A DNA stretch of 64,000 nt from Mumia sp. Pv4-285 (GTDB taxonomy: Bacteria > Actinomycetota > Actinomycetes > Propionibacteriales > Nocardioidaceae). Made by a program: the position numbers and the translations under genes. Shown piece after piece: positions 1 to 64,000 of the stretch. The notes under the pieces were generated by a model that ran no database searches, was not told the origin of the DNA, and saw nothing but the letters and a program-made list of their open reading frames with translations. The stretch is taken from NCBI RefSeq assembly GCF_041320275.1, contig NZ_CP162023.1:744001-808000 (forward strand), written 5' to 3'. Within the stretch, counting starts at the first letter, position 1; the number at the start of each line of letters is the position of its first letter.

Positions 1-102
1 CCGCTGTCATCCGCGGGCAAGGTGCTCAAGCGCGAGCTTCGGCGCCGGTCTGTGAGATCCGGCGCGGCACCGGGGATAGAGTCGGTGACCGATGAGTCCT
101 GA
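1..102 (+). CDS. C-terminal end of an AMP-forming acyl-CoA ligase (partial)
   Basis: An open frame enters from the left edge and stops with TGA at 100-102. The 33 residues begin PLSSAGKVLKREL, which matches the C-terminal A10 motif of acyl-CoA synthetases; the lysine of the GK pair is the one that takes part in adenylation. Only the tail is visible, so the substrate cannot be judged. It lies 30 nt ahead of a TetR regulator on the same strand and could share a transcript with it. Confidence 0.7.
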   Translation, partial: PLSSAGKVLKRELRRRSVRSGAAPGIESVTDES

Positions 103-132
103 TGACGTGAGCACGAGCGCTGGAGGAGGACC

Positions 133-1332
133 GTGACGACCGCATCATCGCGTCCGGTCCCGGTCCGTCGCCGTCCCGCGAACCGTCGCCAGCAGATCAC
201 CACCGCAGCCGGCGACCTGTTCGCCGAGCGCGGCTACCACAATGTCTCGCTCGCCGAGGTTGCCGCGGTCGTCGACATCACGGCGCCCTCGCTCTACCGG
301 CACTTCCGCAACAAGCACGACCTCCTACGCGCGGTCGTGCACGCGAGCATGGAGGGAACCGACGAGATGGTGTCGGCGACCGGCTCGATCGAGGCGCTGC
401 TGAAGGCGTTCGCGGCCCGCTGCCTCGATCGCCGGTCGGCACCGATCCTGTGGCAGCGGGAGTCGCGTCACCTCGCAGACAGCGACCGTGCGGAGCTCTG
501 GGACGAGCTCACGCTCATCGAGTCGAAAGTCTCGGAGCTGATCCGGCGTCGCCGTCCGGAGCTCTCACCCGACGACGCGCGCCTGCTGGCCTGGGCGACG
601 ACGTCGATCTACAGCAGCGTCTCGTTCCACCGGGTGACGATCCCGCGCCGAGCGTACGAGCGCCTGCTTGTATCGCTGGGCGAGTCGGTCGTCTCCTGCG
701 ACCTGTACGGCCCCGGCGGTGAGCCCGAGAACGCGCCGGAGCGGCCCCCGGCTCCGGCCATCGAGGGCTTCCCGTCGTCGATGCGCGAGACCTTGCTGAA
801 CGAGGCCGTCCGCCTCTTCGACCAACGTGGGTTCCGTTCGGTCAGCACCGACGACATCGGCGCCGCTGTGGGCACCTCAGGACCGAACATCTACAAGCAC
901 TTCACCACCAAGACCGAGCTGCTGGAGGCGGCCGTGCTCCGCGCTGGTGAGCGACGTCGGTCGGCCACGTCGGAGGCTCTCGTTCGTGCGCAGGATCCCG
1001 CCGACCTCCTTGGCCGGCTCGTTGATTCGTACGTGGGCTTCGCGATCGAGAACAGCCATCTTCTCGGTGTGCTCGTCAGCGAGCTCGACCAGCTGCCCGA
1101 AGTCCAGCGTCGAGCCAGCCGGCAGTCACAGCGTGACTTCCTGGCACTGTGGGTCGGCGTCCTGACCCAAGACAGGCCTGAGCTCGATCCGAAGGTCGCC
1201 AAGATCACCGTGCTCGCGACCCTGGCGGTCGTCGACAACGTCGTCCGGACACCGCCCCTGAGCGCCCGCCCGGACCTTGCTGCCCGGCTCTCCCGGATCT
1301 GTCTCGCGCTGCTGGAGAACCCTCACGCATAG
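133..1332 (+). CDS. Two-domain TetR-family transcriptional regulator
   Basis: This 399-residue protein has two complete TetR DNA-binding modules in one chain. The first lies at about residues 21-69 (LFAERGY...SLYRHFRNK) and the second at about 217-267 (LFDQRGF...NIYKHFTTK), each followed by a helical ligand-binding region. Ordinary TetR proteins are about 200 residues, so this is a tandem fusion of the kind common near actinobacterial lipid-catabolism genes. The GTG start at 133 follows a strong GGAGGAGGA ribosome site. It converges on the acyl-CoA ligase at 1383-3104 across a shared terminator. By position it is the best local candidate to control the promoters at 3140-3297 and 9242-9275; that is inference. 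Confidence 0.88.
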   Translation: MTTASSRPVPVRRRPANRRQQITTAAGDLFAERGYHNVSLAEVAAVVDITAPSLYRHFRNKHDLLRAVVHASMEGTDEMVSATGSIEALLKAFAARCLDRRSAPILWQRESRHLADSDRAELWDELTLIESKVSELIRRRRPELSPDDARLLAWATTSIYSSVSFHRVTIPRRAYERLLVSLGESVVSCDLYGPGGEPENAPERPPAPAIEGFPSSMRETLLNEAVRLFDQRGFRSVSTDDIGAAVGTSGPNIYKHFTTKTELLEAAVLRAGERRRSATSEALVRAQDPADLLGRLVDSYVGFAIENSHLLGVLVSELDQLPEVQRRASRQSQRDFLALWVGVLTQDRPELDPKVAKITVLATLAVVDNVVRTPPLSARPDLAARLSRICLALLENPHA

Positions 1333-1335
1333 CTC

Positions 1336-1371
1336 GGGCCCGGAGCGCACCGCGTGGTGCGCCCCGGGCCC
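1336..1371. terminator. Bidirectional hairpin terminator
   Basis: A 16-bp stem with a single mismatch (1336-1351 with 1356-1371) closes on a 4-nt loop. It sits between the convergent TetR gene and acyl-CoA ligase, so it can end both transcripts. There is no long U tract, as is usual in GC-rich actinobacteria. Confidence 0.75.
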
Positions 1372-1382
1372 AGCCCGGCCTG

Positions 1383-3104
1383 TCAGGCGAGTCGCTCGCG
1401 CAGGTCGACCTTGCGGATCTTGCCGGTCGGCGTGACCGGCAGGGCCTCGAGCACGTGGACCTCGCGCACCCGCTGGTAGGGGGCGACCTTGTCCGCGAGG
1501 TGCGCCATGATCTCCTCGGCGAGCCCGTCGTAGCTCTGCGCGCCGGGCCGTAGCACGACGAACCCGACGGGGATCTCGCCCACGGCCTCGCTGTGCTGCC
1601 CGACGACAGCCGCCTGATAGACCGCTGGGTGGGAGCAGAGGATCTCCTCGAGGGGCTGCGGATACACGTTGTAGCCCTTGTAGATGATCAGGTCCTTCGA
1701 GCGTCCCACGAGGTAGAGGAACCCGTCCTCGGAGCGTCCGCTGTCACCGGTGGCGAGCCAGCCGTCGCGGAACTGTGCTGCGCTCAGCTCAGGGTGCCCC
1801 TCGTAGCCGTCAGCGACCTGCGGCCCACGGACCCAGAGCTCACCGACCACCCCGTCGGGCAGCACCTGCCCGTCGGTGTCGCGGATCTCCACCTCGGTGT
1901 CGAACAACGGGACACCGATGCTTCCCGCAGGGACGAGCGGCTCGACCCCGCCGCCGGAGCCCGACACGCCCATCGTGGCCTCACTCAGCCCGTAGCCCTC
2001 GATCACGAACGCGTTCGCGAACGTGTCGCCCAAGGCCTTGAGCGCGGACGTGTCGATCGGTGCCGCCCCGCACACGAGCAGCGAGACGCTCGAGAGGTCG
2101 CGCTGTGAGATCGTGGGGCTGCGCATGAGCGCGTAGTACATCGCGGGAGACCCCACGATGTGTGTGACCCCGTAGCGTTCGACGTCGGACAGGAAGCCGT
2201 CGGGCGAGAATCCGCCGTCGGGGACGACGACGGTTGAGCCGAGCAGCACCTCGATGTTGTGACCGACCAGCCCGAGCCCGTGGAAGAACGGCGGGACCGC
2301 GAGATAGATGCCGGCGCCGGGGACGAGAGAGCCCTTGGCGACGGCCTCGGGAACCTGCGTGATCCTCAGGCCACCTTGGTCGTCGAGATCGACCAGTCCG
2401 GTCGCGCGCCAGCACGCGTTCTGGACCACACTGGCGACCAGGTTGCGGTGGAGGACACGCACTGCCTTGGAACGTCCGGTCGTACCGCCGGTGAGCTGCA
2501 GGTGGGCCACGAGGTCCGGGTCGACCGCGTAGCCGTCGAGCGGATCGCTCGCCGTCAGCTCGGACAGCGCGACGACGTCCGCGGGCAGCGATTCCGGCTC
2601 CACGCTGTCCGGGCCGGGCACGCACACGAGCAGCTCGATCTCGGGCGTCCGTGCCGCGACGGCGGCGTCGAGGCACAGCGGGCTCGTGACGACGGCCTTC
2701 GCTGCCACGTCCTCGAGCTGCTGCCGCAGGGCATCGATGGGCTGGGCCGGGTTGACGGGCGCGACGGCCGCACCGGCACACAGCGCGCCGTAGTAGGCGA
2801 CGATGAAGCTCCACGTGTTGGGCATATGGAGCGCGACGGCGTCGCCGGGCCGGATGCCCCGCTCCCGCAGGCCTCCGGCGACGCGTCGAGCAGCGTCCTC
2901 GAGCTCGGGGTAGGTGAACGTCGTCGCGCCGTCCTGCAGCGCGACGCGTTGCGGGTACGCCCGGGCGGCGCCGGAGAGAAGGGCGTCGATCCCGACGGAC
3001 GGGTAGGTCAGTGAGCGCGGCATGCCTCGGAGCCAGGGTGAGGCCAAGCCGTCCTGGCGGGGGCTGGTCTCGATGTCGGACTGGGGACGGGGGGCGCTGG
3101 ACAA
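1383..3104 (-). CDS. AMP-dependent acyl-CoA ligase (fatty-acid/aryl-CoA ligase family)
   Basis: This 573-residue enzyme should activate a carboxylic acid to its CoA thioester through an acyl-adenylate. The phosphate-binding A3 loop LTGGTTGRSKAV, the A5 motif GYGLSEATMG, the A7-A8 block WLATGDSGRSEDGFLYLVGRSKDLIIYKG, and the C-terminal PTGKIRKVDLR lysine motif are all present, so it looks active. It is divergent from the thiolase operon across a 258-bp control region with matching promoter elements on both strands. It could supply the acyl-CoA that the operon at 3363-9102 degrades. Chain length or ring preference cannot be read from the sequence. Confidence 0.9.
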   Translation of the reverse strand: MSSAPRPQSDIETSPRQDGLASPWLRGMPRSLTYPSVGIDALLSGAARAYPQRVALQDGATTFTYPELEDAARRVAGGLRERGIRPGDAVALHMPNTWSFIVAYYGALCAGAAVAPVNPAQPIDALRQQLEDVAAKAVVTSPLCLDAAVAARTPEIELLVCVPGPDSVEPESLPADVVALSELTASDPLDGYAVDPDLVAHLQLTGGTTGRSKAVRVLHRNLVASVVQNACWRATGLVDLDDQGGLRITQVPEAVAKGSLVPGAGIYLAVPPFFHGLGLVGHNIEVLLGSTVVVPDGGFSPDGFLSDVERYGVTHIVGSPAMYYALMRSPTISQRDLSSVSLLVCGAAPIDTSALKALGDTFANAFVIEGYGLSEATMGVSGSGGGVEPLVPAGSIGVPLFDTEVEIRDTDGQVLPDGVVGELWVRGPQVADGYEGHPELSAAQFRDGWLATGDSGRSEDGFLYLVGRSKDLIIYKGYNVYPQPLEEILCSHPAVYQAAVVGQHSEAVGEIPVGFVVLRPGAQSYDGLAEEIMAHLADKVAPYQRVREVHVLEALPVTPTGKIRKVDLRERLA

Positions 3105-3139
3105 GGGAACTCCTAGGGTGTGTCGGTCGTCACAGGGCT

Positions 3140-3168
3140 AAGTTAATCCCCCATAACGAATGTGTCTA
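3140..3168 (-). promoter_or_regulatory. Promoter of the acyl-CoA ligase gene with TTAACTTA element
   Basis: Read on the minus strand, TAGACA (3163-3168) and TAACTT (3140-3145) are spaced by 17 nt, a good sigma-70-type promoter. The -10 box lies inside ATTAACTTA (3139-3147), which recurs at the divergent thiolase promoter and, in the opposite orientation, at the liv promoter. Confidence 0.6.
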
Positions 3169-3172
3169 GAGT

Positions 3173-3205
3173 TTCATCAGGTCGATGAAGGTTTCGTCAC
3201 CTTCA
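3173..3205. promoter_or_regulatory. Two overlapping perfect palindromes, probable repressor operator
   Basis: TTCATC (3173-3178) and GATGAA (3184-3189) form one inverted repeat. TGAAGGT (3186-3192) and ACCTTCA (3199-3205) form a second with a 6-nt spacer. They lie midway between two divergent promoters. The size and symmetry fit a TetR-family dimer site, but the regulator is not proven. Confidence 0.5.
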
Positions 3206-3268
3206 CTTCTGACGCGGCCGAGTCCCGTTGCAACAGGCAACTGGGCGCAATCCGGCGACTTGCGTGGC

Positions 3269-3298
3269 TTGACATGATGGTTATGGAAGATTAACTTA
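3269..3298 (+). promoter_or_regulatory. Promoter of the thiolase/beta-oxidation operon with TTAACTTA element
   Basis: A perfect TTGACA -35 box (3269-3274) is followed after 17 nt by TAACTT (3292-3297). The -10 box is embedded in ATTAACTTA (3290-3298), the same nonamer as in the divergent ligase promoter. A protein binding it would block RNA polymerase directly. Confidence 0.65.
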
Positions 3299-3362
3299 CG
3301 AGCACCGAGCGGGCCACCTGCCCGAGCGTCCACGTACTTCCAGGACCGTCCGAAGGAGAGTC

Positions 3363-4529
3363 ATGCGAGACGCCGTGATCGTCGATGCCGTACGCACACC
3401 CGTGGGCAAGCGCGGTGGGGCCCTGTCCCAGGTGCATGCCGCCACGTTGTCCGCGCACGTGCTCAACGCGTTGGTCGCGCGAACCGGCCTGGAGCCTGCC
3501 CTCGTCGACGACGTGGTGTGGGGATGCGCGGGAACCGTCGGGATGCAGTCCGGGTGCATCGGTCGAGCCGCGGTCCTGGCGGCCGGGTGGCCCGAGTCGG
3601 TCCCCGGTGTCACCGTCGACCGGCAATGTGGGTCGTCGCAGCAGGCGGTGCACCAGGCGGCCGCCGGCGTCATCTCCGGCCAGTACGACATCGCGGTCGC
3701 CGGCGGCGTCGAGGTGATGAGCGCCGTACCCCTCGGCGCGACCCGCAGCGACGAGCGCTTCGGCGTGCCGTTCGGCCCGCTGGTCGAGGCACGTTACGGC
3801 GTCCCGTTCCATCAGGGGACGGGTGCGCAGATGATCGCCGACGAGTACGGCATCACTCGGACAGAGATGGATCAGCACGCCCTCGACTCGCACGCCCGCG
3901 CGGCGTCAGCGATCGACGAGGGACGGTTCGAGGCGCAGCTCGCGCCGGTCCCCGTGACGACCCCCGACGGGACACAGATCGAGTTCAAGGCCGACGAAGG
4001 AGTTCGCCGCGGCTCGTCGATGGAGACGCTCGGCGCGTTGCGCCCCGCGTTCCGCGAGGGCGGCAGCATCACTGCCGGCAACGCGTCGCAGGTCTCAGAC
4101 GGCGCCGCGGGACTGCTCGTCACCACGAGCGAGATCGCCAAGCAGTACGGCTGGACGCCGATCGCTCGCATCCACACCGCCGTCCTCGCCGGAACCGACC
4201 CGGTGACGATGCTGAAGGGGCCGATCCCGGCCACCGCCAAGGCCCTCAAGCGGGCCGGGTTGTCGCTCGACGACATCGGGGCGTACGAGATCAACGAGGC
4301 CTTCGCATCGGTCACCCTTGCCTGGCTGCGCGAGACCGGCGCCGACTACGCCCGCATGAACCCCAACGGCGGCGCGATGGCGATCGGGCACCCCATCGGC
4401 GGCTCGGGCGCGCGGCTGATGACCACGCTCGTGCACCACATGTCCGACAACGGCATCGCGTACGGGCTTCAGTCGATGTGCGAGGGCGGCGGCATGGCCA
4501 ACGCGACGATCCTCGAGCTCGTCCGATGA
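3363..4529 (+). CDS. Thiolase (acetyl-CoA C-acyltransferase)
   Basis: This 388-residue enzyme should cleave a 3-ketoacyl-CoA with CoA, or run the reverse condensation. The nucleophile motif DRQCGSSQQA is near residue 88, NEAFA and GHPIGGSGAR carry the general catalytic groups, and CEGGGMANA holds the second active cysteine, so the active site is complete. The ATG at 3363 follows an AAGGAGAG ribosome site. It is the first gene of an operon that continues with an ALDH through an ATGA overlap. A similar thiolase lies at 47364-48503. Confidence 0.92.
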   Translation: MRDAVIVDAVRTPVGKRGGALSQVHAATLSAHVLNALVARTGLEPALVDDVVWGCAGTVGMQSGCIGRAAVLAAGWPESVPGVTVDRQCGSSQQAVHQAAAGVISGQYDIAVAGGVEVMSAVPLGATRSDERFGVPFGPLVEARYGVPFHQGTGAQMIADEYGITRTEMDQHALDSHARAASAIDEGRFEAQLAPVPVTTPDGTQIEFKADEGVRRGSSMETLGALRPAFREGGSITAGNASQVSDGAAGLLVTTSEIAKQYGWTPIARIHTAVLAGTDPVTMLKGPIPATAKALKRAGLSLDDIGAYEINEAFASVTLAWLRETGADYARMNPNGGAMAIGHPIGGSGARLMTTLVHHMSDNGIAYGLQSMCEGGGMANATILELVR

Positions 4530-5980
4530 CCGCCGTCGACGTGCGCGACACCGTCTTCATCGACGGTGCTTGGGTCCGCTCCACGGGGACCGCGACGATC
4601 GACGTCGTCTCCCCGCACACCGAGCAGACCATCGCCCGCGTGCCGAGTGCCACGTCCGACGACGTCGACCGGGCGCTCGCGGCTGCGCGTGAGGCGTTCG
4701 ACCACGGTCCTTGGCCGCGGATGACGATGGCCGAGCGCATCGAGGTCGTGACGCGGATCAAGGACGAGCTTGCCGCCCGTCACCGGGAGCTCGCCGCTCT
4801 CGTATCCGCGCAGAACGGCTCACCGATGAGCTTCGCTGTGCGTGGCCAGGCGCTGAGCGCGGTCGCGGCGTACGCGTCCGCCCTGGCCGTGGCCTCGTCG
4901 ACCGAGCTCGAGGAGGAGCGGCCGGGTCTGACCGGACCTCTGCTCGTCCGTCGGGAGCCTGTCGGCGTCGTCGCCGCGGTCGTCCCGTGGAACGTCCCGC
5001 AGCTCGTCATCGCCGGCAAGGTCGCGCCGGCTCTGCTGGCCGGCTGCACCGTCGTCCTCAAGCCCGCGCCGCAGACCCCGCTCGACGCCTACCTCCTCGC
5101 CGAGGTCTGCGCGACCGCCGGGCTCCCCGCGGGGGTCCTCAACGTCCTGCCCGCCGAGCGTGAGGTCAGTGCCTACCTCGTCGCCCACCCGGCTGTCGAC
5201 AAGGTGGCGTTCACCGGATCTGCCGCCGTCGGAAAGGCGATCATGGCTGCAGCGTCGGAGAACCTGACACGGATCACGCTGGAGCTCGGTGGCAAGTCCG
5301 CGGCGATCGTGCTCGAGGACGCGGACTTTGACGCTGCCCTCCCGGCTCTCCTCGCCGACGCCTATCCGAACAGCGGTCAGGCGTGCGTTGCACGGACCCG
5401 CATCCTCTTGCCCGAGAGCCGGTACGACGAGATGGCCGCGATGCTCGCGGCGGCGGTCGGCAAGCTCGCCGTCGGTGACCCGTCCGACCCCGCGACGATG
5501 GTCGGTCCGATGGTCAGCGCGGCCCAGCAGCAGCGGGTGCTCGACTACGTCAAGACCGGGATCGACGAGGGCGCGACCCTCCTCACCGGCGGCGGCGTCC
5601 CGGCTGACCAGCCTACGGGCTGGTACGTCGAGCCGACCCTCTTCGGCGAAGTCGACAACGCGATGAGAATCGCCCGCGAGGAGATCTTCGGACCCGTCGT
5701 GTGCCTGATCCGCTACCGCGACGAGGAGGAGGCGATCCGAATCGCCAACGACTCCGACTTTGGGCTGTCCGGGACCGTGTGGGCCGGCGACGTCGACCAC
5801 GGGGTCGAGATCGCGCGCCGCATCCGCACCGGGACGTACGCCGTCAACTGCGTCCGCTTCGACGTCGCCGCCCCGTTCGGTGGCTACAAGCACTCCGGGA
5901 TCGGTCGCGAGTACGGCCCCGAGGGTCTCGCGGCGTACTTCGAGACCAAGACGGTTCACCTCCCGCGCGTCGGCGCCTGA
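4526..5980 (+). CDS. NAD(P)-dependent aldehyde dehydrogenase
   Basis: This 484-residue cytosolic enzyme should oxidise an aldehyde to the acid. Family landmarks are VPWNVPQ, the NAD-binding FTGSAAVGK, the general base ELGGKSA, and the catalytic cysteine in NSGQACVARTRI. The length is normal for the class. Its ATG overlaps the thiolase stop by 4 nt, so the two are translationally coupled. With the alcohol dehydrogenase that follows, it can take an alcohol to a carboxylate for the nearby acyl-CoA ligase. Confidence 0.92.
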   Translation: MTAVDVRDTVFIDGAWVRSTGTATIDVVSPHTEQTIARVPSATSDDVDRALAAAREAFDHGPWPRMTMAERIEVVTRIKDELAARHRELAALVSAQNGSPMSFAVRGQALSAVAAYASALAVASSTELEEERPGLTGPLLVRREPVGVVAAVVPWNVPQLVIAGKVAPALLAGCTVVLKPAPQTPLDAYLLAEVCATAGLPAGVLNVLPAEREVSAYLVAHPAVDKVAFTGSAAVGKAIMAAASENLTRITLELGGKSAAIVLEDADFDAALPALLADAYPNSGQACVARTRILLPESRYDEMAAMLAAAVGKLAVGDPSDPATMVGPMVSAAQQQRVLDYVKTGIDEGATLLTGGGVPADQPTGWYVEPTLFGEVDNAMRIAREEIFGPVVCLIRYRDEEEAIRIANDSDFGLSGTVWAGDVDHGVEIARRIRTGTYAVNCVRFDVAAPFGGYKHSGIGREYGPEGLAAYFETKTVHLPRVGA

Positions 5981-6014
5981 CCCGACGATCCACCCACGAG
6001 CAGAGGAATCTCCG

Positions 6015-7091
6015 ATGCGTGCAGCAGTCCTCCACCAGACCGGCCACGAGTCGCTCGACGTCCGCGAGGTCGCGACCACCTCCTTCGGACCCGGCCGGGT
6101 CCGCATCCGACTCCACCGCGCCGGGCTGTGCCACTCCGACGTGTCGGCGATGAACGGCGTGCTCCAGCATCCCGCCCCGTTCGTGCCCGGACACGAAGGA
6201 GCCGGAGAGGTCCTCGAGATCGGTGACGGGGTCACCCACGTCGCTCCGGGCGATCGCGTCATCGTCTGCTGGATGCCGCCGTGCGACGCCTGCTCGGCCT
6301 GCCGAGCCGGCGACGGGCACCTCTGCCGCGCGGGATACCGCGACCTCGCCGTCCCGAACTTCACCCTCGACGGTGCGCCTCTCCCGGGCATGCTCGGGAA
6401 AGGGACGTTCGCCGACGAGATCGTAGTCGCCGCGTACGCAGCGATCCCCATCCCCGACGACGTGCCGTACGACGTCGCCGCGCTCATCGGGTGCGGCGTG
6501 ACGACGGGCATCGGTGCCGCCCTCAACACCGCTCAGGTCGCGGCCGGCTCGACCGTCGTGGTCGTCGGGCTCGGCGGTGTCGGGATCAGCATCGTTCAGG
6601 GCGCGAAAGTTGCCGGTGCTTCGACGATCCTCGCGGTGGACCCGACACCGAACCGTCGCGAGTGGGCGCTCAAGCTCGGCGCGACCGAGGCGATCGCCCC
6701 CGAGGAGCTCGCCGGCGCGACCAAGCGCATCACCGGTCGGCGGGGATTCGACTACGCGTTCGAGGCTGTCGGCAAGCCCTCGACTCTCCGGGCGGCCTAC
6801 GACGCAGCGCGCATGGGCGGGACCGTGTGCCTGGTCGGCGCGGGATCGTCCACCGACCTGCCGGACCTGACCATGGCCGAGCTGGTGTTCAACGAGAAGC
6901 GGCTGCTGCCGTCGTTCTACGGCGGGACCGACGTACGCCGAACCTACGCCCGCATCATCGACCTCTGGCGGGAGGGGCAGATCGACCTCGAGTCGATGAT
7001 CACCCACCACGTGCCCCTGGACGGCATCAACGAAGCGATCCGCCAGATGCACACCGGTGAGGCCTTGCGCACCGTCATCGACCTCGCGTGA
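6015..7091 (+). CDS. Zinc-dependent alcohol dehydrogenase (MDR family)
   Basis: This 358-residue medium-chain dehydrogenase should convert an alcohol to an aldehyde or ketone with NAD(P). GLCHSDVSAMNG supplies the catalytic zinc cysteine and GHEGAGEV the histidine. CDACSACRAGDGHLC holds the four cysteines of the structural zinc. The Rossmann motif GLGGVGISIVQGAK follows. The ATG at 6015 has a GAGGAA ribosome site and lies 34 nt after the ALDH stop, so the two are probably cotranscribed. It resembles class III/mycothiol-dependent dehydrogenases only in general layout. Confidence 0.9.
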   Translation: MRAAVLHQTGHESLDVREVATTSFGPGRVRIRLHRAGLCHSDVSAMNGVLQHPAPFVPGHEGAGEVLEIGDGVTHVAPGDRVIVCWMPPCDACSACRAGDGHLCRAGYRDLAVPNFTLDGAPLPGMLGKGTFADEIVVAAYAAIPIPDDVPYDVAALIGCGVTTGIGAALNTAQVAAGSTVVVVGLGGVGISIVQGAKVAGASTILAVDPTPNRREWALKLGATEAIAPEELAGATKRITGRRGFDYAFEAVGKPSTLRAAYDAARMGGTVCLVGAGSSTDLPDLTMAELVFNEKRLLPSFYGGTDVRRTYARIIDLWREGQIDLESMITHHVPLDGINEAIRQMHTGEALRTVIDLA

Positions 7092-7135
7092 CCACGCGAC
7101 GTCGTTCGCTTCCACCTACGAAAGGCCAGTCACTC

Positions 7136-7939
7136 ATGGGAACGCTGGAAGAGAAGGTCGCGATCGTCTCCGGATCGGGCCGCGGCATCGGTCGTGAGAT
7201 CGCGCTCAAGCTGGCGCGCGAGGGTGCGTCGGTGGTCGTGAACGATCTCGACCCGGATCCTGCGGAGCAGACCGCGGCTGACATCAAGGCGGCCGGCGGC
7301 AACGCCGTGGTCTGTGCGGGCTCGGTGGTCGAGGACGGGTTCGCCGAGCGCTTCGTGCAGACGGCGACCGAGTCGTTCGGCGGCCTCGACATCATCGTCA
7401 ACAACGCCGGCTACACCTGGGACACCGTGATCCAGAAGATGACCGACGAGCAGTGGGACGCCATCGTCGACGTGCACCTCAAAGCGCCGTTCCAGATACT
7501 GCGCGCCGCGCAACCCTGGTTCAAGGAGCACCCGGTCGACCACCACCGAAAGGTCGTCAACGTCTCGTCCGTCTCGGGGGTCTTCGGCAACCCAGGGCAG
7601 GCCAACTACTCGGCCGCGAAGGCGGGAGTCATCGGGTTGACGAAGACGATGGCGAAGGAATGGGGCCGCTACAAGGTGAACGTCAACGCGGTGGCGTACG
7701 GCTTCATCCTCACCCGGATGACCGAGGCAGTCGCGGGCGACGACGCCTTCGTGGAGATCGAGGGACGCAAGATCAAGGTCGGCATCAACCCGGACCGTGC
7801 AGCGATGGCCGCGCGCACCATCCCCTTCGGCAGGCCGGGCACGCCCGTCGAAGCCGCCGGTGCCGTCTACCTGCTGTGCACGCCCGAGTCCGACTACGTC
7901 AACGCCCAGTGCCTGGTCGTCGACGGCGGACAGCGCTGA
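7136..7939 (+). CDS. Short-chain dehydrogenase/reductase, probably 3-hydroxyacyl-CoA dehydrogenase
   Basis: The 267 residues show the SDR cofactor motif GSGRGIG, the NNAG structural motif and a catalytic Ser...YSAAK set. Parts resemble the dehydrogenase domain of peroxisomal multifunctional enzyme type 2 and FabG. The ATG at 7136 has a GAAAGG site; an upstream ATG at 7088 lacks a good site and would add a basic leader. In this operon, between alcohol oxidation and an acyl-CoA dehydrogenase, it most likely oxidises the 3-hydroxyacyl-CoA; that role is inferred. Confidence 0.85.
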   Translation: MGTLEEKVAIVSGSGRGIGREIALKLAREGASVVVNDLDPDPAEQTAADIKAAGGNAVVCAGSVVEDGFAERFVQTATESFGGLDIIVNNAGYTWDTVIQKMTDEQWDAIVDVHLKAPFQILRAAQPWFKEHPVDHHRKVVNVSSVSGVFGNPGQANYSAAKAGVIGLTKTMAKEWGRYKVNVNAVAYGFILTRMTEAVAGDDAFVEIEGRKIKVGINPDRAAMAARTIPFGRPGTPVEAAGAVYLLCTPESDYVNAQCLVVDGGQR

Positions 7940-7947
7940 GGAGAGCC

Positions 7948-9102
7948 ATGCAACGCACCGTCTTCGACGCCGACCACGAGGCGTTTCGGCAGACCGTCCG
8001 AGCGTTCATCGAGAAGGAGGTCCTCCCGGAGTACGACACGTGGCTTGAGAAGGGCGCGCCACGCGAGCTCTTCCGCAAGCTCGGCGACCTCGGGGTGATG
8101 GGGTTCGACATCCCCGAGGAGTACGGCGGCGCCGGACCGACGAGCTTCACGTACCAGGCGGTGGTGCTCGAGGAGGCGGGTCGCGCTGGCGTGATCCTGG
8201 GCCACTTCGGCGTCACCGCCGGGATCGTGCTCCCGTACCTCCTCCGACTCGCGAACGCTAATCAGCGGGCCCGATGGTTTCCCGGGATCGCCTCCGGAGA
8301 CATCACCTTTGCCATCGCGATGACCGAGCCGGGGACCGGGTCGGACCTGGCCGGCATCCGGACGACGGCTAGGCGCTCCGAGGACGGGTCCCACTACGTG
8401 CTCAACGGGGCGAAGACCTTCATCACGGGGGCGCGTAACTCCGAGCTCGTCGTCGTGGTGGCGCGGACCTCGCCTGCCAGTTCCGACGATCGGCGGTCCG
8501 GCCTGTCGCTCCTCGTCGTCGACACCGCCAGCGAGGGCTTCGGGTTCGGTCGCAAGCTCCGCAAGCTCGGCCAGCAGGCCGCCGACACCAACGAGCTGTC
8601 GTTCACCGATGTTCACGTTCCCGCCGAGAACCTCTTGGGCGAGGAAGGGCAGGGCTTCTCCTACCTCGGGCAGAACCTGCCTCGCGAGCGCCTCGCCATC
8701 GGGGTGACGACTGTCGCCGCCGCACGCGCGGCGATCGAGCAAGCGCGCGCGTACACCCTCGAGCGGCGGGTCTTCGACAAGCCTGTCGCGGCATTCCAGA
8801 ACACCAAGTTCGTGCTCGCCGAGTGCGCCACCGAGGTCGAGGCGGCGACGGCGCTGCTGGATCGCGGGCTCGAGCTGGATGAGCGTGGCGAGCTGACCGG
8901 TGCAGACGCCGCGAAGATCAAGCTGTTCTGCACCGAGGTCGCCGGCCGTGTCATCGACAAGTGCCTGCAGTTGCACGGGGGGTACGGCTACATGCTCGAG
9001 TACCCGATCGCGCGTCTGTACGCCGATACACGGGTCACCCGCATCTACGGCGGAACCAGCGAGGTCATGAAGACGATCATCGCCAAGGACCTCGGACTGT
9101 GA
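7948..9102 (+). CDS. Acyl-CoA dehydrogenase
   Basis: This 384-residue FAD enzyme should introduce the alpha-beta double bond of an acyl-CoA. The FAD/substrate signature FAIAMTEPGTGSDLAGIRTTA and the C-terminal LQLHGGYGYMLEYPIARLYADTRVTRIYGGTSEVMK are typical. The residue before GGT is Tyr-Gly rather than Tyr-Glu, so the catalytic base is not in the MCAD position and may lie earlier, as in isovaleryl-CoA dehydrogenase. It begins 8 nt after the SDR stop and closes the operon. Confidence 0.92.
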   Translation: MQRTVFDADHEAFRQTVRAFIEKEVLPEYDTWLEKGAPRELFRKLGDLGVMGFDIPEEYGGAGPTSFTYQAVVLEEAGRAGVILGHFGVTAGIVLPYLLRLANANQRARWFPGIASGDITFAIAMTEPGTGSDLAGIRTTARRSEDGSHYVLNGAKTFITGARNSELVVVVARTSPASSDDRRSGLSLLVVDTASEGFGFGRKLRKLGQQAADTNELSFTDVHVPAENLLGEEGQGFSYLGQNLPRERLAIGVTTVAAARAAIEQARAYTLERRVFDKPVAAFQNTKFVLAECATEVEAATALLDRGLELDERGELTGADAAKIKLFCTEVAGRVIDKCLQLHGGYGYMLEYPIARLYADTRVTRIYGGTSEVMKTIIAKDLGL

Positions 9103-9136
9103 CGCCCGCCGTCTAGACCCGACAAGCATCTGCGTA

Positions 9137-9163
9137 CCTCGGCCGTCCGATCCGCTGCCGAGG
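9137..9163 (+). terminator. Weak hairpin after the acyl-CoA dehydrogenase operon
   Basis: CCTCGGC and GCCGAGG form a 7-bp stem with a 13-nt loop, 35 nt after the acyl-CoA dehydrogenase stop. It is a modest candidate for ending the operon before the liv promoter. Confidence 0.35.
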
Positions 9164-9241
9164 CGTGTCGGCATACCCGTGCGAGATCACCGGAGCGTCA
9201 GATGTGTCCAATAAGTAGCCTCAACGATTCAATACAAACCC

Positions 9242-9275
9242 TTGACATCAAAGGTCTACGACAAACTAAGTTAAG
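9242..9275 (+). promoter_or_regulatory. Promoter of the first liv operon with TAAGTTAA element
   Basis: TTGACA (9242-9247) is followed after 19 nt by TAAGTT (9267-9272). The -10 box lies in CTAAGTTAAG (9266-9275), the reverse complement of the TTAACTTA element at the two promoters near 3.1-3.3 kb. This suggests that uptake and degradation are controlled together. Confidence 0.5.
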
Positions 9276-9302
9276 CGTCGATAACCACCGAGAGGCGATG
9301 AG

Positions 9303-10127
9303 ATGACGACGACCAACGGAAGAGCACTCGTGCTGCGCGACATCCGCGTCAGCTACGGGCGGTCCGTCCGGGCGCTGCGCGGCGTGGATCTCGAGGTGCC
9401 CGCCTCAGGCGTCGTCGCACTCCTCGGGGCCAACGGCGCCGGCAAGTCGACGCTGCTACGTGCGGTCTCGGGCACCCTCCCGCTCCATTCGGGGGCAATC
9501 GACAGCGGGACCATCACCTTCGGTGGCGAGACGCTGCGTGGCTCCGATCCGAGCGTCCCGGTGCGCCGCGGCATCGTCCAGGTCCCCGAGGGCCGGCGTG
9601 TGTTCGCGGACATGTCCATCGACGAGAATCTGCGCGCCGGCGAGCTCGGCGTGCGCGGACGGTCCAAGCGAGCCACGGCACAGGCCAAGGAGCGGGTCTT
9701 CGACCTCTTCCCCCGACTGGCCGACCGCCGCGCCCAGGCAGCAGGGCTGCTGTCCGGCGGCGAGCAGCAGATGCTCGCCATGGGGCGCGCGCTGATGGCG
9801 GATCCCGAGCTCCTCCTGCTCGACGAGCCATCCTTGGGTCTTGCGCCTCAGATGGTCGAGCGGATCGCCGACATCATCGCGATCATCAACCAGCAGGGCG
9901 TCGGCGTCCTCCTCGTCGAGCAGAACGCCGCGCTGGCGCTCGAGCTGGCCGACCACGCGTACGTCCTCGACGTGGGGCGGGTCCGGCTGCAGGGTGCCTC
10001 GTCCGACCTCGCCGCGTCGGACGAGGTGCGCAGGCTCTACCTCGGCGAGATCCCCGAGGAGCTCACGGACGATACGGGGGCCGTCCTGGCCGGCGCGGCC
10101 GCGCCGCTGGAGCGGTGGATCCGATGA
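9303..10127 (+). CDS. livF: Branched-chain-type ABC importer ATPase (LivF-like)
   Basis: This 274-residue cytoplasmic ATPase has Walker A GANGAGKST, the signature LLSGGEQQMLAMGRALM, Walker B LLLLDEPSLGLAP and the H-loop region. The VPEGRRVFADMSIDENL stretch is typical of LivF. With LivG it should energise the LivH/LivM channel. It is first in a five-gene operon, and its stop overlaps livG by 4 nt. Liv-type systems in catabolic clusters often import acids or aromatics rather than amino acids, so the substrate is open. Confidence 0.88.
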   Translation: MTTTNGRALVLRDIRVSYGRSVRALRGVDLEVPASGVVALLGANGAGKSTLLRAVSGTLPLHSGAIDSGTITFGGETLRGSDPSVPVRRGIVQVPEGRRVFADMSIDENLRAGELGVRGRSKRATAQAKERVFDLFPRLADRRAQAAGLLSGGEQQMLAMGRALMADPELLLLDEPSLGLAPQMVERIADIIAIINQQGVGVLLVEQNAALALELADHAYVLDVGRVRLQGASSDLAASDEVRRLYLGEIPEELTDDTGAVLAGAAAPLERWIR

Positions 10128-10966
10128 CATCGACGAGCCAGACGGTCGATCGGGCCGCCTCGTCCCGGCGCGCCGACGAGAACCCGCCCTTGATCGTCTC
10201 CGACCTCACCGTCCGCTTCGCCGGCCTCGTCGCGCTTGACGCGGTGAGCTTCACCGTCCGCCCGGGGACCGTCCATGGGCTCATCGGTCCCAACGGCGCC
10301 GGCAAGTCGACCTGCTTCAACGTCGTCTCCGGCGTCTACGAAGCGACCTCTGGCAGCGTGCACCTCGGCGACAACGAGCTCACCAGCCTGCGTCCGCACC
10401 GGATCGCCGCGCTCGGCGTCGCGCGGACATTCCAGAACATCGTCCTCACCCGAGGGACGGTCGCCGACAACCTCATGCTCGGACGGCACACGATCACGCG
10501 CGCCGGTTTCGTCGCGACTGCCCTCCGCCTGCCGCTCGCGACAACAGAGCAGCGCCGCCACCGCGCACGTGCCCGTGAGATCGCGCAGTTCGTCGGTCTG
10601 GGCGCGGTGTTCGACGCGCCGGTGGCGGCACTGCCGTACGGCGACCGCAAGCGGGTCGAGCTTGCCCGGGCGCTGTGCATGGAGCCGCGGCTGCTGATGC
10701 TCGACGAGCCGGTCGCCGGCATGAACACTGCCGAGCGCGCCGCGATGGCCCAGACGATCGAGCAGGTCCGGTCGACGCTCGACCTGTCGATCCTCCTCGT
10801 CGAGCACGACATGGGGCTCGTGATGCGACTGGCAGACGACGTCACGGTCCTCGACTTCGGGCGACGGATCGCCGCCGGCCGACCGGACGAGGTGCAGAAC
10901 GACCCGGAGGTCGTACGCGCCTACCTCGGCAGCGGACGTACGCCTGAACACGAGGAGGAGCAGTGA
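10124..10966 (+). CDS. livG: Branched-chain-type ABC importer ATPase (LivG-like)
   Basis: This 280-residue ATPase has Walker A GPNGAGKST, the LivG-type ARTFQNIVLTRGTVADNLMLGRH stretch and Walker B LLMLDEPVAGM. The usual LSGGQ signature is replaced by ALPYGDRKRVELARAL, which is normal for LivG. The ATG at 10124 overlaps the livF stop; an in-frame upstream ATG at 10115 is less likely because the overlap is the conserved arrangement. It pairs with LivF on the cytoplasmic face of the transporter. Confidence 0.88.
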   Translation: MTSTSQTVDRAASSRRADENPPLIVSDLTVRFAGLVALDAVSFTVRPGTVHGLIGPNGAGKSTCFNVVSGVYEATSGSVHLGDNELTSLRPHRIAALGVARTFQNIVLTRGTVADNLMLGRHTITRAGFVATALRLPLATTEQRRHRARAREIAQFVGLGAVFDAPVAALPYGDRKRVELARALCMEPRLLMLDEPVAGMNTAERAAMAQTIEQVRSTLDLSILLVEHDMGLVMRLADDVTVLDFGRRIAAGRPDEVQNDPEVVRAYLGSGRTPEHEEEQ

Positions 10967-11850
10967 CCACTCTCGCCCAGATGCTGATGAACGGGCTGGC
11001 TCTCAGCTCGGTGTACGCCCTGGTCGCCCTCGGCTTCACCGTCATCTTCCGCGCCTCGCACGCGATGAACTTCGCTCACGGATCGCTCATCGTCTTTGGC
11101 GGCCTCGTCGTCGCCCGCCTCCACGACCCGCTTGGGTTCTGGCTGGCGGTCGTCGTCGCCGCGCTGGCGACGGCAGGGTTGGCGCTGGTCGAGGCGATGA
11201 TCCTGCGTGCGTCGCGTCGTCACGACGTCGCGACGCTCGCGATCATGACGATCGGCTTCAACATCCTCCTCACCGCCGAACTCGCCCGCCAGATCGGCAT
11301 CGACGTGCTCAGCCTCGGCGACCCGTGGGGGTCGGACGTCGTCGAGCTCGGTGGGGTCACGGTCGCTCAGACCCGCCTCGCCTCGCTCCTCATCGCCAGT
11401 GCTCTGATCGGGCTGTTCTTCCTAGCCTTCCGATTCACCCGCTGGGGGCTCGCGATGCGTGCGTCGTCGATGGATCGCGAAGCGGCCGCGCTGATGGGGG
11501 TCCGGCAGGGGCGCCTCGAGCTCTCCGGATGGGCGATCGCCGGCGCCCTCGCTGCGGTCGCTGCGGTGTTCATCGCAGCCTTCCCGAGCCAGGGACTGGA
11601 CCAGTCGACCGGTCTCATCGCTCTCGCGTGCTTCCCCGCCGCGATCATCGGCGGGATGGGCAACCCTGCAGGGGCCCTGCTCGGGAGCCTCGCGATCGGG
11701 ATCACCGAGGCGGCCGCCGCGACCTATCAGAGCCACCTCACCGCACTCGGGTCCGGCCTCCCCGTCCTGGCCCCCTACGTCGTGATGGTCGCCGTCCTGC
11801 TCGTCAGGCCGCAGGGCCTGCTCGGCACGAAGGAGAGCACCCGTGTCTGA
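10963..11850 (+). CDS. livH: Branched-chain-type ABC importer permease (LivH-like)
   Basis: This 295-residue, strongly hydrophobic protein has about eight membrane segments. ALVALGFTVIFRASHAMNFAHGSLIVFGG near the N terminus and the late FPAAIIGGMGNPAGALLGSLAIGITEA are LivH hallmarks. The GTG start overlaps the livG stop by 4 nt and follows a GAGGAGGAG site. It forms the heteromeric channel with LivM. Confidence 0.9.
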   Translation: MTTLAQMLMNGLALSSVYALVALGFTVIFRASHAMNFAHGSLIVFGGLVVARLHDPLGFWLAVVVAALATAGLALVEAMILRASRRHDVATLAIMTIGFNILLTAELARQIGIDVLSLGDPWGSDVVELGGVTVAQTRLASLLIASALIGLFFLAFRFTRWGLAMRASSMDREAAALMGVRQGRLELSGWAIAGALAAVAAVFIAAFPSQGLDQSTGLIALACFPAAIIGGMGNPAGALLGSLAIGITEAAAATYQSHLTALGSGLPVLAPYVVMVAVLLVRPQGLLGTKESTRV

Positions 11851-13015
11851 CACCGTCGCACCACCCGCGACCACGACCGTCGCCACGCCCGCCACGAAGT
11901 CGCCCGCTCCGTCGAGCCGCCGGTGGGGACGAGCCGCGACCTTCGTCGGCGGAGCGCTCGTGCTGCTCGCGCTCCCGCTCTACGTGTCGTCCTTCTGGCT
12001 CCAGATCGGACTGTTCGCGATGTCAGCCGCCGTGGGCGCGATCGGCCTCAACATCCTCCTCGGGACGGCGGGCCAGCTGTCGCTCGGGCACTCGTTCTTC
12101 CTCGCCGTCGGCGCGTACGGCTACGCCTGGTTCGCCGGCGACGCCGGGCGTGCCGGCACGCTCGACCTCTCCGGGCTGAATGCGCCGCCGCTGGTCGCCT
12201 TCGTCCTCGCTGTGCTGGCCGCCGGACTCGCCGGTGTCCTCTTCAGCCCGATCTCCGGACGGCTCCGCGGTCTCTACCTCGGTGTCGCGACGCTCGCCCT
12301 GGTCTACGTCGGCCAGCACGTGCTGCTCAACGCGAAGTCCGTCACCGGCGGCTTCAACGGGCGACGCGTCCCGGCGATGGAGGTCCTCGGGTTCCCGCTG
12401 GCCGACTCCGGAGCCGCGCAACTGCTGGTCATGGGTGTCCCGTTCGACCGCCTCGAGCGCCTCTGGTACTTCGGGCTGATCATCGTGGCGATCGCCTGGT
12501 TCCTAGCACACAACCTGCTGCGCGGGCGGTCGGGTCGGGCGCTCGGTGCGCTGCGGGACAGCGAGATCGCCGCGTCCGTCATGGGCGTTCCCGTCGCGCG
12601 CTACCGTGCCGCTGCGTTCACGGTCTCGTCGATGTACGCCGGAGCAGCCGGTGCTCTGCTCGGGCTCACCTACGAACGGATCGTCCCGGACTCCTTCGGT
12701 ATCATGGTCTCGGTCAACTTCCTCGCCATGATCGTCATCGGCGGGCTCGGCTCGGTCGGCGGCGCGATCGTCGGGGCGGTCTTCGTCTCGTCCCTCCCGC
12801 ACGTCATCGGCCACTACGCCACGCACCTCCCGCTCGTCGTACCGGCGGGGTCCATCGAGCAGGGCATCCTCCCCGTCGAGGCCTCCAACTATCTGTACGG
12901 CGCAGCGATCCTCATCGTGATGATCTTCGCGCCCGGCGGCCTCGCGGCGATCCCCCGTGCGATCTCGGCCCGCCGTCGTCGCCGACGATCCCGCGGTGGC
13001 CCCACGTCGTCCTGA
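11843..13015 (+). CDS. livM: Branched-chain-type ABC importer permease (LivM-like)
   Basis: The 390-residue protein begins with a Pro/Ala/Thr-rich cytoplasmic leader of about 30 residues before the first membrane helix. It contains LNILLGTAGQLSLGHSFFLAVGAYGYA and AMIVIGGLGSVGGAIVGAVF, both typical of LivM, and ends in a basic Arg-rich tail. The GTG start overlaps livH by 8 nt. It completes the membrane channel. Confidence 0.9.
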   Translation: MSDTVAPPATTTVATPATKSPAPSSRRWGRAATFVGGALVLLALPLYVSSFWLQIGLFAMSAAVGAIGLNILLGTAGQLSLGHSFFLAVGAYGYAWFAGDAGRAGTLDLSGLNAPPLVAFVLAVLAAGLAGVLFSPISGRLRGLYLGVATLALVYVGQHVLLNAKSVTGGFNGRRVPAMEVLGFPLADSGAAQLLVMGVPFDRLERLWYFGLIIVAIAWFLAHNLLRGRSGRALGALRDSEIAASVMGVPVARYRAAAFTVSSMYAGAAGALLGLTYERIVPDSFGIMVSVNFLAMIVIGGLGSVGGAIVGAVFVSSLPHVIGHYATHLPLVVPAGSIEQGILPVEASNYLYGAAILIVMIFAPGGLAAIPRAISARRRRRRSRGGPTSS

Positions 13016-13071
13016 AGAAGACCCCCCCGCATCCCACGCCCGTGGTGTGCGCACATCATCAAGGAGTATCC

Positions 13072-14322
13072 GTGAACAACTTCAAGAAGACAGGAATCGC
13101 GGCGGCAGCGATCGCGCTCGCGCTTTCCGGTTGCAGCACCAAGAGCGAGGCCGGTGCGGAGCAAGGTTCGGACGGCATCAAGACCGGTCCCGGAGTAACA
13201 GACTCGACTATCACGCTCGGTGCCCTCACCGTGGCCAGCGGCCCGGGTGCCTCGCTGGGGACGTCCGTGCTCGAGGGTCAGCAGCTCATCGTCGACCAGG
13301 TCAATGCCGACGGCGGCATCTGCGACCGCGATCTTGAGCTCGAGGTGCGCGACACCGCGCTGGACCCGCAACGCGCGGTCGCGGCGTACAACGAGATCAA
13401 GGGCGACGTCGCCGGCATCTCCCAGCTTCTCGGCTCGGCACCGACCGCTGCTCTCGTGGACAGCATCGAGGCCGATGAGATGCTCACCCTCGTCGGCGGG
13501 TTCTCCGCCGACCTCCTGGGGTACGAGCACATCCAGATCCCCGGCAGCACCTACGACATCGACATGATCAACGGCCTCACCGTCCTCGCGAAGCAGGCCG
13601 GGCTCAAGAAGGGCGACAAAGTAGGCCACGTGTTCGTCGAGGGCGAGGCGGGGGCTAATGCGCTCGAGGGTTCGACCTTCGCCGCGAAGAACCTCGGCCT
13701 CGAGATCGTCGAGCAGCAGGTCGCACCCACTGCGACGGACCTGACACCCCAGGTGTCCGCCCTCAAGGCCGCCGGTGTCAAGGCCGTACTCATGACAGTC
13801 CTCCCGCCGGCCACCGCATCGTTCGTCGGCGTCTCGGCGGCCACCGGACTCCGCGTGCCCGTGCTGACGAACTCCGTCGGGTGGGCCGTCCAGCTGCTCG
13901 GCACACCGGCAGCGCCCGCGCTGGAGAAGATGCTCCTGATCGCGTCGCCTGCGGCCGGTCCGAACTCCGACGTCCCCGAGGTCAAGAAGTTCATCGCCGA
14001 CTACACAGCCGCGAACCCGGAGGGCAAGCCCGAGTCGGCAACGCTGCAGGGCGGCACGCTGATGCGGATGATGGTCGCCGCCCTCGAGGGCGCATGCACG
14101 TCGGAGGACCTCTCGCGTGAGGGCATCACCGCCGCCCTCCGCAAGCTTCCGGACTTCAACAGCGGGGTCGGCACGACGCTCGACTTCACCAGCCCCGAAC
14201 TGCCGCCGAGCACGACGACGTTCCTCCAGAAGCCGTCGAAGGCTGCCGTCGGCGGGATCACCGACCTCGACGAAGGCATGACAGACCCCTCCGTCGAGGA
14301 CTACCTCGCGTCGAAGGGCTGA
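13072..14322 (+). CDS. Liv-type substrate-binding lipoprotein
   Basis: The 416-residue precursor has a signal peptide ending in the lipobox LALSGC, so the mature protein should be anchored by lipid on the outer face of the membrane. The rest is a periplasmic-binding-protein type I fold of the branched-chain amino-acid receptor family (TLGALTVASGPGASLG at the start, then two alternating lobes). The GTG start has an AAGGAG site. It is last in the liv operon, 56 nt after livM, and followed by a strong terminator. It sets the specificity of the importer, which cannot be told from sequence. Confidence 0.88.
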   Translation: MNNFKKTGIAAAAIALALSGCSTKSEAGAEQGSDGIKTGPGVTDSTITLGALTVASGPGASLGTSVLEGQQLIVDQVNADGGICDRDLELEVRDTALDPQRAVAAYNEIKGDVAGISQLLGSAPTAALVDSIEADEMLTLVGGFSADLLGYEHIQIPGSTYDIDMINGLTVLAKQAGLKKGDKVGHVFVEGEAGANALEGSTFAAKNLGLEIVEQQVAPTATDLTPQVSALKAAGVKAVLMTVLPPATASFVGVSAATGLRVPVLTNSVGWAVQLLGTPAAPALEKMLLIASPAAGPNSDVPEVKKFIADYTAANPEGKPESATLQGGTLMRMMVAALEGACTSEDLSREGITAALRKLPDFNSGVGTTLDFTSPELPPSTTTFLQKPSKAAVGGITDLDEGMTDPSVEDYLASKG

Positions 14323-14330
14323 GGCAGTTC

Positions 14331-14373
14331 GTTGCCGGGAGGCGCGCGCACCTGCGTCGCGCCTCCCGGCAAC
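14331..14373 (+). terminator. Strong hairpin terminator of the liv operon
   Basis: A perfect 16-bp inverted repeat (14331-14346 with 14358-14373) closes on an 11-nt loop, 8 nt after the stop of the binding protein. No T tract follows. Confidence 0.8.
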
Positions 14374-14413
14374 GAGCGCGTGCCGACTCCGACTCGACAA
14401 CCCAGGAGGACCG

Positions 14414-16372
14414 ATGGCGTACATCCCGAAGGACGCGACCCCGTCGACCGTCGCCGCCCACCGCGACGCGACCACGGCGTACGACCTCGACGACCGACAG
14501 GACTTCGTGGACGCGCGACGAGGCCTGATCGCGCCGATCGACAACAGCGCCTACGCCTATCTCGCCGACGACGCCCCATGTCCGCACACCGTCAACCCGA
14601 GCCTGTGGCGCCAGTCGCAGGTCCTGCACACCGGCGGCCTGTACGAGGTGGTCGAGGGGCTCTACCAGGTCCGCAACAGCGAGATCGCGAACCTGACGGT
14701 CGTCGACGGCGAGGACGGTCTCGTCATCATCGACACCATGACCTCGGTGGAGGCGTCGCGTCAGGCCCTCGATCTCTTCCGCGAGCACGTCAACGACAAG
14801 CCAGTCGTCGCCGTCATCTACACCCACACGCACGTCGACCACTACGGCGGCGTGAAGGGCATCGTCGATCCTGCCGACGTCGCTGCCGGCAAGGTCGCGA
14901 TCATCGCGCCCGGCTACGAGTTCGAGAAGCATGCGATCGGCGAGAACATCATCGTCGGCAACGCGATGTCGCGGCGCGCCTCGTACGCGTTCGGGAGCCT
15001 TCTCGAGCCGGGCGCTCGCCAGACCGTCACGTGCGGCATCGGGATCGGGCCGGGCGGTCCTGGACGCACGGTCTCATACCTTCCGCCGACCGACCTCGTG
15101 ACGCGCACGGGGGAGCGGCGAGAGCTCGCGGGGTTGGAGTTCGAGTTCCTCTACGCGCCCGACACCGAGGCGCCCGAGGAGATGCACATCTGGATCCCGG
15201 AGCTCAAGGCGCTCACCTGCGCCGAGAACGCGCAGCACTCCCTCCACAACATCCAGACCTTGCGCGGTGCGAGGACGCGGGACGCGCGCAACTTTGCGCG
15301 CTACCTCGACGAGACCCTCGAGCGCTGGGGAGACGACACCGAGGTGCACTTCGGGCCGCACACCTGGCCAGTGTGGGGTAACGAGGAGGTCGTCGAGTTC
15401 CTCTCGTCCCAGCGCGACACTTACAAGTACATCCACGACCAGGCGCTTCGGATGGCGAACAAGGGCTACACCGCGATCGAGGCGGCCGAGATCCTGGAGC
15501 TCCCCGAAGGGCTGGGCCGCAAGTGGTACAACCGCGGCTACCACGGGACGGTCCACCACAACGTCCGCGCGGTGTTCCATAAGGAACTGGGGCTCTGGGA
15601 CGGCGACCCGGTCACCCTCCACCCGCTTCCACCGGCCGAGTCGGGGCGACGCTATGTCGACCTCATCGGGGCCGACACGATCCTCACGGAGGGGCGCCGC
15701 GCCTTTGAGGCGGGAGAGTACCGGTGGGCCGTGGAGATCCTGCACAAGCTCGTGTTCGCGCAGCCCGACAACACCGAGGCACGCGAGCTGCAGGCGGATG
15801 CGTACGAGCAGATGGGTTACCAAGCCGAGGGGCCGCAATGGCGCGGGGTCTTTCTGACGATGGCCCGCGAGCTCCGCGAGGGAGTCATCGAGCAGACCTT
15901 CAGCTCGGTTGCCGGCGACATTGTTCTCGGGATGTCCGTCGACCTGTTGTTCGACTACGCGGCGGTCCGCGTGGTGGGCGATCGCGCCGCCAACTGTGAC
16001 CTCCGCATCGACTTCACGTTCACCGACCTCGACGAGACGTGGACGATGTGGGTCGCGCGCGGCGTGCTCCATGCCCGCCGGGGCGCGTCCGACCTCGCTC
16101 AGCTCCACCTCACGGGCACGAAGGCGGCACTCATCGCGACGGTCCTTCAGCCGGCGCATGCTGGAGAGGCACTTGAGTCCGGGATCGTGACCGCGGAGGG
16201 CGATCGCGCGGTGCTGGCGACATACGCGAGCGTCCTTGATGAGCTCGACAAGAACTTCCCGATCGGCGTCCCGGAAAGAGTAGGCAGGGCCGCGGCGGGC
16301 GGCGTAGGACCGTCACGTCATGGTGTGACGATCGGGAACGAGGCATCGAACACATCGAGCAGCTCTCCGTAG
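14414..16372 (+). CDS. Alkyl sulfatase of the metallo-beta-lactamase fold (SdsA1/BDS1 type), copy 1
   Basis: The 652-residue enzyme should hydrolyse alkyl sulfate esters to an alcohol and sulfate. The two-zinc motif THTHVDHYGG lies at residues 137-146. The conserved alkyl-sulfatase blocks NPSLWRQSQVL, YQVRN, PDTEAPEEMHIW, AENAQHSLHNIQTLRGA and NRGYHGTVHHNVRAV follow, and then the C-terminal SCP2-like domain. No signal peptide is visible, so it is probably cytosolic. After the homologous end near FPIGV, about 35 extra residues are read from DNA antisense to the convergent paralogue, which suggests that the original stop was lost. It follows the liv terminator with its own AGGAGG site. Confidence 0.9.
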   Translation: MAYIPKDATPSTVAAHRDATTAYDLDDRQDFVDARRGLIAPIDNSAYAYLADDAPCPHTVNPSLWRQSQVLHTGGLYEVVEGLYQVRNSEIANLTVVDGEDGLVIIDTMTSVEASRQALDLFREHVNDKPVVAVIYTHTHVDHYGGVKGIVDPADVAAGKVAIIAPGYEFEKHAIGENIIVGNAMSRRASYAFGSLLEPGARQTVTCGIGIGPGGPGRTVSYLPPTDLVTRTGERRELAGLEFEFLYAPDTEAPEEMHIWIPELKALTCAENAQHSLHNIQTLRGARTRDARNFARYLDETLERWGDDTEVHFGPHTWPVWGNEEVVEFLSSQRDTYKYIHDQALRMANKGYTAIEAAEILELPEGLGRKWYNRGYHGTVHHNVRAVFHKELGLWDGDPVTLHPLPPAESGRRYVDLIGADTILTEGRRAFEAGEYRWAVEILHKLVFAQPDNTEARELQADAYEQMGYQAEGPQWRGVFLTMARELREGVIEQTFSSVAGDIVLGMSVDLLFDYAAVRVVGDRAANCDLRIDFTFTDLDETWTMWVARGVLHARRGASDLAQLHLTGTKAALIATVLQPAHAGEALESGIVTAEGDRAVLATYASVLDELDKNFPIGVPERVGRAAAGGVGPSRHGVTIGNEASNTSSSSP

Positions 16373-18222
16373 GTCTCGAGAACGGCGGCATCGCCGTCGA
16401 CGGTGATCGTGCCCGCGGCAGCGAGCCTCTCCGCCGCACCAGGTTGTAGCAGTACAGCAACGAGCGCGGCCTTCGGACCGGCGACCGCGACTGCTGCTCC
16501 GCTCGACGTTCCGCGCCGCGCGTTGAGCACGCCGCGCGCGACCCACATCGTCCACGCCTCGTCGAGGTCGGTGAACGTGAAGTCGATGCGAACCTCCACA
16601 TCGGCTGCCTTCTCACCGATCACGTGCACGGCGGCGAAGTCGAACAGGATGTCGATCGGCATCGCGTGGATGCTGTCCTCGCTCGCGGTCGTGAACGGTG
16701 GTGGGAGTGCGCCAACCCGGAGCTCCTTGGCGGCCGTGAGGAAGATCCCGCGCCATTGCGGCCCCTCGGCCTGGTATCCCATCTGCTCGTACGCATCCGC
16801 CTGCAGCTCGCGTGCCTCGGTGTTGTCCGGCTGCGCGAACACGAGCTTGTGCAGGATCTCCACGGCCCACCGGTAGTCGGCCGCCTCGATCGCTCGGCGT
16901 CCCTCCTCGAGGATGCGGTCCGGTCCGACCAGGGCGACGAACCGCTTCGCCGACTCGACCGGCGGGTGCGGGTGTAGCGACACCGGGTCGCCGTCCCACA
17001 TCCCGAGCTCCTTTGTGAAGACGGCACGGACGTCGTGGTGGACCGTCCCGTGGTAGCCGCGGTTGAACCATTTGCGCCCGAGTTCGTCGGGGAGCGCGAT
17101 CTCCTCGGCGGCCTCGAGCGGGGTGTAGCCCTTGTTCGCCAGACGCAACGACTGGTCGTGGATGTACTTGTAGGTGTCGCGCTGCGAGGAGATGAACGAC
17201 GTCAGCTCCTCGTTGCCCCAGACGGGCCAGGTGTGCGGACCGTAGTGGACCTCGGCCTCGTCACCCCACCGTTCGAGGGTCTCGTCGAGGTAGCGAGCGA
17301 AGTTGCGCGCGTCGCGGGTGCGGGCGCCGCGCAGAGTCTGGATGTTGTGCAGGCTGTGGTTCGCGTTCTCGGCACAGGTGAGCGCCTTGAGCTGCGGGAT
17401 CCAGATGTGCATCTCCTCCGGTGCTTCCGTGTCGGGGGCGTAGAGGAACTCGAACTCGATCCCGGCCAGCTCACGCTTCGTCCCAGTCTTGGTGATGCCG
17501 TCGGTCGGGGAGATATAGGAGACGATCGGACCGGCGGTGCTCGCGATCCCGATTCCGCAGGAGACGGTGCCGTGGGGGTCAAGGTCGAGGTGGCCGCCGA
17601 AGGCGTAGGACGCCCGCCGGGCCATTGCGTTCCCCGCGACGACGTTCTCCCCGATCGCGTACTTGTCGAACGAGGCGATCGTCCCCGGGGCGATGATCGG
17701 CACCTTCCCCGACGCCACGTCGCCGAGGTCGACGACACCTTTGACACCGCCGTAGTGGTCGATGTGGGTGTGGGTGTAGATCACGGCCACGACCGGCTTG
17801 TCGCTCACGTGCTCACGGATCAGCGCCATGCCCTGCTGGGCTGACTCGACCCCAGCCATGCAGTCGATGACGACGAGGCCGTCGTCCCCCTCGACCACCG
17901 TCAGGTTGGCGAGGTCGTTGTTCCGCACCTGATAGAGGCCGGGAACGACCTCGTACACGCCGCCCCGACGCATCACCTGTGATTGCCGCCAGAGGCTTGG
18001 GTTCACCGTGTCGGGCGCCGGTTTGTCGTCCGCCAGGTAGTCGAAGGCGTGCGGGTCGAAGATCGTGTGGCCGTCCGAGCCGAGGACAGGACCCGGCAGG
18101 GGCGCGATCAGGCCGCGGTCGGCATCGGCGAAGTCCTGCCGATCCTCCATCGCGTAGTGGGCGCCTGCCTCGCGGTTGGCGGTGGCAGTTGCCGTCGTGG
18201 CGCCCTTCGACTCGTTCGACAT
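16318..18222 (-). CDS. Alkyl sulfatase of the metallo-beta-lactamase fold, copy 2
   Basis: This 634-residue paralogue of the gene at 14414 has the zinc motif THTHIDHYGG with histidines at 151, 153 and 156. It shares long identical stretches with its partner, including the block around LHKLVFAQPDNTEARELQADAYEQMGYQAEGPQWRG. I chose the ATG at 18222, which has an AGGGGGA site; an upstream in-frame ATG at 18393 would run into the relaxase remnant. The two genes are convergent and overlap by 55 nt at their 3' ends. Divergence in the N-terminal 40 residues and the C-terminal domain may mean different chain-length preferences. Confidence 0.9.
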   Translation of the reverse strand: MSNESKGATTATATANREAGAHYAMEDRQDFADADRGLIAPLPGPVLGSDGHTIFDPHAFDYLADDKPAPDTVNPSLWRQSQVMRRGGVYEVVPGLYQVRNNDLANLTVVEGDDGLVVIDCMAGVESAQQGMALIREHVSDKPVVAVIYTHTHIDHYGGVKGVVDLGDVASGKVPIIAPGTIASFDKYAIGENVVAGNAMARRASYAFGGHLDLDPHGTVSCGIGIASTAGPIVSYISPTDGITKTGTKRELAGIEFEFLYAPDTEAPEEMHIWIPQLKALTCAENANHSLHNIQTLRGARTRDARNFARYLDETLERWGDEAEVHYGPHTWPVWGNEELTSFISSQRDTYKYIHDQSLRLANKGYTPLEAAEEIALPDELGRKWFNRGYHGTVHHDVRAVFTKELGMWDGDPVSLHPHPPVESAKRFVALVGPDRILEEGRRAIEAADYRWAVEILHKLVFAQPDNTEARELQADAYEQMGYQAEGPQWRGIFLTAAKELRVGALPPPFTTASEDSIHAMPIDILFDFAAVHVIGEKAADVEVRIDFTFTDLDEAWTMWVARGVLNARRGTSSGAAVAVAGPKAALVAVLLQPGAAERLAAAGTITVDGDAAVLETYGELLDVFDASFPIVTP

Positions 18223-18288
18223 GTGAATGGTCCCCCTGGTGCGTCGACTGTTGGCGTCCCAAGTCTCGCCCGACCAACCGTCACCCGC

Positions 18289-18306
18289 ATCACCTGCACG
18301 GGTGAT
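18289..18306. promoter_or_regulatory. Palindrome upstream of alkyl sulfatase copy 2
   Basis: ATCACC and GGTGAT form a perfect inverted repeat with a 6-nt spacer. It lies 67-84 nt upstream of the sulfatase start and at the very end of the relaxase remnant. It may be an operator, or half of a weak terminator for the relaxase. Confidence 0.3.
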
Positions 18307-21182
18307 CAACTCATGAGAATCAGACTCGGTCGCCTGTCCCGCTCCAGCGTCCGTCGAGCGCGATGTGTTCGCCGGGTCTGCGTTGCTGAGCAATCTGCAC
18401 TGGATCGATTGAGCGCAGTCCGGAGGGTGTCGACCGGATCACGCTTGGGCGGGGGTGGTCGTTCGGCGTCGAGGTCGAGTCCTTGTCGGTCGCCGACGTA
18501 TATCTGCGTGTGCTGCCGTGCGCGGGTTGCGCCGACGTAGAGGGCTTCGCGTGTGGTGGTGTCGTCGATGAGTAGGTGGGCGGTGTCGACGGTGAGGCCT
18601 TGGGCGCGGTGGGCGGTGACGGCGTAGCCGAGCTGGACGTGTTCGGCGGCGTAGTCAGGCGGCAGGGTGGTGGTGGCGCCGCGGCCTGTGACGACGAGGC
18701 CGCCGTCGTTGGTCTGAGTCGCGATGATCCAGCGGTCGCCGTTCTTCACGTAGCCGCCGCCGGCCGTGGTGAGGGTTCGGTTGTTGCGGCGGGTGATGAT
18801 GGTGTCGCCGACGCTGGCGGTGGTTCCGTCGCGGAGGTGGACACCGCCGCGCGGGTTGATGTCGCCGGCCGCGATGCGCGCGGTGCGCGCCGCGGTGTTG
18901 ATGGCGCGTGCGTCGTGTTCGGTGGTGGTGATGATGAGGCTGCTGAGTCCGCGCTCGGTGTCGGCGAGCCAGGCGTTGTAGGCGCGGTCAAGGAGTTCGG
19001 GTTCGCTTCCTGTCGTGATGCGTCCGTTGTCGAGGTAGAAGCGAAGCCCGTTCGCGTTGCCTTCGCGCAGCTTGAGGGTTGCTTGTGCTTCAGCGGGGTT
19101 GTGGAAGCGGTGCAGGGTGTCAAGTTCGGGTCCGCCGATGTCGTCGACGAGGAGTCGGAACGCGCCACCGGCCTCGACTGCGGAGAGTTGGTAAGGGTCT
19201 CCCAGGAGCCGCACGACCGCGCCGGCTGCCCGGGCGTGCTGGGTGAGCCAGTCGAGGCGGGCGGTGCCGGCGAGGCTGGCTTCGTCGACGAGCACCAGGT
19301 CGCCAGGACGAAGGCTCGCCCAGTCGTCTGTCTCGGCTGATTCGGTGCTGAGGTGCTGGAACTTGTGAAGGTTCTCCGAGCGGCATCCGAGCTCGTCGGC
19401 GAGGACTTGCGCGGCACTGGCCGACGGCGCGAGCGGGATGACGCGCCGCCCGCTTGCCTGCCAGATGGCGGCGAGGGCGCGCATTGCGGTGGTCTTTCCT
19501 GATCCGGCCGGCCCGATACCGACGCTCAAGGCGTGAGGATTGGTGAGTAAGTCTAGGACGAGGCGGCGCTGGCCCTCGTCGAGCTTCTTTCCCTGTTTCT
19601 CTTCGTACGCCCACAGCCGGACATTGGCTTCTGACTCGGACATCACAGGAGACGCGGCCGGTGCGGAGGCGGTGTCGAGGAGGCGTTGTTCGGCGTCGAG
19701 GATGCTCTGTGTGGTGAACCGTGCCGACCCGTAGCTGGGTCCTTCGTCGGCGACGGTGACCGACGCGTCCGGCGACAGCGCCCGCTCGAGTGCGTTCAGG
19801 GTGACGAGCTCGCGGTCAGAGTCGTTGACGAACCTGAGATGGCGGATCTGGCGCTCGACCTCGGCGAGGACGTTCCATCGGGTCCAGGTCGCTTTGTGCT
19901 CGGCGACCACACCGGTCGCGACCTCGGCGACAAGGTCGATGGGAACCTCGTCTGGGCGCCACACCCGGGCAGGCGTTTCTGGAGTCGTCAGCTCGCTGAT
20001 CGCGCGTGCCGGGTGTTGGCCGAGGAATGGTCCAGCTTCTCGGCGCCAGCGGGTGATCTTGTCGGCCAGCGGCTCGCCGAGCATCTTCTCGCCGCGGGTG
20101 TCGAGGGTCGCCTGCTGCGCCAACCGCAGCTGCGCACCGGCGTCGGGATCGTGGCCGTGCGCGGTGGCGTAGTCGACGGCGAGCTCGCGGTAGCGGTCCT
20201 CGATCGCGGCCTGGCGTTGGGAGAACGAGCGGATCAGCGCGTACGGGATCCCGCTTACCTCGCGAACAGGCCGCTTGTCGGTGCGGATGGTGTCGGGGCG
20301 TTCGGTGAACTCGACACCGAGCCGGCGGGCGAGCTCGTCCTCGATGCGCGTGTTGTACCGCTCCGACGCAGCGACCCCGGCCGCGTGCAGGACGCGGGCG
20401 TCCAGGGACAGCCAGCGTGGGCTGCCGTCGGGATGGTCGTGTACGGCGCGGACCTTGTTCGAGATCGCGAGGTGGGTGTGCAGATCGGGGTCACCGGCTC
20501 GAGAGTCGAAGTGGTCGAACGCGGCGGCGATGAATCCACGTGCCCTGACCTGCTGAGCACCGCCGGCGCCGATCCGTGCGAAGCACGTCTCGTCCTCCAG
20601 CCAGGCGAGCACGTTCGCGACCGCCGCATGGTGGGCATCGGTGACTGCTTGGCGGGTGGCGGCGTCGCCGAGTCCCCACAGGATCGACACGCTCTTGACC
20701 GGAGTGAACACCAGGTCATAACCGGCGACCGCACGGCGTTCCTTCGAGGCTTCCGATGCCTCGATCCGCGCCCGCGCCGCCGCATCCGGAAGATGCCCGT
20801 GCTTGCTCGCGTACCGCTCGACGCGTTCCGCGACCCGTGCGTCGCGCGACTCCCGTGTCTGGAAGGTGGGGAAGGCGAGCCCGAGCCGCGCAGATGCCAG
20901 TGCCTGGTCGGGGTCAGCTCCGTTGGTGACCTCGAGCGCGATGATCTGCTCGGCATCGGGATGCATGCCGGCGCCGAACAGCGACCGCATCTGGTCCTCG
21001 CGCACCATCCCGCTCACCTTGAGGTCGGCAGCGCCCTGTCCGACCCATCGCCCCGCCGGGTTCCCGCTCGCCGTGTAGTAGTCCGCCAACGACTGACCCG
21101 GGCGGCGTACGACGTCGCCGGAGGCGACCTGACGGGTGAGGTAGGTGTAGCCGTCGCCCGCGTGGAGCTTGTGCAGGGTCAT
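18306..21182 (-). CDS. MobF-family conjugative relaxase/helicase (TrwC-like), C-terminally truncated
   Basis: The 958 residues begin with a TrwC relaxase domain (MTLHKLHAGDGYTYLTRQV, metal-binding HTH at residues 235-237 within DPDLHTHLAISN). A superfamily I helicase follows, with Walker A GPAGSGKTT near residue 555, Walker B VLVDEASLAG and late motifs AVTAHRAQGLTVD and YVGATRARQH. The start at 21182 matches family N termini; the open frame extends upstream into the att scar but without homology. Intact actinobacterial relaxases usually run on past this point. Here the chain turns into an unrelated Arg-rich tail after ALNRSSADCSA, so the gene was cut near 18.39 kb. It nicked oriT in the parent element; the remnant has no visible partners. 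Confidence 0.85.
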   Translation of the reverse strand: MTLHKLHAGDGYTYLTRQVASGDVVRRPGQSLADYYTASGNPAGRWVGQGAADLKVSGMVREDQMRSLFGAGMHPDAEQIIALEVTNGADPDQALASARLGLAFPTFQTRESRDARVAERVERYASKHGHLPDAAARARIEASEASKERRAVAGYDLVFTPVKSVSILWGLGDAATRQAVTDAHHAAVANVLAWLEDETCFARIGAGGAQQVRARGFIAAAFDHFDSRAGDPDLHTHLAISNKVRAVHDHPDGSPRWLSLDARVLHAAGVAASERYNTRIEDELARRLGVEFTERPDTIRTDKRPVREVSGIPYALIRSFSQRQAAIEDRYRELAVDYATAHGHDPDAGAQLRLAQQATLDTRGEKMLGEPLADKITRWRREAGPFLGQHPARAISELTTPETPARVWRPDEVPIDLVAEVATGVVAEHKATWTRWNVLAEVERQIRHLRFVNDSDRELVTLNALERALSPDASVTVADEGPSYGSARFTTQSILDAEQRLLDTASAPAASPVMSESEANVRLWAYEEKQGKKLDEGQRRLVLDLLTNPHALSVGIGPAGSGKTTAMRALAAIWQASGRRVIPLAPSASAAQVLADELGCRSENLHKFQHLSTESAETDDWASLRPGDLVLVDEASLAGTARLDWLTQHARAAGAVVRLLGDPYQLSAVEAGGAFRLLVDDIGGPELDTLHRFHNPAEAQATLKLREGNANGLRFYLDNGRITTGSEPELLDRAYNAWLADTERGLSSLIITTTEHDARAINTAARTARIAAGDINPRGGVHLRDGTTASVGDTIITRRNNRTLTTAGGGYVKNGDRWIIATQTNDGGLVVTGRGATTTLPPDYAAEHVQLGYAVTAHRAQGLTVDTAHLLIDDTTTREALYVGATRARQHTQIYVGDRQGLDLDAERPPPPKRDPVDTLRTALNRSSADCSATQTRRTHRARRTLERDRRPSLILMS

Positions 21183-21327
21183 CACCGCGAACGACCACCG
21201 CGAGTAGCCAAACAAGTAGCCAAACGGGCGTGAAACAGCGAACCCGCGCGGACGGCCACGGAATCGACACCGCCTCTGACCTGCGCAAACGCACAAGACC
21301 GACCATCCGCGAACCGGTTCCCGACAA

Positions 21328-21372
21328 CTTGTAATGAGGATGTCGCGGGTTCGACTCCTGTCACCGGCTCCA
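21328..21372 (+). mobile_element. tRNA 3'-half remnant: att site of an integrated element
   Basis: The 45 nt read as the 3' half of a tRNA: anticodon loop CTTGTAA (anticodon TGT, Thr), then the 3' anticodon strand, a 5-nt variable loop, a T arm with the TTCGACT loop, acceptor strand CACCGGC, T73 and an encoded CCA. The sequence upstream cannot pair with the anticodon stem, so the 5' half is missing. Site-specific integrases of actinobacterial ICEs leave exactly this kind of duplicated 3' half at the far end of the element. The element side should therefore be to the left, where the relaxase is. The intact tRNA is not in the window. Confidence 0.75.
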
Positions 21373-21460
21373 GAATCAGTTGAGGCTGCGCAGAGCGCGG
21401 ATGCTGCGGGCGGTACTGTGATCGGACGGTTCATGGGAACTCGCCTTCCTGTGGACCGAG

Positions 21461-21494
21461 GCCCTGGGCCGGAGTTACTAGCTCCGCCCAGGGC
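21461..21494. terminator. Strong hairpin downstream of the tRNA scar
   Basis: A 13-bp stem with one bulged base closes on a 7-nt loop. It lies about 90 nt past the CCA and may be the original chromosomal terminator of the tRNA gene that was split by integration. Confidence 0.55.
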
Positions 21495-21556
21495 CGCCGA
21501 GGACTCGACACTGTGACGCTGGCCCGGCGCGCCAGATGGACGCTACCGTCCCGACT

Positions 21557-22015
21557 ATGCGAACCGCCGTGATGAGAATCGTCGTCGACCATGAAGGCCT
21601 GCTCTCCGGGAGCGACTACGAGACCGGGCTGAGCTGCCTTCGCGAGGAAGGATTCGACGTAGTGGCGACCCCCGCCGAGAAGCTGCCGGACAAAGGGCGG
21701 GAGATCGAGATGATCATCGAGGAGTTCGATCCTGACGCCCAAGAAGCGCACGTTGCCGCATGCCGCCGTGCGTTCGGGATCCCGGCGACCCCGGGGGTGG
21801 TGACTTTCATCAGTCGAGGCACCGACGACGACGCCCGCGGAGTGCTCCAGGCCTTCGACATCGACGGGAAGGTCGAGCGCATCCTCGAAGGCGACGACGA
21901 GGTGGTCGCGGTGACACTCGACCCCCTCCACCTGCGACGCGTCCCCGAGAGCAGGCTCCACACCGCCCTCGAGGCGGCGCTCAACTGCGAGGTTCGCATC
22001 GTCGTCGGCAGTTGA
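21557..22015 (+). CDS. Hypothetical protein, 152 residues
   Basis: I do not recognise this protein. It is acidic, with no signal peptide or membrane segment. An early MRIVVDHEGLLSGSDYETGL and a middle VTFISRGTDDDARGVLQAFDIDGKVERI suggest an alternating alpha/beta fold. I prefer the ATG at 21557; one at 21536 is also in frame, and neither has a clear ribosome site, so translation may be leaderless. It lies between the att scar and the convergent TetR gene, with 3 nt separating their ends, and is probably chromosomal rather than part of the mobile element. Coding is supported by the G/C third-position bias. Confidence 0.55.
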   Translation: MRTAVMRIVVDHEGLLSGSDYETGLSCLREEGFDVVATPAEKLPDKGREIEMIIEEFDPDAQEAHVAACRRAFGIPATPGVVTFISRGTDDDARGVLQAFDIDGKVERILEGDDEVVAVTLDPLHLRRVPESRLHTALEAALNCEVRIVVGS

Positions 22016-22018
22016 CCC

Positions 22019-23308
22019 TCATCCGGGGGTGTCGACGGCTCCCCGGATCAGGCTTTGACGCACGAACGCGTACGCGCGCGTCTCGCTGCTCCGGGCATGT
22101 TCGTGGAATGGCGTCCACATCACCGACCGGAAGTGGAAGCCGAGCTCGTGGGGAGCGGCGACCGGCCGCCAGGCTCCGCTCGCGATGCCCTGCGAGGTGA
22201 GTCCTTCCAGTGACTTCAGACGATTCTGCGTTGCCAGGAAGTAGTCGTGGAAAGGGCTGCTGGGCGCCTCGCGTCCGGTCCAGCCCAGGTTCACGATCGC
22301 CGACTCCTCGCGGTACTCCCGGCTGGCACGGACGAAGACGCGCGCGATTGCGCTCAGTGTCTCGGACTCGGGCGAGCCGGACTCGAGGACCGCGGCGAAC
22401 GCATGGTCGAGGCGGTCGGCGTATGCGTCGAGGATCTCCCGGATCAGGGCCTCCTTGGAGTCGAACCGCCGGTAGAGCGTCGCCATGCCGACACCGGCCG
22501 AGTGAGCGACGTCGCGGATCGTCGTCGCCGCGTAGCCGCGACGTGCGAACTCGGCGCGCGCGGCAGCGACGACCGCCTCTCTGGCCCCGGCCGGATCGGT
22601 TGCGTTCTCTCGCTTCCAGTCCGCGACGACGGCCATCGCCGTACGGTAGGCCGCCGACGCCTCGAGCTCGGCGTCGCTGGGAGGTGAGGTCGCAACCCCA
22701 TGGAGCACCACGTCGCACAGATGCGCGGCGAGCTCGCGCGGGTCCGTCTCGAGCGGGTAGTAGGTCGACGAGTAGAAGGCCAGTCGTCCTAGGGTGAATC
22801 GGAGGAGGCCGCGATCGACCGTCGGGTCCGTCGCCTCGGAGCCGAGTGCCGACACGGCATCGCGCCAGGCTCGCTCCAGGGCCGGCGAGCGGAGCTGCAT
22901 CGCGGTGGTCAAGCGCTCCGACGCTACGCTCGGCGGCGCTTCGTAGGCCCGTAGTCGGATGGCCGCGGCGTTACGGAAGCTCAGCGCGACGACATCGGCG
23001 GTGAGCGCCTCGACGAGTTCCTCGGGCGTCCCGTCGTGGGTGCGCACACGGCGCGCTGCGACGAGCCCGACCTCGTTCAGGGCGCGGCCGAATCGCGAGA
23101 GCAGGCCGATGGCGATCTCTTCCTTCGACGGAAAGTGGTGGTAGAGGCTGCCTGGCAGAACGCCAACAGCGTCGGCGATGTCGTGGATCGTCGTCGTCGC
23201 GTACCCGGACTCCTGGAAGAGGCGCGCCGCCGTCGTGAGGATCTCGTCCGAGCGAGCGCTGGTGGTGGGTGCGCTCGGGGTGAGCTTCCGGCGAGAGAGC
23301 GACGTCAT
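22019..23308 (-). CDS. Two-domain TetR-family transcriptional regulator
   Basis: The 429-residue protein carries two TetR DNA-binding modules. One is at about residues 20-66 (LFQESGYATTTI...SLYHHFPSKEEI) and one at about 250-300 (EFARRGYAATTI...TLYRRFDSKEAL), each with a helical sensor domain. The ATG at 23308 fits the family; the open frame extends 36 residues further upstream without homology. It is divergent from the PucR-type regulator and stands at the entrance of the catabolic island. That makes it the leading candidate to bind the CCAAC-N6-GTTGG operators found at five promoters downstream; this link is inferred from position and site symmetry only. Confidence 0.85.
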   Translation of the reverse strand: MTSLSRRKLTPSAPTTSARSDEILTTAARLFQESGYATTTIHDIADAVGVLPGSLYHHFPSKEEIAIGLLSRFGRALNEVGLVAARRVRTHDGTPEELVEALTADVVALSFRNAAAIRLRAYEAPPSVASERLTTAMQLRSPALERAWRDAVSALGSEATDPTVDRGLLRFTLGRLAFYSSTYYPLETDPRELAAHLCDVVLHGVATSPPSDAELEASAAYRTAMAVVADWKRENATDPAGAREAVVAAARAEFARRGYAATTIRDVAHSAGVGMATLYRRFDSKEALIREILDAYADRLDHAFAAVLESGSPESETLSAIARVFVRASREYREESAIVNLGWTGREAPSSPFHDYFLATQNRLKSLEGLTSQGIASGAWRPVAAPHELGFHFRSVMWTPFHEHARSSETRAYAFVRQSLIRGAVDTPG

Positions 23309-23421
23309 CCTCACAGTATGGGGGCGGCACGGGGCGTCCGTCAGTCGTCGTGTCAGCGGCGGTGCGATCAAATGTTCGTTCCGCAAGGGGTTCCACAATC
23401 GCCTGGGATCTGGCAATACTT

Positions 23422-23441
23422 GCTGTGATTCGAGTCACAGC
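23422..23441. promoter_or_regulatory. CRP/GlxR-like palindrome between the divergent regulators
   Basis: GCTGTGA and TCACAGC form a perfect 7-6-7 inverted repeat containing TGTGA-N6-TCACA, the consensus for cAMP-receptor-type regulators, including those of actinobacteria. It lies about 60 nt upstream of the PucR-type gene and about 115 nt upstream of the TetR gene, so it may tie the island to carbon status. Confidence 0.55.
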
Positions 23442-23501
23442 GACGGGTCCGCGCCAGGCGCTTCGGCGCGTCCGCGGCCCAGGCGACCGAAAGGACCCGA
23501 G

Positions 23502-25235
23502 GTGCCGGAGAGATCTCACCGAAGCGTGGACCGAGAGCGACGCATGCGACTCGTCGAGGCGACGGCCAGAAGCTCGCAGGCCGAGCACGCCTCGATCAGC
23601 ACCTTCACGATCGCCGACTTCCTCGCGATGGGCGTCACGCTCGAGGGGGAGCCTGTCGTCGTCGCGGGCGAAGAGCACCTCGACCGAAGGATCCGGTGGC
23701 TCCATGTCACCGAGCTGGTGGACACGCACGGGCTCCTCCAGGGAGGCGAGCTGATCCTGGCGACCGGGGTCGGCCTCGCCGACTCGCCGGACGAGGGCGT
23801 CCGATATGTCGACGCCCTCGCCGACGAGAGGGTCGCCGGCCTCGTCATCGAGCTCGGACGCCGCTTCTCCGCAGTCCCTCCGGAGATGGTCCGGGCGTGC
23901 CGGCGCCGGGGACTCCCACTGATCGTGCTGAACAGGGAGGTGCCGTTCGTCAAGATGACCGAGACGGCCCACTCGATCATCCTGATGGGGCAGCGGCGGC
24001 TGCTGCAGACCACAGCGATGGCGCACCAGCGCTTCACCGAGCTGGGCGCCGCCGATGCGTCCGTGGACCAGCTTGTCGCTGCAGCCGGGGAGCTCGCCGA
24101 GGGGCAGATCGTGTTCTCCAACCTGATGTACCAGGTGCTGGCGGTTCACACGGTCGACGGCGTCGCCGACGACCTCCTGCGACGATGGAGCCGGAAGGCG
24201 TTCACCCTGACGCAGTCCTTCGGGACCCGGGTCGACGAGGCCGACCGCTGTGTGGTCGTGCCGGTCGAGGCCCGCGGTCAGCAGCGCGGGCGCCTGGTGC
24301 TCTTCACTTCAGGGCCGCCGGACCCGGCGCAGGTCATCGTCCTCGAACGCGCCGCATCGGCCTTGGCGATGCGGCTGCTGCTCGAGGACGACGACGTCGT
24401 GGTGGCGAACGCTCAGCGGACCGTGCTCGCCGACCTCGTCGCCGGACGCTGCTCCCGGACCGAGTCGATCCATGCACGTACGGCAGCCCTCGGGCACCCG
24501 ACCCGGCACCGCCACTATCTCCCGATCATCGTGGCTCCCGATCGTGAACGCGACTTGCGGTCAGTCCTGTCGCGCGCGCTCGACGATGTGCAGGTCGACG
24601 CCCTCGTCGGACGGTTGACGCCGGAGAGGTGGGGCGTCCTGCTCCTGCTCAAGCGCGCCGACGCCTCCGCGGCTGACGAGTTCGCGACGAAGGTCGCTCA
24701 GGCGTGCAAGGACGCGGGGGTTGCTCCTCCGACGCTCGGCCGTGGTGCTGTCGTCTCGGACCTCGCAGAGGTGGGGAGGTCGTTCGCCGAGGCGAGCGAC
24801 GTCGCGTCTGCGGCGCGAGCGACGTCGCCGATGGCGGGACGTCGGGTCCTCCACTCGATCGACGACATCAAGCTACGAGGCCTCCTTTACACCTTGCGGC
24901 ACGACGCCCGGCTCCAGGCGTTCGTCGAGCGGACGCTGGGGCCGCTGCAGCTGCGCGACGCGCTCGATGGGGGTGACTGGGTGCGCACGCTGGCGGCGTA
25001 CCTCCGGGTGCGCAGCAACAAGTCGCTCGCCGCGCAGCAGCTCGGGATCTCTCGACCGACGTTGTACGAACGCCTGGCGCGGATCCAACGTCTCCTCGGA
25101 GTGGACCTGGACGATCCCGAGACGACGACGTCCTTGTACGCCGCGATCATGGTGATCGAGGCCACCGCCGGCGACGCCTCGCCGACGTCCGCCCTCCCCT
25201 CCACGCTGGTGGTCCAGGCACAGACAGGTGCCTGA
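23502..25235 (+). CDS. PucR/CdaR-family transcriptional regulator
   Basis: The 577-residue protein has an N-terminal PucR-like ligand-binding domain (about residues 35-160, with HVTELVDTHGLLQGGELILATGVGL), a middle GGDEF-related region and a C-terminal helix-turn-helix (RVRSNKSLAAQQLGISRPTLYERLARIQRLLG) of the PucR type. Relatives activate catabolic operons in response to the substrate. I chose the GTG at 23502, preceded by GAAAGGA; the ATG at 23544 is the alternative. It lies just upstream of the dipeptide-type importer on the same strand, and could be its activator. Confidence 0.85.
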   Translation: MPERSHRSVDRERRMRLVEATARSSQAEHASISTFTIADFLAMGVTLEGEPVVVAGEEHLDRRIRWLHVTELVDTHGLLQGGELILATGVGLADSPDEGVRYVDALADERVAGLVIELGRRFSAVPPEMVRACRRRGLPLIVLNREVPFVKMTETAHSIILMGQRRLLQTTAMAHQRFTELGAADASVDQLVAAAGELAEGQIVFSNLMYQVLAVHTVDGVADDLLRRWSRKAFTLTQSFGTRVDEADRCVVVPVEARGQQRGRLVLFTSGPPDPAQVIVLERAASALAMRLLLEDDDVVVANAQRTVLADLVAGRCSRTESIHARTAALGHPTRHRHYLPIIVAPDRERDLRSVLSRALDDVQVDALVGRLTPERWGVLLLLKRADASAADEFATKVAQACKDAGVAPPTLGRGAVVSDLAEVGRSFAEASDVASAARATSPMAGRRVLHSIDDIKLRGLLYTLRHDARLQAFVERTLGPLQLRDALDGGDWVRTLAAYLRVRSNKSLAAQQLGISRPTLYERLARIQRLLGVDLDDPETTTSLYAAIMVIEATAGDASPTSALPSTLVVQAQTGA

Positions 25236-25307
25236 CCGACGGTCGGCGCTCCGCGTTGACAGCGTGTCAGGAACGCGGCTCCCACTCTGACACCCTGCGT
25301 ATACCCA

Positions 25308-25330
25308 CCAACTGGTCGGTTGCCTATGTT
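25308..25330 (+). promoter_or_regulatory. CCAAC-N6-GTTGC operator and -10 box of the peptide-importer operon
   Basis: CCAAC (25308-25312) and GTTGC (25319-25323) match the island-wide palindrome with one mismatch. TATGTT (25325-25330) follows directly and fits a -10 hexamer. A bound regulator would cover the space just upstream of the -10 box. Confidence 0.6.
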
Positions 25331-25428
25331 GGGTGCGAAGTCGCAGTGGCGGCCATCACACAGCTGGCTCGGTGGCGTGTTCCGTCGAGCGACCCCACAT
25401 CGGCGTCGTACGAGGAAGGGATTTGCAG

Positions 25429-26994
25429 ATGAAGGGTTGGCGGGTCTTGTCGCGGTCAGTGGCCTTAGCGGCCGCGCTCGGAGTGGTGCTGGCTGGATGC
25501 GGCGGAGGAGGGAGCGACGGCGGCGGCGGCGCTGCCGGAGAGCCGCAGAAGGGCGGGACCCTGACGTACGCCGTGAACGTCGAGACCGTCTCGCTCGATC
25601 CCGCGTTCTGCACCCTGTCGTTCGACCGCTGTGCCCCGATCTACGGGACGTTGATGCGCTACGACGTCGACAAGCAGCAGTTCGTCGGCCAGATGGCGGA
25701 GTCGTTCGAGAGCACCGACGGCAAGAGCTGGACCCTGAAGCTGCGCGAGGGCGTCGAGTTCAGCGACGGTACGCCCTTCGACGCTGAGGCGGTCGTCTAC
25801 AACTGGGACCGCATCAAGGACCCCAAGACATTGGCACCGTCGGCGCGCTACACCGAGGGACTGAGCTGGAAGGTCGTCGATCCGTTGACCGTCGCCGTGA
25901 CCTCGGCGGAGCCCAACTTCCAGCTTCCGTGGGCGCTCACCCAGGGACTGAGCACCATCGGCTCCCCGAAGGCCATCGAAGCAGCCGGCGAGGACGTCTC
26001 CAGCTCTCCGGTCGGAGCCGGCCCGTTCGTGCTGGACAAGTGGACGCGCAACTCGCAGGCCGAGTACTCGCGCAACGACAGCTACTTCGAGGAGGGCCTG
26101 CCGTACCTCGACAAGCTCGTGATCAAGGTGATCGGAGCCGATGACCAGCGGCTCAACGCGCTGCGCAGCGGTGAGATCGACGTCGACTGGTCGCTCCTGA
26201 CGAAGGACGCCAAGGCGATCGAGAGCGAGGGCGGCTACGACATCTACCGTGTGCCCCTCAATGGAGGGACCGGCCTGCAGTTCAACCTCAAGGACCCGGT
26301 CATGGCCGATGAGGGCCTCCGGCAGGCGATGCTGAGCGCCTTCGACAGCGCGCAGATCAACAATGCGGTCTACCCGGGCGACGAGCCGGTCGACGCCTTC
26401 CTGCGGCCGGACAGCCCCTACCGGGACGACGAGCTCGGCATGTTCCCGGAGAAGGACCTCGACGAGGCGCAACGTCTCTTCGACGACTATCTCGAGCGGA
26501 CCGGCAAGACGAGTGAGACCGTCACCTTCGTCTGCTACGCCGGGATCCCAGCCCTCGAGCAGGTCGCTCAGCTCATCCAGTCACAGATGTCGAAGATCGA
26601 GGGCCTGGACTTCAAGCTCGAGCCGGTCGACGGCGCGACGCTCTCGCAGCGCTCGACGGCACGTGACTTCCAGACCATCATGGGCGCCACGCTGTCCCAG
26701 GACATGGACCGCCTGTACGCCGTCTTCCACACCGACGGACCGCTCAACGTCATGAGCTACTCCAACCCGACCGTCGACGCCGCGCTCGAGACGACGCGTC
26801 GCTCGAACGAGCCGGGCGAGGTGGAGAAGGCGTACCAGACCGTCAACGGCGAGCTGTCCAAGGACGGGCCGCTGCGGAACTGGCGCTACCAGACGGGACA
26901 CCTCTTCGCGAACGACATGGTCCAGGGCATCGTGCTCGCCGGCACCTCGTCGGGAGCGAGCGCGTACTGGCAGTACGCGTGGCTGAACGAGTAG
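25429..26994 (+). CDS. Dipeptide/oligopeptide-type substrate-binding lipoprotein (SBP family 5)
   Basis: The 521-residue precursor has a signal peptide with lipobox VVLAGC followed by a Gly/Ser-rich linker. The family 5 binding fold starts at KGGTLTYAVNVETVSLDP and includes LREGVEFSDGTPFDAEAVVYNWDRI. It should capture the substrate outside the membrane and hand it to the permease pair downstream. The ATG at 25429 has a GAGGAAGGG site. Family 5 proteins bind peptides but also opines, nickel, haem and plant metabolites, so the ligand is open. A hairpin after the gene may keep its expression above that of the permeases. Confidence 0.9.
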   Translation: MKGWRVLSRSVALAAALGVVLAGCGGGGSDGGGGAAGEPQKGGTLTYAVNVETVSLDPAFCTLSFDRCAPIYGTLMRYDVDKQQFVGQMAESFESTDGKSWTLKLREGVEFSDGTPFDAEAVVYNWDRIKDPKTLAPSARYTEGLSWKVVDPLTVAVTSAEPNFQLPWALTQGLSTIGSPKAIEAAGEDVSSSPVGAGPFVLDKWTRNSQAEYSRNDSYFEEGLPYLDKLVIKVIGADDQRLNALRSGEIDVDWSLLTKDAKAIESEGGYDIYRVPLNGGTGLQFNLKDPVMADEGLRQAMLSAFDSAQINNAVYPGDEPVDAFLRPDSPYRDDELGMFPEKDLDEAQRLFDDYLERTGKTSETVTFVCYAGIPALEQVAQLIQSQMSKIEGLDFKLEPVDGATLSQRSTARDFQTIMGATLSQDMDRLYAVFHTDGPLNVMSYSNPTVDAALETTRRSNEPGEVEKAYQTVNGELSKDGPLRNWRYQTGHLFANDMVQGIVLAGTSSGASAYWQYAWLNE

Positions 26995-27018
26995 TCCCCG
27001 AGTAGTCCGCCACTCGGT

Positions 27019-27050
27019 GGGTGCGGGGCAACTCCCTCCGCCCCGCACCC
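27019..27050 (+). terminator. Intra-operon hairpin after the binding protein
   Basis: GGGTGCGGGGC and GCCCCGCACCC form a perfect 11-bp stem with a 10-nt loop, between the binding-protein stop and the permease start. It probably acts as a partial terminator or mRNA stabiliser, giving more binding protein than channel. Confidence 0.6.
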
Positions 27051-27085
27051 GCCGAACCGACAGCGAGTGAACGGATGGTCGAGAC

Positions 27086-28051
27086 ATGAATGTGGTGGTC
27101 TGGAGACGTCGTGCCAGCTCGGTGGCGAGGTTCTTCCTGCTCTTGTTCCTCGTCACGGTGGCAGTCTTCCTGCTCCTCGATCTGATCCCGGGGAACCCGG
27201 TCGACGCGATCCTCCCCCCGGACGCGACGGCCGAGCAGCGCGCCGCGGCGGCGGAGCAGTACGGCCTCAACGACCCGATGTGGCAGCGCTACCTCGACTG
27301 GCTCGGAGGGATCCTGCAGGGCGACTTCGGGCGCTCGTTCCAGACGGGCCTCAGCGTCTCGGACCAGATCCTCGAACGCGCACCGGTGTCGATCGAGCTG
27401 GCCGTCCTCGCAATGATCGTGGCGCTCGCCGTCTCGATCCCGGTCGGGGTCTGGTCGGCGTACCGCCCGGGCAGTGTCGTCGACCGTGCCTCCACCTTCA
27501 TGATCTCAGCGACGCTGGCCACGCCGGCCTTCGTCCTCGGCATCCTCCTGGTCTACGTCTTCGCCGTGAAGCTCGGCGTCCTGCCCGTGCTCGGGTGGGT
27601 CCCGTTCTCCGAGGACCCCGCCGAGCACGTCAAACGGCTGATCCTGCCTGTGATCACGCTGGCAGCCGGCGAGTGCGTCCTCTTCACCCGGCTCCTCAAG
27701 GGCGACATGATGGCCACCCTCCAGCAGGACCACGTGCTCTCGGCCCGCGCGCGAGGCCTCCCTACCCGGAGCATCCTCACGCGGCACTCCCTGCGGCAGT
27801 CCTCCTTCTCCCTGGTGACGGTCTCCGGTGTGGTCATCGGTCGACTCATCGGCGGCACCGTCCTCGTGGAGGCGATCTTCTCCCTCCCCGGGATGGGGAC
27901 GCTGGTGATCACCGCCATCCAGTCGCGGGACTACATCGTCGTGCAGGCCGTAGTCCTCCTCAGCGCGATCGTCTACCTGCTCATGAACACCCTCGTCGAT
28001 GTCTCGTACCCACTGCTCGACCCGCGCGTGAGGAAGGTGAGGACGTCATGA
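27086..28051 (+). CDS. Dipeptide-type ABC permease (DppB-like)
   Basis: The 321-residue inner-membrane protein has the first-helix motif FLLLFLVTVAVFLLLDLIPGNPVD, the LNDPMWQRYLDWLGGILQGDFGRSF loop typical of DppB, about six membrane segments, and the ATPase-contact region ARARGLPTRSILTRHSLRQS. The ATG at 27086 is 92 nt after the binding-protein gene. It pairs with the DppC-like permease through an ATGA overlap. Confidence 0.92.
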   Translation: MNVVVWRRRASSVARFFLLLFLVTVAVFLLLDLIPGNPVDAILPPDATAEQRAAAAEQYGLNDPMWQRYLDWLGGILQGDFGRSFQTGLSVSDQILERAPVSIELAVLAMIVALAVSIPVGVWSAYRPGSVVDRASTFMISATLATPAFVLGILLVYVFAVKLGVLPVLGWVPFSEDPAEHVKRLILPVITLAAGECVLFTRLLKGDMMATLQQDHVLSARARGLPTRSILTRHSLRQSSFSLVTVSGVVIGRLIGGTVLVEAIFSLPGMGTLVITAIQSRDYIVVQAVVLLSAIVYLLMNTLVDVSYPLLDPRVRKVRTS

Positions 28052-28950
28052 CCGAGCTCGTCCAGCAGCGACCTGGGCCGGAGAGCGCGACGGAGATCGA
28101 AGCACCGCTCGAGGTGTTCGACGAGCACGTACGACCGGTGCGGCGGCGCCGTGACTACGGGGCCTTCTTCGGCGTCGTGTGGATCGCGCTCGTCGCGCTG
28201 GCGGCGCTCCTGGCTGGCGTGCTGCCGATCCCGGACCCGAACGAGGTGACCAACTCGTTCAGTGCCATGCCGTCGGCGGACCATCTCCTCGGCACGGACG
28301 CTATCGGCCGGGATGTGCTGTCGCGGATCGTCTACGGAGCCCGCGTCTCGATGGCGGTCGCGATCGGAGCGACGAGCCTGTCGCTCCTCATCGGCGTCAC
28401 CATCGGGATGATCGCCGGATACTTCCGCGGTGCCGCCGACGCCACGAGCTCGCTGTTCGTGAACTTCATGCTGGCGTTCCCGCCGCTGATCTTCCTGATC
28501 GCCGTCGTCACCGCGCTCCAGCCGGGACTGCTGACGCTCGTGGTGGCGCTCGCGCTGGTCGGGATCCCCAACTTCGCCCGGGTGGCGCGCGCCAACACGA
28601 TCGCGTTCGCCGACCGGGAGTTCGTCACTGCCGCGAAGGCACTGGGCGCACGGCCGCTGCGCATCCTGACGCGCGAGCTCCTGGTCAACGTCATGCTGCC
28701 GATCCTGTCCCTCGCCCTCGTGGTGATGGCCACGCTCGTCGTCGCCGAGGGCAGCCTCAGCTTCCTCGGAGTCGGCGTCCCACCGCCGACGCCGAGCTGG
28801 GGCGGCATGTTGGCGGCGGGGCGCGAGTCGCTCAGCGACGAGCCGCAGCTCGTCCTCGTACCCGCCCTCTTCTTCTTCCTCACTGTCTTCTCGTTCAACA
28901 GGCTCGGCGACTGGGCGCGGGGCCGCGTCGGTAGGGAGTCCTCGATATGA
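28048..28950 (+). CDS. Dipeptide-type ABC permease (DppC-like)
   Basis: The 300-residue protein has a cytoplasmic N-terminal tail of about 45 residues, then membrane segments with the DppC marks HLLGTDAIGRDVLSRIVYGARVS, AKALGARPLRILTRELLVNVMLPI (the EAA contact loop) and GVPPPTPSWGGMLAAGRESL. It overlaps the DppB-like gene by 4 nt and the following ATPase gene by 4 nt. Confidence 0.92.
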   Translation: MTELVQQRPGPESATEIEAPLEVFDEHVRPVRRRRDYGAFFGVVWIALVALAALLAGVLPIPDPNEVTNSFSAMPSADHLLGTDAIGRDVLSRIVYGARVSMAVAIGATSLSLLIGVTIGMIAGYFRGAADATSSLFVNFMLAFPPLIFLIAVVTALQPGLLTLVVALALVGIPNFARVARANTIAFADREFVTAAKALGARPLRILTRELLVNVMLPILSLALVVMATLVVAEGSLSFLGVGVPPPTPSWGGMLAAGRESLSDEPQLVLVPALFFFLTVFSFNRLGDWARGRVGRESSI

Positions 28951-30068
28951 GCACCGGTACGGAACCGTTCGTGGACGATGCCGTGGTCGGCGACATCGAG
29001 CAGCACCAGAGCTTCCTCGAGGTCGAGAACCTCCGGGTGTGGTTCGGCACGCCTCGCGGGATGGTCCGTGCGGTCGACGGCGTCGAGCTGCAGCTGCGCA
29101 AGGGGGAGACACTCGGCGTCGTCGGCGAGTCGGGCTCGGGCAAGTCGGTGCTCTCCCGCGCGATCATGAAGATCCTTGCGCCCAACGCCCGCGTCCTGGA
29201 CGGCAGCCACATCAGGCTGGACGGCGTCGACCTCGCCACGGTGAACCCCAAGAAGAACAAGCACCTGTGGGGCGTCGACCTGGCGATGGTGTTCCAGGAC
29301 CCGATGACGTCGCTGACCCCGGTGGTCACCGTGGGGAAGCAGCTGACCGAGACGCTGCGCTACCACCTCGACCTGGACGCCAAGGCGGCGCGCGCGGAGG
29401 CCGTACGGTTGTTGAGCCTGGTGGGCATCCCCGAGCCGGAGAAGCGCTTCGACCAGTACCCGCACGAGCTCTCCGGCGGAATGCGGCAGCGCGTCACGAT
29501 CGCGCTGGCGATCTCGTGCTCGCCCAAGCTCCTGATCGCCGACGAGCCGACCACGGCGCTCGACGTCACGGTGCAGCACCAGATCCTCAACCTGCTGAGA
29601 GACCTCCAGGCGAGCTCCGGGATGGCGATGATCCTCATCACCCACGACCTCGGCGTCGTCGCCGGGCGGACCGACAACATCGCCGTGATGTACGCCGGGC
29701 GCGTCGTCGAGATGGCGCCGACCCGACGCCTCTTCTCCCACATGCGTCACCCGTACACGCGGGCGCTCATCGACGCGATCCCGAAGCTCGACCATCCGAG
29801 CCACACGAGGCTCGCGTCGATCCCCGGGCGACCCCCGACCATCGTCGATCCACCGCCAGGATGCAGCTTCGCCGCACGCTGCCCGTCCGCCCAGGACCGC
29901 TGCACGAAGGAGACCCCGACCTTGGTGACGACACCGGACTCCGAGCGCCACTCCGCGGCGTGCTTCTTCCCCCTCGGGACGCCCGAGGGAGACGTCGCTC
30001 GCCGGCGCAACATCGAAGCAGGCGTGACCGCGGCCGGAACGCCCGTCTTGTCGGGGGTGACGGTCTGA
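28947..30068 (+). CDS. Dipeptide-type ABC ATPase (DppD-like)
   Basis: The 373-residue ATPase has Walker A GESGSGKSV, the signature ELSGGMRQRVTIALAISC, Walker B LLIADEPTTALDV, and the oligopeptide-transporter C-terminal extension with the cysteine set GCSFAARCPSAQDRC typical of DppD/OppD. Translation is coupled on both sides (ATGA and TGATG overlaps). Confidence 0.92.
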   Translation: MSTGTEPFVDDAVVGDIEQHQSFLEVENLRVWFGTPRGMVRAVDGVELQLRKGETLGVVGESGSGKSVLSRAIMKILAPNARVLDGSHIRLDGVDLATVNPKKNKHLWGVDLAMVFQDPMTSLTPVVTVGKQLTETLRYHLDLDAKAARAEAVRLLSLVGIPEPEKRFDQYPHELSGGMRQRVTIALAISCSPKLLIADEPTTALDVTVQHQILNLLRDLQASSGMAMILITHDLGVVAGRTDNIAVMYAGRVVEMAPTRRLFSHMRHPYTRALIDAIPKLDHPSHTRLASIPGRPPTIVDPPPGCSFAARCPSAQDRCTKETPTLVTTPDSERHSAACFFPLGTPEGDVARRRNIEAGVTAAGTPVLSGVTV

Positions 30069-31132
30069 TGGCCGGCAGCGGGACGGCGCACCTGCGCGAC
30101 GAGCAGGACATCGTGCTCAGCGTCCGCAACCTGACGGTCGAGTACGTCGGGAGCCGGGGCGAACGTGTCTACGCGGTGTCGGACGTGAGCTTCGACGCGA
30201 GGCGAGGAGAGACGGTCGGACTGGTCGGCGAGTCCGGGTGCGGCAAGTCGAGCGTGGCGAAGGCCGTGATGCAGCTGCCGGCACCGACCTCCGGATCGAT
30301 CCTGCTGGAAGGGGCGGAGATCGCGGGTGCGAAGGGCGCCACCCTGCGCCGGCAGCGGCGCAAGCTGCAGATGATCTTTCAGGACCCGATCTCGTCACTC
30401 AACCCGCTCCGCAAGGTGAAGGACATCATCGCCGAAGGGCTTCGTGTCCAGGGCGGCAGCAGCAGGAAGGAGGTCGCGGCGCGGGTCCAGTCGATGATCG
30501 AACGGGTCGGGCTCGACCCGGACACGGCGTCCGACCGACGTCCGCACGAGTTCTCGGGCGGTCAGTGCCAGCGCATCTCCATCGCCCGCGCGATGGTGCT
30601 CGACCCCGAGGTGCTCATCTGCGACGAGCCGGTCTCCGCGCTCGACGTGTCGGTCCAGGCCCAGATCATGAACCTGCTCGAGGAGATGAAGGAGCGCTAC
30701 CAGCTCACGATGGTCTTCATCGCGCACGACCTCGCCGTGGTCAAGAACCTGAGCGACCGGATCGTCGTGATGTACCTCGGCAAGGTCTGCGAGGTGGCCA
30801 GCTCCGACGACCTCTTCGCGTCGCCGGCGCATCCCTACACGCGGGCGCTGGCCCAGTCGATCCCGGAACCGGACCCCGAGGCGCAGATCCAGGAAGCGGC
30901 CCTCTCCGGCGATCTCCCGTCACCGTTGAACCCACCGACGGGGTGCCGCTTCCGTACGAGATGTCCCTTGGCGCAGGAGGTCTGCGCGAGGGAGGAGCCG
31001 GAGGTCCGCGAGGTGCGTCCTGGCCGCTTCGCGGCCTGCCACTTCCCGCTGGACGAGTCGGCGACGGATGAGCCGCAGCTCGACACGTCGGCGCAGACAG
31101 ACCACTCCGCAGGGCGCGCAGTGGTCGCATGA
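30068..31132 (+). CDS. Dipeptide-type ABC ATPase (DppF-like)
   Basis: The 354-residue ATPase has Walker A GESGCGKSS, FQDPISSLNPLRKVKDIIAEGL, the signature EFSGGQCQRISIARAM, Walker B LICDEPVSALDV, and the C-terminal cysteine pattern GCRFRTRCPLAQEVC. The start ATG shares its A with the DppD stop. It completes a five-component importer; with no peptidase nearby, the imported solute need not be a peptide. Confidence 0.92.
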   Translation: MAGSGTAHLRDEQDIVLSVRNLTVEYVGSRGERVYAVSDVSFDARRGETVGLVGESGCGKSSVAKAVMQLPAPTSGSILLEGAEIAGAKGATLRRQRRKLQMIFQDPISSLNPLRKVKDIIAEGLRVQGGSSRKEVAARVQSMIERVGLDPDTASDRRPHEFSGGQCQRISIARAMVLDPEVLICDEPVSALDVSVQAQIMNLLEEMKERYQLTMVFIAHDLAVVKNLSDRIVVMYLGKVCEVASSDDLFASPAHPYTRALAQSIPEPDPEAQIQEAALSGDLPSPLNPPTGCRFRTRCPLAQEVCAREEPEVREVRPGRFAACHFPLDESATDEPQLDTSAQTDHSAGRAVVA

Positions 31133-31155
31133 CACAACGAGAGGAAGGCGTACGG

Positions 31156-32034
31156 ATGGCTGAGGGAGAGGTCGAGGTCAACGGCGGGGTCGTGGTGTAC
31201 GAGTTCGTCGGTCCGGAGGACGGCGAGGTGGTGGTGCTGACGCCGGGTGGTCGGTTCGGCAAGGACTACGGCGGTGTCCATGAGCTGGCGGAGGCGTTGG
31301 CTGCGGGTGGCAAGCGGGTGCTGCTGTGGGATCGGCCGAACTGTGGTCGTTCGGACGTGCAGCTGTACGGGCGGTCGGAGTCGCACATGCGGGCGGAGAC
31401 GCTCGGGTTGATGCTCGACGTGCTCGGGATCGAGAAGGTCGTCGCGGCCGGGGGATCGGGCGGTGCCCGGGACATGATCGTGTTCACGATGATGTATCCG
31501 CAGAAGGTCACGAAGCTGTTGACCTGGTGCATCGTCGGGGGCACGTTCTCCACGATGAGTCTGGCGGGTGTGTACGTGCTGCCGGAGCTTCGGGCGGTTC
31601 GTGCTGGGGGGATCGAGGCGGTGCTCTCGATTCCTGGTGCGGCGGGGAGCTGGGCGGATCTGTGCGAGGCGAACCCTCGGAACAAGGAGCGGCTGCTGGA
31701 GGTCGGGGCCGAGGAGTTCGAGCGGGTGATGGAGCGTTGGTTCGACGCGTACATCCCGAAGGCGAACGAGGCGATCCCGGGTGTGGCTGACTGGGAGTTC
31801 GCGCAGGTCAAGGTTCCGACGCTGATCGTGCGTGGGGGTGTGAAGGACTACGACCACCCGGCGCGGACGTCGCGGGAGGTGCTGTCGCTGATCGAGGGTG
31901 CGCGGCTGATCGAGCCGCCGTGGCCCGAGGACGCCTGGGAGCAGGCCGCGGCGGCCACCGGACAGGGCCGAGGCAGCCTGTTCGACTTCTGGCAGCTGGG
32001 CGCTCCCGAGTTCCTCGCCTTCATCGACGAGTGA
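31156..32034 (+). CDS. Alpha/beta-hydrolase-fold protein, tandem copy 1
   Basis: The 292-residue protein has the hydrolase fold with oxyanion region TPGGRFGKDYGG and nucleophile elbow AAGGSGGARD. The usual catalytic histidine is not seen: where relatives read DHLPW near the C terminus, this one reads PPWPEDAW. I prefer the ATG at 31156 with a GAGGAAGG site; the ATG at 31129 overlaps the ATPase stop and remains possible. Codons ending in G or T (GGT, GTG, TTG, CGG) are clearly more frequent than in the neighbours. A 777-bp core is identical to the next gene. It may cleave C-C or ester bonds; the substrate is unknown. Confidence 0.85.
   Translation: MAEGEVEVNGGVVVYEFVGPEDGEVVVLTPGGRFGKDYGGVHELAEALAAGGKRVLLWDRPNCGRSDVQLYGRSESHMRAETLGLMLDVLGIEKVVAAGGSGGARDMIVFTMMYPQKVTKLLTWCIVGGTFSTMSLAGVYVLPELRAVRAGGIEAVLSIPGAAGSWADLCEANPRNKERLLEVGAEEFERVMERWFDAYIPKANEAIPGVADWEFAQVKVPTLIVRGGVKDYDHPARTSREVLSLIEGARLIEPPWPEDAWEQAAAATGQGRGSLFDFWQLGAPEFLAFIDE
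31168..31944 (+). repeat. 777-bp direct repeat, unit 1
   Basis: By my reading this stretch is identical base for base to 32089-32865, an offset of 921 bp. It spans most of the hydrolase gene and ends at the codon for DAWEQ, after which the two genes diverge sharply. Confidence 0.9.
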
Positions 32035-32070
32035 GCGTCAACGAGTAGTCGACACCATCGAGGACGGGAG

Positions 32071-32979
32071 ATGGAGATGCCCGACGCCGAGGTCGAGGTC
32101 AACGGCGGGGTCGTGGTGTACGAGTTCGTCGGTCCGGAGGACGGCGAGGTGGTGGTGCTGACGCCGGGTGGTCGGTTCGGCAAGGACTACGGCGGTGTCC
32201 ATGAGCTGGCGGAGGCGTTGGCTGCGGGTGGCAAGCGGGTGCTGCTGTGGGATCGGCCGAACTGTGGTCGTTCGGACGTGCAGCTGTACGGGCGGTCGGA
32301 GTCGCACATGCGGGCGGAGACGCTCGGGTTGATGCTCGACGTGCTCGGGATCGAGAAGGTCGTCGCGGCCGGGGGATCGGGCGGTGCCCGGGACATGATC
32401 GTGTTCACGATGATGTATCCGCAGAAGGTCACGAAGCTGTTGACCTGGTGCATCGTCGGGGGCACGTTCTCCACGATGAGTCTGGCGGGTGTGTACGTGC
32501 TGCCGGAGCTTCGGGCGGTTCGTGCTGGGGGGATCGAGGCGGTGCTCTCGATTCCTGGTGCGGCGGGGAGCTGGGCGGATCTGTGCGAGGCGAACCCTCG
32601 GAACAAGGAGCGGCTGCTGGAGGTCGGGGCCGAGGAGTTCGAGCGGGTGATGGAGCGTTGGTTCGACGCGTACATCCCGAAGGCGAACGAGGCGATCCCG
32701 GGTGTGGCTGACTGGGAGTTCGCGCAGGTCAAGGTTCCGACGCTGATCGTGCGTGGGGGTGTGAAGGACTACGACCACCCGGCGCGGACGTCGCGGGAGG
32801 TGCTGTCGCTGATCGAGGGTGCGCGGCTGATCGAGCCGCCGTGGCCCGAGGACGCCTGGGAGCAGCGCGGCGTACGACGCCGCGACGGCGAGGACGTCGG
32901 CTTCGAGTTCTGGGTCGACGGCGCGCCGTCGTTCCTCGCCTTCATCGATGAGCAGACCATCGACGGGGAAACGGCGTGA
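32071..32979 (+). CDS. Alpha/beta-hydrolase-fold protein, tandem copy 2
   Basis: The 302-residue protein is identical to the preceding copy from VEVNGG to DAWEQ. It differs in its first six residues and in its last 44, which end FEFWVDGAPSFLAFIDEQTIDGETA. The divergent tails still share an F-FW-GAP-FLAFIDE pattern, so both genes descend from an old duplication whose cores were later made uniform. It has its own GAGG-type site and overlaps the MFS gene by 4 nt. Like copy 1, it lacks the expected C-terminal histidine. Confidence 0.85.
   Translation: MEMPDAEVEVNGGVVVYEFVGPEDGEVVVLTPGGRFGKDYGGVHELAEALAAGGKRVLLWDRPNCGRSDVQLYGRSESHMRAETLGLMLDVLGIEKVVAAGGSGGARDMIVFTMMYPQKVTKLLTWCIVGGTFSTMSLAGVYVLPELRAVRAGGIEAVLSIPGAAGSWADLCEANPRNKERLLEVGAEEFERVMERWFDAYIPKANEAIPGVADWEFAQVKVPTLIVRGGVKDYDHPARTSREVLSLIEGARLIEPPWPEDAWEQRGVRRRDGEDVGFEFWVDGAPSFLAFIDEQTIDGETA
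32089..32865 (+). repeat. 777-bp direct repeat, unit 2
   Basis: Second unit of the identical repeat at 31168-31944. The intervening 144 bp contain the divergent tail of copy 1, the intergenic gap and the start of copy 2. Confidence 0.9.
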
Positions 32980-34457
32980 TCCGTACCCGAGACCGTCATC
33001 CCGTCCCGCCGTGGGCGACCATCGGCGTGCTCGCCGTGACGGGTGTCCTCGCGGCGCTGCAGGGGACGCTGCTGCTTCCGCTCGTGTCGCGGCTGCCGGA
33101 GATCTACGGGGTCGGGACGGTCGAGGCCTCGTGGATCATCACGGCGACGATGCTCGCCGGGGCACTGGCGACGCCGATCGTCTCCCGGCTCGCCGACATG
33201 TACGGCAAGCGGCGCCTCGTCCTCCTCGCGCTCGTCGTGCTCCTCGTCGGTTCGGTGATGCTCGCGCTCACCGAGGACTACGCCGTGGCGCTCGTCGGCC
33301 GCACGCTGCAGGGCGTGACCGCGTCGGTCCTCCCGGTCTCGATGAGCATCCTCAAGGACGTCCTTCCCCCCGAGCGCGTCGGCTCCGGGATCGCCCTGGT
33401 GAGCGCCACCCTCGGGATCGGTTCGGCCGTCGGGCTCCCGCTGGCGGGCCTGCTGTACGGCTCGCTCGGCTACAGCTCGCTTTTCTGGCTCGTCGCGGGG
33501 TTCGCCGGGCTGCTGGCGCTCGCCGCCTGGTGGCTCCTCCCTCGCGGAGCACCCGACGGCAGGAAAGAGCGGTTCGACGGGGTCGGCGCCGTCCTGCTGG
33601 CCATGGGACTGGTGCCGTTCCTGCTCGTCCTCTCCCAGGGGAACACCTGGGGATGGGCGAGCGCCACGACGCTCTCCCTCCTCGTCGCGGCCGTGGTCGC
33701 GGTCGCGGTGTGGGTTCCCTGGGAGCTGCGCAAGCACGAGCCGTTGATCGATCTGAGACTGACCGCTCGTCGCCCGGTCCTCCTGACGAACGTCGCCTCG
33801 GTGATCATCGCGCTCGGGCTCCTCTCGAACCTGCTGCTCGCCTCGCTGCAGTTCGGCAGCCCCGCCGAGATCGAGGCAGGGCTCGGCCTCACCGCCGGCC
33901 AGACCGGTCTGGCGATGGCGCTGCCCGCTGCCGTCTTCGTGGTCGCCGCCCCGCTGCTCGGTCTGCTGCTGCGCCGGTACGGCGGACGTCTCGTCCTGTT
34001 GTCGGGCTCGCTGACGATGGCGGTCGCGTACGCGCTGCGGGTGCTTCTGGACGACACCGTTGCGCATGTCGTGCTCGGTTCGGTGCTGATCGGCGCAGGC
34101 AGCACGCTCGCGATGGCGGCCATGCCGATGATCATCATGTCGGCCGTGCCGCGACGTCACACGGCGTCGGCGAACGGCGTCAACTCGCTGTGCCGGATGA
34201 TCGGTACCTCGGCGTCCACCGCGGCGTTGGCCGCCCTGACGTCCGCGACCGCCGTCGTGGTCGGCGGTCACGAGTTCCCGACGCTCACCACCATCCACGT
34301 CACGTGCTGGGTGCTCGCCGGCGCAGGCGTCGTCGCGAGCGTCCTCGTGTGGTTCATCCCGCGCGACACCGCGAACGAGCTCCCAGATCAGAGGCTTGTG
34401 GGACGCGAGATCCCTGCAGCCTCGACATTCCCGCAGTACCGTCTAGCGGAGCAATAA
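32976..34457 (+). CDS. MFS transporter, DHA2-type (14 membrane segments)
   Basis: The 493-residue membrane protein has the MFS motif A loop ADMYGKRRLV after helix 2 and motif C-like glycines in GIALVSATLGIGSAVGLPLAG, the mark of proton-driven antiporters. Length and segment count fit the 14-helix DHA2 group. The GTG start overlaps the hydrolase stop by 4 nt, so it belongs to the importer-hydrolase operon, where it may export a product or toxic intermediate. Confidence 0.88.
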   Translation: MIRTRDRHPVPPWATIGVLAVTGVLAALQGTLLLPLVSRLPEIYGVGTVEASWIITATMLAGALATPIVSRLADMYGKRRLVLLALVVLLVGSVMLALTEDYAVALVGRTLQGVTASVLPVSMSILKDVLPPERVGSGIALVSATLGIGSAVGLPLAGLLYGSLGYSSLFWLVAGFAGLLALAAWWLLPRGAPDGRKERFDGVGAVLLAMGLVPFLLVLSQGNTWGWASATTLSLLVAAVVAVAVWVPWELRKHEPLIDLRLTARRPVLLTNVASVIIALGLLSNLLLASLQFGSPAEIEAGLGLTAGQTGLAMALPAAVFVVAAPLLGLLLRRYGGRLVLLSGSLTMAVAYALRVLLDDTVAHVVLGSVLIGAGSTLAMAAMPMIIMSAVPRRHTASANGVNSLCRMIGTSASTAALAALTSATAVVVGGHEFPTLTTIHVTCWVLAGAGVVASVLVWFIPRDTANELPDQRLVGREIPAASTFPQYRLAEQ

Positions 34458-34513
34458 TTTGCTTCCCTGGCGCTCCGAGAACGACTGGCATTCCGAGAGA
34501 GAGTGAGGCCGAG

Positions 34514-35593
34514 ATGAACGCACCACGTGGTCACCTGATCGACGCGAGCGTCCAGGTGTTCTTCAAGTCCGATGCTGACCTACGCACCTACCTGCGCGAG
34601 CCCTTCAAGAGCCGGGGCTATCCGCACGTGGACGTCGCCTGGTTCGCCCCGCCCGGCCCGAGGTACGTCGAGGGATCGGACAACCCCGACGGGACCCACC
34701 CCGGATCCGACCCCGAGCAGGTCGGCAAGGTGATCCTCGACGACCGAGGCTTCGACTTCGCGATCCTGCACCCGATGACCGCGGCATCGATCCTCCCCGA
34801 CTGGCACCTCGGCACGGCCATCCTCTCCGCAACCAACCAGATGCTGGTCGAGCGGTGGCTGGAGTCCGACACCTACGCTGACCGGTTCCGCGGCACGATC
34901 CGGGTCAATCCGCGCGACATCGACGGCGCGGTCCGTGAGATCGAGCGTTGGAAGGGGCATCCGCGCATCGTGCAGATCGGGCTCCCGATGCAGACCGAGG
35001 AGCCGTACGGGCGGTCCCACTTCAAGCCGCTCTGGCGGGCCGCCTGCGACGCGAACCTCCCGGTCGCGGTCCACCTGGAGATGGGTGCGGGGATCACGCA
35101 CCCTCCGACACCGTCGGGCATCACGCGTACGTACTCCCACCTCGCGGCGTACCAGCCGATGACCTTCGTCTGGCACCTCCTCAACATGATCGCGGAGGGG
35201 GTCTTCCAGGAGTTCCCCGATCTCAAGGTGGTGTGGACCGACGGGGCGGCCGACATGCTGACACCGTTCATCTGGCGGTTCGACACCTTCGGCCGACCGC
35301 ACCTGGAGCAGACGCCGTGGTCGCCGAACATCCCCAGCTCGTACCTGCCCGACCACGTCTACTTCGTGAACGGACTGCTCGACGGTCCTGGTGACGCGGA
35401 CTTCGCCGACGAGTGGCTCCGGATGACCGGCAAGGAGGACATGCTCCTCTTCGGCTCGAGCTACCCGAGCTGGCAGACCGTCGGTCCCGACGACCTCCCC
35501 AGAGCCTGGAGCGACGACCAGCGAGCAAAGGTGCTCGGTGGCAACGCGGCCACCCTCTACGGGCTCGATGCCGCCGTGCCGGCACCCGCCTGA
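34514..35593 (+). CDS. Amidohydrolase-2 family protein with a degenerate metal site
   Basis: The 359-residue protein has the ACMSD-like amidohydrolase-2 fold and aligns with the next gene over its length. The metal ligands are mostly gone: the N-terminal DxDxH block is DASVQ (residues 10-14), the Glu-His pair after beta 6 is Asp243-Gly244, and the final SSDYPH aspartate is Ser316 in GSSYPS. Only His187 of HLEMG is kept. It is thus probably not a metal hydrolase by itself, and may be a structural or allosteric partner of the intact paralogue at 35638. The ATG at 34514 follows a GAGAGAGAG-rich site. Confidence 0.82.
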   Translation: MNAPRGHLIDASVQVFFKSDADLRTYLREPFKSRGYPHVDVAWFAPPGPRYVEGSDNPDGTHPGSDPEQVGKVILDDRGFDFAILHPMTAASILPDWHLGTAILSATNQMLVERWLESDTYADRFRGTIRVNPRDIDGAVREIERWKGHPRIVQIGLPMQTEEPYGRSHFKPLWRAACDANLPVAVHLEMGAGITHPPTPSGITRTYSHLAAYQPMTFVWHLLNMIAEGVFQEFPDLKVVWTDGAADMLTPFIWRFDTFGRPHLEQTPWSPNIPSSYLPDHVYFVNGLLDGPGDADFADEWLRMTGKEDMLLFGSSYPSWQTVGPDDLPRAWSDDQRAKVLGGNAATLYGLDAAVPAPA

Positions 35594-35637
35594 ATCGACC
35601 CACCAACGATCGGCCACTCCACGAGAGGAAGAGACAG

Positions 35638-36786
35638 ATGACGATCGACACGACGAAAGAACGCAAGGTCGGCTCCGAGCAGGTGCAGGTTCGCGTGGTC
35701 GACAGCGATGTCCACCCGACTCCGCGCTACGGAGAGATCGACCAGTTCATCTCGGACAGCCTGCGCAAGCTGCTCGCGCAGCGCAGTGCGATGGCCGGCA
35801 ATCCGGTGTACTACGACGCGCCCGACTACAACCACGCGTACGCGATGAGGACCGACTCGTTCCCCGACGACGGCAACTTCGCCGGGTCCGATCCCGACCT
35901 CACGTTCCGGCAGCTGATCATGGACGCCGGCTCTGACATCGCGATCCTCGGTCCTCTCCCGAACGGCGGGCAGACCGACGAGGAGGCACACGAGATCGCC
36001 TCCGCGTACAACAAGTGGCAGGACAAGTGCTGGCTCGACAGCGAGAACAACTGGCACCAGCGCTACCGCGGCTCGATCTGCGCCGCGATCGAGATGCCGG
36101 AGGCGGGCGCTCGTGAGATCGAGGAGTGGGTGGGACACCCGTACATGTCCCAGGTCCTCATCAGCGCCGAGATGCGTCCCTCCTGGGGGCACCCGAAGTA
36201 CGACCCCATCTGGGAGGCTGCGACCCGCCACGACATCCCTGTCGCGTGCCACCTCGGGCGAGGCCAGCACAACGAGCTGCCGATGTCACCGGTCGGGTTC
36301 ATGACGTACAACCACGACCTGATGGTCTCCTACTCGATGCTCGCCGCGAACCAGGTCATGAGCCTGATCTTCGACGGCGTGTTCGATCGCTTCCCGACGC
36401 TGAAGATCGTGTTCATCGAGCACGCGTTCAACTGGGTCCTGCCGCTGATGTGGCGGATGGACGCGATCTACGCGGCGCGTGGGCCGGAGAACGGTCTGAG
36501 GCGCAAGCCGTCCGACTACGTCAAGGACCACATCTGGTTCACGACCCAGCCCCTGGACTATCCGGAGGACAAGCTCGAGCTCACCCACGCGCTCGAGTGG
36601 ATGGAGGCCGACAAGCTCCTGCTGTTCTCGTCGGACTACCCGCACTGGACGTTCGACGACCCGCAGTGGGTGGCCAAGCACATGCCCGAGCAGTGGCGGG
36701 ACAAGATCATGTTCGAGAACTCGATCGAGCTCTTCAAGCTGCCGAGCACGGTTCCTGCTCTGCCCGGTCAGAAGAGGCCGTACTAG
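35638..36786 (+). CDS. Amidohydrolase-2 family enzyme (ACMSD-like), intact metal site
   Basis: The 382-residue enzyme keeps the expected metal ligands: DSDVH at residues 22-26, His205 in HLGRG, Glu261-His262 in IEHAFNW, and Asp333 in SSDYPHW. Relatives hydrolyse C-C, C-N or decarboxylate ring-cleavage products such as 2-amino-3-carboxymuconate semialdehyde. It has an AGAGGAAGAG site, follows its degenerate paralogue by 44 nt, and abuts the Rieske gene. The context suggests action on an intermediate made by the associated redox proteins. Confidence 0.88.
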   Translation: MTIDTTKERKVGSEQVQVRVVDSDVHPTPRYGEIDQFISDSLRKLLAQRSAMAGNPVYYDAPDYNHAYAMRTDSFPDDGNFAGSDPDLTFRQLIMDAGSDIAILGPLPNGGQTDEEAHEIASAYNKWQDKCWLDSENNWHQRYRGSICAAIEMPEAGAREIEEWVGHPYMSQVLISAEMRPSWGHPKYDPIWEAATRHDIPVACHLGRGQHNELPMSPVGFMTYNHDLMVSYSMLAANQVMSLIFDGVFDRFPTLKIVFIEHAFNWVLPLMWRMDAIYAARGPENGLRRKPSDYVKDHIWFTTQPLDYPEDKLELTHALEWMEADKLLLFSSDYPHWTFDDPQWVAKHMPEQWRDKIMFENSIELFKLPSTVPALPGQKRPY

Positions 36787-37182
36787 ATGCGCGAGAGAGA
36801 GACGGTCAAGGCGCCTCTCGCCCGAGGGCGCGAGCACGTCGTCGCGACCGTGGACGAGATCGAGCCCGGCGCATCGAAGGTCGTCCCGATCGGGCGGTAC
36901 GGCGTGGGCGTCTACAACGTGAACGGCAAGTTCTACGCGATCGCCAACTACTGCCCTCACGAGGGCGGACCGCTGTGCGGAGGTCGTACCCACGGCCAGA
37001 CGGTCGTCGACACCGACCTGCCCGGTGGCGCCGCGGAGGTGAGGGACGGCGAGTTCATCTACTGCCCCTGGCACCAGTGGGGGTTCGAGCTCGCCACCGG
37101 GACGACCGCCGTCAAGCCGGAGTGGAGCATCCGGACGTACCCCGTCCGGATCGACGGCGACAACGTCATCGTGACGGCATGA
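36787..37182 (+). CDS. Rieske-type [2Fe-2S] protein with a long loop between the ligand motifs
   Basis: The 131-residue protein has the two Rieske ligand boxes: C56-P-H58 in NYCPHEGG and C93-P-W-H96 in YCPWHQWGFE. The loop between them is 34 residues, against 15-17 in typical Rieske ferredoxins and oxygenases, and contains an extra cysteine in LCGG. There is no membrane anchor or oxygenase domain, so it is likely a soluble electron carrier. The ATG comes straight after the amidohydrolase stop, so translation should be coupled. Confidence 0.88.
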   Translation: MRERETVKAPLARGREHVVATVDEIEPGASKVVPIGRYGVGVYNVNGKFYAIANYCPHEGGPLCGGRTHGQTVVDTDLPGGAAEVRDGEFIYCPWHQWGFELATGTTAVKPEWSIRTYPVRIDGDNVIVTA

Positions 37183-37192
37183 GAGGACATCG

Positions 37193-38494
37193 ATGAGCCT
37201 GACAGCAGACGACGCCGTCTCCATGGAGGTGGTCGCGTCCTACCCGAGCATCGAGCCGCGTCTCCTGACGGAGCTTGCCGAACGCGAGGATCTCGCCGCG
37301 TACCTCGCGACCGGGGGATACGCCGCGGTCGACGACGCCGACCGGCTGCTGGACGACGTCCTGCAGGCCGGCGTACGGGGCCGTGGCGGTGCGGCCTTCC
37401 CGATCAGCCAGAAGATCGCGACGGTACGCGCGAACGGCTCACCGGTCGTGGTTGCCAACGGAGAGGAGGGCGAGCCTGCCTCGGTCAAGGACCGGTGGCT
37501 GCTCCGGCACCGCCCGCACCTCGTCCTCGACGGGTTGCGGCTCGCCGGGACCATGACGGGCAGCGACACCCTCCACCTCTACGTCTCCGACCCGACCAGC
37601 GCCCTCAGCGTCGAGCTGGCGCTGGACGAGCTCGCCGGGAGCGGAGTCTGGGACGCGCGGGTCACGGTGACCGTCGTCGAGCCGTCGTACGTGGCCGGGG
37701 AGGAGACCGCTGCCGTCCAGGCGTTGAACGGTGGCCCGGCCCTCCCGACCGACAAGCCGCCACGCCCGTTCGAGGAGGGCGTCGGTGGTCGGCCGACCAT
37801 GGTGAGCAACGTCGAGACGCTGGCGAACCTGCCGGTAGTCCAGCGCCTGGGGCCGAGCCTCTACCGCGAGGTCGGCACCGACACCTCGCCGGGCACCTTT
37901 CTGCTGACGCTCACCGGGTGCCGTTCGGCCGGCCTGTACGAGGTGCCGTTCGGCGAGACGCTGCGGTCGGTGCTGAGCTGGCTCGGGGAGGACGTCGGGT
38001 CGGTCGGCGGCTTCCTGATGGGCGGCTACTTCTCCGGGGTGGTCGGGCCGCAGGCGCTCGACGTCCCGCTCGACTACGACGCGATGAAGGCTGCCGCCAG
38101 CGGGCTCGGCTGTGGCGCGGTGTCGGTGATCTCGTCGACCCTCTGTCCGGTCGCGGTCTCCGCGGCGGTGATGGCGTACTTCGCACGCGAGAACGCGGGG
38201 CAGTGCGGGTCCTGCTTCAACGGAACGGCGGCGATGAGCGCGGTGCTCGGTGCGCTCGGTGACCACCGGGCGCAGGAGTCGGACGTGGAGCGCCTGCGCC
38301 ACTGGTCGACTTTCCTCCGGGGGCGTGGAGCGTGCGGGACGCTGGACGGCGCGACGAACGTCGCCGCGAGCCTGCTGCGCGAGTTCCCGGACCTCGTCTC
38401 CGCGCACCTCGACGACGGCTGCAGCACCTGCGCCGCCGTCGCCGACCGACTGTCCGATCCGCCGTTCGCCGTGGCCCTGCCCACGGCGAGCTGA
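37193..38494 (+). CDS. NuoF-like FMN/NADH flavoprotein (complex I 51-kDa family) with an altered Fe-S site
   Basis: The 433 residues cover the FMN/NADH-binding region (RGRGGAAFP, VVANGEEGEPASVKDRWLLRHRPH), the SLBB region, and the 4Fe-4S domain. In NuoF the cluster motif is ESCGKCTPC plus a distant Cys; here it reads ENAGQCGSC, so the first ligand is Ala335 while Cys338, Cys341 and Cys381 remain. No NuoE or other complex I gene is nearby. Beside a Rieske protein and a ferredoxin, it probably oxidises NADH and passes electrons to them. The ATG has a GAGG site. Confidence 0.88.
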   Translation: MSLTADDAVSMEVVASYPSIEPRLLTELAEREDLAAYLATGGYAAVDDADRLLDDVLQAGVRGRGGAAFPISQKIATVRANGSPVVVANGEEGEPASVKDRWLLRHRPHLVLDGLRLAGTMTGSDTLHLYVSDPTSALSVELALDELAGSGVWDARVTVTVVEPSYVAGEETAAVQALNGGPALPTDKPPRPFEEGVGGRPTMVSNVETLANLPVVQRLGPSLYREVGTDTSPGTFLLTLTGCRSAGLYEVPFGETLRSVLSWLGEDVGSVGGFLMGGYFSGVVGPQALDVPLDYDAMKAAASGLGCGAVSVISSTLCPVAVSAAVMAYFARENAGQCGSCFNGTAAMSAVLGALGDHRAQESDVERLRHWSTFLRGRGACGTLDGATNVAASLLREFPDLVSAHLDDGCSTCAAVADRLSDPPFAVALPTAS

Positions 38495-38516
38495 GCACCG
38501 AGAGGAGACACCTGAG

Positions 38517-38738
38517 GTGAAGATCAAGCTCGACCGAACACTGTGCGACGGTTTCGGCCTCTGTGCCGCCCACGCCCCGGAGACGTTCTCCCTCGACGAG
38601 TGGGGCTACGTCTCGCTCGCCGGGACCGGGGAGGTGGCGCCGGAGGACGAGGAGGGCGTGCGGCGCGCCCTGCTCGACTGCCCCGTCCACGCGATCCTGA
38701 CGCTGCCGTCCCCGCAGCCGGCGATCGCCAGCTCGTAG
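38517..38738 (+). CDS. Small [3Fe-4S]-type ferredoxin
   Basis: The 73-residue acidic protein has C10-x5-C16 and C55-P, the three-cysteine pattern of actinobacterial [3Fe-4S] ferredoxins that feed cytochrome P450s and oxygenases. The GTG at 38517 follows GAGAGGAG. It is 22 nt after the NuoF-like gene, which suggests that the flavoprotein is its reductase. Confidence 0.85.
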   Translation: MKIKLDRTLCDGFGLCAAHAPETFSLDEWGYVSLAGTGEVAPEDEEGVRRALLDCPVHAILTLPSPQPAIASS

Positions 38739-38769
38739 CACGACACCTTGGCGAGAGGAGCCAGCACTG

Positions 38770-39090
38770 ATGAATAGCGCGATCATGGTAGTCAGGACGA
38801 ACCCGGTCGACGGGCGCGAGAACGAGTTCAACACGTGGTACTCCGACCAGCATGTGCCGGAGATCCTGTCGGTCCCTGGATTCGTCGGGGCACGGCGCTA
38901 CGTGGCACTCGACGAGCCGGCGGCCGGCTCGGGAGACAGCGACTTCCGGTACCTCGCGATCTACGAGATCGAGGGACCGGTCCCCGAGGCGCTCGCTGCC
39001 CTCGGCGCTGCCGGCATCACCCCCGGTCCCGCGATGGACGAACGGACGTCGATCGCCTTCTACTCGTCTTTCCCACCGGCGACGCCGTGA
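38770..39090 (+). CDS. EthD-like dimeric alpha/beta-barrel protein
   Basis: This 106-residue protein fits the ferredoxin-like dimeric barrel families (EthD/stress-responsive barrel): an early strand IMVVRTNPVDGRENEFNTWYSDQHVPEIL with the conserved WY-xx-HVPE pattern, then GFVGARRYVAL and FRYLAIYEIEG. Members often assist oxygenases, or act as isomerases or lyases on ring compounds. It lies in the electron-transfer operon; the exact activity is unknown. Confidence 0.75.
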   Translation: MNSAIMVVRTNPVDGRENEFNTWYSDQHVPEILSVPGFVGARRYVALDEPAAGSGDSDFRYLAIYEIEGPVPEALAALGAAGITPGPAMDERTSIAFYSSFPPATP

Positions 39091-39103
39091 CAGGGAGCGA
39101 GCA

Positions 39104-39820
39104 ATGACCGACGGCCTCGTCACGTACTCCCGGACGTCGCTCACGGCAGAGCACCTGGAACGCAGCGATCGGGCCCACGCGGCCCTGACGGACGCGGTGC
39201 GGGCCCTGTGCGACGCACAGCTGCGGACGGAGGTCGACCTCGACGAGGTGGATCGCGCCACGTCGGCCGTCGAGGCGGTGACTGCGCGCCTGCTCCAGAC
39301 GGCGCGCGACGGGTCGTTCGGGATCGAGCTCGGTCACGACGGGGGCGCACGCGAGCACGGCAACGCCGTCCTCGGTCTGCGGAACCCGCTGGCCGTCGCG
39401 ATCGGCGAGCACGCCATGGTCTGGGACGAGAGGGGAGCCACGGCCACGCTCGAGCTGGGCGCCGTCTACGAGGGCCCGCCCGGGTGCGTGCACGGCGGGG
39501 TCATCGCCCTCGTCCTCGACCAGCTGTTCACCGAGGCGGCCGCTGCTGTGGGCAAGCTCGGCATGACGGCGAGGCTGACGGTGAGCTACCGGCGCCCGAC
39601 GCCGCTCGGCAGGGTCACGGTCGACGCGTGGCTCGAGGAGCTCGACGGGCTCAAACGGGTCATGCGGGCGACGTGCCGAGACGCCGAGGGCACTGTCACC
39701 GCTGAGGCCGAGGCGCTGCTCATCCTGCCCCGCTGGCTCGAGAGCTCTGACGCGATCTGGCCGAAGCGCCCGCCGCTGGCGGCGTCGCCGAGTGGACGAG
39801 ATTCGGCTATTCCCAAGTAA
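39104..39820 (+). CDS. PaaI-like hotdog-fold thioesterase
   Basis: The 238-residue protein has an N-terminal helical part of about 90 residues, then a hotdog domain with the GCVHGGVIALVLDQLFTEAA active-site helix typical of PaaI thioesterases. It should release CoA from stalled acyl- or aryl-CoA esters. The ATG at 39104 has a GGGAGCGAG site. The stop codon lies inside the operator that precedes the hyuA-like gene. Confidence 0.85.
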   Translation: MTDGLVTYSRTSLTAEHLERSDRAHAALTDAVRALCDAQLRTEVDLDEVDRATSAVEAVTARLLQTARDGSFGIELGHDGGAREHGNAVLGLRNPLAVAIGEHAMVWDERGATATLELGAVYEGPPGCVHGGVIALVLDQLFTEAAAAVGKLGMTARLTVSYRRPTPLGRVTVDAWLEELDGLKRVMRATCRDAEGTVTAEAEALLILPRWLESSDAIWPKRPPLAASPSGRDSAIPK

Positions 39821-39838
39821 CTAGTTGGTCGGTATAGT
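39813..39838 (+). promoter_or_regulatory. CCAAG-N6-GTTGG operator and -10 box before the hyuA-like gene
   Basis: CCAAG (39813-39817) and GTTGG (39824-39828) match the island palindrome with one mismatch. TATAGT (39833-39838) is a near-consensus -10 hexamer. The site overlaps the stop codon of the thioesterase gene. Confidence 0.65.
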
Positions 39839-39872
39839 CCCCGCAGGCAGCCACCGCACAGGAGGAGCGCGC

Positions 39873-41939
39873 ATGGACTCGACCGGACTCTGCATCGGCG
39901 TCGACGTCGGTGGAACCTTCACCGACGTCGTCCTCGGAGACGGGGCCACCGTCTGGCGAGCCAAGGCCGCGACGACACCGCACGACCTGGGTGAGGGAGT
40001 TCTGGCCGCGTGCCGGCTCGTCGCCGAGCGCGTGGGCTCGACGCTCGAGGCTCTGCTGCCTCGTGTCGACCGGTTCGGTCTCGGCACGACGGCGGTGACG
40101 AACGCGATCGCCTCTCGCGCGGGTCGCCGGGTGGGCCTGATCACGACCGCGGGCTTCGAGGACCTGATGCCGATCGCGCGGGCGATGCGCATCCCCTCCG
40201 ACGGCTGGCTCCTCCCGCCCCCTGCGCTGGTGAGCCCCGCCAACATCGTCGGAGTGACGGAGCGGGTCGACCGGTACGGATCGGTCCTGAAGGAGCTCGA
40301 CCCCGCCGAGCTCGGCGCCGCCGGTCGACACCTCGTGGACGACCTCGGTGTCGAGGCGGTCGTCGTCTCGTTCCTCTGGGCGCCCGCCAACGACAAGAAC
40401 GAGCGTCTCGCTGTCGATCTGCTGCGCCGCAGCCATCCCGGACTCGCCGTCGTGTCGGCGGCGGAGCTCCTCCCGATCGTGCGCGAGTTCGAGCGCACCC
40501 AGTTCGCGCTCCTCAACGCCTACACCTCCGGCGCCCTGACCGGGGTCGAACGTCTCGTGTCCACGCTCATGGATCACGGCCTGCGGCACCCCCCGCTGCT
40601 GGTCCACTCCGGTGGCGGCTCGGTGTCGGTCCACGAGGCGGGTGTTGCTCCCGCGATCCTCGCCGAGTCGGGCCCCGCGGCTGGTGTCGTCGCCGCGTTG
40701 GAGGTGTGCCGTGCTGCCGGGGTGACGGAGGCCGTCAGCGGTGACATGGGAGGAACGTCGTACGACGTCTCCTTCATCTCCGGCGGCGAGCCCGCGCGGC
40801 GTACCCGAGGGAACCTCATGGGGTTCTGGACGGCGATGCCCATGATCGACATCGACTCGGTCGGCGCAGGCGGCGGGTCCATCGCCTGGGTCGACTCGGT
40901 GGGGATGCTTCAGGTGGGACCGCAGTCGGCCGGGGCCGATCCCGGTCCGATCTGCTACGGGCGCGGTGGGGAGGCCGTCACGGTCACCGACGCGCTCGTG
41001 GTCCTCGGATTCGTCGATCCGAACCACTTCCTCGGTGGCGGGATGGCGCTGGACGCCGAGCGTGCGCGTCAGGCCTGCGCCGAGCTCGGCGAGCGCCTCG
41101 GCTCGAATGCCCGTGACGTGGCGTGGGGAGTCTGGGAGATCGCCCGGGCGAACATGGTGCGGGCGCTGCGAGCGCGCTTCGCCGAGCGCGGAGCGGACCC
41201 TCGCGCGTTCACGCTCGTGAGCATGGGCGGCTGCGGCGGTCTGGCGAACGCCGAGATCGCGTCGGCGCTCGGGATCCGCCGCGTCCTCGTCCCCGAGCTC
41301 GCCTCGGTGCTGTCGGCGTTCGGAGCGTCCACCTCGGACGTACGACGCGAGCGGAGCCGCTCGGTGACGAGCACGGTCCCCGCTCCGCAGGGTCCGCTCG
41401 ACGACGTCCTCGCGGACCTCGTGCGGGGCGTACGCGACGACCTCGCCGCGGACGGCATCGACGGGGGCGCCACCGAGATCGTGATCTCGGCGGATCTCCG
41501 CTTCAGCCGGCAGAAGTTCGAGCACGAGCTCGTCTGGCAGGGCGGCATGGACGCCGACAACCAGGAGCGCCAGGCAGCGCGGTTCCGGGCGGAGTACGAG
41601 TCGCGCTACGGCCAGGGTGCCCTCGTGAGCGGGGCACCCGTCGAGGTCGTCACCCTGCGCGCGACCGGCATCGGGCGCACGGTCCGGGCGACGCTCGTGC
41701 CAGACCCTCGGCGCGCGACCGAAGAGGCCGAGCCCCGTCGGCAGCGGGACGTGCAGATGGTGCAGGGTGCCGCTCCCGCCGCGACCGACGTGTACGACAG
41801 GAGCGACCTGCTCCCCGGACACCGGCTGTCCGGCCCGGTGGTGATCGACTCCGACGACACCACGACCTGGGTGCCGGAAGGCTTCAGCGCCCGCCTCGAC
41901 GAGTTCCGCACCATCGTGATGGAGGACGACCGCTCATGA
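39873..41939 (+). CDS. hyuA: Hydantoinase/oxoprolinase A subunit (HyuA-like; possible carboxylase subunit)
   Basis: The 688-residue protein has the ATP-binding actin-like fold of the family: N-terminal GVDVGGTFTDVVL, GDMGGTSYDVSFI in the middle, DPGPICYGRGG, and FGASTSDVRRERSRSV near the C-terminal domain. Relatives are ATP-dependent hydantoinases, 5-oxoprolinase, and acetone or acetophenone carboxylases. The ATG at 39873 follows a perfect GGAGGAG site. It overlaps the B subunit by 4 nt, and the two should form a complex. Confidence 0.88.
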   Translation: MDSTGLCIGVDVGGTFTDVVLGDGATVWRAKAATTPHDLGEGVLAACRLVAERVGSTLEALLPRVDRFGLGTTAVTNAIASRAGRRVGLITTAGFEDLMPIARAMRIPSDGWLLPPPALVSPANIVGVTERVDRYGSVLKELDPAELGAAGRHLVDDLGVEAVVVSFLWAPANDKNERLAVDLLRRSHPGLAVVSAAELLPIVREFERTQFALLNAYTSGALTGVERLVSTLMDHGLRHPPLLVHSGGGSVSVHEAGVAPAILAESGPAAGVVAALEVCRAAGVTEAVSGDMGGTSYDVSFISGGEPARRTRGNLMGFWTAMPMIDIDSVGAGGGSIAWVDSVGMLQVGPQSAGADPGPICYGRGGEAVTVTDALVVLGFVDPNHFLGGGMALDAERARQACAELGERLGSNARDVAWGVWEIARANMVRALRARFAERGADPRAFTLVSMGGCGGLANAEIASALGIRRVLVPELASVLSAFGASTSDVRRERSRSVTSTVPAPQGPLDDVLADLVRGVRDDLAADGIDGGATEIVISADLRFSRQKFEHELVWQGGMDADNQERQAARFRAEYESRYGQGALVSGAPVEVVTLRATGIGRTVRATLVPDPRRATEEAEPRRQRDVQMVQGAAPAATDVYDRSDLLPGHRLSGPVVIDSDDTTTWVPEGFSARLDEFRTIVMEDDRS

Positions 41940-44050
41940 CCACGATCTCCGAGCTCCCGCACCTGGACGGTGTCGAGCTGCAGGTGCTCCGCTCGCGGCT
42001 GCAGGCCGTCGCCGACGAAGGCGCGATCGCGATCGAGCGGACCGCGATCAGCCCGGTGATCGCCGAGTGCCGCGACTACTCGTGCACCATCCTCGACGCC
42101 GACGGCGCGTTGATGGTCGCCGGCGGAGCGGTGACGCACCACTTCGGCGTCTGCGGCCCCGCCGTGCGGGTCACGCTCGAGACGCACGGGTCGTCGATCA
42201 CCGACGGCGACGTGTTCTTCTCGAACGACCCCTTCAACGGTGGCGGGCTGCACTCCCAGGACGTCCTGGTCCAGGTCCCCGTGTTCGTCGACGGCGCCGT
42301 CGTCGCCTGGGTGGTCAACTCCGGCCACCTCATGGACATGGGCGGCATGGTCTTCGGGAGCTGGACCCCGGAGGCGACCGACTGCTTCCAGGAGAGCCTG
42401 CGGATGCCGCCGGTGCGGCTCTTCCGGGCCGGCGAGGAGCAGCGGGACGTCTGGCAGATCCTGCGGACGAACGTCCGGGTGCCCGATCTGGTCGAGATGG
42501 ACCTGCGGAGCCTGGTCGCGGGGTGCATGGTCGCCAAGAACAAGCTGGCCGAGATCGCGCGCGACCGCGGCCCCGCGTGGTTCGAGACCGGCGTGGCACA
42601 GCTGCGTGACCTGGCTCGTGTCCAGATGCGACGCAGGATCGGTCAGCTCGCCGACGGCACCTACCGCACGAGTGCCTGGGCCGAGTGGGGCGAGGACCTG
42701 TACGAGCTGCCGTGCGAGGTCACCGTGACCGGTGAGGAGCTCCTCGTGGACTTCACCGGGGCGCCCGCGCAGACGCAGCACTACTTCAACACCACGCCGC
42801 ACATCGTCGCGGCCGGGGTCGTCGGTGACATCTCGGACATCCTCGTGAGTGAGCTGCCGCTGAACGAGGGGATGTTCGACCCTGTCACGCTCGTCTGCCC
42901 GCCCGGCTCCGTCGTCGACAGCGCGCCTCCCGCGCCGATCGCGTCGGCCCACTGCGACGTGGCCATGAATGCCAGCAGCGCGGCCACCGAGTGCGTCATG
43001 CTCGCCATCGCGGCTTCGCCCGAGTCGGAGGCGCGCCCGTTCCAGACGGGCCCGATCGCCCACACCGCGATGGGCATCCAGACCTGGGCCTACACGACGC
43101 CGGATGGAATGCCCGACGGCTGGATGATGCTCGACGGAGCGATGGGTGGCGCGTCGGGGAGCCACGACCGTGACGGGACGGACCTGTGGACCTTCATGGT
43201 GACGCGCAAGCCCATCATGGAGGCGATCGACGTCGAGATGCTCGAGCTGCTCTATCCGGTCATCGCCGACTTCAAGCGGATCCGCCGCGGCCGCTTCGGC
43301 GCCGGCGCCTATCGCGGCGGAGGTGGGTGCCACATGCAGATCCGCCCGCACCGCACCCCAGTCATCCAGGGACAGTTCATCGGTATCCGCGAGCGCATGC
43401 CCATCAACGGGGCCGCCGGAGGCTCGCCCGGTGCGGTGAACCACATGGTCAAGCACTGCGCGGACGGGTCCCAGGAGGTGCTGCCCGCCAAGTGCAGCGA
43501 CGTCGTGGTGACCGACGACGAGGCGATCGAGTTCGCGATCGCCTCCGGCGGCGGCTACGGAGATCCCCTCTCGCGCGACCCGGAAGCCGTCGTCGCGGAC
43601 CTCGTCACCGGCCGTGTGTCGGTCGACGACGCCGAGGCGGTCTACGGCGTCGCGGTCAGCGACGGTGGGCTCGATCTCGACGCGACCCTCGCACTGCGGG
43701 AGACGCTGCTCGGTCGGCGTCTCACCGAGGCAGCGCCTGCGGCCCGCCCGCAGAGCTCCCCGGCACGCGCGTCGGACCTCGACGAGCCGGCACTCCCGTT
43801 GTACGCAGGGGTGGAGCAGCGCGGCGCGACGGCGGTGGCCACCGAGAGCGGCGCCGTCCTCGCCCACGCTCCCGACCTATGGCTCGACGGCTGCCTGGTG
43901 CTCGACGAGGAGATCGTCCCTGGCATCGTCGAGCGGAGCTATCTCGACCCGGTCGACGGTCGGCGGCTCTACGCCGAGGCCATCCCGCCGTCGCGCGGTG
44001 CCACCTTCAGCAGCCTGCCGCGGCGGTGGACCCGGCTCGCGGACGGCTGA
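41936..44050 (+). CDS. hyuB: Hydantoinase/oxoprolinase B subunit (HyuB-like) with a C-terminal extension
   Basis: The 704-residue protein contains the HyuB domain to about residue 600 (NDPFNGGGLHSQDVLVQVPVF, NSGHLMDMGG, MDLRSLVAGCMVAKNKL, GGGYGDPLSRDPEAVVADL). An extension of about 100 residues then ends SYLDPVDGRRLYAEAIPP. HyuB proteins are usually 520-600 residues. The tail loosely recalls the small gamma subunit of acetone carboxylase but has a single cysteine (GCLVL), so a zinc site is unlikely. The extension and the A-B pairing make a carboxylase-type reaction possible, though this is inference. Confidence 0.86.
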   Translation: MTTISELPHLDGVELQVLRSRLQAVADEGAIAIERTAISPVIAECRDYSCTILDADGALMVAGGAVTHHFGVCGPAVRVTLETHGSSITDGDVFFSNDPFNGGGLHSQDVLVQVPVFVDGAVVAWVVNSGHLMDMGGMVFGSWTPEATDCFQESLRMPPVRLFRAGEEQRDVWQILRTNVRVPDLVEMDLRSLVAGCMVAKNKLAEIARDRGPAWFETGVAQLRDLARVQMRRRIGQLADGTYRTSAWAEWGEDLYELPCEVTVTGEELLVDFTGAPAQTQHYFNTTPHIVAAGVVGDISDILVSELPLNEGMFDPVTLVCPPGSVVDSAPPAPIASAHCDVAMNASSAATECVMLAIAASPESEARPFQTGPIAHTAMGIQTWAYTTPDGMPDGWMMLDGAMGGASGSHDRDGTDLWTFMVTRKPIMEAIDVEMLELLYPVIADFKRIRRGRFGAGAYRGGGGCHMQIRPHRTPVIQGQFIGIRERMPINGAAGGSPGAVNHMVKHCADGSQEVLPAKCSDVVVTDDEAIEFAIASGGGYGDPLSRDPEAVVADLVTGRVSVDDAEAVYGVAVSDGGLDLDATLALRETLLGRRLTEAAPAARPQSSPARASDLDEPALPLYAGVEQRGATAVATESGAVLAHAPDLWLDGCLVLDEEIVPGIVERSYLDPVDGRRLYAEAIPPSRGATFSSLPRRWTRLADG

Positions 44051-44066
44051 CAACGCGACTCCGACG

Positions 44067-44099
44067 GTGACGGCCCGCGTCGACGACGTGGGCCGTCAC
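44067..44099. terminator. Bidirectional hairpin between hyuB-like and phosphotransferase genes
   Basis: GTGACGGCCC and GGGCCGTCAC form a perfect 10-bp stem with a 13-nt loop between convergent genes. The right arm overlaps the stop of the minus-strand phosphotransferase gene. Confidence 0.7.
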
Positions 44100-45154
44100 G
44101 CGCCGGTTCGCACCGAGAGCTGCTCGCGGGCGAGGCTGGTCCACACGTCGCAGGTGCGGAGGAACAAGAGCGGGTCTGCGTCGCTGTTGCCGGCTCCATC
44201 GCCGAACCGCACGGCCGTGCGCAGCGTCAGGCAGGCGAGTCTCCAGCTGGCCAGCGCGCGGTAGAGGAACAGGTCGCTGACGTCAGCGCCGGTCTCGCCC
44301 ACGTAGGTGTCGACCACCTCGTCGGCGCTGATCGATCCGGGCGCCGCGGTCGGCACGCGGGTGCCGAGCATCGCCTCGATAGGGGGATCCCAGAAGACGA
44401 GCAGCGTCCCGAGGTCGGCGAGCGGCTCCCCTCGGGTGACGAGCTCCCAGTCCAAGATGGCGCGGATGGTCCCGTCCGTGGCGGTGATCGTGTTGCCGAG
44501 CCGGTAGTCGCCGTGCACCAGACGGCCGGCGGTGTCGACCGGGAGACGTCGTGCCAGGTCGTCGCCGACGGCCCGCAGGCCAGGGATGCGACGGCTGACC
44601 TCCGGTGCGGCGGCCTCGGCGAGGGTGTCCAGGATGGAGTGCCAGCGGCGGATCTGCCGACCGTTGTAGTTCTCCTTCGGGCCGAGATCTCCGAGCCCGA
44701 CAGCCTCTGGGTCGACATCGTGCAGCGCCGCCAGCGCCTCCACGAGATTCGTCGTCGCTACTCGGAGGGCCTCCGGGGTCAGCGCCGCCTGCGCCTGAGC
44801 GGCTTCGGTGAGCACGAGACCGTCGACGAAGTCGGTGACGTGGCACGGACCGAGCGGATCGTCGGACGTACCCGTGGCCCGGACCCGGGGTACGGGCACG
44901 TCCGACTCCCACAGCGCCGCCATCGTGCGTGACTCGCGGAACGGGTCATGGGCGCCGCCACTGCTCTGCCCGGATGGGGGTTGCCGGAGGACCCACGTGT
45001 TTCCGGCGGTGTCGGTCATCAGCGATGTCAGCATGCTGTAGCCGCCGGTGATGGCCACCAGATGGAACGGCGGGACCGCCTCGGGCAGTGCCCGCGCGAG
45101 CCAGTCCTGCGCCTCGGGCGTGACGGACCGGGGCGCATGCGTGGACGTCGTCAT
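44096..45154 (-). CDS. Aminoglycoside-phosphotransferase-fold protein (ACAD10/11-like kinase)
   Basis: The 352-residue protein has a protein-kinase-like fold with the Brenner motif LVHGDYRLGN and the metal-binding aspartate in ILDWELVTRGEPLADLG. Relatives in catabolic clusters resemble the kinase domain of ACAD10/11, which phosphorylates 4-hydroxyacyl-CoA; true antibiotic resistance is less likely here. The ATG at 45154 overlaps the stop of the upstream gene by 4 nt, so it is second in a two-gene operon. Confidence 0.82.
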   Translation of the reverse strand: MTTSTHAPRSVTPEAQDWLARALPEAVPPFHLVAITGGYSMLTSLMTDTAGNTWVLRQPPSGQSSGGAHDPFRESRTMAALWESDVPVPRVRATGTSDDPLGPCHVTDFVDGLVLTEAAQAQAALTPEALRVATTNLVEALAALHDVDPEAVGLGDLGPKENYNGRQIRRWHSILDTLAEAAAPEVSRRIPGLRAVGDDLARRLPVDTAGRLVHGDYRLGNTITATDGTIRAILDWELVTRGEPLADLGTLLVFWDPPIEAMLGTRVPTAAPGSISADEVVDTYVGETGADVSDLFLYRALASWRLACLTLRTAVRFGDGAGNSDADPLLFLRTCDVWTSLAREQLSVRTGA

Positions 45155-46179
45155 CGAGAGTCCGTCGCGGTGCGCATACCGATCGGGAGTCCGTCGACCA
45201 TCTGGTCGAGGATCTCGACGATGCCGGTGCCGCGTCGACCGTCGCTGGTGAGGAACTCGTACGGCGCGTAGCCGATGCGGGTGTCCAGGACGGTGCCGTC
45301 GTCGTCCGTGCGGCTGTGGCGCAGGGGCGCGAAGGTCGCCGGCTCCTTCGCCGTCGCCGTGAGGGTCAGCGGGCCGTCGTCGGTCTGCAGGGCGCAGACG
45401 ACACGCTCGCCGAAGCCGTCCGGTGTCCACGTGACGGTGACGTTCTCGAACTCGGCCGCACTCAACACACCGTCGCGGACGACCGCAGCCTCGCGCGTCA
45501 CCTCGCCGTCGCGGCGTGCGACGTACAGGACCATGATCGCGGAGCCGTCGTCGAGGCTGGCCGTGATCCACCGGTACCAGAGCGGACCGGCCCAGTCGCG
45601 CGGTCCCCATGAGTGGTCGCGCAGACCGGCGCCGTCGAGCGAGTGGGACGCGCCGTCCACGGTGATCTCACCGCTGACCGTGATGAACTGCTCGAAGTGC
45701 CCGAGCGCCATGGTCGACTCCACGACGTTCGCGGGGTCGTCGCCGTTGGTGCCGAAGGACCGCCCGTCACCCTCGACGGTCAGGTCGATCGTCACCTGGC
45801 GCCGAGGCGCCTTCTTGAACGCGTCCGACGGGGTGCTGAGGACGCGGGGATCGGCGAACGAGGCGAGGGTGCCCTCGTAGCGGAGGCGCTGCTTCTCCAG
45901 CGGCACGACGATCTCGATGTGCAGACCCCCAGCGCTGAGCTGGTCGGGGGAGACCTCGCGGGTCCGCCGGTAGTCGAACAGGGTCTCGCCGGGCAGGAAC
46001 AGCAGGATCCCCGCCTGCGCCGACGGCTGGTTCGGCTGCATGGCGACCCGGACCCACCCGGTGATCCCGGCCTCGCTCGACGAGAAGTTGTAGTAGGTGC
46101 TCTCGTTGTACGCCGGGTCGTCGTCGGGGCGATGACGGAACTCGTGCTCCGGGGCTATCGTCTCCACGAGCATGTCCAT
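45151..46179 (-). CDS. Lipocalin-like (DUF7064/AttH-type) protein of unknown function
   Basis: The 342-residue protein is rich in beta strands and has the HSWGPRDWAGPLWYRW block seen in AttH/CrtC-related and DUF7064 proteins, a fold that binds or isomerises hydrophobic ligands. I chose the ATG at 46179; one at 46173 is equally near a GGAGGT site, and the open frame extends to 46263. A related protein lies at 49770. It is the first gene of the operon with the kinase-like protein, read from the operator at 46194-46215. No catalytic role can be assigned. Confidence 0.7.
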   Translation of the reverse strand: MDMLVETIAPEHEFRHRPDDDPAYNESTYYNFSSSEAGITGWVRVAMQPNQPSAQAGILLFLPGETLFDYRRTREVSPDQLSAGGLHIEIVVPLEKQRLRYEGTLASFADPRVLSTPSDAFKKAPRRQVTIDLTVEGDGRSFGTNGDDPANVVESTMALGHFEQFITVSGEITVDGASHSLDGAGLRDHSWGPRDWAGPLWYRWITASLDDGSAIMVLYVARRDGEVTREAAVVRDGVLSAAEFENVTVTWTPDGFGERVVCALQTDDGPLTLTATAKEPATFAPLRHSRTDDDGTVLDTRIGYAPYEFLTSDGRRGTGIVEILDQMVDGLPIGMRTATDSR

Positions 46180-46193
46180 GCCGACCTCCAAAG

Positions 46194-46215
46194 CCAACTG
46201 ATTGGTTGGTAACAT
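46194..46215. promoter_or_regulatory. CCAAC-N6-GTTGG operator between divergent operons
   Basis: CCAAC (46194-46198) and GTTGG (46205-46209) form a perfect palindrome. TAACAT (46210-46215) follows at once and can serve as a -10 box for the MBL gene on the plus strand. On the minus strand TATGTT lies on the other side. One bound regulator could control both directions. Confidence 0.65.
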
Positions 46216-46286
46216 AGGAAAGTCGTCGGACGCTGTCAAGCCAGCGCCGGCGGTACGACCCAAGGGTGAACCGAGTTGGAGGCGTG

Positions 46287-47300
46287 ATGGCGAAGCGACG
46301 TGAGTGGGCAGATGTGGTCGTCGAGACGGTGGCCCCGGACGTGCACCGCATCCCGGTGGAGATGCCTGGCGACGCCCTCGAGGCGACCAACGTCTACGCG
46401 ATCGTCGGGGCCAGATCGGTGGGGCTCGTCGACGCCGGGTGGTTCGCGGGCGACGCGATGGGCGACCTCGAGCGCGGGCTGGGCGCCGTCGGCGCCTCGC
46501 TCGGCGACGTCAGCACGATCGCCGTCACGCACGTCCACCCCGACCACTACACGCTCGCCGTCGAGCTCATGCGGAGCCGAGGGTGCCGCGTGCTCCTCGG
46601 CGCCGGTGAGCGGGCCTCGCTCGACGCGATCCAGGACGGCACCCACGGCAGGCGGGCGTTCGTCTCGTCGCTGACCCGCAGCGGCGTCCCGATGTCGATG
46701 GTCGAGCCGTTCCTGCATCCGCAGTCGGGGTCGGAGAAGTACGCCGAGCCGACCGACTGGCTCCACGACGGTGACAAGGTCGAGCTCGGCGACCTGACCG
46801 TCGAGGCCCTCGCGACCCCCGGGCACACCCGCGGCCACGTGTGCTTCGCCAGCGACGACATCGGCGTGCTTTTCACCGGTGACCACATCCTTCCCCGCAT
46901 CACCCCGTCGATCGGGTTCGAGGTCACCGACGAGCGGCACATGTCCCTCTCGGACTACCTCGCCTCGCTCCGCCTCGTGAAGGAGCGCGCCGACGCGAGG
47001 ATGCTGCCGGCGCACGGCGCCGTGGGGCCGAGCGTCCACGCTCGGGTCGACGAGCTGCTCCACCACCACGACGTCAGGCTGGCGCAGTGCGGCGACGCGG
47101 TGGGGGCGGGGGCGCGAACGGCGTTCGACGTGGCGAAGCGGATCCCCTGGACCAAGCGCGAGCGCGCCCTCAGCGATCTCGGGCCGATGGACCAGCTGAT
47201 GGCGGTCCAGGAGACTCGTGCTCACCTCGAGGTGCTCGACCTCGAGGGACGCGTCCTGAGCGTGAGAGGCGACGACGTCGACGAGTACGCGCTGGCTTGA
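46287..47300 (+). CDS. Metallo-beta-lactamase-fold hydrolase
   Basis: The 337-residue protein carries the MBL zinc motif in the form THVHPDHYTLA, the later GHTRGHVCF histidine, and FTGDHILP. It thus looks like a glyoxalase II-type hydrolase acting on thioesters or lactones. The ATG at 46287 has a GGAGG site. In this island a CoA-thioester or lactone substrate is likely. It is transcribed from the shared operator with the divergent DUF7064-type gene and ends at a strong terminator. Confidence 0.85.
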   Translation: MAKRREWADVVVETVAPDVHRIPVEMPGDALEATNVYAIVGARSVGLVDAGWFAGDAMGDLERGLGAVGASLGDVSTIAVTHVHPDHYTLAVELMRSRGCRVLLGAGERASLDAIQDGTHGRRAFVSSLTRSGVPMSMVEPFLHPQSGSEKYAEPTDWLHDGDKVELGDLTVEALATPGHTRGHVCFASDDIGVLFTGDHILPRITPSIGFEVTDERHMSLSDYLASLRLVKERADARMLPAHGAVGPSVHARVDELLHHHDVRLAQCGDAVGAGARTAFDVAKRIPWTKRERALSDLGPMDQLMAVQETRAHLEVLDLEGRVLSVRGDDVDEYALA

Positions 47301-47321
47301 CGCGGCCGCCGCCGGACGCGA

Positions 47322-47358
47322 CCGATGGCGGGTGAGGGGCTCCCTCACCCGCCATCGG
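47322..47358. terminator. Very strong bidirectional hairpin terminator
   Basis: A perfect 17-bp stem (47322-47338 with 47342-47358) closes on a 3-nt loop, between the convergent MBL hydrolase and thiolase genes. Confidence 0.85.
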
Positions 47359-47363
47359 CCCGG

Positions 47364-48503
47364 TCAGACTCGTTCCAGAACGGTGGCGTTGGCCATGCCC
47401 CCGCCCTCGCACATGCTCTGCAGCCCGTACTGGATGTCGTTGTCCACCATGGAGTGGACGAGGCGGGTCATCAGCGCAGCACCCGAGCCTCCGAGGGGGT
47501 GTCCCACCGAGATCGCGCCGCCGAGGGGGTTCAGCCGCTCTGGATCCGCTTGCGTCTCGGCCAACCACGCCAGCGGGACGGACGCGAAGGCCTCGTTGAT
47601 CTCGTAGGCTCCGATGTCGCCGATCGAGAGCCCGGCGCGCGCGAGGGCCTTCGCCGTTGCGGGGATCGGAGCGGTGAGCATGATGGTCGGGTCGTCGCCC
47701 GCCACGGCGAGGCTGCGGAGCCGGACCAGGGGGCGAAGCCCCAGCTCCTTGGCCTTCTCGCTCGTCGTGATCAGAAGCGCGCCGGCACCGTCGGAGATCT
47801 GCGAGGAGTTGCCCGCGTGGATCACGCCGTCTTCCTTGAACGCGGGCCTCAGCGAGCTCAGCACCTCGAGCGACGTGTCGGGCCTCACGCCTTGGTCCGT
47901 GGTGAGCCCTGTCCCTGGCACCAGGGCGTACTGAGAATCGAACGCACCGCTCTGGATGGCCGCGACCGAGCGTTCGTGGGAGCGGAGGGCGTACTCGTCG
48001 AGCTGCGCGCGAGACAAGCCCCACTTCTCCGCGACCATCTCGGCGCCGATCCCCTGGTCGGGGGTCTGCGGATAGCGCGCCGCGAACATCGGTCCGTACG
48101 GTCTCCCGTACTCCTCGACCGACGTGGCGCCCAGCGGCACGATCGACATGCTCTCGACCCCACCGGCGACGACGACGTCGGCCTGCCCTGAGACCACCGC
48201 TGCTGCGGCGAAGTGCACAGCCTGCTGAGACGATCCGCACTGCCGATCGACCGTCGTCCCAGGAACGGTCTCTGGCCAGCCTGCGGCCAGGACGGCGAGC
48301 CTGCCGACGTTCAAGGCCTGCGCCCCTACCTGTTGGACGCAGCCCCAGACGACATCGTCCACGGCCGCGGGGTCCAGTCCGACGCGGTCGACCAGCGCAC
48401 GGAGCGTGTGCGCCGAGAGGTCGACCGGGTGGACATCGGCGTACGCGCCGTTCCGCTTGCCGATCGGCGTGCGGACAGCGCCGACGATCACCGCATCTCT
48501 CAT
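47364..48503 (-). CDS. Thiolase (acetyl-CoA C-acyltransferase)
   Basis: The 379-residue enzyme has a complete active site: DRQCGSSQQAVH near residue 88, NEAFA, GHPLGGSGA and CEGGGMANA. It resembles the thiolase at 3363-4529 closely in layout but is clearly a separate paralogue. Its ATG lies 52 nt downstream of the Rieske oxygenase stop, so both are likely read from the operator near 49.67 kb. It would cleave a 3-ketoacyl-CoA produced by the island pathway. Confidence 0.92.
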   Translation of the reverse strand: MRDAVIVGAVRTPIGKRNGAYADVHPVDLSAHTLRALVDRVGLDPAAVDDVVWGCVQQVGAQALNVGRLAVLAAGWPETVPGTTVDRQCGSSQQAVHFAAAAVVSGQADVVVAGGVESMSIVPLGATSVEEYGRPYGPMFAARYPQTPDQGIGAEMVAEKWGLSRAQLDEYALRSHERSVAAIQSGAFDSQYALVPGTGLTTDQGVRPDTSLEVLSSLRPAFKEDGVIHAGNSSQISDGAGALLITTSEKAKELGLRPLVRLRSLAVAGDDPTIMLTAPIPATAKALARAGLSIGDIGAYEINEAFASVPLAWLAETQADPERLNPLGGAISVGHPLGGSGAALMTRLVHSMVDNDIQYGLQSMCEGGGMANATVLERV

Positions 48504-48555
48504 GGTTGTGGACTACCTTCTCTGAAGTCGGTGAGCCGAACCGTCTCTCGGCCGG

Positions 48556-49635
48556 TCACGCTGGGTTGTGGTCGTACGTGGGAACGGTCCAGTCCTCGGC
48601 CTTGCGCTGGTCGCCTTCGAGGGTGGCGCCGTCGCGGTAGGGCTTGTCGAGGTAGAACTGCTTCGACCAACGGCGGAACCGCGAGTAGTAGATCTCCTCC
48701 CCACCGGCGTACGGAGGATGCTCGATGTACTTCTGGTTCTCCCAGATCGCGAAGTCGCGACGGATCTGAGCGTCCTGGAAGCGCAGCATCTGCTCCGCTC
48801 GACCCGTCGGCGGGTCGTCCATCTTGCTCCCGGGCTCGCGCGACACCGCCATGGTGCAGAAGATCTGCGAGTGCTCCTTGTCGACGGGGGTCGTCGCGGT
48901 CATCTGGGCGGTGATGAAGTCGTCGATGTGGAAGCGGGCGAGAGACAGGCCGAGCCCCCAGGCTTCGGTCTCGGTCTCGCCGTCCACGGGTCCGTCGGGC
49001 GTCAGCCACGACGCCTGCTTGCCGTACCCGAACCAGTAGCCCATGCGGGTGTGCAGGTACTCGCCCTGCTCCTCCCAGAGTCGCGGCCGACCGGGTTGCC
49101 CCGTGCCATGGACGAGCGGGAAGTGGAAGTAGTCGGGAGTGTTCTCGATCGGCATCTGCGTGATGATCTTGCGCACGCCGACGTGGTCGGCGCCGTACGG
49201 GTAGATCGGGTAGAAGTTCTCCTGATCACCGAACTCTGGGACGCCCGGGTACTCCCAGAACGGTGGGCGCCCGTGCCCGTCGTACCAGGCGATCAGCAAC
49301 CCCTGCACCTCGGCGGTGTGCCACCGGTCCAGCGACACCTTCCGCGTCGCGTTCGGCGCGTAGGGGATCTCCTTGAGCGACCCGTCCGTGTTCCACAGCC
49401 AGCCGTGGAACGGGCACTCGATGCAGTTGCCCTTGACCCGTCCGCCGTGCCCGAGATGTGCGCCGAGGTGGGCGCAGTAGGCATCGAGCAGCGACACCTC
49501 GCCGTCGTCCGATCGGAAGAGGACGAGGTCCTGGTCGAAGAACTTGACCGGACGCACGTCTCCCGGCGCGAGCTCGGCCGAGTATCCGATCTGGTACCAC
49601 CCCGTAGGAAATACGTCGTACGGCCAATCCTTCAT
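48556..49635 (-). CDS. Rieske non-haem iron oxygenase, KshA-like
   Basis: The 359-residue terminal oxygenase has a Rieske centre (C54-A-H56, 17 residues, C74-P-F-H77) and the mononuclear iron motif DYFHFPLVH (D-x2-H-x4-H). Length and layout match 3-ketosteroid 9-alpha-hydroxylase and related ring hydroxylases. I chose the ATG at 49635, with GGAG 7 nt ahead; the frame extends to 49662. No reductase is adjacent, so the NuoF-like, Rieske and ferredoxin set at 36.8-38.7 kb may supply electrons. The ring substrate is unknown. Confidence 0.87.
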   Translation of the reverse strand: MKDWPYDVFPTGWYQIGYSAELAPGDVRPVKFFDQDLVLFRSDDGEVSLLDAYCAHLGAHLGHGGRVKGNCIECPFHGWLWNTDGSLKEIPYAPNATRKVSLDRWHTAEVQGLLIAWYDGHGRPPFWEYPGVPEFGDQENFYPIYPYGADHVGVRKIITQMPIENTPDYFHFPLVHGTGQPGRPRLWEEQGEYLHTRMGYWFGYGKQASWLTPDGPVDGETETEAWGLGLSLARFHIDDFITAQMTATTPVDKEHSQIFCTMAVSREPGSKMDDPPTGRAEQMLRFQDAQIRRDFAIWENQKYIEHPPYAGGEEIYYSRFRRWSKQFYLDKPYRDGATLEGDQRKAEDWTVPTYDHNPA

Positions 49636-49658
49636 CGCTGTCTCCGAACTCGTTGAAC

Positions 49659-49685
49659 CCAACTGTCTGGTTAGTTGGTTATAGT
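49659..49685. promoter_or_regulatory. CCAAC...GTTGG operator between the Rieske oxygenase and a divergent gene
   Basis: CCAAC (49659-49663) is followed after 6 nt by GTTAG (49670-49674) and after 10 nt by a perfect GTTGG (49674-49678), so the palindrome appears in two overlapping registers. TATAGT (49680-49685) gives a -10 box on the plus strand. Confidence 0.6.
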
Positions 49686-49769
49686 GGGCCAGAGTAGCGA
49701 CAGAGTCAAACCTGCACCGGCGGTCGGCACACGATGTGCGTCGCCGGCGACGTTGAGGAGGAGCCCAGA

Positions 49770-50693
49770 TTGGCTACCGCAGAGACGGACGACAGGTCGA
49801 CCGCCCGTACGGTCGAGCTGGTCCTGATGGACGACGTGTCCGGGGCGCTTCTCACGATCGTCGTGTCCCGAGGCGTCAGAGTGTCGTTGGACCGAGCCCT
49901 GCTGTTCCTGGCCGACGGCGTCACGCTCTGGTTCAACGCCGGCTTCGGGGACGCGGGTCACCGCCCCGACCTGAGCTGGACGACCGAGGGCCGCGCTCAG
50001 CGTGTCCGTGTCTCCGCGCACACGTCGGAGGACCTCGAGCCGGCCGAGCACCTGGCGGAGGACAGCGAGTCCGCGGCGTTCCGGGTGCCGCTCACGCTGG
50101 ATCTCGTGCTGGAGCCCCTCTCCTTGCCCGTCCCGCGACAACGCCCCTTCACCGACGGTGGGCTGCAGGGTTCGCAGGTCTTCAGGGCTTCTGGCACCGT
50201 CGCGGCGGGCAGCGTGATCTACCGGGTCGAAGGGCAGGCATGGGTGGGCGAGAGGAGTCTCGGCGCCCACCACGACGACGACGGCGCCAGGCTCCAGGCG
50301 GCGTTCCAGGACGGTTCGTCGCTGCTCGCCACTGCGCCACAGACGCCGGACGGTGTCGGGCCCGCCGCGTTGCAGCGGCACACGGCCACGGAGTCGATGA
50401 CGGTGTCGACGTTCCGCATCGACGGCCCCGCGCGTCGAGTGCCGCTGCGGATGATCTGTCAGCTCGACGGGGACCCAGGGGTCACGGTGCTCGGTAGCTA
50501 CCGCAGCCTCGACCAGCATGTCGCGTTCGTCCAGGAGCGCGAGGGCGACGAGGGCTGGGTCCGACGCGCGTACACGCCGTTCGACGTCGCGTACTCCGGC
50601 ATCACCGGATTCGGGGTCCTCGAACAGGTCGAGCACGTCTCGTCGCCCGATGCGCCGCCGGTCGTGGGCACAGGCATCCCGGAGACCTTCTGA
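49770..50693 (+). CDS. DUF7064-like beta-rich protein of unknown function
   Basis: The 307-residue protein resembles the one at 45151 in its second half: GTVAAGSVIYRVEGQAWVGERSLG and the C-terminal YTPFDVAYSGITGFGVLEQVEHV match corresponding blocks there. No catalytic motif is visible. I chose a TTG start at 49770 because GAGGAGGAG precedes it by 6 nt; the ATG at 49734 has no such site. It is divergent from the Rieske oxygenase and read from the shared operator, so it probably serves the same pathway. Confidence 0.65.
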   Translation: MATAETDDRSTARTVELVLMDDVSGALLTIVVSRGVRVSLDRALLFLADGVTLWFNAGFGDAGHRPDLSWTTEGRAQRVRVSAHTSEDLEPAEHLAEDSESAAFRVPLTLDLVLEPLSLPVPRQRPFTDGGLQGSQVFRASGTVAAGSVIYRVEGQAWVGERSLGAHHDDDGARLQAAFQDGSSLLATAPQTPDGVGPAALQRHTATESMTVSTFRIDGPARRVPLRMICQLDGDPGVTVLGSYRSLDQHVAFVQEREGDEGWVRRAYTPFDVAYSGITGFGVLEQVEHVSSPDAPPVVGTGIPETF

Positions 50694-50714
50694 GCCGGCG
50701 ACGGCGATCAGCCG

Positions 50715-52121
50715 TCAGGTCGCGGTCGAGGTGACCTGAGCAGACGGTAGGTGTGCCCGGTCGCGAGGAAGCGTCATGGCCAGCACGCTCGCGCAGAGCA
50801 TCGTCACCGCCAGCACCACGAAGCCGACGGTGTATCCGGACTCCCGCGGCACGCCGTCAGCCCGCAGACCGGCGGTGACGACGGTCGCCATCAACGCCGC
50901 CCCGACCGCGCCTCCGATGTTGCGGACGTTGAAGTTCACGGCGCTCGCGACGGCGGTCCGCCCCGCGTCCACGGCCACCACGACGACGGTCGAGAGGGCG
51001 GCCAGGTTGATGCCCAGCGCGAAGCCGTATGCCGTGAGCGTCAGGGCGATCTCCCACGTCTGCGAGCGTGCGGCGACGAGGGTCAGCAGGGCGAGCGACA
51101 TGACGAGGCTTGCACCGGTCACCACGCGGCGCGGACCGAACCGGCGGGTCAGGCGCGCCGCGACGATGCCGCCGAGAAACACGCAGACTGCCATCGGGGC
51201 GAGGACGAGGCCCGACTCGGACACCGTTGCTCCCAGGCCGTAGCCCGTCCCTCGTGGTGTCTGCAGGAGCTGCGGCACGTACGAGTACACGCCGAACATG
51301 GCGAGGCCGAGGAGGAAGGAGACGACGTTGGCCGAACGCACGTCGGGAAGCCGCAGCATGTCGAGGTCGATGACGGGATGCTCCGCGCGCCGCTCCAGCC
51401 GGATCCAGAGTGCGCCGAACACGACTGAAGTCGCGTAGAGCCCGAGCGTGCGCGGAGCGAGCCACCCCCACGCGGTCCCTTGGGTCGTCGCGAGCAGGAA
51501 CGCCGCGACGCCGATGCTGAGGAACGGCGCCGGGAGCCACGACAGGGAGCCGGAACCGCTCGGCGAGCGGGGGACCGCGACCGCGGCTACGACGGCGGTG
51601 ATCGCCGTCAGCGTCATGGGGGCGAGGAACAAGGCGCGATAGCCGAGCAGCTCGACGAGCGGACCCGCGAGAACCAGTCCCACGCTGGCGCCGATCCCGC
51701 CCAGGGCGGCGAGCGTGCCGACGGCGGCGGACGTGCGCTCGGCACTGAACTCGTCGCGGACGATGCCGAGCGAGAGCGGCATCACTCCCCCGCCCACGCC
51801 CTGCAGGACCCTGGCCGCGATCATCACCTCGAGGGACGGTGCGTACGCGGCGACGAGCGAGGCGATGGACAGGACCGCGAGGACGGCGACGAGGACCTGC
51901 TTCTTGCCGTACACGTCTCCGACGCGACCGATGAGCGGCGTCGCGACGGCTGCGGAGAGCAGGTATGCGCTGACCACCCAGGAGACGCTGCGGGCGTCGG
52001 CGCCGAGCGCGTGCTGGATCGCCGGAAGAACCGGGATGACCATGGCTTGCAGCAGGGCGAACGCCGTGACCGCCGCCATCAGGACCGCGTAGGTCGTGAG
52101 CCGGCGCAGGCGGTCGCTCAC
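50715..52121 (-). CDS. MFS transporter, DHA2-type
   Basis: The 468-residue membrane protein has the motif A loop GDVYGKKQVLVAVLA after helix 2 and about 14 membrane segments. It is related to the transporter at 32976. The GTG start overlaps the stop of the PPOX-type gene by 4 nt, so both are cotranscribed. It most likely exports a drug-like or pathway compound. Confidence 0.88.
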   Translation of the reverse strand: MSDRLRRLTTYAVLMAAVTAFALLQAMVIPVLPAIQHALGADARSVSWVVSAYLLSAAVATPLIGRVGDVYGKKQVLVAVLAVLSIASLVAAYAPSLEVMIAARVLQGVGGGVMPLSLGIVRDEFSAERTSAAVGTLAALGGIGASVGLVLAGPLVELLGYRALFLAPMTLTAITAVVAAVAVPRSPSGSGSLSWLPAPFLSIGVAAFLLATTQGTAWGWLAPRTLGLYATSVVFGALWIRLERRAEHPVIDLDMLRLPDVRSANVVSFLLGLAMFGVYSYVPQLLQTPRGTGYGLGATVSESGLVLAPMAVCVFLGGIVAARLTRRFGPRRVVTGASLVMSLALLTLVAARSQTWEIALTLTAYGFALGINLAALSTVVVVAVDAGRTAVASAVNFNVRNIGGAVGAALMATVVTAGLRADGVPRESGYTVGFVVLAVTMLCASVLAMTLPRDRAHLPSAQVTSTAT

Positions 52122-52561
52122 AGCCGTACCTTCCGGTTGTCCCAGCTCACGGGCTCGCGGTCGGGCGATATGCGAAGGATGACGGTCTCGGCGTACGCAC
52201 CGGAGACCCTGGCAGGCAGCGGTGGAGGGAGCAGGTCGGCGAAGCGTTCGTTCAAGACCTCTTCGATCCTTGCCGCGAGGGCGGGATCCTCCACGATCTC
52301 GGCGTGCCCGCCGATGAGGACGCCGCGGAGCTCACGCCATGCGACGCCCGCATGGACGAGCAGCGAGACCCGAGAATTCTTCTCGATGTGCCGGAGCCGC
52401 TTCGACGAGCGCGGCGTGCGTACGTAGGGGACGTCGTCGACGACGACGTACCAGACGGGGAGGGGAACCGGGGCGCCTGTGGGTGTCGTCGTGGCGAGGA
52501 CTCCTTCGCCGTGTGTGCCGACGAGCGCAGCCCGTTCTTCTGGGTCGAGGGTGATTCCCAT
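52118..52561 (-). CDS. PPOX-class (pyridoxamine 5'-phosphate oxidase-like) flavin/F420 protein
   Basis: The 147-residue split-barrel protein shows GVLATTTPTGAPVPLPVWYVVVDDVPYVRT, followed by SSKRLRHIEKNSRVSLLV. This is the pattern of small FMN- or F420-binding oxidoreductases common in actinobacteria. The ATG at 52561 is preceded by a GGAG site. The substrate is unknown; the coupling with an MFS exporter suggests detoxification. Confidence 0.82.
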   Translation of the reverse strand: MGITLDPEERAALVGTHGEGVLATTTPTGAPVPLPVWYVVVDDVPYVRTPRSSKRLRHIEKNSRVSLLVHAGVAWRELRGVLIGGHAEIVEDPALAARIEEVLNERFADLLPPPLPARVSGAYAETVILRISPDREPVSWDNRKVRL

Positions 52562-52620
52562 CGGTGTGCTCCTTGGAGAGAGAGGGACTCCCTTGAGAGT
52601 CGACGAACGCGCGAACGGGA

Positions 52621-52638
52621 CTGCTCCGCTCGGAGCAG
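52621..52638 (-). terminator. Hairpin after the Liv-type binding-protein gene
   Basis: CTGCTCC and GGAGCAG form a 7-bp stem with a 4-nt loop, extended by three more G-C pairs after a mismatch. It lies about 30 nt past the stop of the minus-strand binding-protein gene. Confidence 0.6.
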
Positions 52639-52668
52639 CCCCGCTCGTCCGGGTTCGGGTGGGACCGG

Positions 52669-53871
52669 TCAGCCGCCCGACGGAACGACCAGGCCGTTCT
52701 CCGTCGGTGAGTACGGGACGAAGACGAAGTCCTCCTCGGTGACGTTCGGGAAGTGGTTCTCGGGAGAGAAGCCCACCGGCATCACGTAGTTGGGCATGTC
52801 CTCCGGGGTCGCCTTCTCCAGGGCCGCCGTCATCTTCTCGGGATCGAAGCTCCCGGCGAGCTCGGCGGCGTAAGCGGCGAGCATGACGTCGTCATAGGCG
52901 ACGAGGTAGGTGTTGATCGGGAACGGGAGCGTTCCTCCGGCCTCCTTCTTCACCGCCTCGTAGAACTTCTGGAAGGCCTCGGACTCGGTCTGCGGCGTGC
53001 CCTTGACGTTGGCCGCCAGCTGCTGGAACTCGATGCCCTCCAGCGCGGCAGGCTCGGCGATCGAGTCGAGGTTGTTCGCGGAGAAGGTCTGCGCGGAGAT
53101 GGTCGGGATGTCGGTGCCCAGCTTGGCGCGTGCCGCGACGACCGCCGTGGCGCCCGGGAAGTAGCCCGCGAGCACGAGAGCGTCAGGGTCGTCGGCGAGG
53201 ACCTGCTGCATCTGGGGGGTGGCATCCACCGCGCTCGGGGAGACCGCTGAGAAGGTCGCGTCGATGCCCGCCTCCTCGAGCGCTGGCTTGGCCACCGCTT
53301 GGAACGCCTGGCCGGAGGCGTCGTCCGAGTTCAGCACGCCGACGCTCGCGTAGCCGTCCTCCTTCAGCTTGGCGACGAAGCTCGCGACGTAGTCGGGAAT
53401 GGTGTGAGCGTTGCCGAAGACGAGTGGATACTCCTTCGGATCGTTGAAGGTGTCGGCGGTGAAGTGCTGCGACGTGAACACCTTCGCGTTGTCGAGGATC
53501 GGGATTCCGGCCGGGATCTCCGACGCGCTGCCCGGCAGGACCGCGTGAGGCAGTCCGCCGGCGAGGAGCTCCTGCAGCTTGGCCGCCAGCTGGTCGGGGC
53601 TGCCGCCGCTGTCGGTGATGTTCAGCTCCAGCGGCTCGCCGAGAACACCTCCGTCGGCGTTGATGACGGAGACCGCCGCCTTGTTGCCGATCGACATCGC
53701 CTCACCGACAGGGGCGACTGGCCCGCTGAGGGCCTGAAAGCTCTCGATCACCATCGGGCCCTCGGCATCGGAGGACGAGTCCGAACCCCCGGGATCGGAG
53801 CTGGCGCAGCCGCTCACGACCAGCAGCGCGGAGGCGAGTGTGCCGAACAGCGCAGTGCGTTCCAACCTCAT
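52669..53871 (-). CDS. Liv-type substrate-binding lipoprotein
   Basis: The 400-residue precursor has a lipobox LLVVSGC followed by an acidic Ser-rich linker, then a type I periplasmic-binding fold of the branched-chain family. The ATG at 53871 has an AAAGGA site. It is divergent from the liv permease operon at 54081-57538, which it presumably serves. It is clearly different from the binding protein at 13072, so the two Liv systems should differ in substrate. Confidence 0.87.
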   Translation of the reverse strand: MRLERTALFGTLASALLVVSGCASSDPGGSDSSSDAEGPMVIESFQALSGPVAPVGEAMSIGNKAAVSVINADGGVLGEPLELNITDSGGSPDQLAAKLQELLAGGLPHAVLPGSASEIPAGIPILDNAKVFTSQHFTADTFNDPKEYPLVFGNAHTIPDYVASFVAKLKEDGYASVGVLNSDDASGQAFQAVAKPALEEAGIDATFSAVSPSAVDATPQMQQVLADDPDALVLAGYFPGATAVVAARAKLGTDIPTISAQTFSANNLDSIAEPAALEGIEFQQLAANVKGTPQTESEAFQKFYEAVKKEAGGTLPFPINTYLVAYDDVMLAAYAAELAGSFDPEKMTAALEKATPEDMPNYVMPVGFSPENHFPNVTEEDFVFVPYSPTENGLVVPSGG

Positions 53872-53902
53872 TTTGCAGATCCTTTCCCGCGAAGCACGTG
53901 AC

Positions 53903-53919
53903 CATATAACCTCTATATG
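53903..53919. promoter_or_regulatory. CATATA/TATATG palindrome upstream of the binding-protein gene
   Basis: CATATA and TATATG form a perfect inverted repeat with a 5-nt spacer, 32 nt upstream of the minus-strand start. A similar AT-rich palindrome occurs at 60214-60234. Both are conspicuous in this GC-rich DNA and may be GntR operators. Confidence 0.45.
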
Positions 53920-53984
53920 ATTCAGATGTGACCATAACCACAGCGCTCGACGAGCGTCAAGGGAAGTTCACGAGTTCGGATCCT

Positions 53985-54000
53985 AATCATTTAGTTGATT
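53985..54000. promoter_or_regulatory. AATCA-N6-TGATT palindrome upstream of the second liv operon
   Basis: AATCA and TGATT form a perfect 5-6-5 inverted repeat 81 nt upstream of the livH-like start. It has the same spacing as the CCAAC-N6-GTTGG sites and shares the TAGTTG core in its centre, so it may be a diverged site for the same or a related regulator. Confidence 0.35.
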
Positions 54001-54080
54001 TGGAGTGACCGACGTCATATGGTTCGGGGAACCGGCGAACCCGCTGGCCACGCTGACCTCCGTATGACAGGGGTGCACTC

Positions 54081-54944
54081 ATGACCGTCGTTTGGGCTGG
54101 GTTGTCGGTCGGTGCGGTCTACGCACTCATCGCGATCGGCTACAACATCACGATGACGTTCGGTGGGACGTTCAACTTCGCCCACGGCGCGCTCGTCGTC
54201 CTCGCGGGCTTCTTCACCTGGTTCGTCATGGTCGAGCAGGGCATGCCCTGGTGGGCAGCGGCGCTGTGCGGCGCGGTCCTCGGGGCGCTGGTGGCGGTGG
54301 TGGAGGAGCTGGTCGCGATCAGGCCGGTCATCACCAAGGACTCGCACGCGCTGCTGGTGACGACAGTCGGTGCGCTCGTCGTGATCGAAGGCGTCCTGAT
54401 GGCGACCTGGGGTGACGAGCCGCGGTCCGTTCCCTTCTTCGGTGGGCAGGAGTCGTTCACCCTCCTCGGCGGACGGATCTCACCGGTCGACGTCTGGCTC
54501 ATCGTCATGGCGGTCGGCGTCGGCGTGGGGTTCCATCTCTTCGCCCGACGAAGCCTGTGGGGTCTGGCTGCTCGTGGCGCCACCAGCGATCCGGACGCGG
54601 CCAAGGTGCGGGGGATCAACGTTGCGGCGTTGCGCACCGGGTCGTTCGCCCTCGCTGGCGCATTGGCCGGCCTCCTTGGCCCCGTGCTCGTACCGAAGAC
54701 CGGTGCGAGCGTCGGGATCACCATCACCTTGACCGTGTTCGGGTTCGTCGCCTTGGCAGTCGGCGGGTTCGGCAGCTTTCTGGGTTCGATCGTCGGCGGG
54801 ATGGTCATCGGACTCGTCCAGGCGTTCGGAAACCGCTACCTGGGTGTCGAGTACCCGCCGCTGCTGCTCTTCGGGCTGCTCCTGCTCATCCTGCTTCTCA
54901 AACCCAGCGGCCTCTTCGGTCAACGCGGCGTCAGGACGGTGTGA
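54081..54944 (+). CDS. livH: Branched-chain-type ABC importer permease (LivH-like)
   Basis: The 287-residue membrane protein has the LivH marks YALIAIGYNITMTFGGTFNFAHGALVVLAGF and ALAVGGFGSFLGSIVGGMVIGLVQAFG. It is the first gene of a three-gene plus-strand operon that faces its binding-protein gene across 209 bp. It begins 80 nt after the AATCA-N6-TGATT palindrome. Confidence 0.9.
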   Translation: MTVVWAGLSVGAVYALIAIGYNITMTFGGTFNFAHGALVVLAGFFTWFVMVEQGMPWWAAALCGAVLGALVAVVEELVAIRPVITKDSHALLVTTVGALVVIEGVLMATWGDEPRSVPFFGGQESFTLLGGRISPVDVWLIVMAVGVGVGFHLFARRSLWGLAARGATSDPDAAKVRGINVAALRTGSFALAGALAGLLGPVLVPKTGASVGITITLTVFGFVALAVGGFGSFLGSIVGGMVIGLVQAFGNRYLGVEYPPLLLFGLLLLILLLKPSGLFGQRGVRTV

Positions 54945-54947
54945 CCC

Positions 54948-56801
54948 ATGCTCGGCAAGCTTCGGACCCTCACGGTCAGCACGCCCTTCGTCGCTGTGCT
55001 CGTGTTCATCCTCGTGATCGAGCTGCCACTGTTCGGACTGGATCTCTACTGGCAGCGCCAGGTGATGCTGATCGCGGTCTACACGCTCGTCTGCAGCGGA
55101 CTGAACCTCAGCTTCGGCTATGCCGGTGAGCTGGCGCTGGGACAGGTTGCGGTGTTCGCGGCGGGCGCCTACGTGGCCGCCATCTTGTACAACGAGGGCT
55201 ACACCGACATCCTGCTCGCGATCGGGGCCGCGGTCGTGGTCGCGGCCATCGCGGGGCTGGTGTCGGGCATCCCCGGTCTGCGCCTGAGCCACTGGTCGCT
55301 GGCGCTGGTGTCGTTCTTCTTCATCCTGCTGATCCCCAGCATGGTCTCGATCTTCCACGGTGTCACCGGTGGCAGCGCGGGGCTCCCCGGCATCATCGGA
55401 CCGACGTTGTTCGGGCGAGTGCTGTACGGGCCGGAGTTCTTCCAGGTGACGATCGCTCTGACGTTCATCTGGATGATCATCTTCCGGAACATGGTGGTGT
55501 CGCGCTTCGGCACGATCTTGCGAGTGCTGTCAGCCAGCCCGACTCTGACGGAGACGCTCGGTGGGTCGGTCTACCGGCTGCGAGTCCAGGCGTACGTCAT
55601 CGGTGCACTGCCGGCGGGCATCGCCGGGGTCTTCTACACCTACATGGCAGGGTTCATCAGCCCCGACTCGTTCACGATGACGCTGACGATCGCCCTGCTC
55701 GCCGCCACCGTCCTCGGCGGGGCCGACAGCGTCTGGGGCGCGCCGGTCGGCGCAGCGATCCTCGTGCTCGGACCGTTGCAGGCCGCATCGTTCGAGCGCT
55801 ACTCAGTCGCGGCGTACGGCGTGTTCCTCATCGTGGTCGGGATCGCGCTGTCGGCAGGTCTCGCCGGCATCGCTCGCCGGGTGATCACGAAGGTCGATCG
55901 CCGATACCTCGCCCGCCCGTCTCAGATCGAGAGCGTCGAGGAGGAGGCGAGCCACGCGGCACTCTCGATCCCAGGGCAGAGACTCGAGATTCGCGGGGTG
56001 ACCAAGGCGTTCGCTGGTCTCAAGGCGCTCAGCGGCGTGGACCTGACTGTGGAACCGGGCACCATCACCGCGATCATCGGCGCGAACGGGGCTGGCAAGA
56101 CGACCCTGCTCAACGCCGTGTCGGGCGTGCTGCACCCTGACGCGGGAACGATCAAGCTCGACGACGTCGAGCTCGTCGGGCTCAAGGCCAACAAGGTCGC
56201 ACGCCTCGGCGTCGGCCGTACGTTCCAGACGCCGCTCATCCCCAAGCGCATGACGGTCCTGGAGGTGGTCGAGACCGGCAGGCTCCGCCACGGTGGCCTC
56301 AACCTGATCGCAGCGATCCTGCGCCTGCCGGTCCACTACCGGGTTCGCCGCAAGGATCGCGAGGCCGCACTCGCAGCCTTGTCGTTCGCGGGCCTGGCCC
56401 ACCTCGCGAACGAGGACGCGCAGTCGCTCCCGCTGGGCACGCGCCGGCTCCTCGAGGTCGTGCGTGCGGTCGCTGGTGAGCCGCACGTCCTGCTGCTGGA
56501 CGAGCCGGCAGCCGGCCTGGACGACGAAGGACTGCGTGAGCTCGACCTCTTGATGCGTCGCACGCGCGACTCAGGTGGCACGGTCGTCCTGGTCGAGCAC
56601 AACGTGCCGTTCGTGATGGAGACCGCCGACCAGGTCTTCGCGATGGAGCTCGGCACGGTCATCGCTTCTGGTCCGCCAGAGGTCGTACGTCGTGATCGGC
56701 GGGTCATCGACAGCTACCTCGGGCGTCGCGGTGAGCCCGCCGCAGACGTCGTGTCGACTGTCGAGCCGAGCGCGGACGTCAACGAGACGGGAGTCAGATG
56801 A
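54948..56801 (+). CDS. Fused LivM permease and LivG ATPase
   Basis: The 617-residue protein joins a LivM-like membrane domain (residues 1 to about 310, with GLNLSFGYAGELALGQVAVFAAGAY) to a LivG-like ATPase (about 345-590, Walker A GANGAGKTT, GRTFQTPLIPKRMTVLEVV, Walker B LLLDEPAAGLD). Such fusions are known in Liv systems. The domain order and intact motifs suggest that both halves work. It starts 3 nt after livH and overlaps the livF-like gene. Confidence 0.9.
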   Translation: MLGKLRTLTVSTPFVAVLVFILVIELPLFGLDLYWQRQVMLIAVYTLVCSGLNLSFGYAGELALGQVAVFAAGAYVAAILYNEGYTDILLAIGAAVVVAAIAGLVSGIPGLRLSHWSLALVSFFFILLIPSMVSIFHGVTGGSAGLPGIIGPTLFGRVLYGPEFFQVTIALTFIWMIIFRNMVVSRFGTILRVLSASPTLTETLGGSVYRLRVQAYVIGALPAGIAGVFYTYMAGFISPDSFTMTLTIALLAATVLGGADSVWGAPVGAAILVLGPLQAASFERYSVAAYGVFLIVVGIALSAGLAGIARRVITKVDRRYLARPSQIESVEEEASHAALSIPGQRLEIRGVTKAFAGLKALSGVDLTVEPGTITAIIGANGAGKTTLLNAVSGVLHPDAGTIKLDDVELVGLKANKVARLGVGRTFQTPLIPKRMTVLEVVETGRLRHGGLNLIAAILRLPVHYRVRRKDREAALAALSFAGLAHLANEDAQSLPLGTRRLLEVVRAVAGEPHVLLLDEPAAGLDDEGLRELDLLMRRTRDSGGTVVLVEHNVPFVMETADQVFAMELGTVIASGPPEVVRRDRRVIDSYLGRRGEPAADVVSTVEPSADVNETGVR

Positions 56802-57538
56802 TGACGGTGGACAACCATGGAGCTGCTCTCGAGCTCGAGGTCGACAGCGTGAGCGTGGCGTACGGCGACCTCGTCGCCGTGTGGGACGCGTCGCTGAAGC
56901 TTCGGGCGGGCAGCATCACCGCGCTCGTCGGGCGCAACGGCGCAGGCAAGACGACGCTGATCTCGGGAGTGTGCGGACTCCTCCCTCTGCGCTCCGGCAG
57001 CGTGCGGCTGCTCGGGGAGGACGTGACCGAGACTCCTCCGTGGGGGCGGGTTCCCCGGGGCATGTCGGTGGTTCAGGAGGGCAAGCGGGTCTTCCGCGAT
57101 CTCACCGTGCGCGAGAACCTGCTCCTCGGGCTCCGGGGCAACCGGTTGAAGCGTGCGCAGCTCGACAGCGCGCTGACGGAGCTGTACGACCGGTTCCCGA
57201 TCCTGGGGGAGCGCCGTGACCAGCGGGCAGCCGACCTCTCAGGTGGTCAGCAGCAGATGCTGGCGATCGGGACCGCGCTGGCGTCGCGGCCGAAGGTGCT
57301 GCTCGTCGACGAACCGTCGTCGGGCCTCGCCCCGGTCTTCGTCGACGTGGTGTTCGAGTGCCTGGAGCGGCTGCGCGACGAGGGTATGGCGATCCTGCTC
57401 GTCGAGCAGCTGGTCGAAGAGGTGCTGGGCGGCATCGCCGACGAGGTGATCGTTCTCGAACGCGGCCGAGTCACGCTCCGTGACGCAGCTGCCAACCTGT
57501 CGGTGGAAGACGTGGCGCGAGGCATCTACTCGTCGTGA
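56798..57538 (+). CDS. livF: Branched-chain-type ABC importer ATPase (LivF-like)
   Basis: The 246-residue ATPase has Walker A GRNGAGKTT, VVQEGKRVFRDLTVRENL, the signature DLSGGQQQMLAIGTAL and Walker B VLLVDEPSSGLAP. The ATG at 56798 overlaps the preceding stop; the next codon, ATG at 56801, is an alternative start. It completes the second Liv importer, and the GntR gene follows by 80 nt on the same strand. Confidence 0.89.
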   Translation: MMTVDNHGAALELEVDSVSVAYGDLVAVWDASLKLRAGSITALVGRNGAGKTTLISGVCGLLPLRSGSVRLLGEDVTETPPWGRVPRGMSVVQEGKRVFRDLTVRENLLLGLRGNRLKRAQLDSALTELYDRFPILGERRDQRAADLSGGQQQMLAIGTALASRPKVLLVDEPSSGLAPVFVDVVFECLERLRDEGMAILLVEQLVEEVLGGIADEVIVLERGRVTLRDAAANLSVEDVARGIYSS

Positions 57539-57618
57539 CGACGTCGCCAGGCGCTAGTGTCGGTGACCGAGCAAGAGTGCGTACGAGGCGGGCTCCGCGG
57601 CCGCCGGAGAGGAAACCC

Positions 57619-58458
57619 ATGGCTGGCAACGGGCGCGAGCCCACGGTGGCGCGCCCCATGCCCCAGCCCCAGCGGCTCAACACCCCGAGCGTCGCGGAGG
57701 CGGTGGCGTCACAGCTGCGATCGCGGATCCTCGACGGTGACCTCGTGGACGGGTCCGAGCTGCCGCCGGAGGCGGCGCTGCTGGAGCAGTTCCCGGTCAG
57801 CCGGCCGAGCCTGCGTGAGGCCTTTCGCATCCTGGAGACCGAGGGACTGATCACGGTCCGTCGGGGCAAGCGCGGCGGCATCCTCATCACTCATCCGCAG
57901 CCTGCCGGCGCCGCGTACCATGTCGGCCTGCTGCTGCACTCGCGTCACACCTCGCTCACCGACCTGGCCGAGGCCCGCAACCTCGTCGAGCCCTTGACGG
58001 CCGAGCATGCCGCCCGCCGGCGAAACCATCGCAAGATCGGTCGTGAGCTGAGCGCTCTGACCCGGGAGGCTGAGGAGCAGCTGGAGGACGGCCTCAAGTT
58101 CACCGAGCTCTCGACCCAGTTCCACCACCACCTGGTCATGTCGGCAGGCAACGAGACCCTGCAGATCCTGGTCGGCGTCATCGAGGGTCTGTGGAACACC
58201 CAAGAGCTCACCTGGGCGGCTTCGGCCGTCGTCGAGGGCCAGTACCCGGCGATCGCGCTGCGACGCGAGGTCGTCCGCGCTCATCTACGCATCAGCGACG
58301 CTATCGAGCAGGGCGATGCAGGCGAGGCTCTGAGACTGACCCGAGCCCACCTCAAGGCGACATCGCGGTTCGTCGCGTCGTCCGGTGGTGAGGTGCGCGT
58401 TCTCGACGAGCACGGCGGACGGCGGCAGGTCCCGGTCCGGACCGTCACTCGCGGCTGA
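57619..58458 (+). CDS. GntR-family regulator, FadR subgroup
   Basis: The 279-residue protein has an N-terminal winged helix (about residues 25-90, SQLRSRILDGDLVDGSELPPEAALLEQFPVSRPSLREAFRILETEGLITVRRGKRGGI) and a C-terminal all-helical FCD ligand domain. FadR-type members repress catabolic operons and sense acyl-CoAs or organic acids. The ATG at 57619 has an AGAGGAAA site. Its 3' end overlaps the convergent enoyl-CoA hydratase gene by 14 nt. It is the nearest candidate to bind the AT-rich palindromes at 53903 and 60214. Confidence 0.87.
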   Translation: MAGNGREPTVARPMPQPQRLNTPSVAEAVASQLRSRILDGDLVDGSELPPEAALLEQFPVSRPSLREAFRILETEGLITVRRGKRGGILITHPQPAGAAYHVGLLLHSRHTSLTDLAEARNLVEPLTAEHAARRRNHRKIGRELSALTREAEEQLEDGLKFTELSTQFHHHLVMSAGNETLQILVGVIEGLWNTQELTWAASAVVEGQYPAIALRREVVRAHLRISDAIEQGDAGEALRLTRAHLKATSRFVASSGGEVRVLDEHGGRRQVPVRTVTRG

Positions 58459-59233
58459 AGACCGGCTTGGTCCGATCGACGAAGGCATCGATGCCGATGC
58501 GGACGTCGGGCCCTTCCATGTGCGCGGTGAGCAGGGTCTTCTCGAGATCGAGGCCCGCCGCGAGTGGACCTGCGTCAAGCCCACCCCTGATCGCCTGCTT
58601 CATCGCGGCTATCGAGGCTGGGCTGCGCTCGGCGAGGGTGCGGGCCATGTCGAGGCTGGTCGAGAGCACCTGGTCTGCAGGGACGACCGCATTGACCATG
58701 CCTGAGGCGCGGGCGAGCTCCGGATCGACCGGCTCGCCGCTGAACAGCATCCAGGCGGCCAACCGCGTCCCGACCATCCTCGGGAGCCGCTGGGACGCAC
58801 CTCCACTCGGCATCAGGCCCCAGATCGAATGTCCGTCGCCGTAGTGCGCGTCGTCCGCGAGGACGACGAGGTCGCACGCCAGCGTCAGCTCGAACCCACC
58901 GGCCACCGCCACACCGTGGACGGCGGCGATAGACGGCACCGGGCACTCCGCCAACCGGTCCAGCGCCCGTCGCCAGAGGTCGGCGTGGGCGCTGAGGTCG
59001 TCCGGATCGTCGACGCGGGCGCGACCGGCGACGAGGTCCGCGCCGGCGCTGAAGGCGCGGCCAGAGCCCCGAACGACCAACGACCTGATGGAGCGATCCT
59101 TCTCGACCTGTACGACAGCGGCCTCGATGTCGTGCAGCATCTGCGTGTCGATGGCGTTCAGCTTGTCGGGCCGGTTGAGGACGAGCTGGGCGACGGGGCC
59201 GTCGGAGTCGAGGTAGGCGTGCGAACGAGTCAT
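58445..59233 (-). CDS. Enoyl-CoA hydratase/isomerase family protein
   Basis: The 262-residue crotonase-fold enzyme has the oxyanion-hole segments GSGRAFSAGADLV and HGVAVAGGFELTLACDLVV. Position 2 of the catalytic glutamate pair is less clear, so hydratase versus isomerase cannot be settled. The ATG at 59233 overlaps the stop of the upstream LLM oxidoreductase by 4 nt. It would act after the acyl-CoA dehydrogenase pair transcribed divergently at 60256. Confidence 0.87.
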   Translation of the reverse strand: MTRSHAYLDSDGPVAQLVLNRPDKLNAIDTQMLHDIEAAVVQVEKDRSIRSLVVRGSGRAFSAGADLVAGRARVDDPDDLSAHADLWRRALDRLAECPVPSIAAVHGVAVAGGFELTLACDLVVLADDAHYGDGHSIWGLMPSGGASQRLPRMVGTRLAAWMLFSGEPVDPELARASGMVNAVVPADQVLSTSLDMARTLAERSPASIAAMKQAIRGGLDAGPLAAGLDLEKTLLTAHMEGPDVRIGIDAFVDRTKPVFSRE

Positions 59234-60144
59234 GAAGCGGCCACCTTCGGCAGGACCTCTGAGATCAGGGTCTGCATGACGCGTCGACGGTCGACAGGGC
59301 CGGTGGCGGCGACCTGCAGGACGATCGTCTCTGCGCCTGCTCCGGTGAACTCGGCGATACGGGAGCAGACGTCGTCGGAGGAGCCGAGCAGGAGGTACTG
59401 AGCTGCGAGCGGTGCAAAGTCTTGTTGATAGGTGCGACTGACGGTTGCGGTGCCTGTCTGTCGTGCCCAGACCGCGTCGTCGTCGACGCAGACGAACGCG
59501 AAGAGCGCACCACGTATCGAGGCGGGATCGCGTCCCACCTCTTCTGCCTGTCGCCTCGCCGTCACCAGGCCCTCCGCGAGCCGGTCGGGCGTGACCATGT
59601 ACGGCATCCAGACTTGCGCGAAGCGACCGGCGCGACGCAGGGCGCCATCGCCCCGGCCGCCGAGCCAGATCGGTGGACCTCCGTCCTGGACGGGAGGCGG
59701 ATCGAGGGCGACGTCGTCGAGGACGGTGTACTCGCCGTCGTAGGAGACTCGCTCGCCGGTGAACAGCCGCTGGAGGACGTCGAGCGACTCGTCGAGCTTG
59801 CGGAACCTCGTCACGGGGTCCACCCCGACGGCCGCGAACTCCGCCTCGTACTCTCCGCCGGCGCCGACGCCGAGATCGAAGCGTCCGCCCGAGACGAGAT
59901 CGAGGGTCGCCGCGAGTTTGGCGGCCAGCGCTGCTGGATAGAGGGGAAGCAGGCTCACGCTGCTGAGGAGCCGAATCCGTGTCGTCGCAGCGGCAGCCGC
60001 TGCGAGCTGCACGTACGGGTTCGGGGCACCGCCGTGGTGGAACACGTGCTCGCCCACGGCCACCAGGTCGAAGCCCGCGGCCTCGGCCTGCCTCGCCTCC
60101 GTCACCACGAGTCTCGGATCGCTCAGTGTCAGACCGATCGCCAT
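59230..60144 (-). CDS. LLM-class (luciferase-like, probably F420-dependent) oxidoreductase
   Basis: The 304-residue TIM-barrel protein starts MAIGLTLSDPRLVVTEARQAEAAGFDLVAVGEH and contains GRFDLGVGAGGEYEAEFAAVGV and PPIWLGGRGDGALRRAGRFAQVWMP, all typical of the family. I chose the ATG at 60144, which has a GGGAG site; starts at 60165 and 60207 are also in frame. It is first in the operon with the enoyl-CoA hydratase, and divergent from the acyl-CoA dehydrogenases across the palindrome at 60214. Confidence 0.85.
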   Translation of the reverse strand: MAIGLTLSDPRLVVTEARQAEAAGFDLVAVGEHVFHHGGAPNPYVQLAAAAAATTRIRLLSSVSLLPLYPAALAAKLAATLDLVSGGRFDLGVGAGGEYEAEFAAVGVDPVTRFRKLDESLDVLQRLFTGERVSYDGEYTVLDDVALDPPPVQDGGPPIWLGGRGDGALRRAGRFAQVWMPYMVTPDRLAEGLVTARRQAEEVGRDPASIRGALFAFVCVDDDAVWARQTGTATVSRTYQQDFAPLAAQYLLLGSSDDVCSRIAEFTGAGAETIVLQVAATGPVDRRRVMQTLISEVLPKVAAS

Positions 60145-60213
60145 GCCGATCTCCCGTCTGCTCATGGACGCGTCGTCGAAGTTCGGGCAGAGGTTTGCCT
60201 GAACCATCCCGGC

Positions 60214-60234
60214 TGATATAAATGATCTATATCA
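60214..60234. promoter_or_regulatory. TGATATA-N7-TATATCA palindrome between divergent operons
   Basis: The two 7-nt arms are perfect inverted repeats. The site lies 22 nt upstream of the acyl-CoA dehydrogenase start and 70 nt upstream of the LLM start. Its strong A/T content stands out and recalls the palindrome at 53903. GntR control is plausible. Confidence 0.55.
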
Positions 60235-60255
60235 TAAGCGAACGAGGGAGTGGAT

Positions 60256-61398
60256 GTGGATCTCGACCTGGGTGACCCCGCCGATGCGCTTCGTGCCCGC
60301 CTGCGCGAGCTGCTGACAGAGCTGCTCCCGGATGACTGGGCGGGGCCGTTCAGCGACGATCCCGAGGTTCGGCGTGTCGTCCGCTCCGTGCTGGACCGGC
60401 TCGCCGCGGAGCGCCTGCTCACCATCGACTGGCCCGTCGAGTACGGGGGCGCTGCCGCATCGGTGTGGGAGTCCACGGTGCTCCGCGAGGAGATGTGGGC
60501 CCACCTCGAGCCCCGCGGCCCGCAGTACATGGGGTTGAGCTGGGTCGGTCCGACCCTCATGGCGTTCGGCACCGAAGCGCAGAAGCGGACGCACCTCCCG
60601 CCGATCGCGGCCGGGAGACGGATCTGGTGCCAGGGGTTCAGTGAGCCCGAGTCGGGGAGCGACCTCGGGTCGCTGTCGTTGCCCGCGACGGCTGACGATG
60701 ACGGCTGGGTCGTCAACGGTCAGAAGATCTGGACGTCGTACGCACCGATCGCGGACTGGTGCTTTCTCGCTGCCCGGACGAGCCATGACGGCCGCTCGAA
60801 GAACCGCGGGGTCACCATCTTCCTGTTGCCGATGGACCGCGCGGGCATCAGTGTCCGCCCGATCGCCTCGATGATGGGGGAGCAGCATCTCAACGAAGTC
60901 TTCTTCGACGAGGTTCGTGCGACGCCTGCCGACGTGCTCGGCGAGGTCGACGAAGGCTGGCAGGTGATCAAGTACGTCCTCAACCACGAACGCGTCGGCA
61001 TCCCGAGGTACGCGCGAGACGAGCGCCTTCTCGCGGAGCTCGCCGAGACCACCCGCGACGCGGACCCGGCCTCGCGTGCCGACTTCGCCCGCGCGCTGGT
61101 GCATGCACGAACCGCGAGGCTTCTGAACCACCGTGCCATCGCGCTGCGGGAGCAGGGCGGGTTGACCGACCGTGCAGCGTCAGGCGCGCGGATCGCGTCG
61201 ATCCAGCTCGACCAGGAGGTCGCCGGCCTGGTTCTCGACATCCTCGGCCCAGCAGGGCTGCGGCCAGCCTCCGGCGGGTTGCTCTCGCACGCTGAGGACG
61301 TCTACCGCTACGCGCGTTCGGCCACGATCGCGTCCGGAACCATCGAGATCCAGCGGATGCTGGTGGCTCGCTCGCTGATGCAGGAGGCGAAGCAGTGA
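60256..61398 (+). CDS. Acyl-CoA dehydrogenase, alpha-type subunit of a likely heteromer
   Basis: The 380-residue protein has the FAD/substrate motif WCQGFSEPESGSDLGSLSLPA, the YAPIADWCFLAART segment, and the C-terminal SATIASGTIEIQRMLVAR. The MCAD glutamate position is Ser (ASGT), so the base lies elsewhere or in the partner. I chose the GTG at 60256, 5 nt after GAGGGAG; the GTG at 60250 is the alternative. It overlaps the shorter dehydrogenase downstream, a layout like the alpha2-beta2 FadE pairs of steroid side-chain degradation. Confidence 0.88.
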   Translation: MDLDLGDPADALRARLRELLTELLPDDWAGPFSDDPEVRRVVRSVLDRLAAERLLTIDWPVEYGGAAASVWESTVLREEMWAHLEPRGPQYMGLSWVGPTLMAFGTEAQKRTHLPPIAAGRRIWCQGFSEPESGSDLGSLSLPATADDDGWVVNGQKIWTSYAPIADWCFLAARTSHDGRSKNRGVTIFLLPMDRAGISVRPIASMMGEQHLNEVFFDEVRATPADVLGEVDEGWQVIKYVLNHERVGIPRYARDERLLAELAETTRDADPASRADFARALVHARTARLLNHRAIALREQGGLTDRAASGARIASIQLDQEVAGLVLDILGPAGLRPASGGLLSHAEDVYRYARSATIASGTIEIQRMLVARSLMQEAKQ

Positions 61399-62378
61399 AA
61401 CGTACGTGGGCATCGGAGGCGCGCGATCTCCAGAGCGCCGTACGGGCGTCGCTGGCCGGACTCGGTGGCGTGGAGCTTGCTCGTGCCGCAGAGGAGAAGG
61501 CGGCAGTGCGGGTCGAGCAGCTGCGACCTGCGCTGGAGTCGCTCGGGATCCTCGACCTAGATCCGTGGGGTGAGGAGGTGGAGTCGTCGGCGGCCGTGCT
61601 GGCGGTACGCGCGTGCGGGGAGGTGGTCGCGCCCTATCCGGTCGCTCGTGTCCTGTCGGTGCCGGCTGCGATGCGTTCCGACGTCGACGCCCTCTACGTC
61701 GTCGATGGAGACACAGGTTTCCTGGAGCACGCGGACCTGTTCGACCACGCCATCGCGGTAGACGCGAACGGAGGGGGAGTGCGTCGTGCTTCCGCCACCT
61801 CGGCTGCCGTACGCGCCCCGCTCGACCCCTTCGGAACAGCCGTGGCCCTCGCGTCCGGCGACGGAGCTGGTGGGGTTGCCGTGACCGAGTCGGCGGTCCT
61901 GATGTCGTACGTGCTCGATGCCTTCTGGGTCGCGGGTGCGCTGCAGACGGTCGCGACCGACGCCGCCCGCTATGCCACCCAGCGCCGCCAGTTCGGGAAG
62001 GCGATCGCCACGTTCGGCGAGATCCGCTGGCGGCTCGCGGACATCGCCGTCGCCGTCGACGGCCTCGACGAGATGGCCACGTTCACGTGGTTCCAAGTGC
62101 GGCGGGACCGCGCGAGCGTCGCTGACGCCCTCGCTGTGCGGCTGGCGATGCTGGAGGCCGCGGGGAGCGTGCTGCGGAACGCGCACCAGGTCTTCGGCGC
62201 GATCGGGCTGTGCGAGGAGCACGACCTGACGGTGGTCGACCGGCACCTGACACCGACGCTGATCCGACCATTCGGGCAGGGCAGGACCCTTGCCCTGCTC
62301 GTCGAGGCGATCGACCGCTCCGGCTTCAGTGGGACCTTCGACGTAGCGTCGCGAGACGGTTCTATTCCAACCATCTAG
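61395..62378 (+). CDS. Acyl-CoA dehydrogenase, beta-type subunit (short)
   Basis: The 327-residue protein is shorter than normal dehydrogenases (about 380) and lacks the usual FAD-loop signature in its degenerate N-terminal half. It keeps the C-terminal helical domain (ATQRRQFGKAIATFGEIRWRLADIAV, HQVFGAIGLCEEHDLTVVDRHL). This fits the non-catalytic partner of a heterotetrameric enzyme. The GTG start overlaps the alpha-type gene by 4 nt after CAGGAGG. The stop codon lies inside the operator at 62367-62388. Confidence 0.85.
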   Translation: MKRTWASEARDLQSAVRASLAGLGGVELARAAEEKAAVRVEQLRPALESLGILDLDPWGEEVESSAAVLAVRACGEVVAPYPVARVLSVPAAMRSDVDALYVVDGDTGFLEHADLFDHAIAVDANGGGVRRASATSAAVRAPLDPFGTAVALASGDGAGGVAVTESAVLMSYVLDAFWVAGALQTVATDAARYATQRRQFGKAIATFGEIRWRLADIAVAVDGLDEMATFTWFQVRRDRASVADALAVRLAMLEAAGSVLRNAHQVFGAIGLCEEHDLTVVDRHLTPTLIRPFGQGRTLALLVEAIDRSGFSGTFDVASRDGSIPTI

Positions 62379-62388
62379 TTGGTAGGGT
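62367..62388 (+). promoter_or_regulatory. CCAAC-N6-GTTGG operator and -10 box before the SnoaL-like gene
   Basis: CCAAC (62367-62371) and GTTGG (62378-62382) form a perfect palindrome, followed at once by TAGGGT (62383-62388) as a -10 box. The spacing is the same as at 46194-46215. The site overlaps the stop of the preceding dehydrogenase gene. Confidence 0.62.
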
Positions 62389-62438
62389 ACGCAGCAGCCG
62401 AAGCGCTGACGGCGCGTTCCTTGACAGGCAGGTTGGCC

Positions 62439-62975
62439 ATGGAAGACGAACTTGAGCAGCTGCGACGTGAGGTGGGGCAGCTGCGTGACCATGAAGAGAT
62501 CCGACAGCTGCTCTTCCGCTACGCGAGAGGTGTCGACCGGGCCGATCTCGATCTCATCCGCTCGGTGTACGTCGCGGGTGGCACCGACCACCACGGTCCG
62601 TTCGACGGCCCGGGTCGCGAGTTCGCGCAGGTCGTGGTCGACGGAGCGAAGGCGGTCTGGGACCACGTCGGCAACCACCACATCACCAACCACTACATCG
62701 AGCTCGACGGCGACCGTGCTCGCGCCGAGGTCTACTTCCTTGCCTGCCATCCTCACGCCGACAACGGCCATCCCGAGCTGGCCGTCATGTCGGGCCGCTA
62801 TCTCGACGAGCTCGAGCGTCGTGAGGGCGTCTGGGGAATCCTGCGACGTACCGTCGTCTCGGACTGGACGCGCAACCACTTCGGTGGTCCCGAGTGGGAG
62901 AAGACGACCGAGCGCGGGGGCTACCCAGGTGGCCGGCGCGGTGATTCTGACCCCTCGTACGAGTTCTTCGGGTGA
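62439..62975 (+). CDS. SnoaL/NTF2-like fold protein (possible dehydratase or isomerase)
   Basis: The 178-residue protein opens with a short coiled-coil-like helix (EDELEQLRREVGQLRDHEEIRQLLFRYARGVDRADLDLIRSVY) and continues as an NTF2-like cone with HGPFDGPG and HHITNHYIELDGDRARAEVYFL, typical of the SnoaL-like group. Relatives include ketosteroid isomerase and ring-hydroxylating dioxygenase beta-type folds. I chose the ATG at 62439. It leads an operon with a thioesterase and an LLM enzyme. Confidence 0.8.
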   Translation: MEDELEQLRREVGQLRDHEEIRQLLFRYARGVDRADLDLIRSVYVAGGTDHHGPFDGPGREFAQVVVDGAKAVWDHVGNHHITNHYIELDGDRARAEVYFLACHPHADNGHPELAVMSGRYLDELERREGVWGILRRTVVSDWTRNHFGGPEWEKTTERGGYPGGRRGDSDPSYEFFG

Positions 62976-62982
62976 CGCCGGC

Positions 62983-63612
62983 GTGAACGACGACAACCGG
63001 ATCGCAGTGCTGAGCCCCCACTGGAAGAGCTGGGCGGAGACGGCCATCCAGCAGATGGCGCCGGGGTGGCGCGAGATGACCGCCAGTCTGGGCAGACTTC
63101 AGGACGCGCTCGCCAGCGCGGTTCCGCCCGAGGACGTGGTCGCCGAGGCGACGGCGCTGATGGAGCGAGCGCGCGCACTGCTCGAGCCGTACGAGGTGTC
63201 CGGAAGCGAGCAGATCTTCGGTCGCCTCCTCACCTCCGCGACCAGGGGTCAGACCTTCAGCCCACCGTTGTGGGTCGACCGGTTCGAGGACGACGAGCTT
63301 GCGGCCACGACGAGGTTCGGCAGGTTCCATGCCGGGAACAACGGCGTCGTGCACGGTGGTGCCATTGCCTTGATGTTCGACGACGCCCTCGGTGTCACCT
63401 CGGACCTCGGCGGGCGTGAGCGCTCTCGTACGGCGTCCTTGACGGTGGACTTCCGCAGCCTGACGCCGCTGGACCGCGTGCTCGACGTCCGTGTCCGGCT
63501 CGCGCACCAGGAAGGCCGCAAGCGCACGCTGCGGGGGACCCTCAGCGACGGAGACCGGGTGTGCGCCGAAGCGACGGGACTGTTCATCGAGCTGCGACCG
63601 GACCAGCGATGA
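62983..63612 (+). CDS. PaaI-like hotdog-fold thioesterase
   Basis: The 209-residue protein has an N-terminal helical section and a hotdog domain with GNNGVVHGGAIALMFDDALGVTS, the active-site helix of PaaI/acyl-CoA thioesterases. It is a distant paralogue of the one at 39104. The GTG at 62983 is 7 nt after the SnoaL-like stop. It overlaps the next gene by 4 nt. Confidence 0.83.
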   Translation: MNDDNRIAVLSPHWKSWAETAIQQMAPGWREMTASLGRLQDALASAVPPEDVVAEATALMERARALLEPYEVSGSEQIFGRLLTSATRGQTFSPPLWVDRFEDDELAATTRFGRFHAGNNGVVHGGAIALMFDDALGVTSDLGGRERSRTASLTVDFRSLTPLDRVLDVRVRLAHQEGRKRTLRGTLSDGDRVCAEATGLFIELRPDQR

Positions 63613-64000
63613 GCGCCTTCGCGGATGTCTCGCGGCGACCGCAGCTGAGCGTATCGGTCCGCAACTACGCGTCATCGGCGCCGGACGACTGGCGGCACGT
63701 GCTGGATCAGGCGCGCGCCGCCGACGATGCGGGCGTCGACCGCATCTACGTCAGCGACCACGTCGTCTTCGGCAGTGACCTGGGCGACTACTCCGATCCC
63801 AGGCGTGGGGGGCGAGCCGGCGGCGCACAGCCGACGGGCCCGGACGGCGAGTGGATGGAGGCGCTCACCGTCGTCTCGGCCATGGCTGCCGTGACCTCGC
63901 GCGTCCGGATCGGCACCAACGTGCTGGTCGCGCCGCTGCGTCCGCCCGTGCTGCTCGCCAAGATGGCGGCCACGATCGACGCGATGTCGCACGGTCGGTT
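63609..64000 (+). CDS. LLM-class (luciferase-like, probably F420-dependent) oxidoreductase, cut at the window edge
   Basis: The open frame starts with ATG overlapping the thioesterase stop and runs to the right edge, giving 130 residues. RPQLSVSVRNYASSAPDDWRHVLDQARAADDAGVDRIYVSDHVVF, followed later by VVSAMAAVTSRVRIGTNVLVAPLRPPVLLAKMAATIDAMSHGR, is typical of F420-dependent LLM oxidoreductases. It is the third gene of the operon read from the operator at 62367. Confidence 0.85.
   Translation, partial: MSAFADVSRRPQLSVSVRNYASSAPDDWRHVLDQARAADDAGVDRIYVSDHVVFGSDLGDYSDPRRGGRAGGAQPTGPDGEWMEALTVVSAMAAVTSRVRIGTNVLVAPLRPPVLLAKMAATIDAMSHGR

Follow-up and report, generated by a model that had tools for sequence, protein, structure and literature searches.

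The window, the whole 64,000-nt stretch of Mumia sp. Pv4-285 DNA analysed here, contains two adjacent genes of the amidohydrolase-2 family (PF04909), referred to as H1 and H2, within the following neighbourhood:

21572-22015, forward strand: 147-aa protein, unmatched in Pfam and NCBIfam, present in 17 of 28 loci
22019-23308, reverse strand: regulator with two TetR-type DNA-binding domains (PF00440, two stretches), a neighbour in some relatives
23502-31132, forward strand: PucR-type regulator and peptide/nickel-type ABC importer, an optional part of the cluster
31156-32034, forward strand: alpha/beta hydrolase, second tandem copy (96.8% identical DNA over 871 columns)
32071-32979, forward strand: alpha/beta hydrolase (PF00561), a conserved neighbour with a relative in 22 of 28 loci
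33027-34457, forward strand: MFS transporter (PF07690; the longer frame, from 32976, scores 198 bits), optional (L009, L019, L079)
34514-35593, forward strand: H1, 359 aa, PF04909 paralogue lacking the ligand set of the dinuclear metal site, proposed non-catalytic partner subunit
35638-36786 (ATG at 35638), forward strand: H2, 382 aa, PF04909 protein with the complete six-ligand set of dinuclear oxygenases, proposed catalytic subunit
36787-37182, forward strand: small Rieske [2Fe-2S] protein (PF00355, 49.9 bits), proposed electron donor to H2
37193-38494, forward strand: NuoF-like NADH-oxidising flavoprotein (Complex1_51K, PF01512, 109 bits; NADH_4Fe-4S, PF10589, 64 bits), proposed reductase
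38517-38738, forward strand: small ferredoxin with three Cys (C10, C16, C55; PF13459, 52 bits), proposed relay

Both H1 (83.2 bits) and H2 (100.7 bits) score above the Pfam cut-off for PF04909 and share 31% identity over 301 residues (E 2e-42), which confirms the description of the locus in the earlier note as two adjacent, alignable amidohydrolase-2 genes, correctly placed. Their GC3 values are 0.90 and 0.92, respectively. Other PF04909 genes are also present in the host genome (L001, L006, and L084 among those named).

The Rieske gene was found in all 28 loci compared, with C56 and H58 conserved in 29/29 sequences and C93 and H96 in 28/29, the remaining one having a gap. The NuoF-like gene is present in 24 of the 28 loci, being missing from four loci of a second type, and the ferredoxin gene in 23, with its Cys residues conserved in 24/24 sequences. 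The presence of Rieske, NuoF-like oxidoreductase, and ferredoxin genes 3' of H2 suggests that the cluster probably encodes a multicomponent monooxygenase. On the 5' side, the ABC importer comprises a binding protein, two permeases, and two ATPases, and together with the PucR regulator is seen in L011, L012, L019, and L079. No aib-type dehydrogenase, transporter, or hydroxymethyltransferase was named by family scans near the pair, and we therefore name no substrate for H1/H2. The accessible portions of the open literature on amidohydrolase-related dinuclear oxygenases (AROs) and on the NuoF-like/Rieske arrangement contained nothing that could be connected with this pair, and those on riboflavin and 2-hydroxyisobutyrate had no bearing on this enzyme.

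The nearest characterized pair of this kind is AibH1H2 (PDB 6m1w, 6m2i, 8ful-8fuo), an ARO from Rhodococcus wratislaviensis that hydroxylates 2-aminoisobutyric acid (Aib), in which AibH2 is the catalytic Mn/Fe subunit and AibH1 a related subunit with one structural metal. In the family alignment, the AibH2 ligands D25, H27, H211, E265, D337, and H340 correspond to D24, H26, H205, E261, D333, and H336 of H2, which has the complete set. The same six columns in H1 hold S12, Q14, H187, D243, S316, and S319; that is, one His is retained and Glu is replaced by the shorter Asp. Wherever the residue is covered, no loss among the six ligands occurs in the 56 non-H1 rows of this alignment (29 H2s and 27 AROs or solved chains, one ARO locus being present twice), so the losses in H1 go beyond chance. 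Of the 45 distinct H2s, 44 have all six ligands and one lacks the first two in its called frame. The earlier note had correctly recognized the first-strand Asp and His, His205, Glu261, and Asp333 in H2, as well as the retention of His187 only, the Asp for Glu, and Ser316 in H1. It overlooked the sixth ligand, H336, with its replacement S319, and took His262 for a ligand; because AibH2 and 8sm7 have Glu-Gly at the position of Glu261-His262, His262 is not a ligand in the ARO family, and the Gly at this position in H1 is not a loss. Lacking the six-ligand set, H1 is, as judged from its residues, not filed as an ARO catalyst.

By sequence and by predicted fold, the nearest solved chains for both proteins are AROs together with AibH1 and AibH2. 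The AF2 model of H1 (pLDDT 83.8, pTM 0.88) has its best solved match in 8sm7_A (Z 42.9, rmsd 2.2, 341 aligned), and the H2 model (pLDDT 84.9, pTM 0.88) matches 8sm7_A (Z 42.5), 8sm6_C (Z 42.1), and 8fun_B (Z 41.0). Of the features of an ARO, a PF04909 TIM barrel is predicted for H1 and H2 (Z above 40), the six ligands are found only in H2, and the adjacent small Rieske protein carries the CxH...CxxH pattern. Database labels for these proteins read amidohydrolase, as would suit an ordinary metal-dependent hydrolase or decarboxylase accompanied by a decaying duplicate. However, the His-x-His first-strand metal motif of the hydrolytic and decarboxylating PF04909 type (His9/His11 in ACMSD) is absent, with D-x-H in H2 and S-x-Q in H1, the ARO ligands are complete in H2, the Rieske gene accompanies every locus tested, and H1 is intact with a confident fold prediction and under purifying selection, which makes this explanation barely credible. 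The label "hydrolase" used earlier is likewise abandoned here, as the H2 ligand set, the nearest structures, and the Rieske and reductase neighbours indicate an O2-activating dinuclear monooxygenase.

The pairing of the two genes and the constraint on them argue that H1 is maintained. H2 lies beside H1 in 11/11 loci of a first survey (one H2 being frameshifted), in 30/30 loci of a second survey, 15 of which repeat the earlier set, with H1 first, on the same strand, and with a gap of -1 to 213 nt, as well as in loci of further genome surveys and in two Rhodococcus plasmid loci, taken from the 134 plasmid records that H1 matches. No solitary H1 was found among all loci examined; a ligand-bearing paralogue adjoins it at each of them, as the earlier note had asked to be checked. 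Pairwise dN/dS values are 0.04-0.26 for H1 (nine comparisons) and 0.10-0.25 for H2. Decay of H1 is refuted by these values, and the open reading frames in relatives speak against it as well. The earlier note was right that the gene is not decaying, and the ligand columns, the pairing, and dN/dS support its view of H1 as a conserved protein that has lost its metal site and stands beside a ligand-bearing paralogue. In a midpoint-rooted FastTree tree, H1 and H2 form sister clades, with AibH1 and AibH2 in a separate supported cluster; a common origin with the AibH1/AibH2 pair was tested and not recovered. On this tree, the H1/H2 pair is the product of its own duplication, independent of AibH1/AibH2.

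Conservation of the degenerate positions among H1 relatives, another point raised for checking, is only partial. In the genome surveys, in which the best five or best ten candidates were scored per genome and counts are lower bounds, at least 46 distinct H1s were collected. Asp is found at position 12 in 0 of the 43 rows that cover it and at position 316 in 0/46, and Asp243 is present in 46/46, so both Asp losses and the Asp243 hold throughout. Positions 14 and 319 are often still His (37/46 and 32/46, respectively), with Asp at 319 in 8/46. The pattern S-H-H-D-S-H, with three His and Asp243, occurs in 26/46, and His187 is the sole ligand kept in three of the 46, namely the window's H1, its nearest relative L009, and L079. 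Loss of the metal site in the H1 clade is therefore graded at the sequence level, from three His in 26 of the 46 to one in the window. The H1s of the four second-type loci have Gln at position 14, and in one of them Arg replaces His187. Two further second-type H1 matches (G096:C6 and G835) are flagged with one internal TGA.

Because 26 of the 46 H1s have three His and Asp243, metal binding is still possible in most relatives. H1 might then be an equivalent of AibH1 with an altered Site 0, holding one metal through H14, H187, H319, and D243 in most relatives and through replacement ligands in the window's lineage. Asp at 319 in some H1s would suit such a site, as would H86 and E189, new polar residues that are invariant in 25/25 main-type H1 rows and sited at barrel-strand ends. 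However, both Asp ligands are missing in every covering H1, the window's H1 has only H187 and D243, and the second-type H1s depart further, with Q14 and the one Arg at 187. The mononuclear Site 0 ligand set of AibH1 (D24, H26, H201, E255, D328) is not reproduced in the window, where the corresponding residues are S, Q, H, D, and S. We consider a one-metal H1 a doubtful but serious alternative.

Several residues mark the H1 clade. R130, D243, D247, T250, W301, K307, and G314 are present in 29/29 H1 rows and 0/56 other rows; in the Rhodococcus plasmids, Lys307 is missing from both H1s and Arg130 is also present in both H2 relatives, which weakens Arg130 as a strictly H1-specific residue. Conservation is higher in the H1 pocket (0.82) than over the protein on average (0.75). 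The emptied site might be a new functional site, in which the metal was swapped for a fixed polar cluster of Arg130, Gln160, His187, and Asp243, with Asp10, that serves as a sensor of substrate, product, or redox state or performs metal-free chemistry, with H2 switched by H1. This is unlikely. New metal-free chemistry, also suggested in the earlier note, finds no positive support beyond the constraint on the old pocket; if the reading is true, the graded His loss would record steps from a metalloenzyme subunit to a metal-free regulator. It is more improbable still that H1 and H2 are separate enzymes of one pathway, with H1 converting the H2 product as a lyase, hydratase, or decarboxylase that uses no metal. 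Some characterized PF04909 enzymes are said to lack a cofactor, and the conserved pocket would fit, but AROs, not lyases, are closest to H1, the two proteins are sister clades with no H1 alone in the loci examined, and the subunits of AibH1H2 are likewise encoded by adjacent genes and are both required.

Sequence and comparison show the ligand states, the pairing, the gene neighbourhood, the independent duplication of the pair, purifying selection on it, and the predicted folds. On this basis we propose, with a probability of roughly 75%, that H1 and H2 are the two subunits of a single O2-dependent monooxygenase of the ARO type, heteromeric and multicomponent, with H2 as the catalytic subunit and H1 as a non-catalytic partner that has lost its metal site, similar to AibH1H2. 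H1 itself is best read as binding little metal or none and as taking no part in catalysis. In this enzyme, the NuoF-like protein would oxidize NADH and the electrons would travel by way of the ferredoxin and then the Rieske protein to H2, where a Mn/Fe or Fe/Fe centre would carry out C-H oxidation. As a TIM-barrel partner, H1 would round out the quaternary structure and lie against the active site of H2, to which it would probably contribute Arg255 from the other side of the interface; Arg255 is present in 46/46 H1s at the same offset (from alignment ranges) as Arg239 of ACMSD, which enters the neighbouring subunit's site. In the H1 ancestor, both Asp ligands may have been lost and the Glu exchanged for the shorter Asp, after which two His may have disappeared in the lineage of the window's H1, leaving His187 and Asp243, so that H1 would dispense with a structural metal of the AibH1 kind. 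Against this heteromer, PtmU3 functions without such a partner, SfbO-type AROs were worked on as single proteins, and three genomes have an additional H2 relative with no H1 recognized within the surrounding 19-kb stretch; the many three-His H1s speak against a metal-free H1.

PtmU3, also a dinuclear PF04909 hydroxylase, is a more distant fold match to H1 (Z 32.2) and, unlike the H1/H2 pair, has no partner subunit. For both H1 and H2, the top matches by sequence and by fold include SfbO together with the orphan AROs 8sm7, 8sm8, and 8sm9. These have the same six ligands as H2 and also a Rieske neighbour; in the available parts of the sources they were studied as single His-tagged proteins with no partner subunit described. 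Members of both clades are encoded on pRHL2 of Rhodococcus jostii RHA1, annotated merely as amidohydrolases: RHA1_RS42060 joins the H1 clade (0.999) with the same carboxylates missing (C, T, H, D, N, H), and RHA1_RS42070 joins the H2 clade (0.99) with six ligands complete. Their order is H2-Rieske-H1, with the Rieske gene between, and the reductase is of the PDR/VanB type, not NuoF-like.

AibH1H2 is, by analogy, a solved precedent for a hetero-oligomer of such paralogues: it is an alpha2alpha'2 tetramer and yields product only when its H1, H2, G, and F components are combined. Both systems have two adjacent PF04909 genes followed by small Rieske and reductase genes, with a six-residue dinuclear site in one subunit and no dinuclear centre in the other. 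By contrast, the reductase here is a NuoF-like protein with a three-Cys ferredoxin rather than AibF, which belongs to another family and has no counterpart in the operon. For a young family of Mn/Fe oxygenases, the cluster suggests a different route for electrons, which would run through the NuoF-like protein and the three-Cys ferredoxin to the Rieske protein. The contact between AibH1 Lys282 and AibH2 Asp342 is changed on both sides in the H1/H2 clade (Thr/Ser/Cys/Val with Thr/Ser), and the second-sphere Asp342, loss of which lowers AibH2 activity, is Thr338 in H2; both differences speak against a close parallel, and the altered contact does not decide for or against an interface like that of AibH1H2. 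Judging from the tree, heteromeric AROs probably arose at least twice. AibH1 retains all six residues, with one metal held by five, whereas the window's H1 retains one of six. Powell et al. (2023; PMC10401708) describe what AibH1 and its metal do as elusive; their substitutions to disrupt metal binding at the AibH1 site gave insoluble protein, and H1 is therefore a natural test of the need for that site. The H1 clade is a natural counterpart to this disruption, its ligands lost and the partner yet kept beside a catalytic-type subunit, and comparing the window's H1 with three-His H1s and with AibH1 makes the role of the partner metal directly testable, so that the pair lets one ask what silent, metal-less partner subunits do.

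The pair comprises two PF04909 genes lying 44 nt apart on the same strand of a genome made up of a single 4.65-Mb contig:

34514-35593, + strand: H1, the proposed partner subunit, 359 aa, PF04909
35638-36786, + strand: H2, the proposed catalytic subunit, 382 aa, PF04909

Their products are 31% identical in a pairwise protein comparison, and an NCBIfam search at E 0.001 gave no match for either. The closest solved relatives of both are amidohydrolase-related dinuclear oxygenases (AROs) (Liu et al., 2024, PMC10811679) and the Aib hydroxylase AibH1H2 of Rhodococcus wratislaviensis (Hibi et al., 2021, PMC7782822; Powell et al., 2023, PMC10401708). In sequence and profile searches, the nearest solved chains were 8sm7, 8sm8, 8sm6, and AibH1 for H1, and 8sm7, AibH2, 8sm9, and 8sm6 for H2. 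AlphaFold2 models of the single chains (pLDDT 83.8 for H1 and 84.9 for H2, pTM 0.88 for each) likewise predict ARO-like folds: the H1 model matched 8sm7_A (Z 42.9; 341 residues aligned at rmsd 2.2), 8ful_F (Z 40.5; by its residue numbering, a chain of AibH2), and 6m1w_A (AibH1, Z 39.4), and the H2 model matched 8sm7_A (Z 42.5), 8sm6_C (42.1), and 8fun_B (41.0), with PF04909 decarboxylases scoring lower, at about Z 30.

In AibH2, two metals are reported to be held by D25, H27, H211, E265, D337, and H340 (Hibi et al., 2021, PMC7782822). At these six columns of the family alignment, H2 keeps every ligand, whereas H1 has S12, Q14, H187, D243, S316, and S319, which bears out the earlier note's description of a partner without most ligands beside a complete paralogue. 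The check it proposed, on conservation of the degenerate positions, showed that they are conserved only in part. Among 46 distinct H1s (from 61 rows; columns 12, 14, 187, 243, 316, and 319), both Asp ligands are gone wherever covered (43/43 at position 12, 46/46 at position 316) and the Glu column, 243, is Asp in all 46, but the His ligands have been lost only piecemeal, in some lineages. The commonest pattern is SHHDSH (26), followed by SHHDSD (6), and by SQHDSS (the window and L009, Mumia xiangluensis), GHHDSS, -HHDSD, and CTHDNH with two each; SHHDSQ, SEHDSS (locus L079), CQHDGH, -QHDSH, CQRDSH, and CQHDQH occur once. The 45 distinct H2s read DHHEDH in 44 cases and --HEDH in one, and the non-H1 rows of the first alignment set (29 H2, 27 others) show no ligand loss where the columns are covered.

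The adjacent pair recurs in other genomes. H2 lies directly downstream of H1 in all 11 loci of the named-genome search, one H2 being frameshifted (Phytohabitans suffuscus, L012 11126-12273, split over two frames by a sequencing error or a real break). In the phylum survey, at least 23 of 396 genomes had an H1-profile match at 1e-40; these include at least 13 main-type H1 loci in 12 genomes and at least four of a second type in four genomes, all 17 with an H2 neighbor, and the other matches are H2s or single AROs. The class survey found H1 in at least 28 of 394 genomes, with a same-strand H2 downstream in 30/30 loci (gap -1 to 213 nt), half of which (15) repeat earlier loci. The main type occurs in at least 3 of 197 family genomes, and its distribution is thus patchy. 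Up to five candidates per genome were scored in the phylum and class surveys and up to ten in the family survey. Counting against exclusive pairing, three pair-bearing genomes also hold an H2 relative elsewhere (L081 9398-10543, L082 9365-10510, and L083 9284-10426; 65-66% identical to the window H2), with no H1 recognized within the 19-kb stretch.

The H2 stop codon is immediately followed by a Rieske gene; genes for a NuoF-like protein and a small ferredoxin come next. Across 28 loci (24 main type, four second type), the neighbors are Rieske (28), NuoF-like (24), ferredoxin (23), alpha/beta hydrolase (22), and a 147-aa protein (17). Of these, the Rieske gene alone was detected in second-type loci, and the remaining misses of ferredoxin (L017) and alpha/beta hydrolase (L010, L015) fall at contig ends. 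Importer genes and an MFS transporter accompany part of the main-type loci. The Rhodococcus jostii plasmid pRHL2 pair (RHA1_RS42060/RHA1_RS42070) has a PDR/VanB reductase, a type that is probably closer to AibF. In the window NuoF-like protein, what is presumably the first Cys of the NuoF cluster motif is Ala; C338 and C341 are kept in 24/25 sequences (one gap) and C381 in 23/25. Further conserved cysteines are C307, C318, C410, and C413, and the gene (37193-38494) adjoins the Rieske gene and no other recognized complex I gene. The alpha/beta hydrolase genes (31156-32034 and 32071-32979) form a tandem whose copies share 96.8% identity across 871 alignment columns and diverge at their C-terminal ends; L009 and L011 likewise have two copies. 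The 147-aa protein (21572-22015) has no Pfam or NCBIfam match, and all 18 of its sequences share the cysteine C64. Beside it, 22019-23308 (- strand) encodes a single protein with two tandem TetR-type DNA-binding domains.

A 26-base stretch at 21347-21372 repeats the 3' end of an intact tRNA-Thr (TGT; contig 704545-704570), 60.8 kb away, and a TrwC-type relaxase gene (18306-21182) lies just inside it. These features suggest an integrative element that ends, on its right side, just left of the H1H2 cluster; two converging alkylsulfatase-like genes (14414-16372 and 16318-18222) would lie within it.

The earlier note had proposed either a conserved pseudoenzyme in a hetero-oligomer with its paralogue or a metal-free hydrolase. 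The first part is favored by the adjoining H2 and by dN/dS values (Nei-Gojobori; H1 0.038-0.257 in nine pairs, H2 0.095-0.254), which indicate that H1 is evolving under constraint; a hydrolase is disfavored, the closest solved proteins being AROs and the Aib hydroxylase. The former H1 pocket also remains under constraint (mean top-residue frequency 0.82 vs. 0.75 for the whole protein; H2, 0.87 vs. 0.77). Arg130, Gln160, and Asp243 are invariant across 29 H1 rows. Arg130 may stand in for the metal's charge, a role weakened by its presence in plasmid H2 relatives as well.

AibH1H2 is described as an alpha2alpha'2 tetramer whose product requires H1, H2, Rieske protein, and reductase together (Hibi et al., 2021, PMC7782822), with a Mn/Fe center in AibH2 (Powell et al., 2023, PMC10401708). 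By analogy, H1 and H2 would divide labor as in AibH1H2, and electrons would pass from NADH through the NuoF-like protein and the ferredoxin to the Rieske protein. Arg239 of the PF04909 decarboxylase ACMSD reportedly reaches into the neighboring subunit's active site (PMC11650718). Profile-match ranges (213-345 to 204-333) place it at H1 Arg255, provided the stretch is ungapped; this column is Arg in 46/46 H1s and 45/45 H2s, Lys in AibH1, Arg in AibH2, and His in the ARO SfbO. H1 would probably lend Arg255 to H2.

A FastTree phylogeny of 84 proteins groups H1 and H2 as sister clades, with support of 1.0 for either clade and for their union; a separate cluster (0.998) holds AibH1 and AibH2 together with two other pairs. 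With two Rhodococcus plasmid pairs added, which fall outside both types and beside the H1/H2 clades, support is 0.98 for the union, 0.999 for the H1 side, and 0.99 for the H2 side; both trees were midpoint-rooted. This placement suggests that heteromeric AROs probably arose separately at least twice.

AibH1 is reported to bind one metal through D24, H26, H201, E255, and D328 (Hibi et al., 2021, PMC7782822). All six ligand residues are present in AibH1 in our alignment, so its mononuclear state is not caused by these positions. Substitutions meant to disrupt the AibH1 site yielded insoluble protein, and the role of the site was called elusive (Powell et al., 2023, PMC10401708), a point repeated in a 2025 review (PMC12141560); the available text of literature naming AibH1H2 describes no ligand-less partner. 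H1, more degenerate than AibH1 at the ligand columns, would be a natural partner subunit without an AibH1-type metal site, and so touches the question of that site's role.
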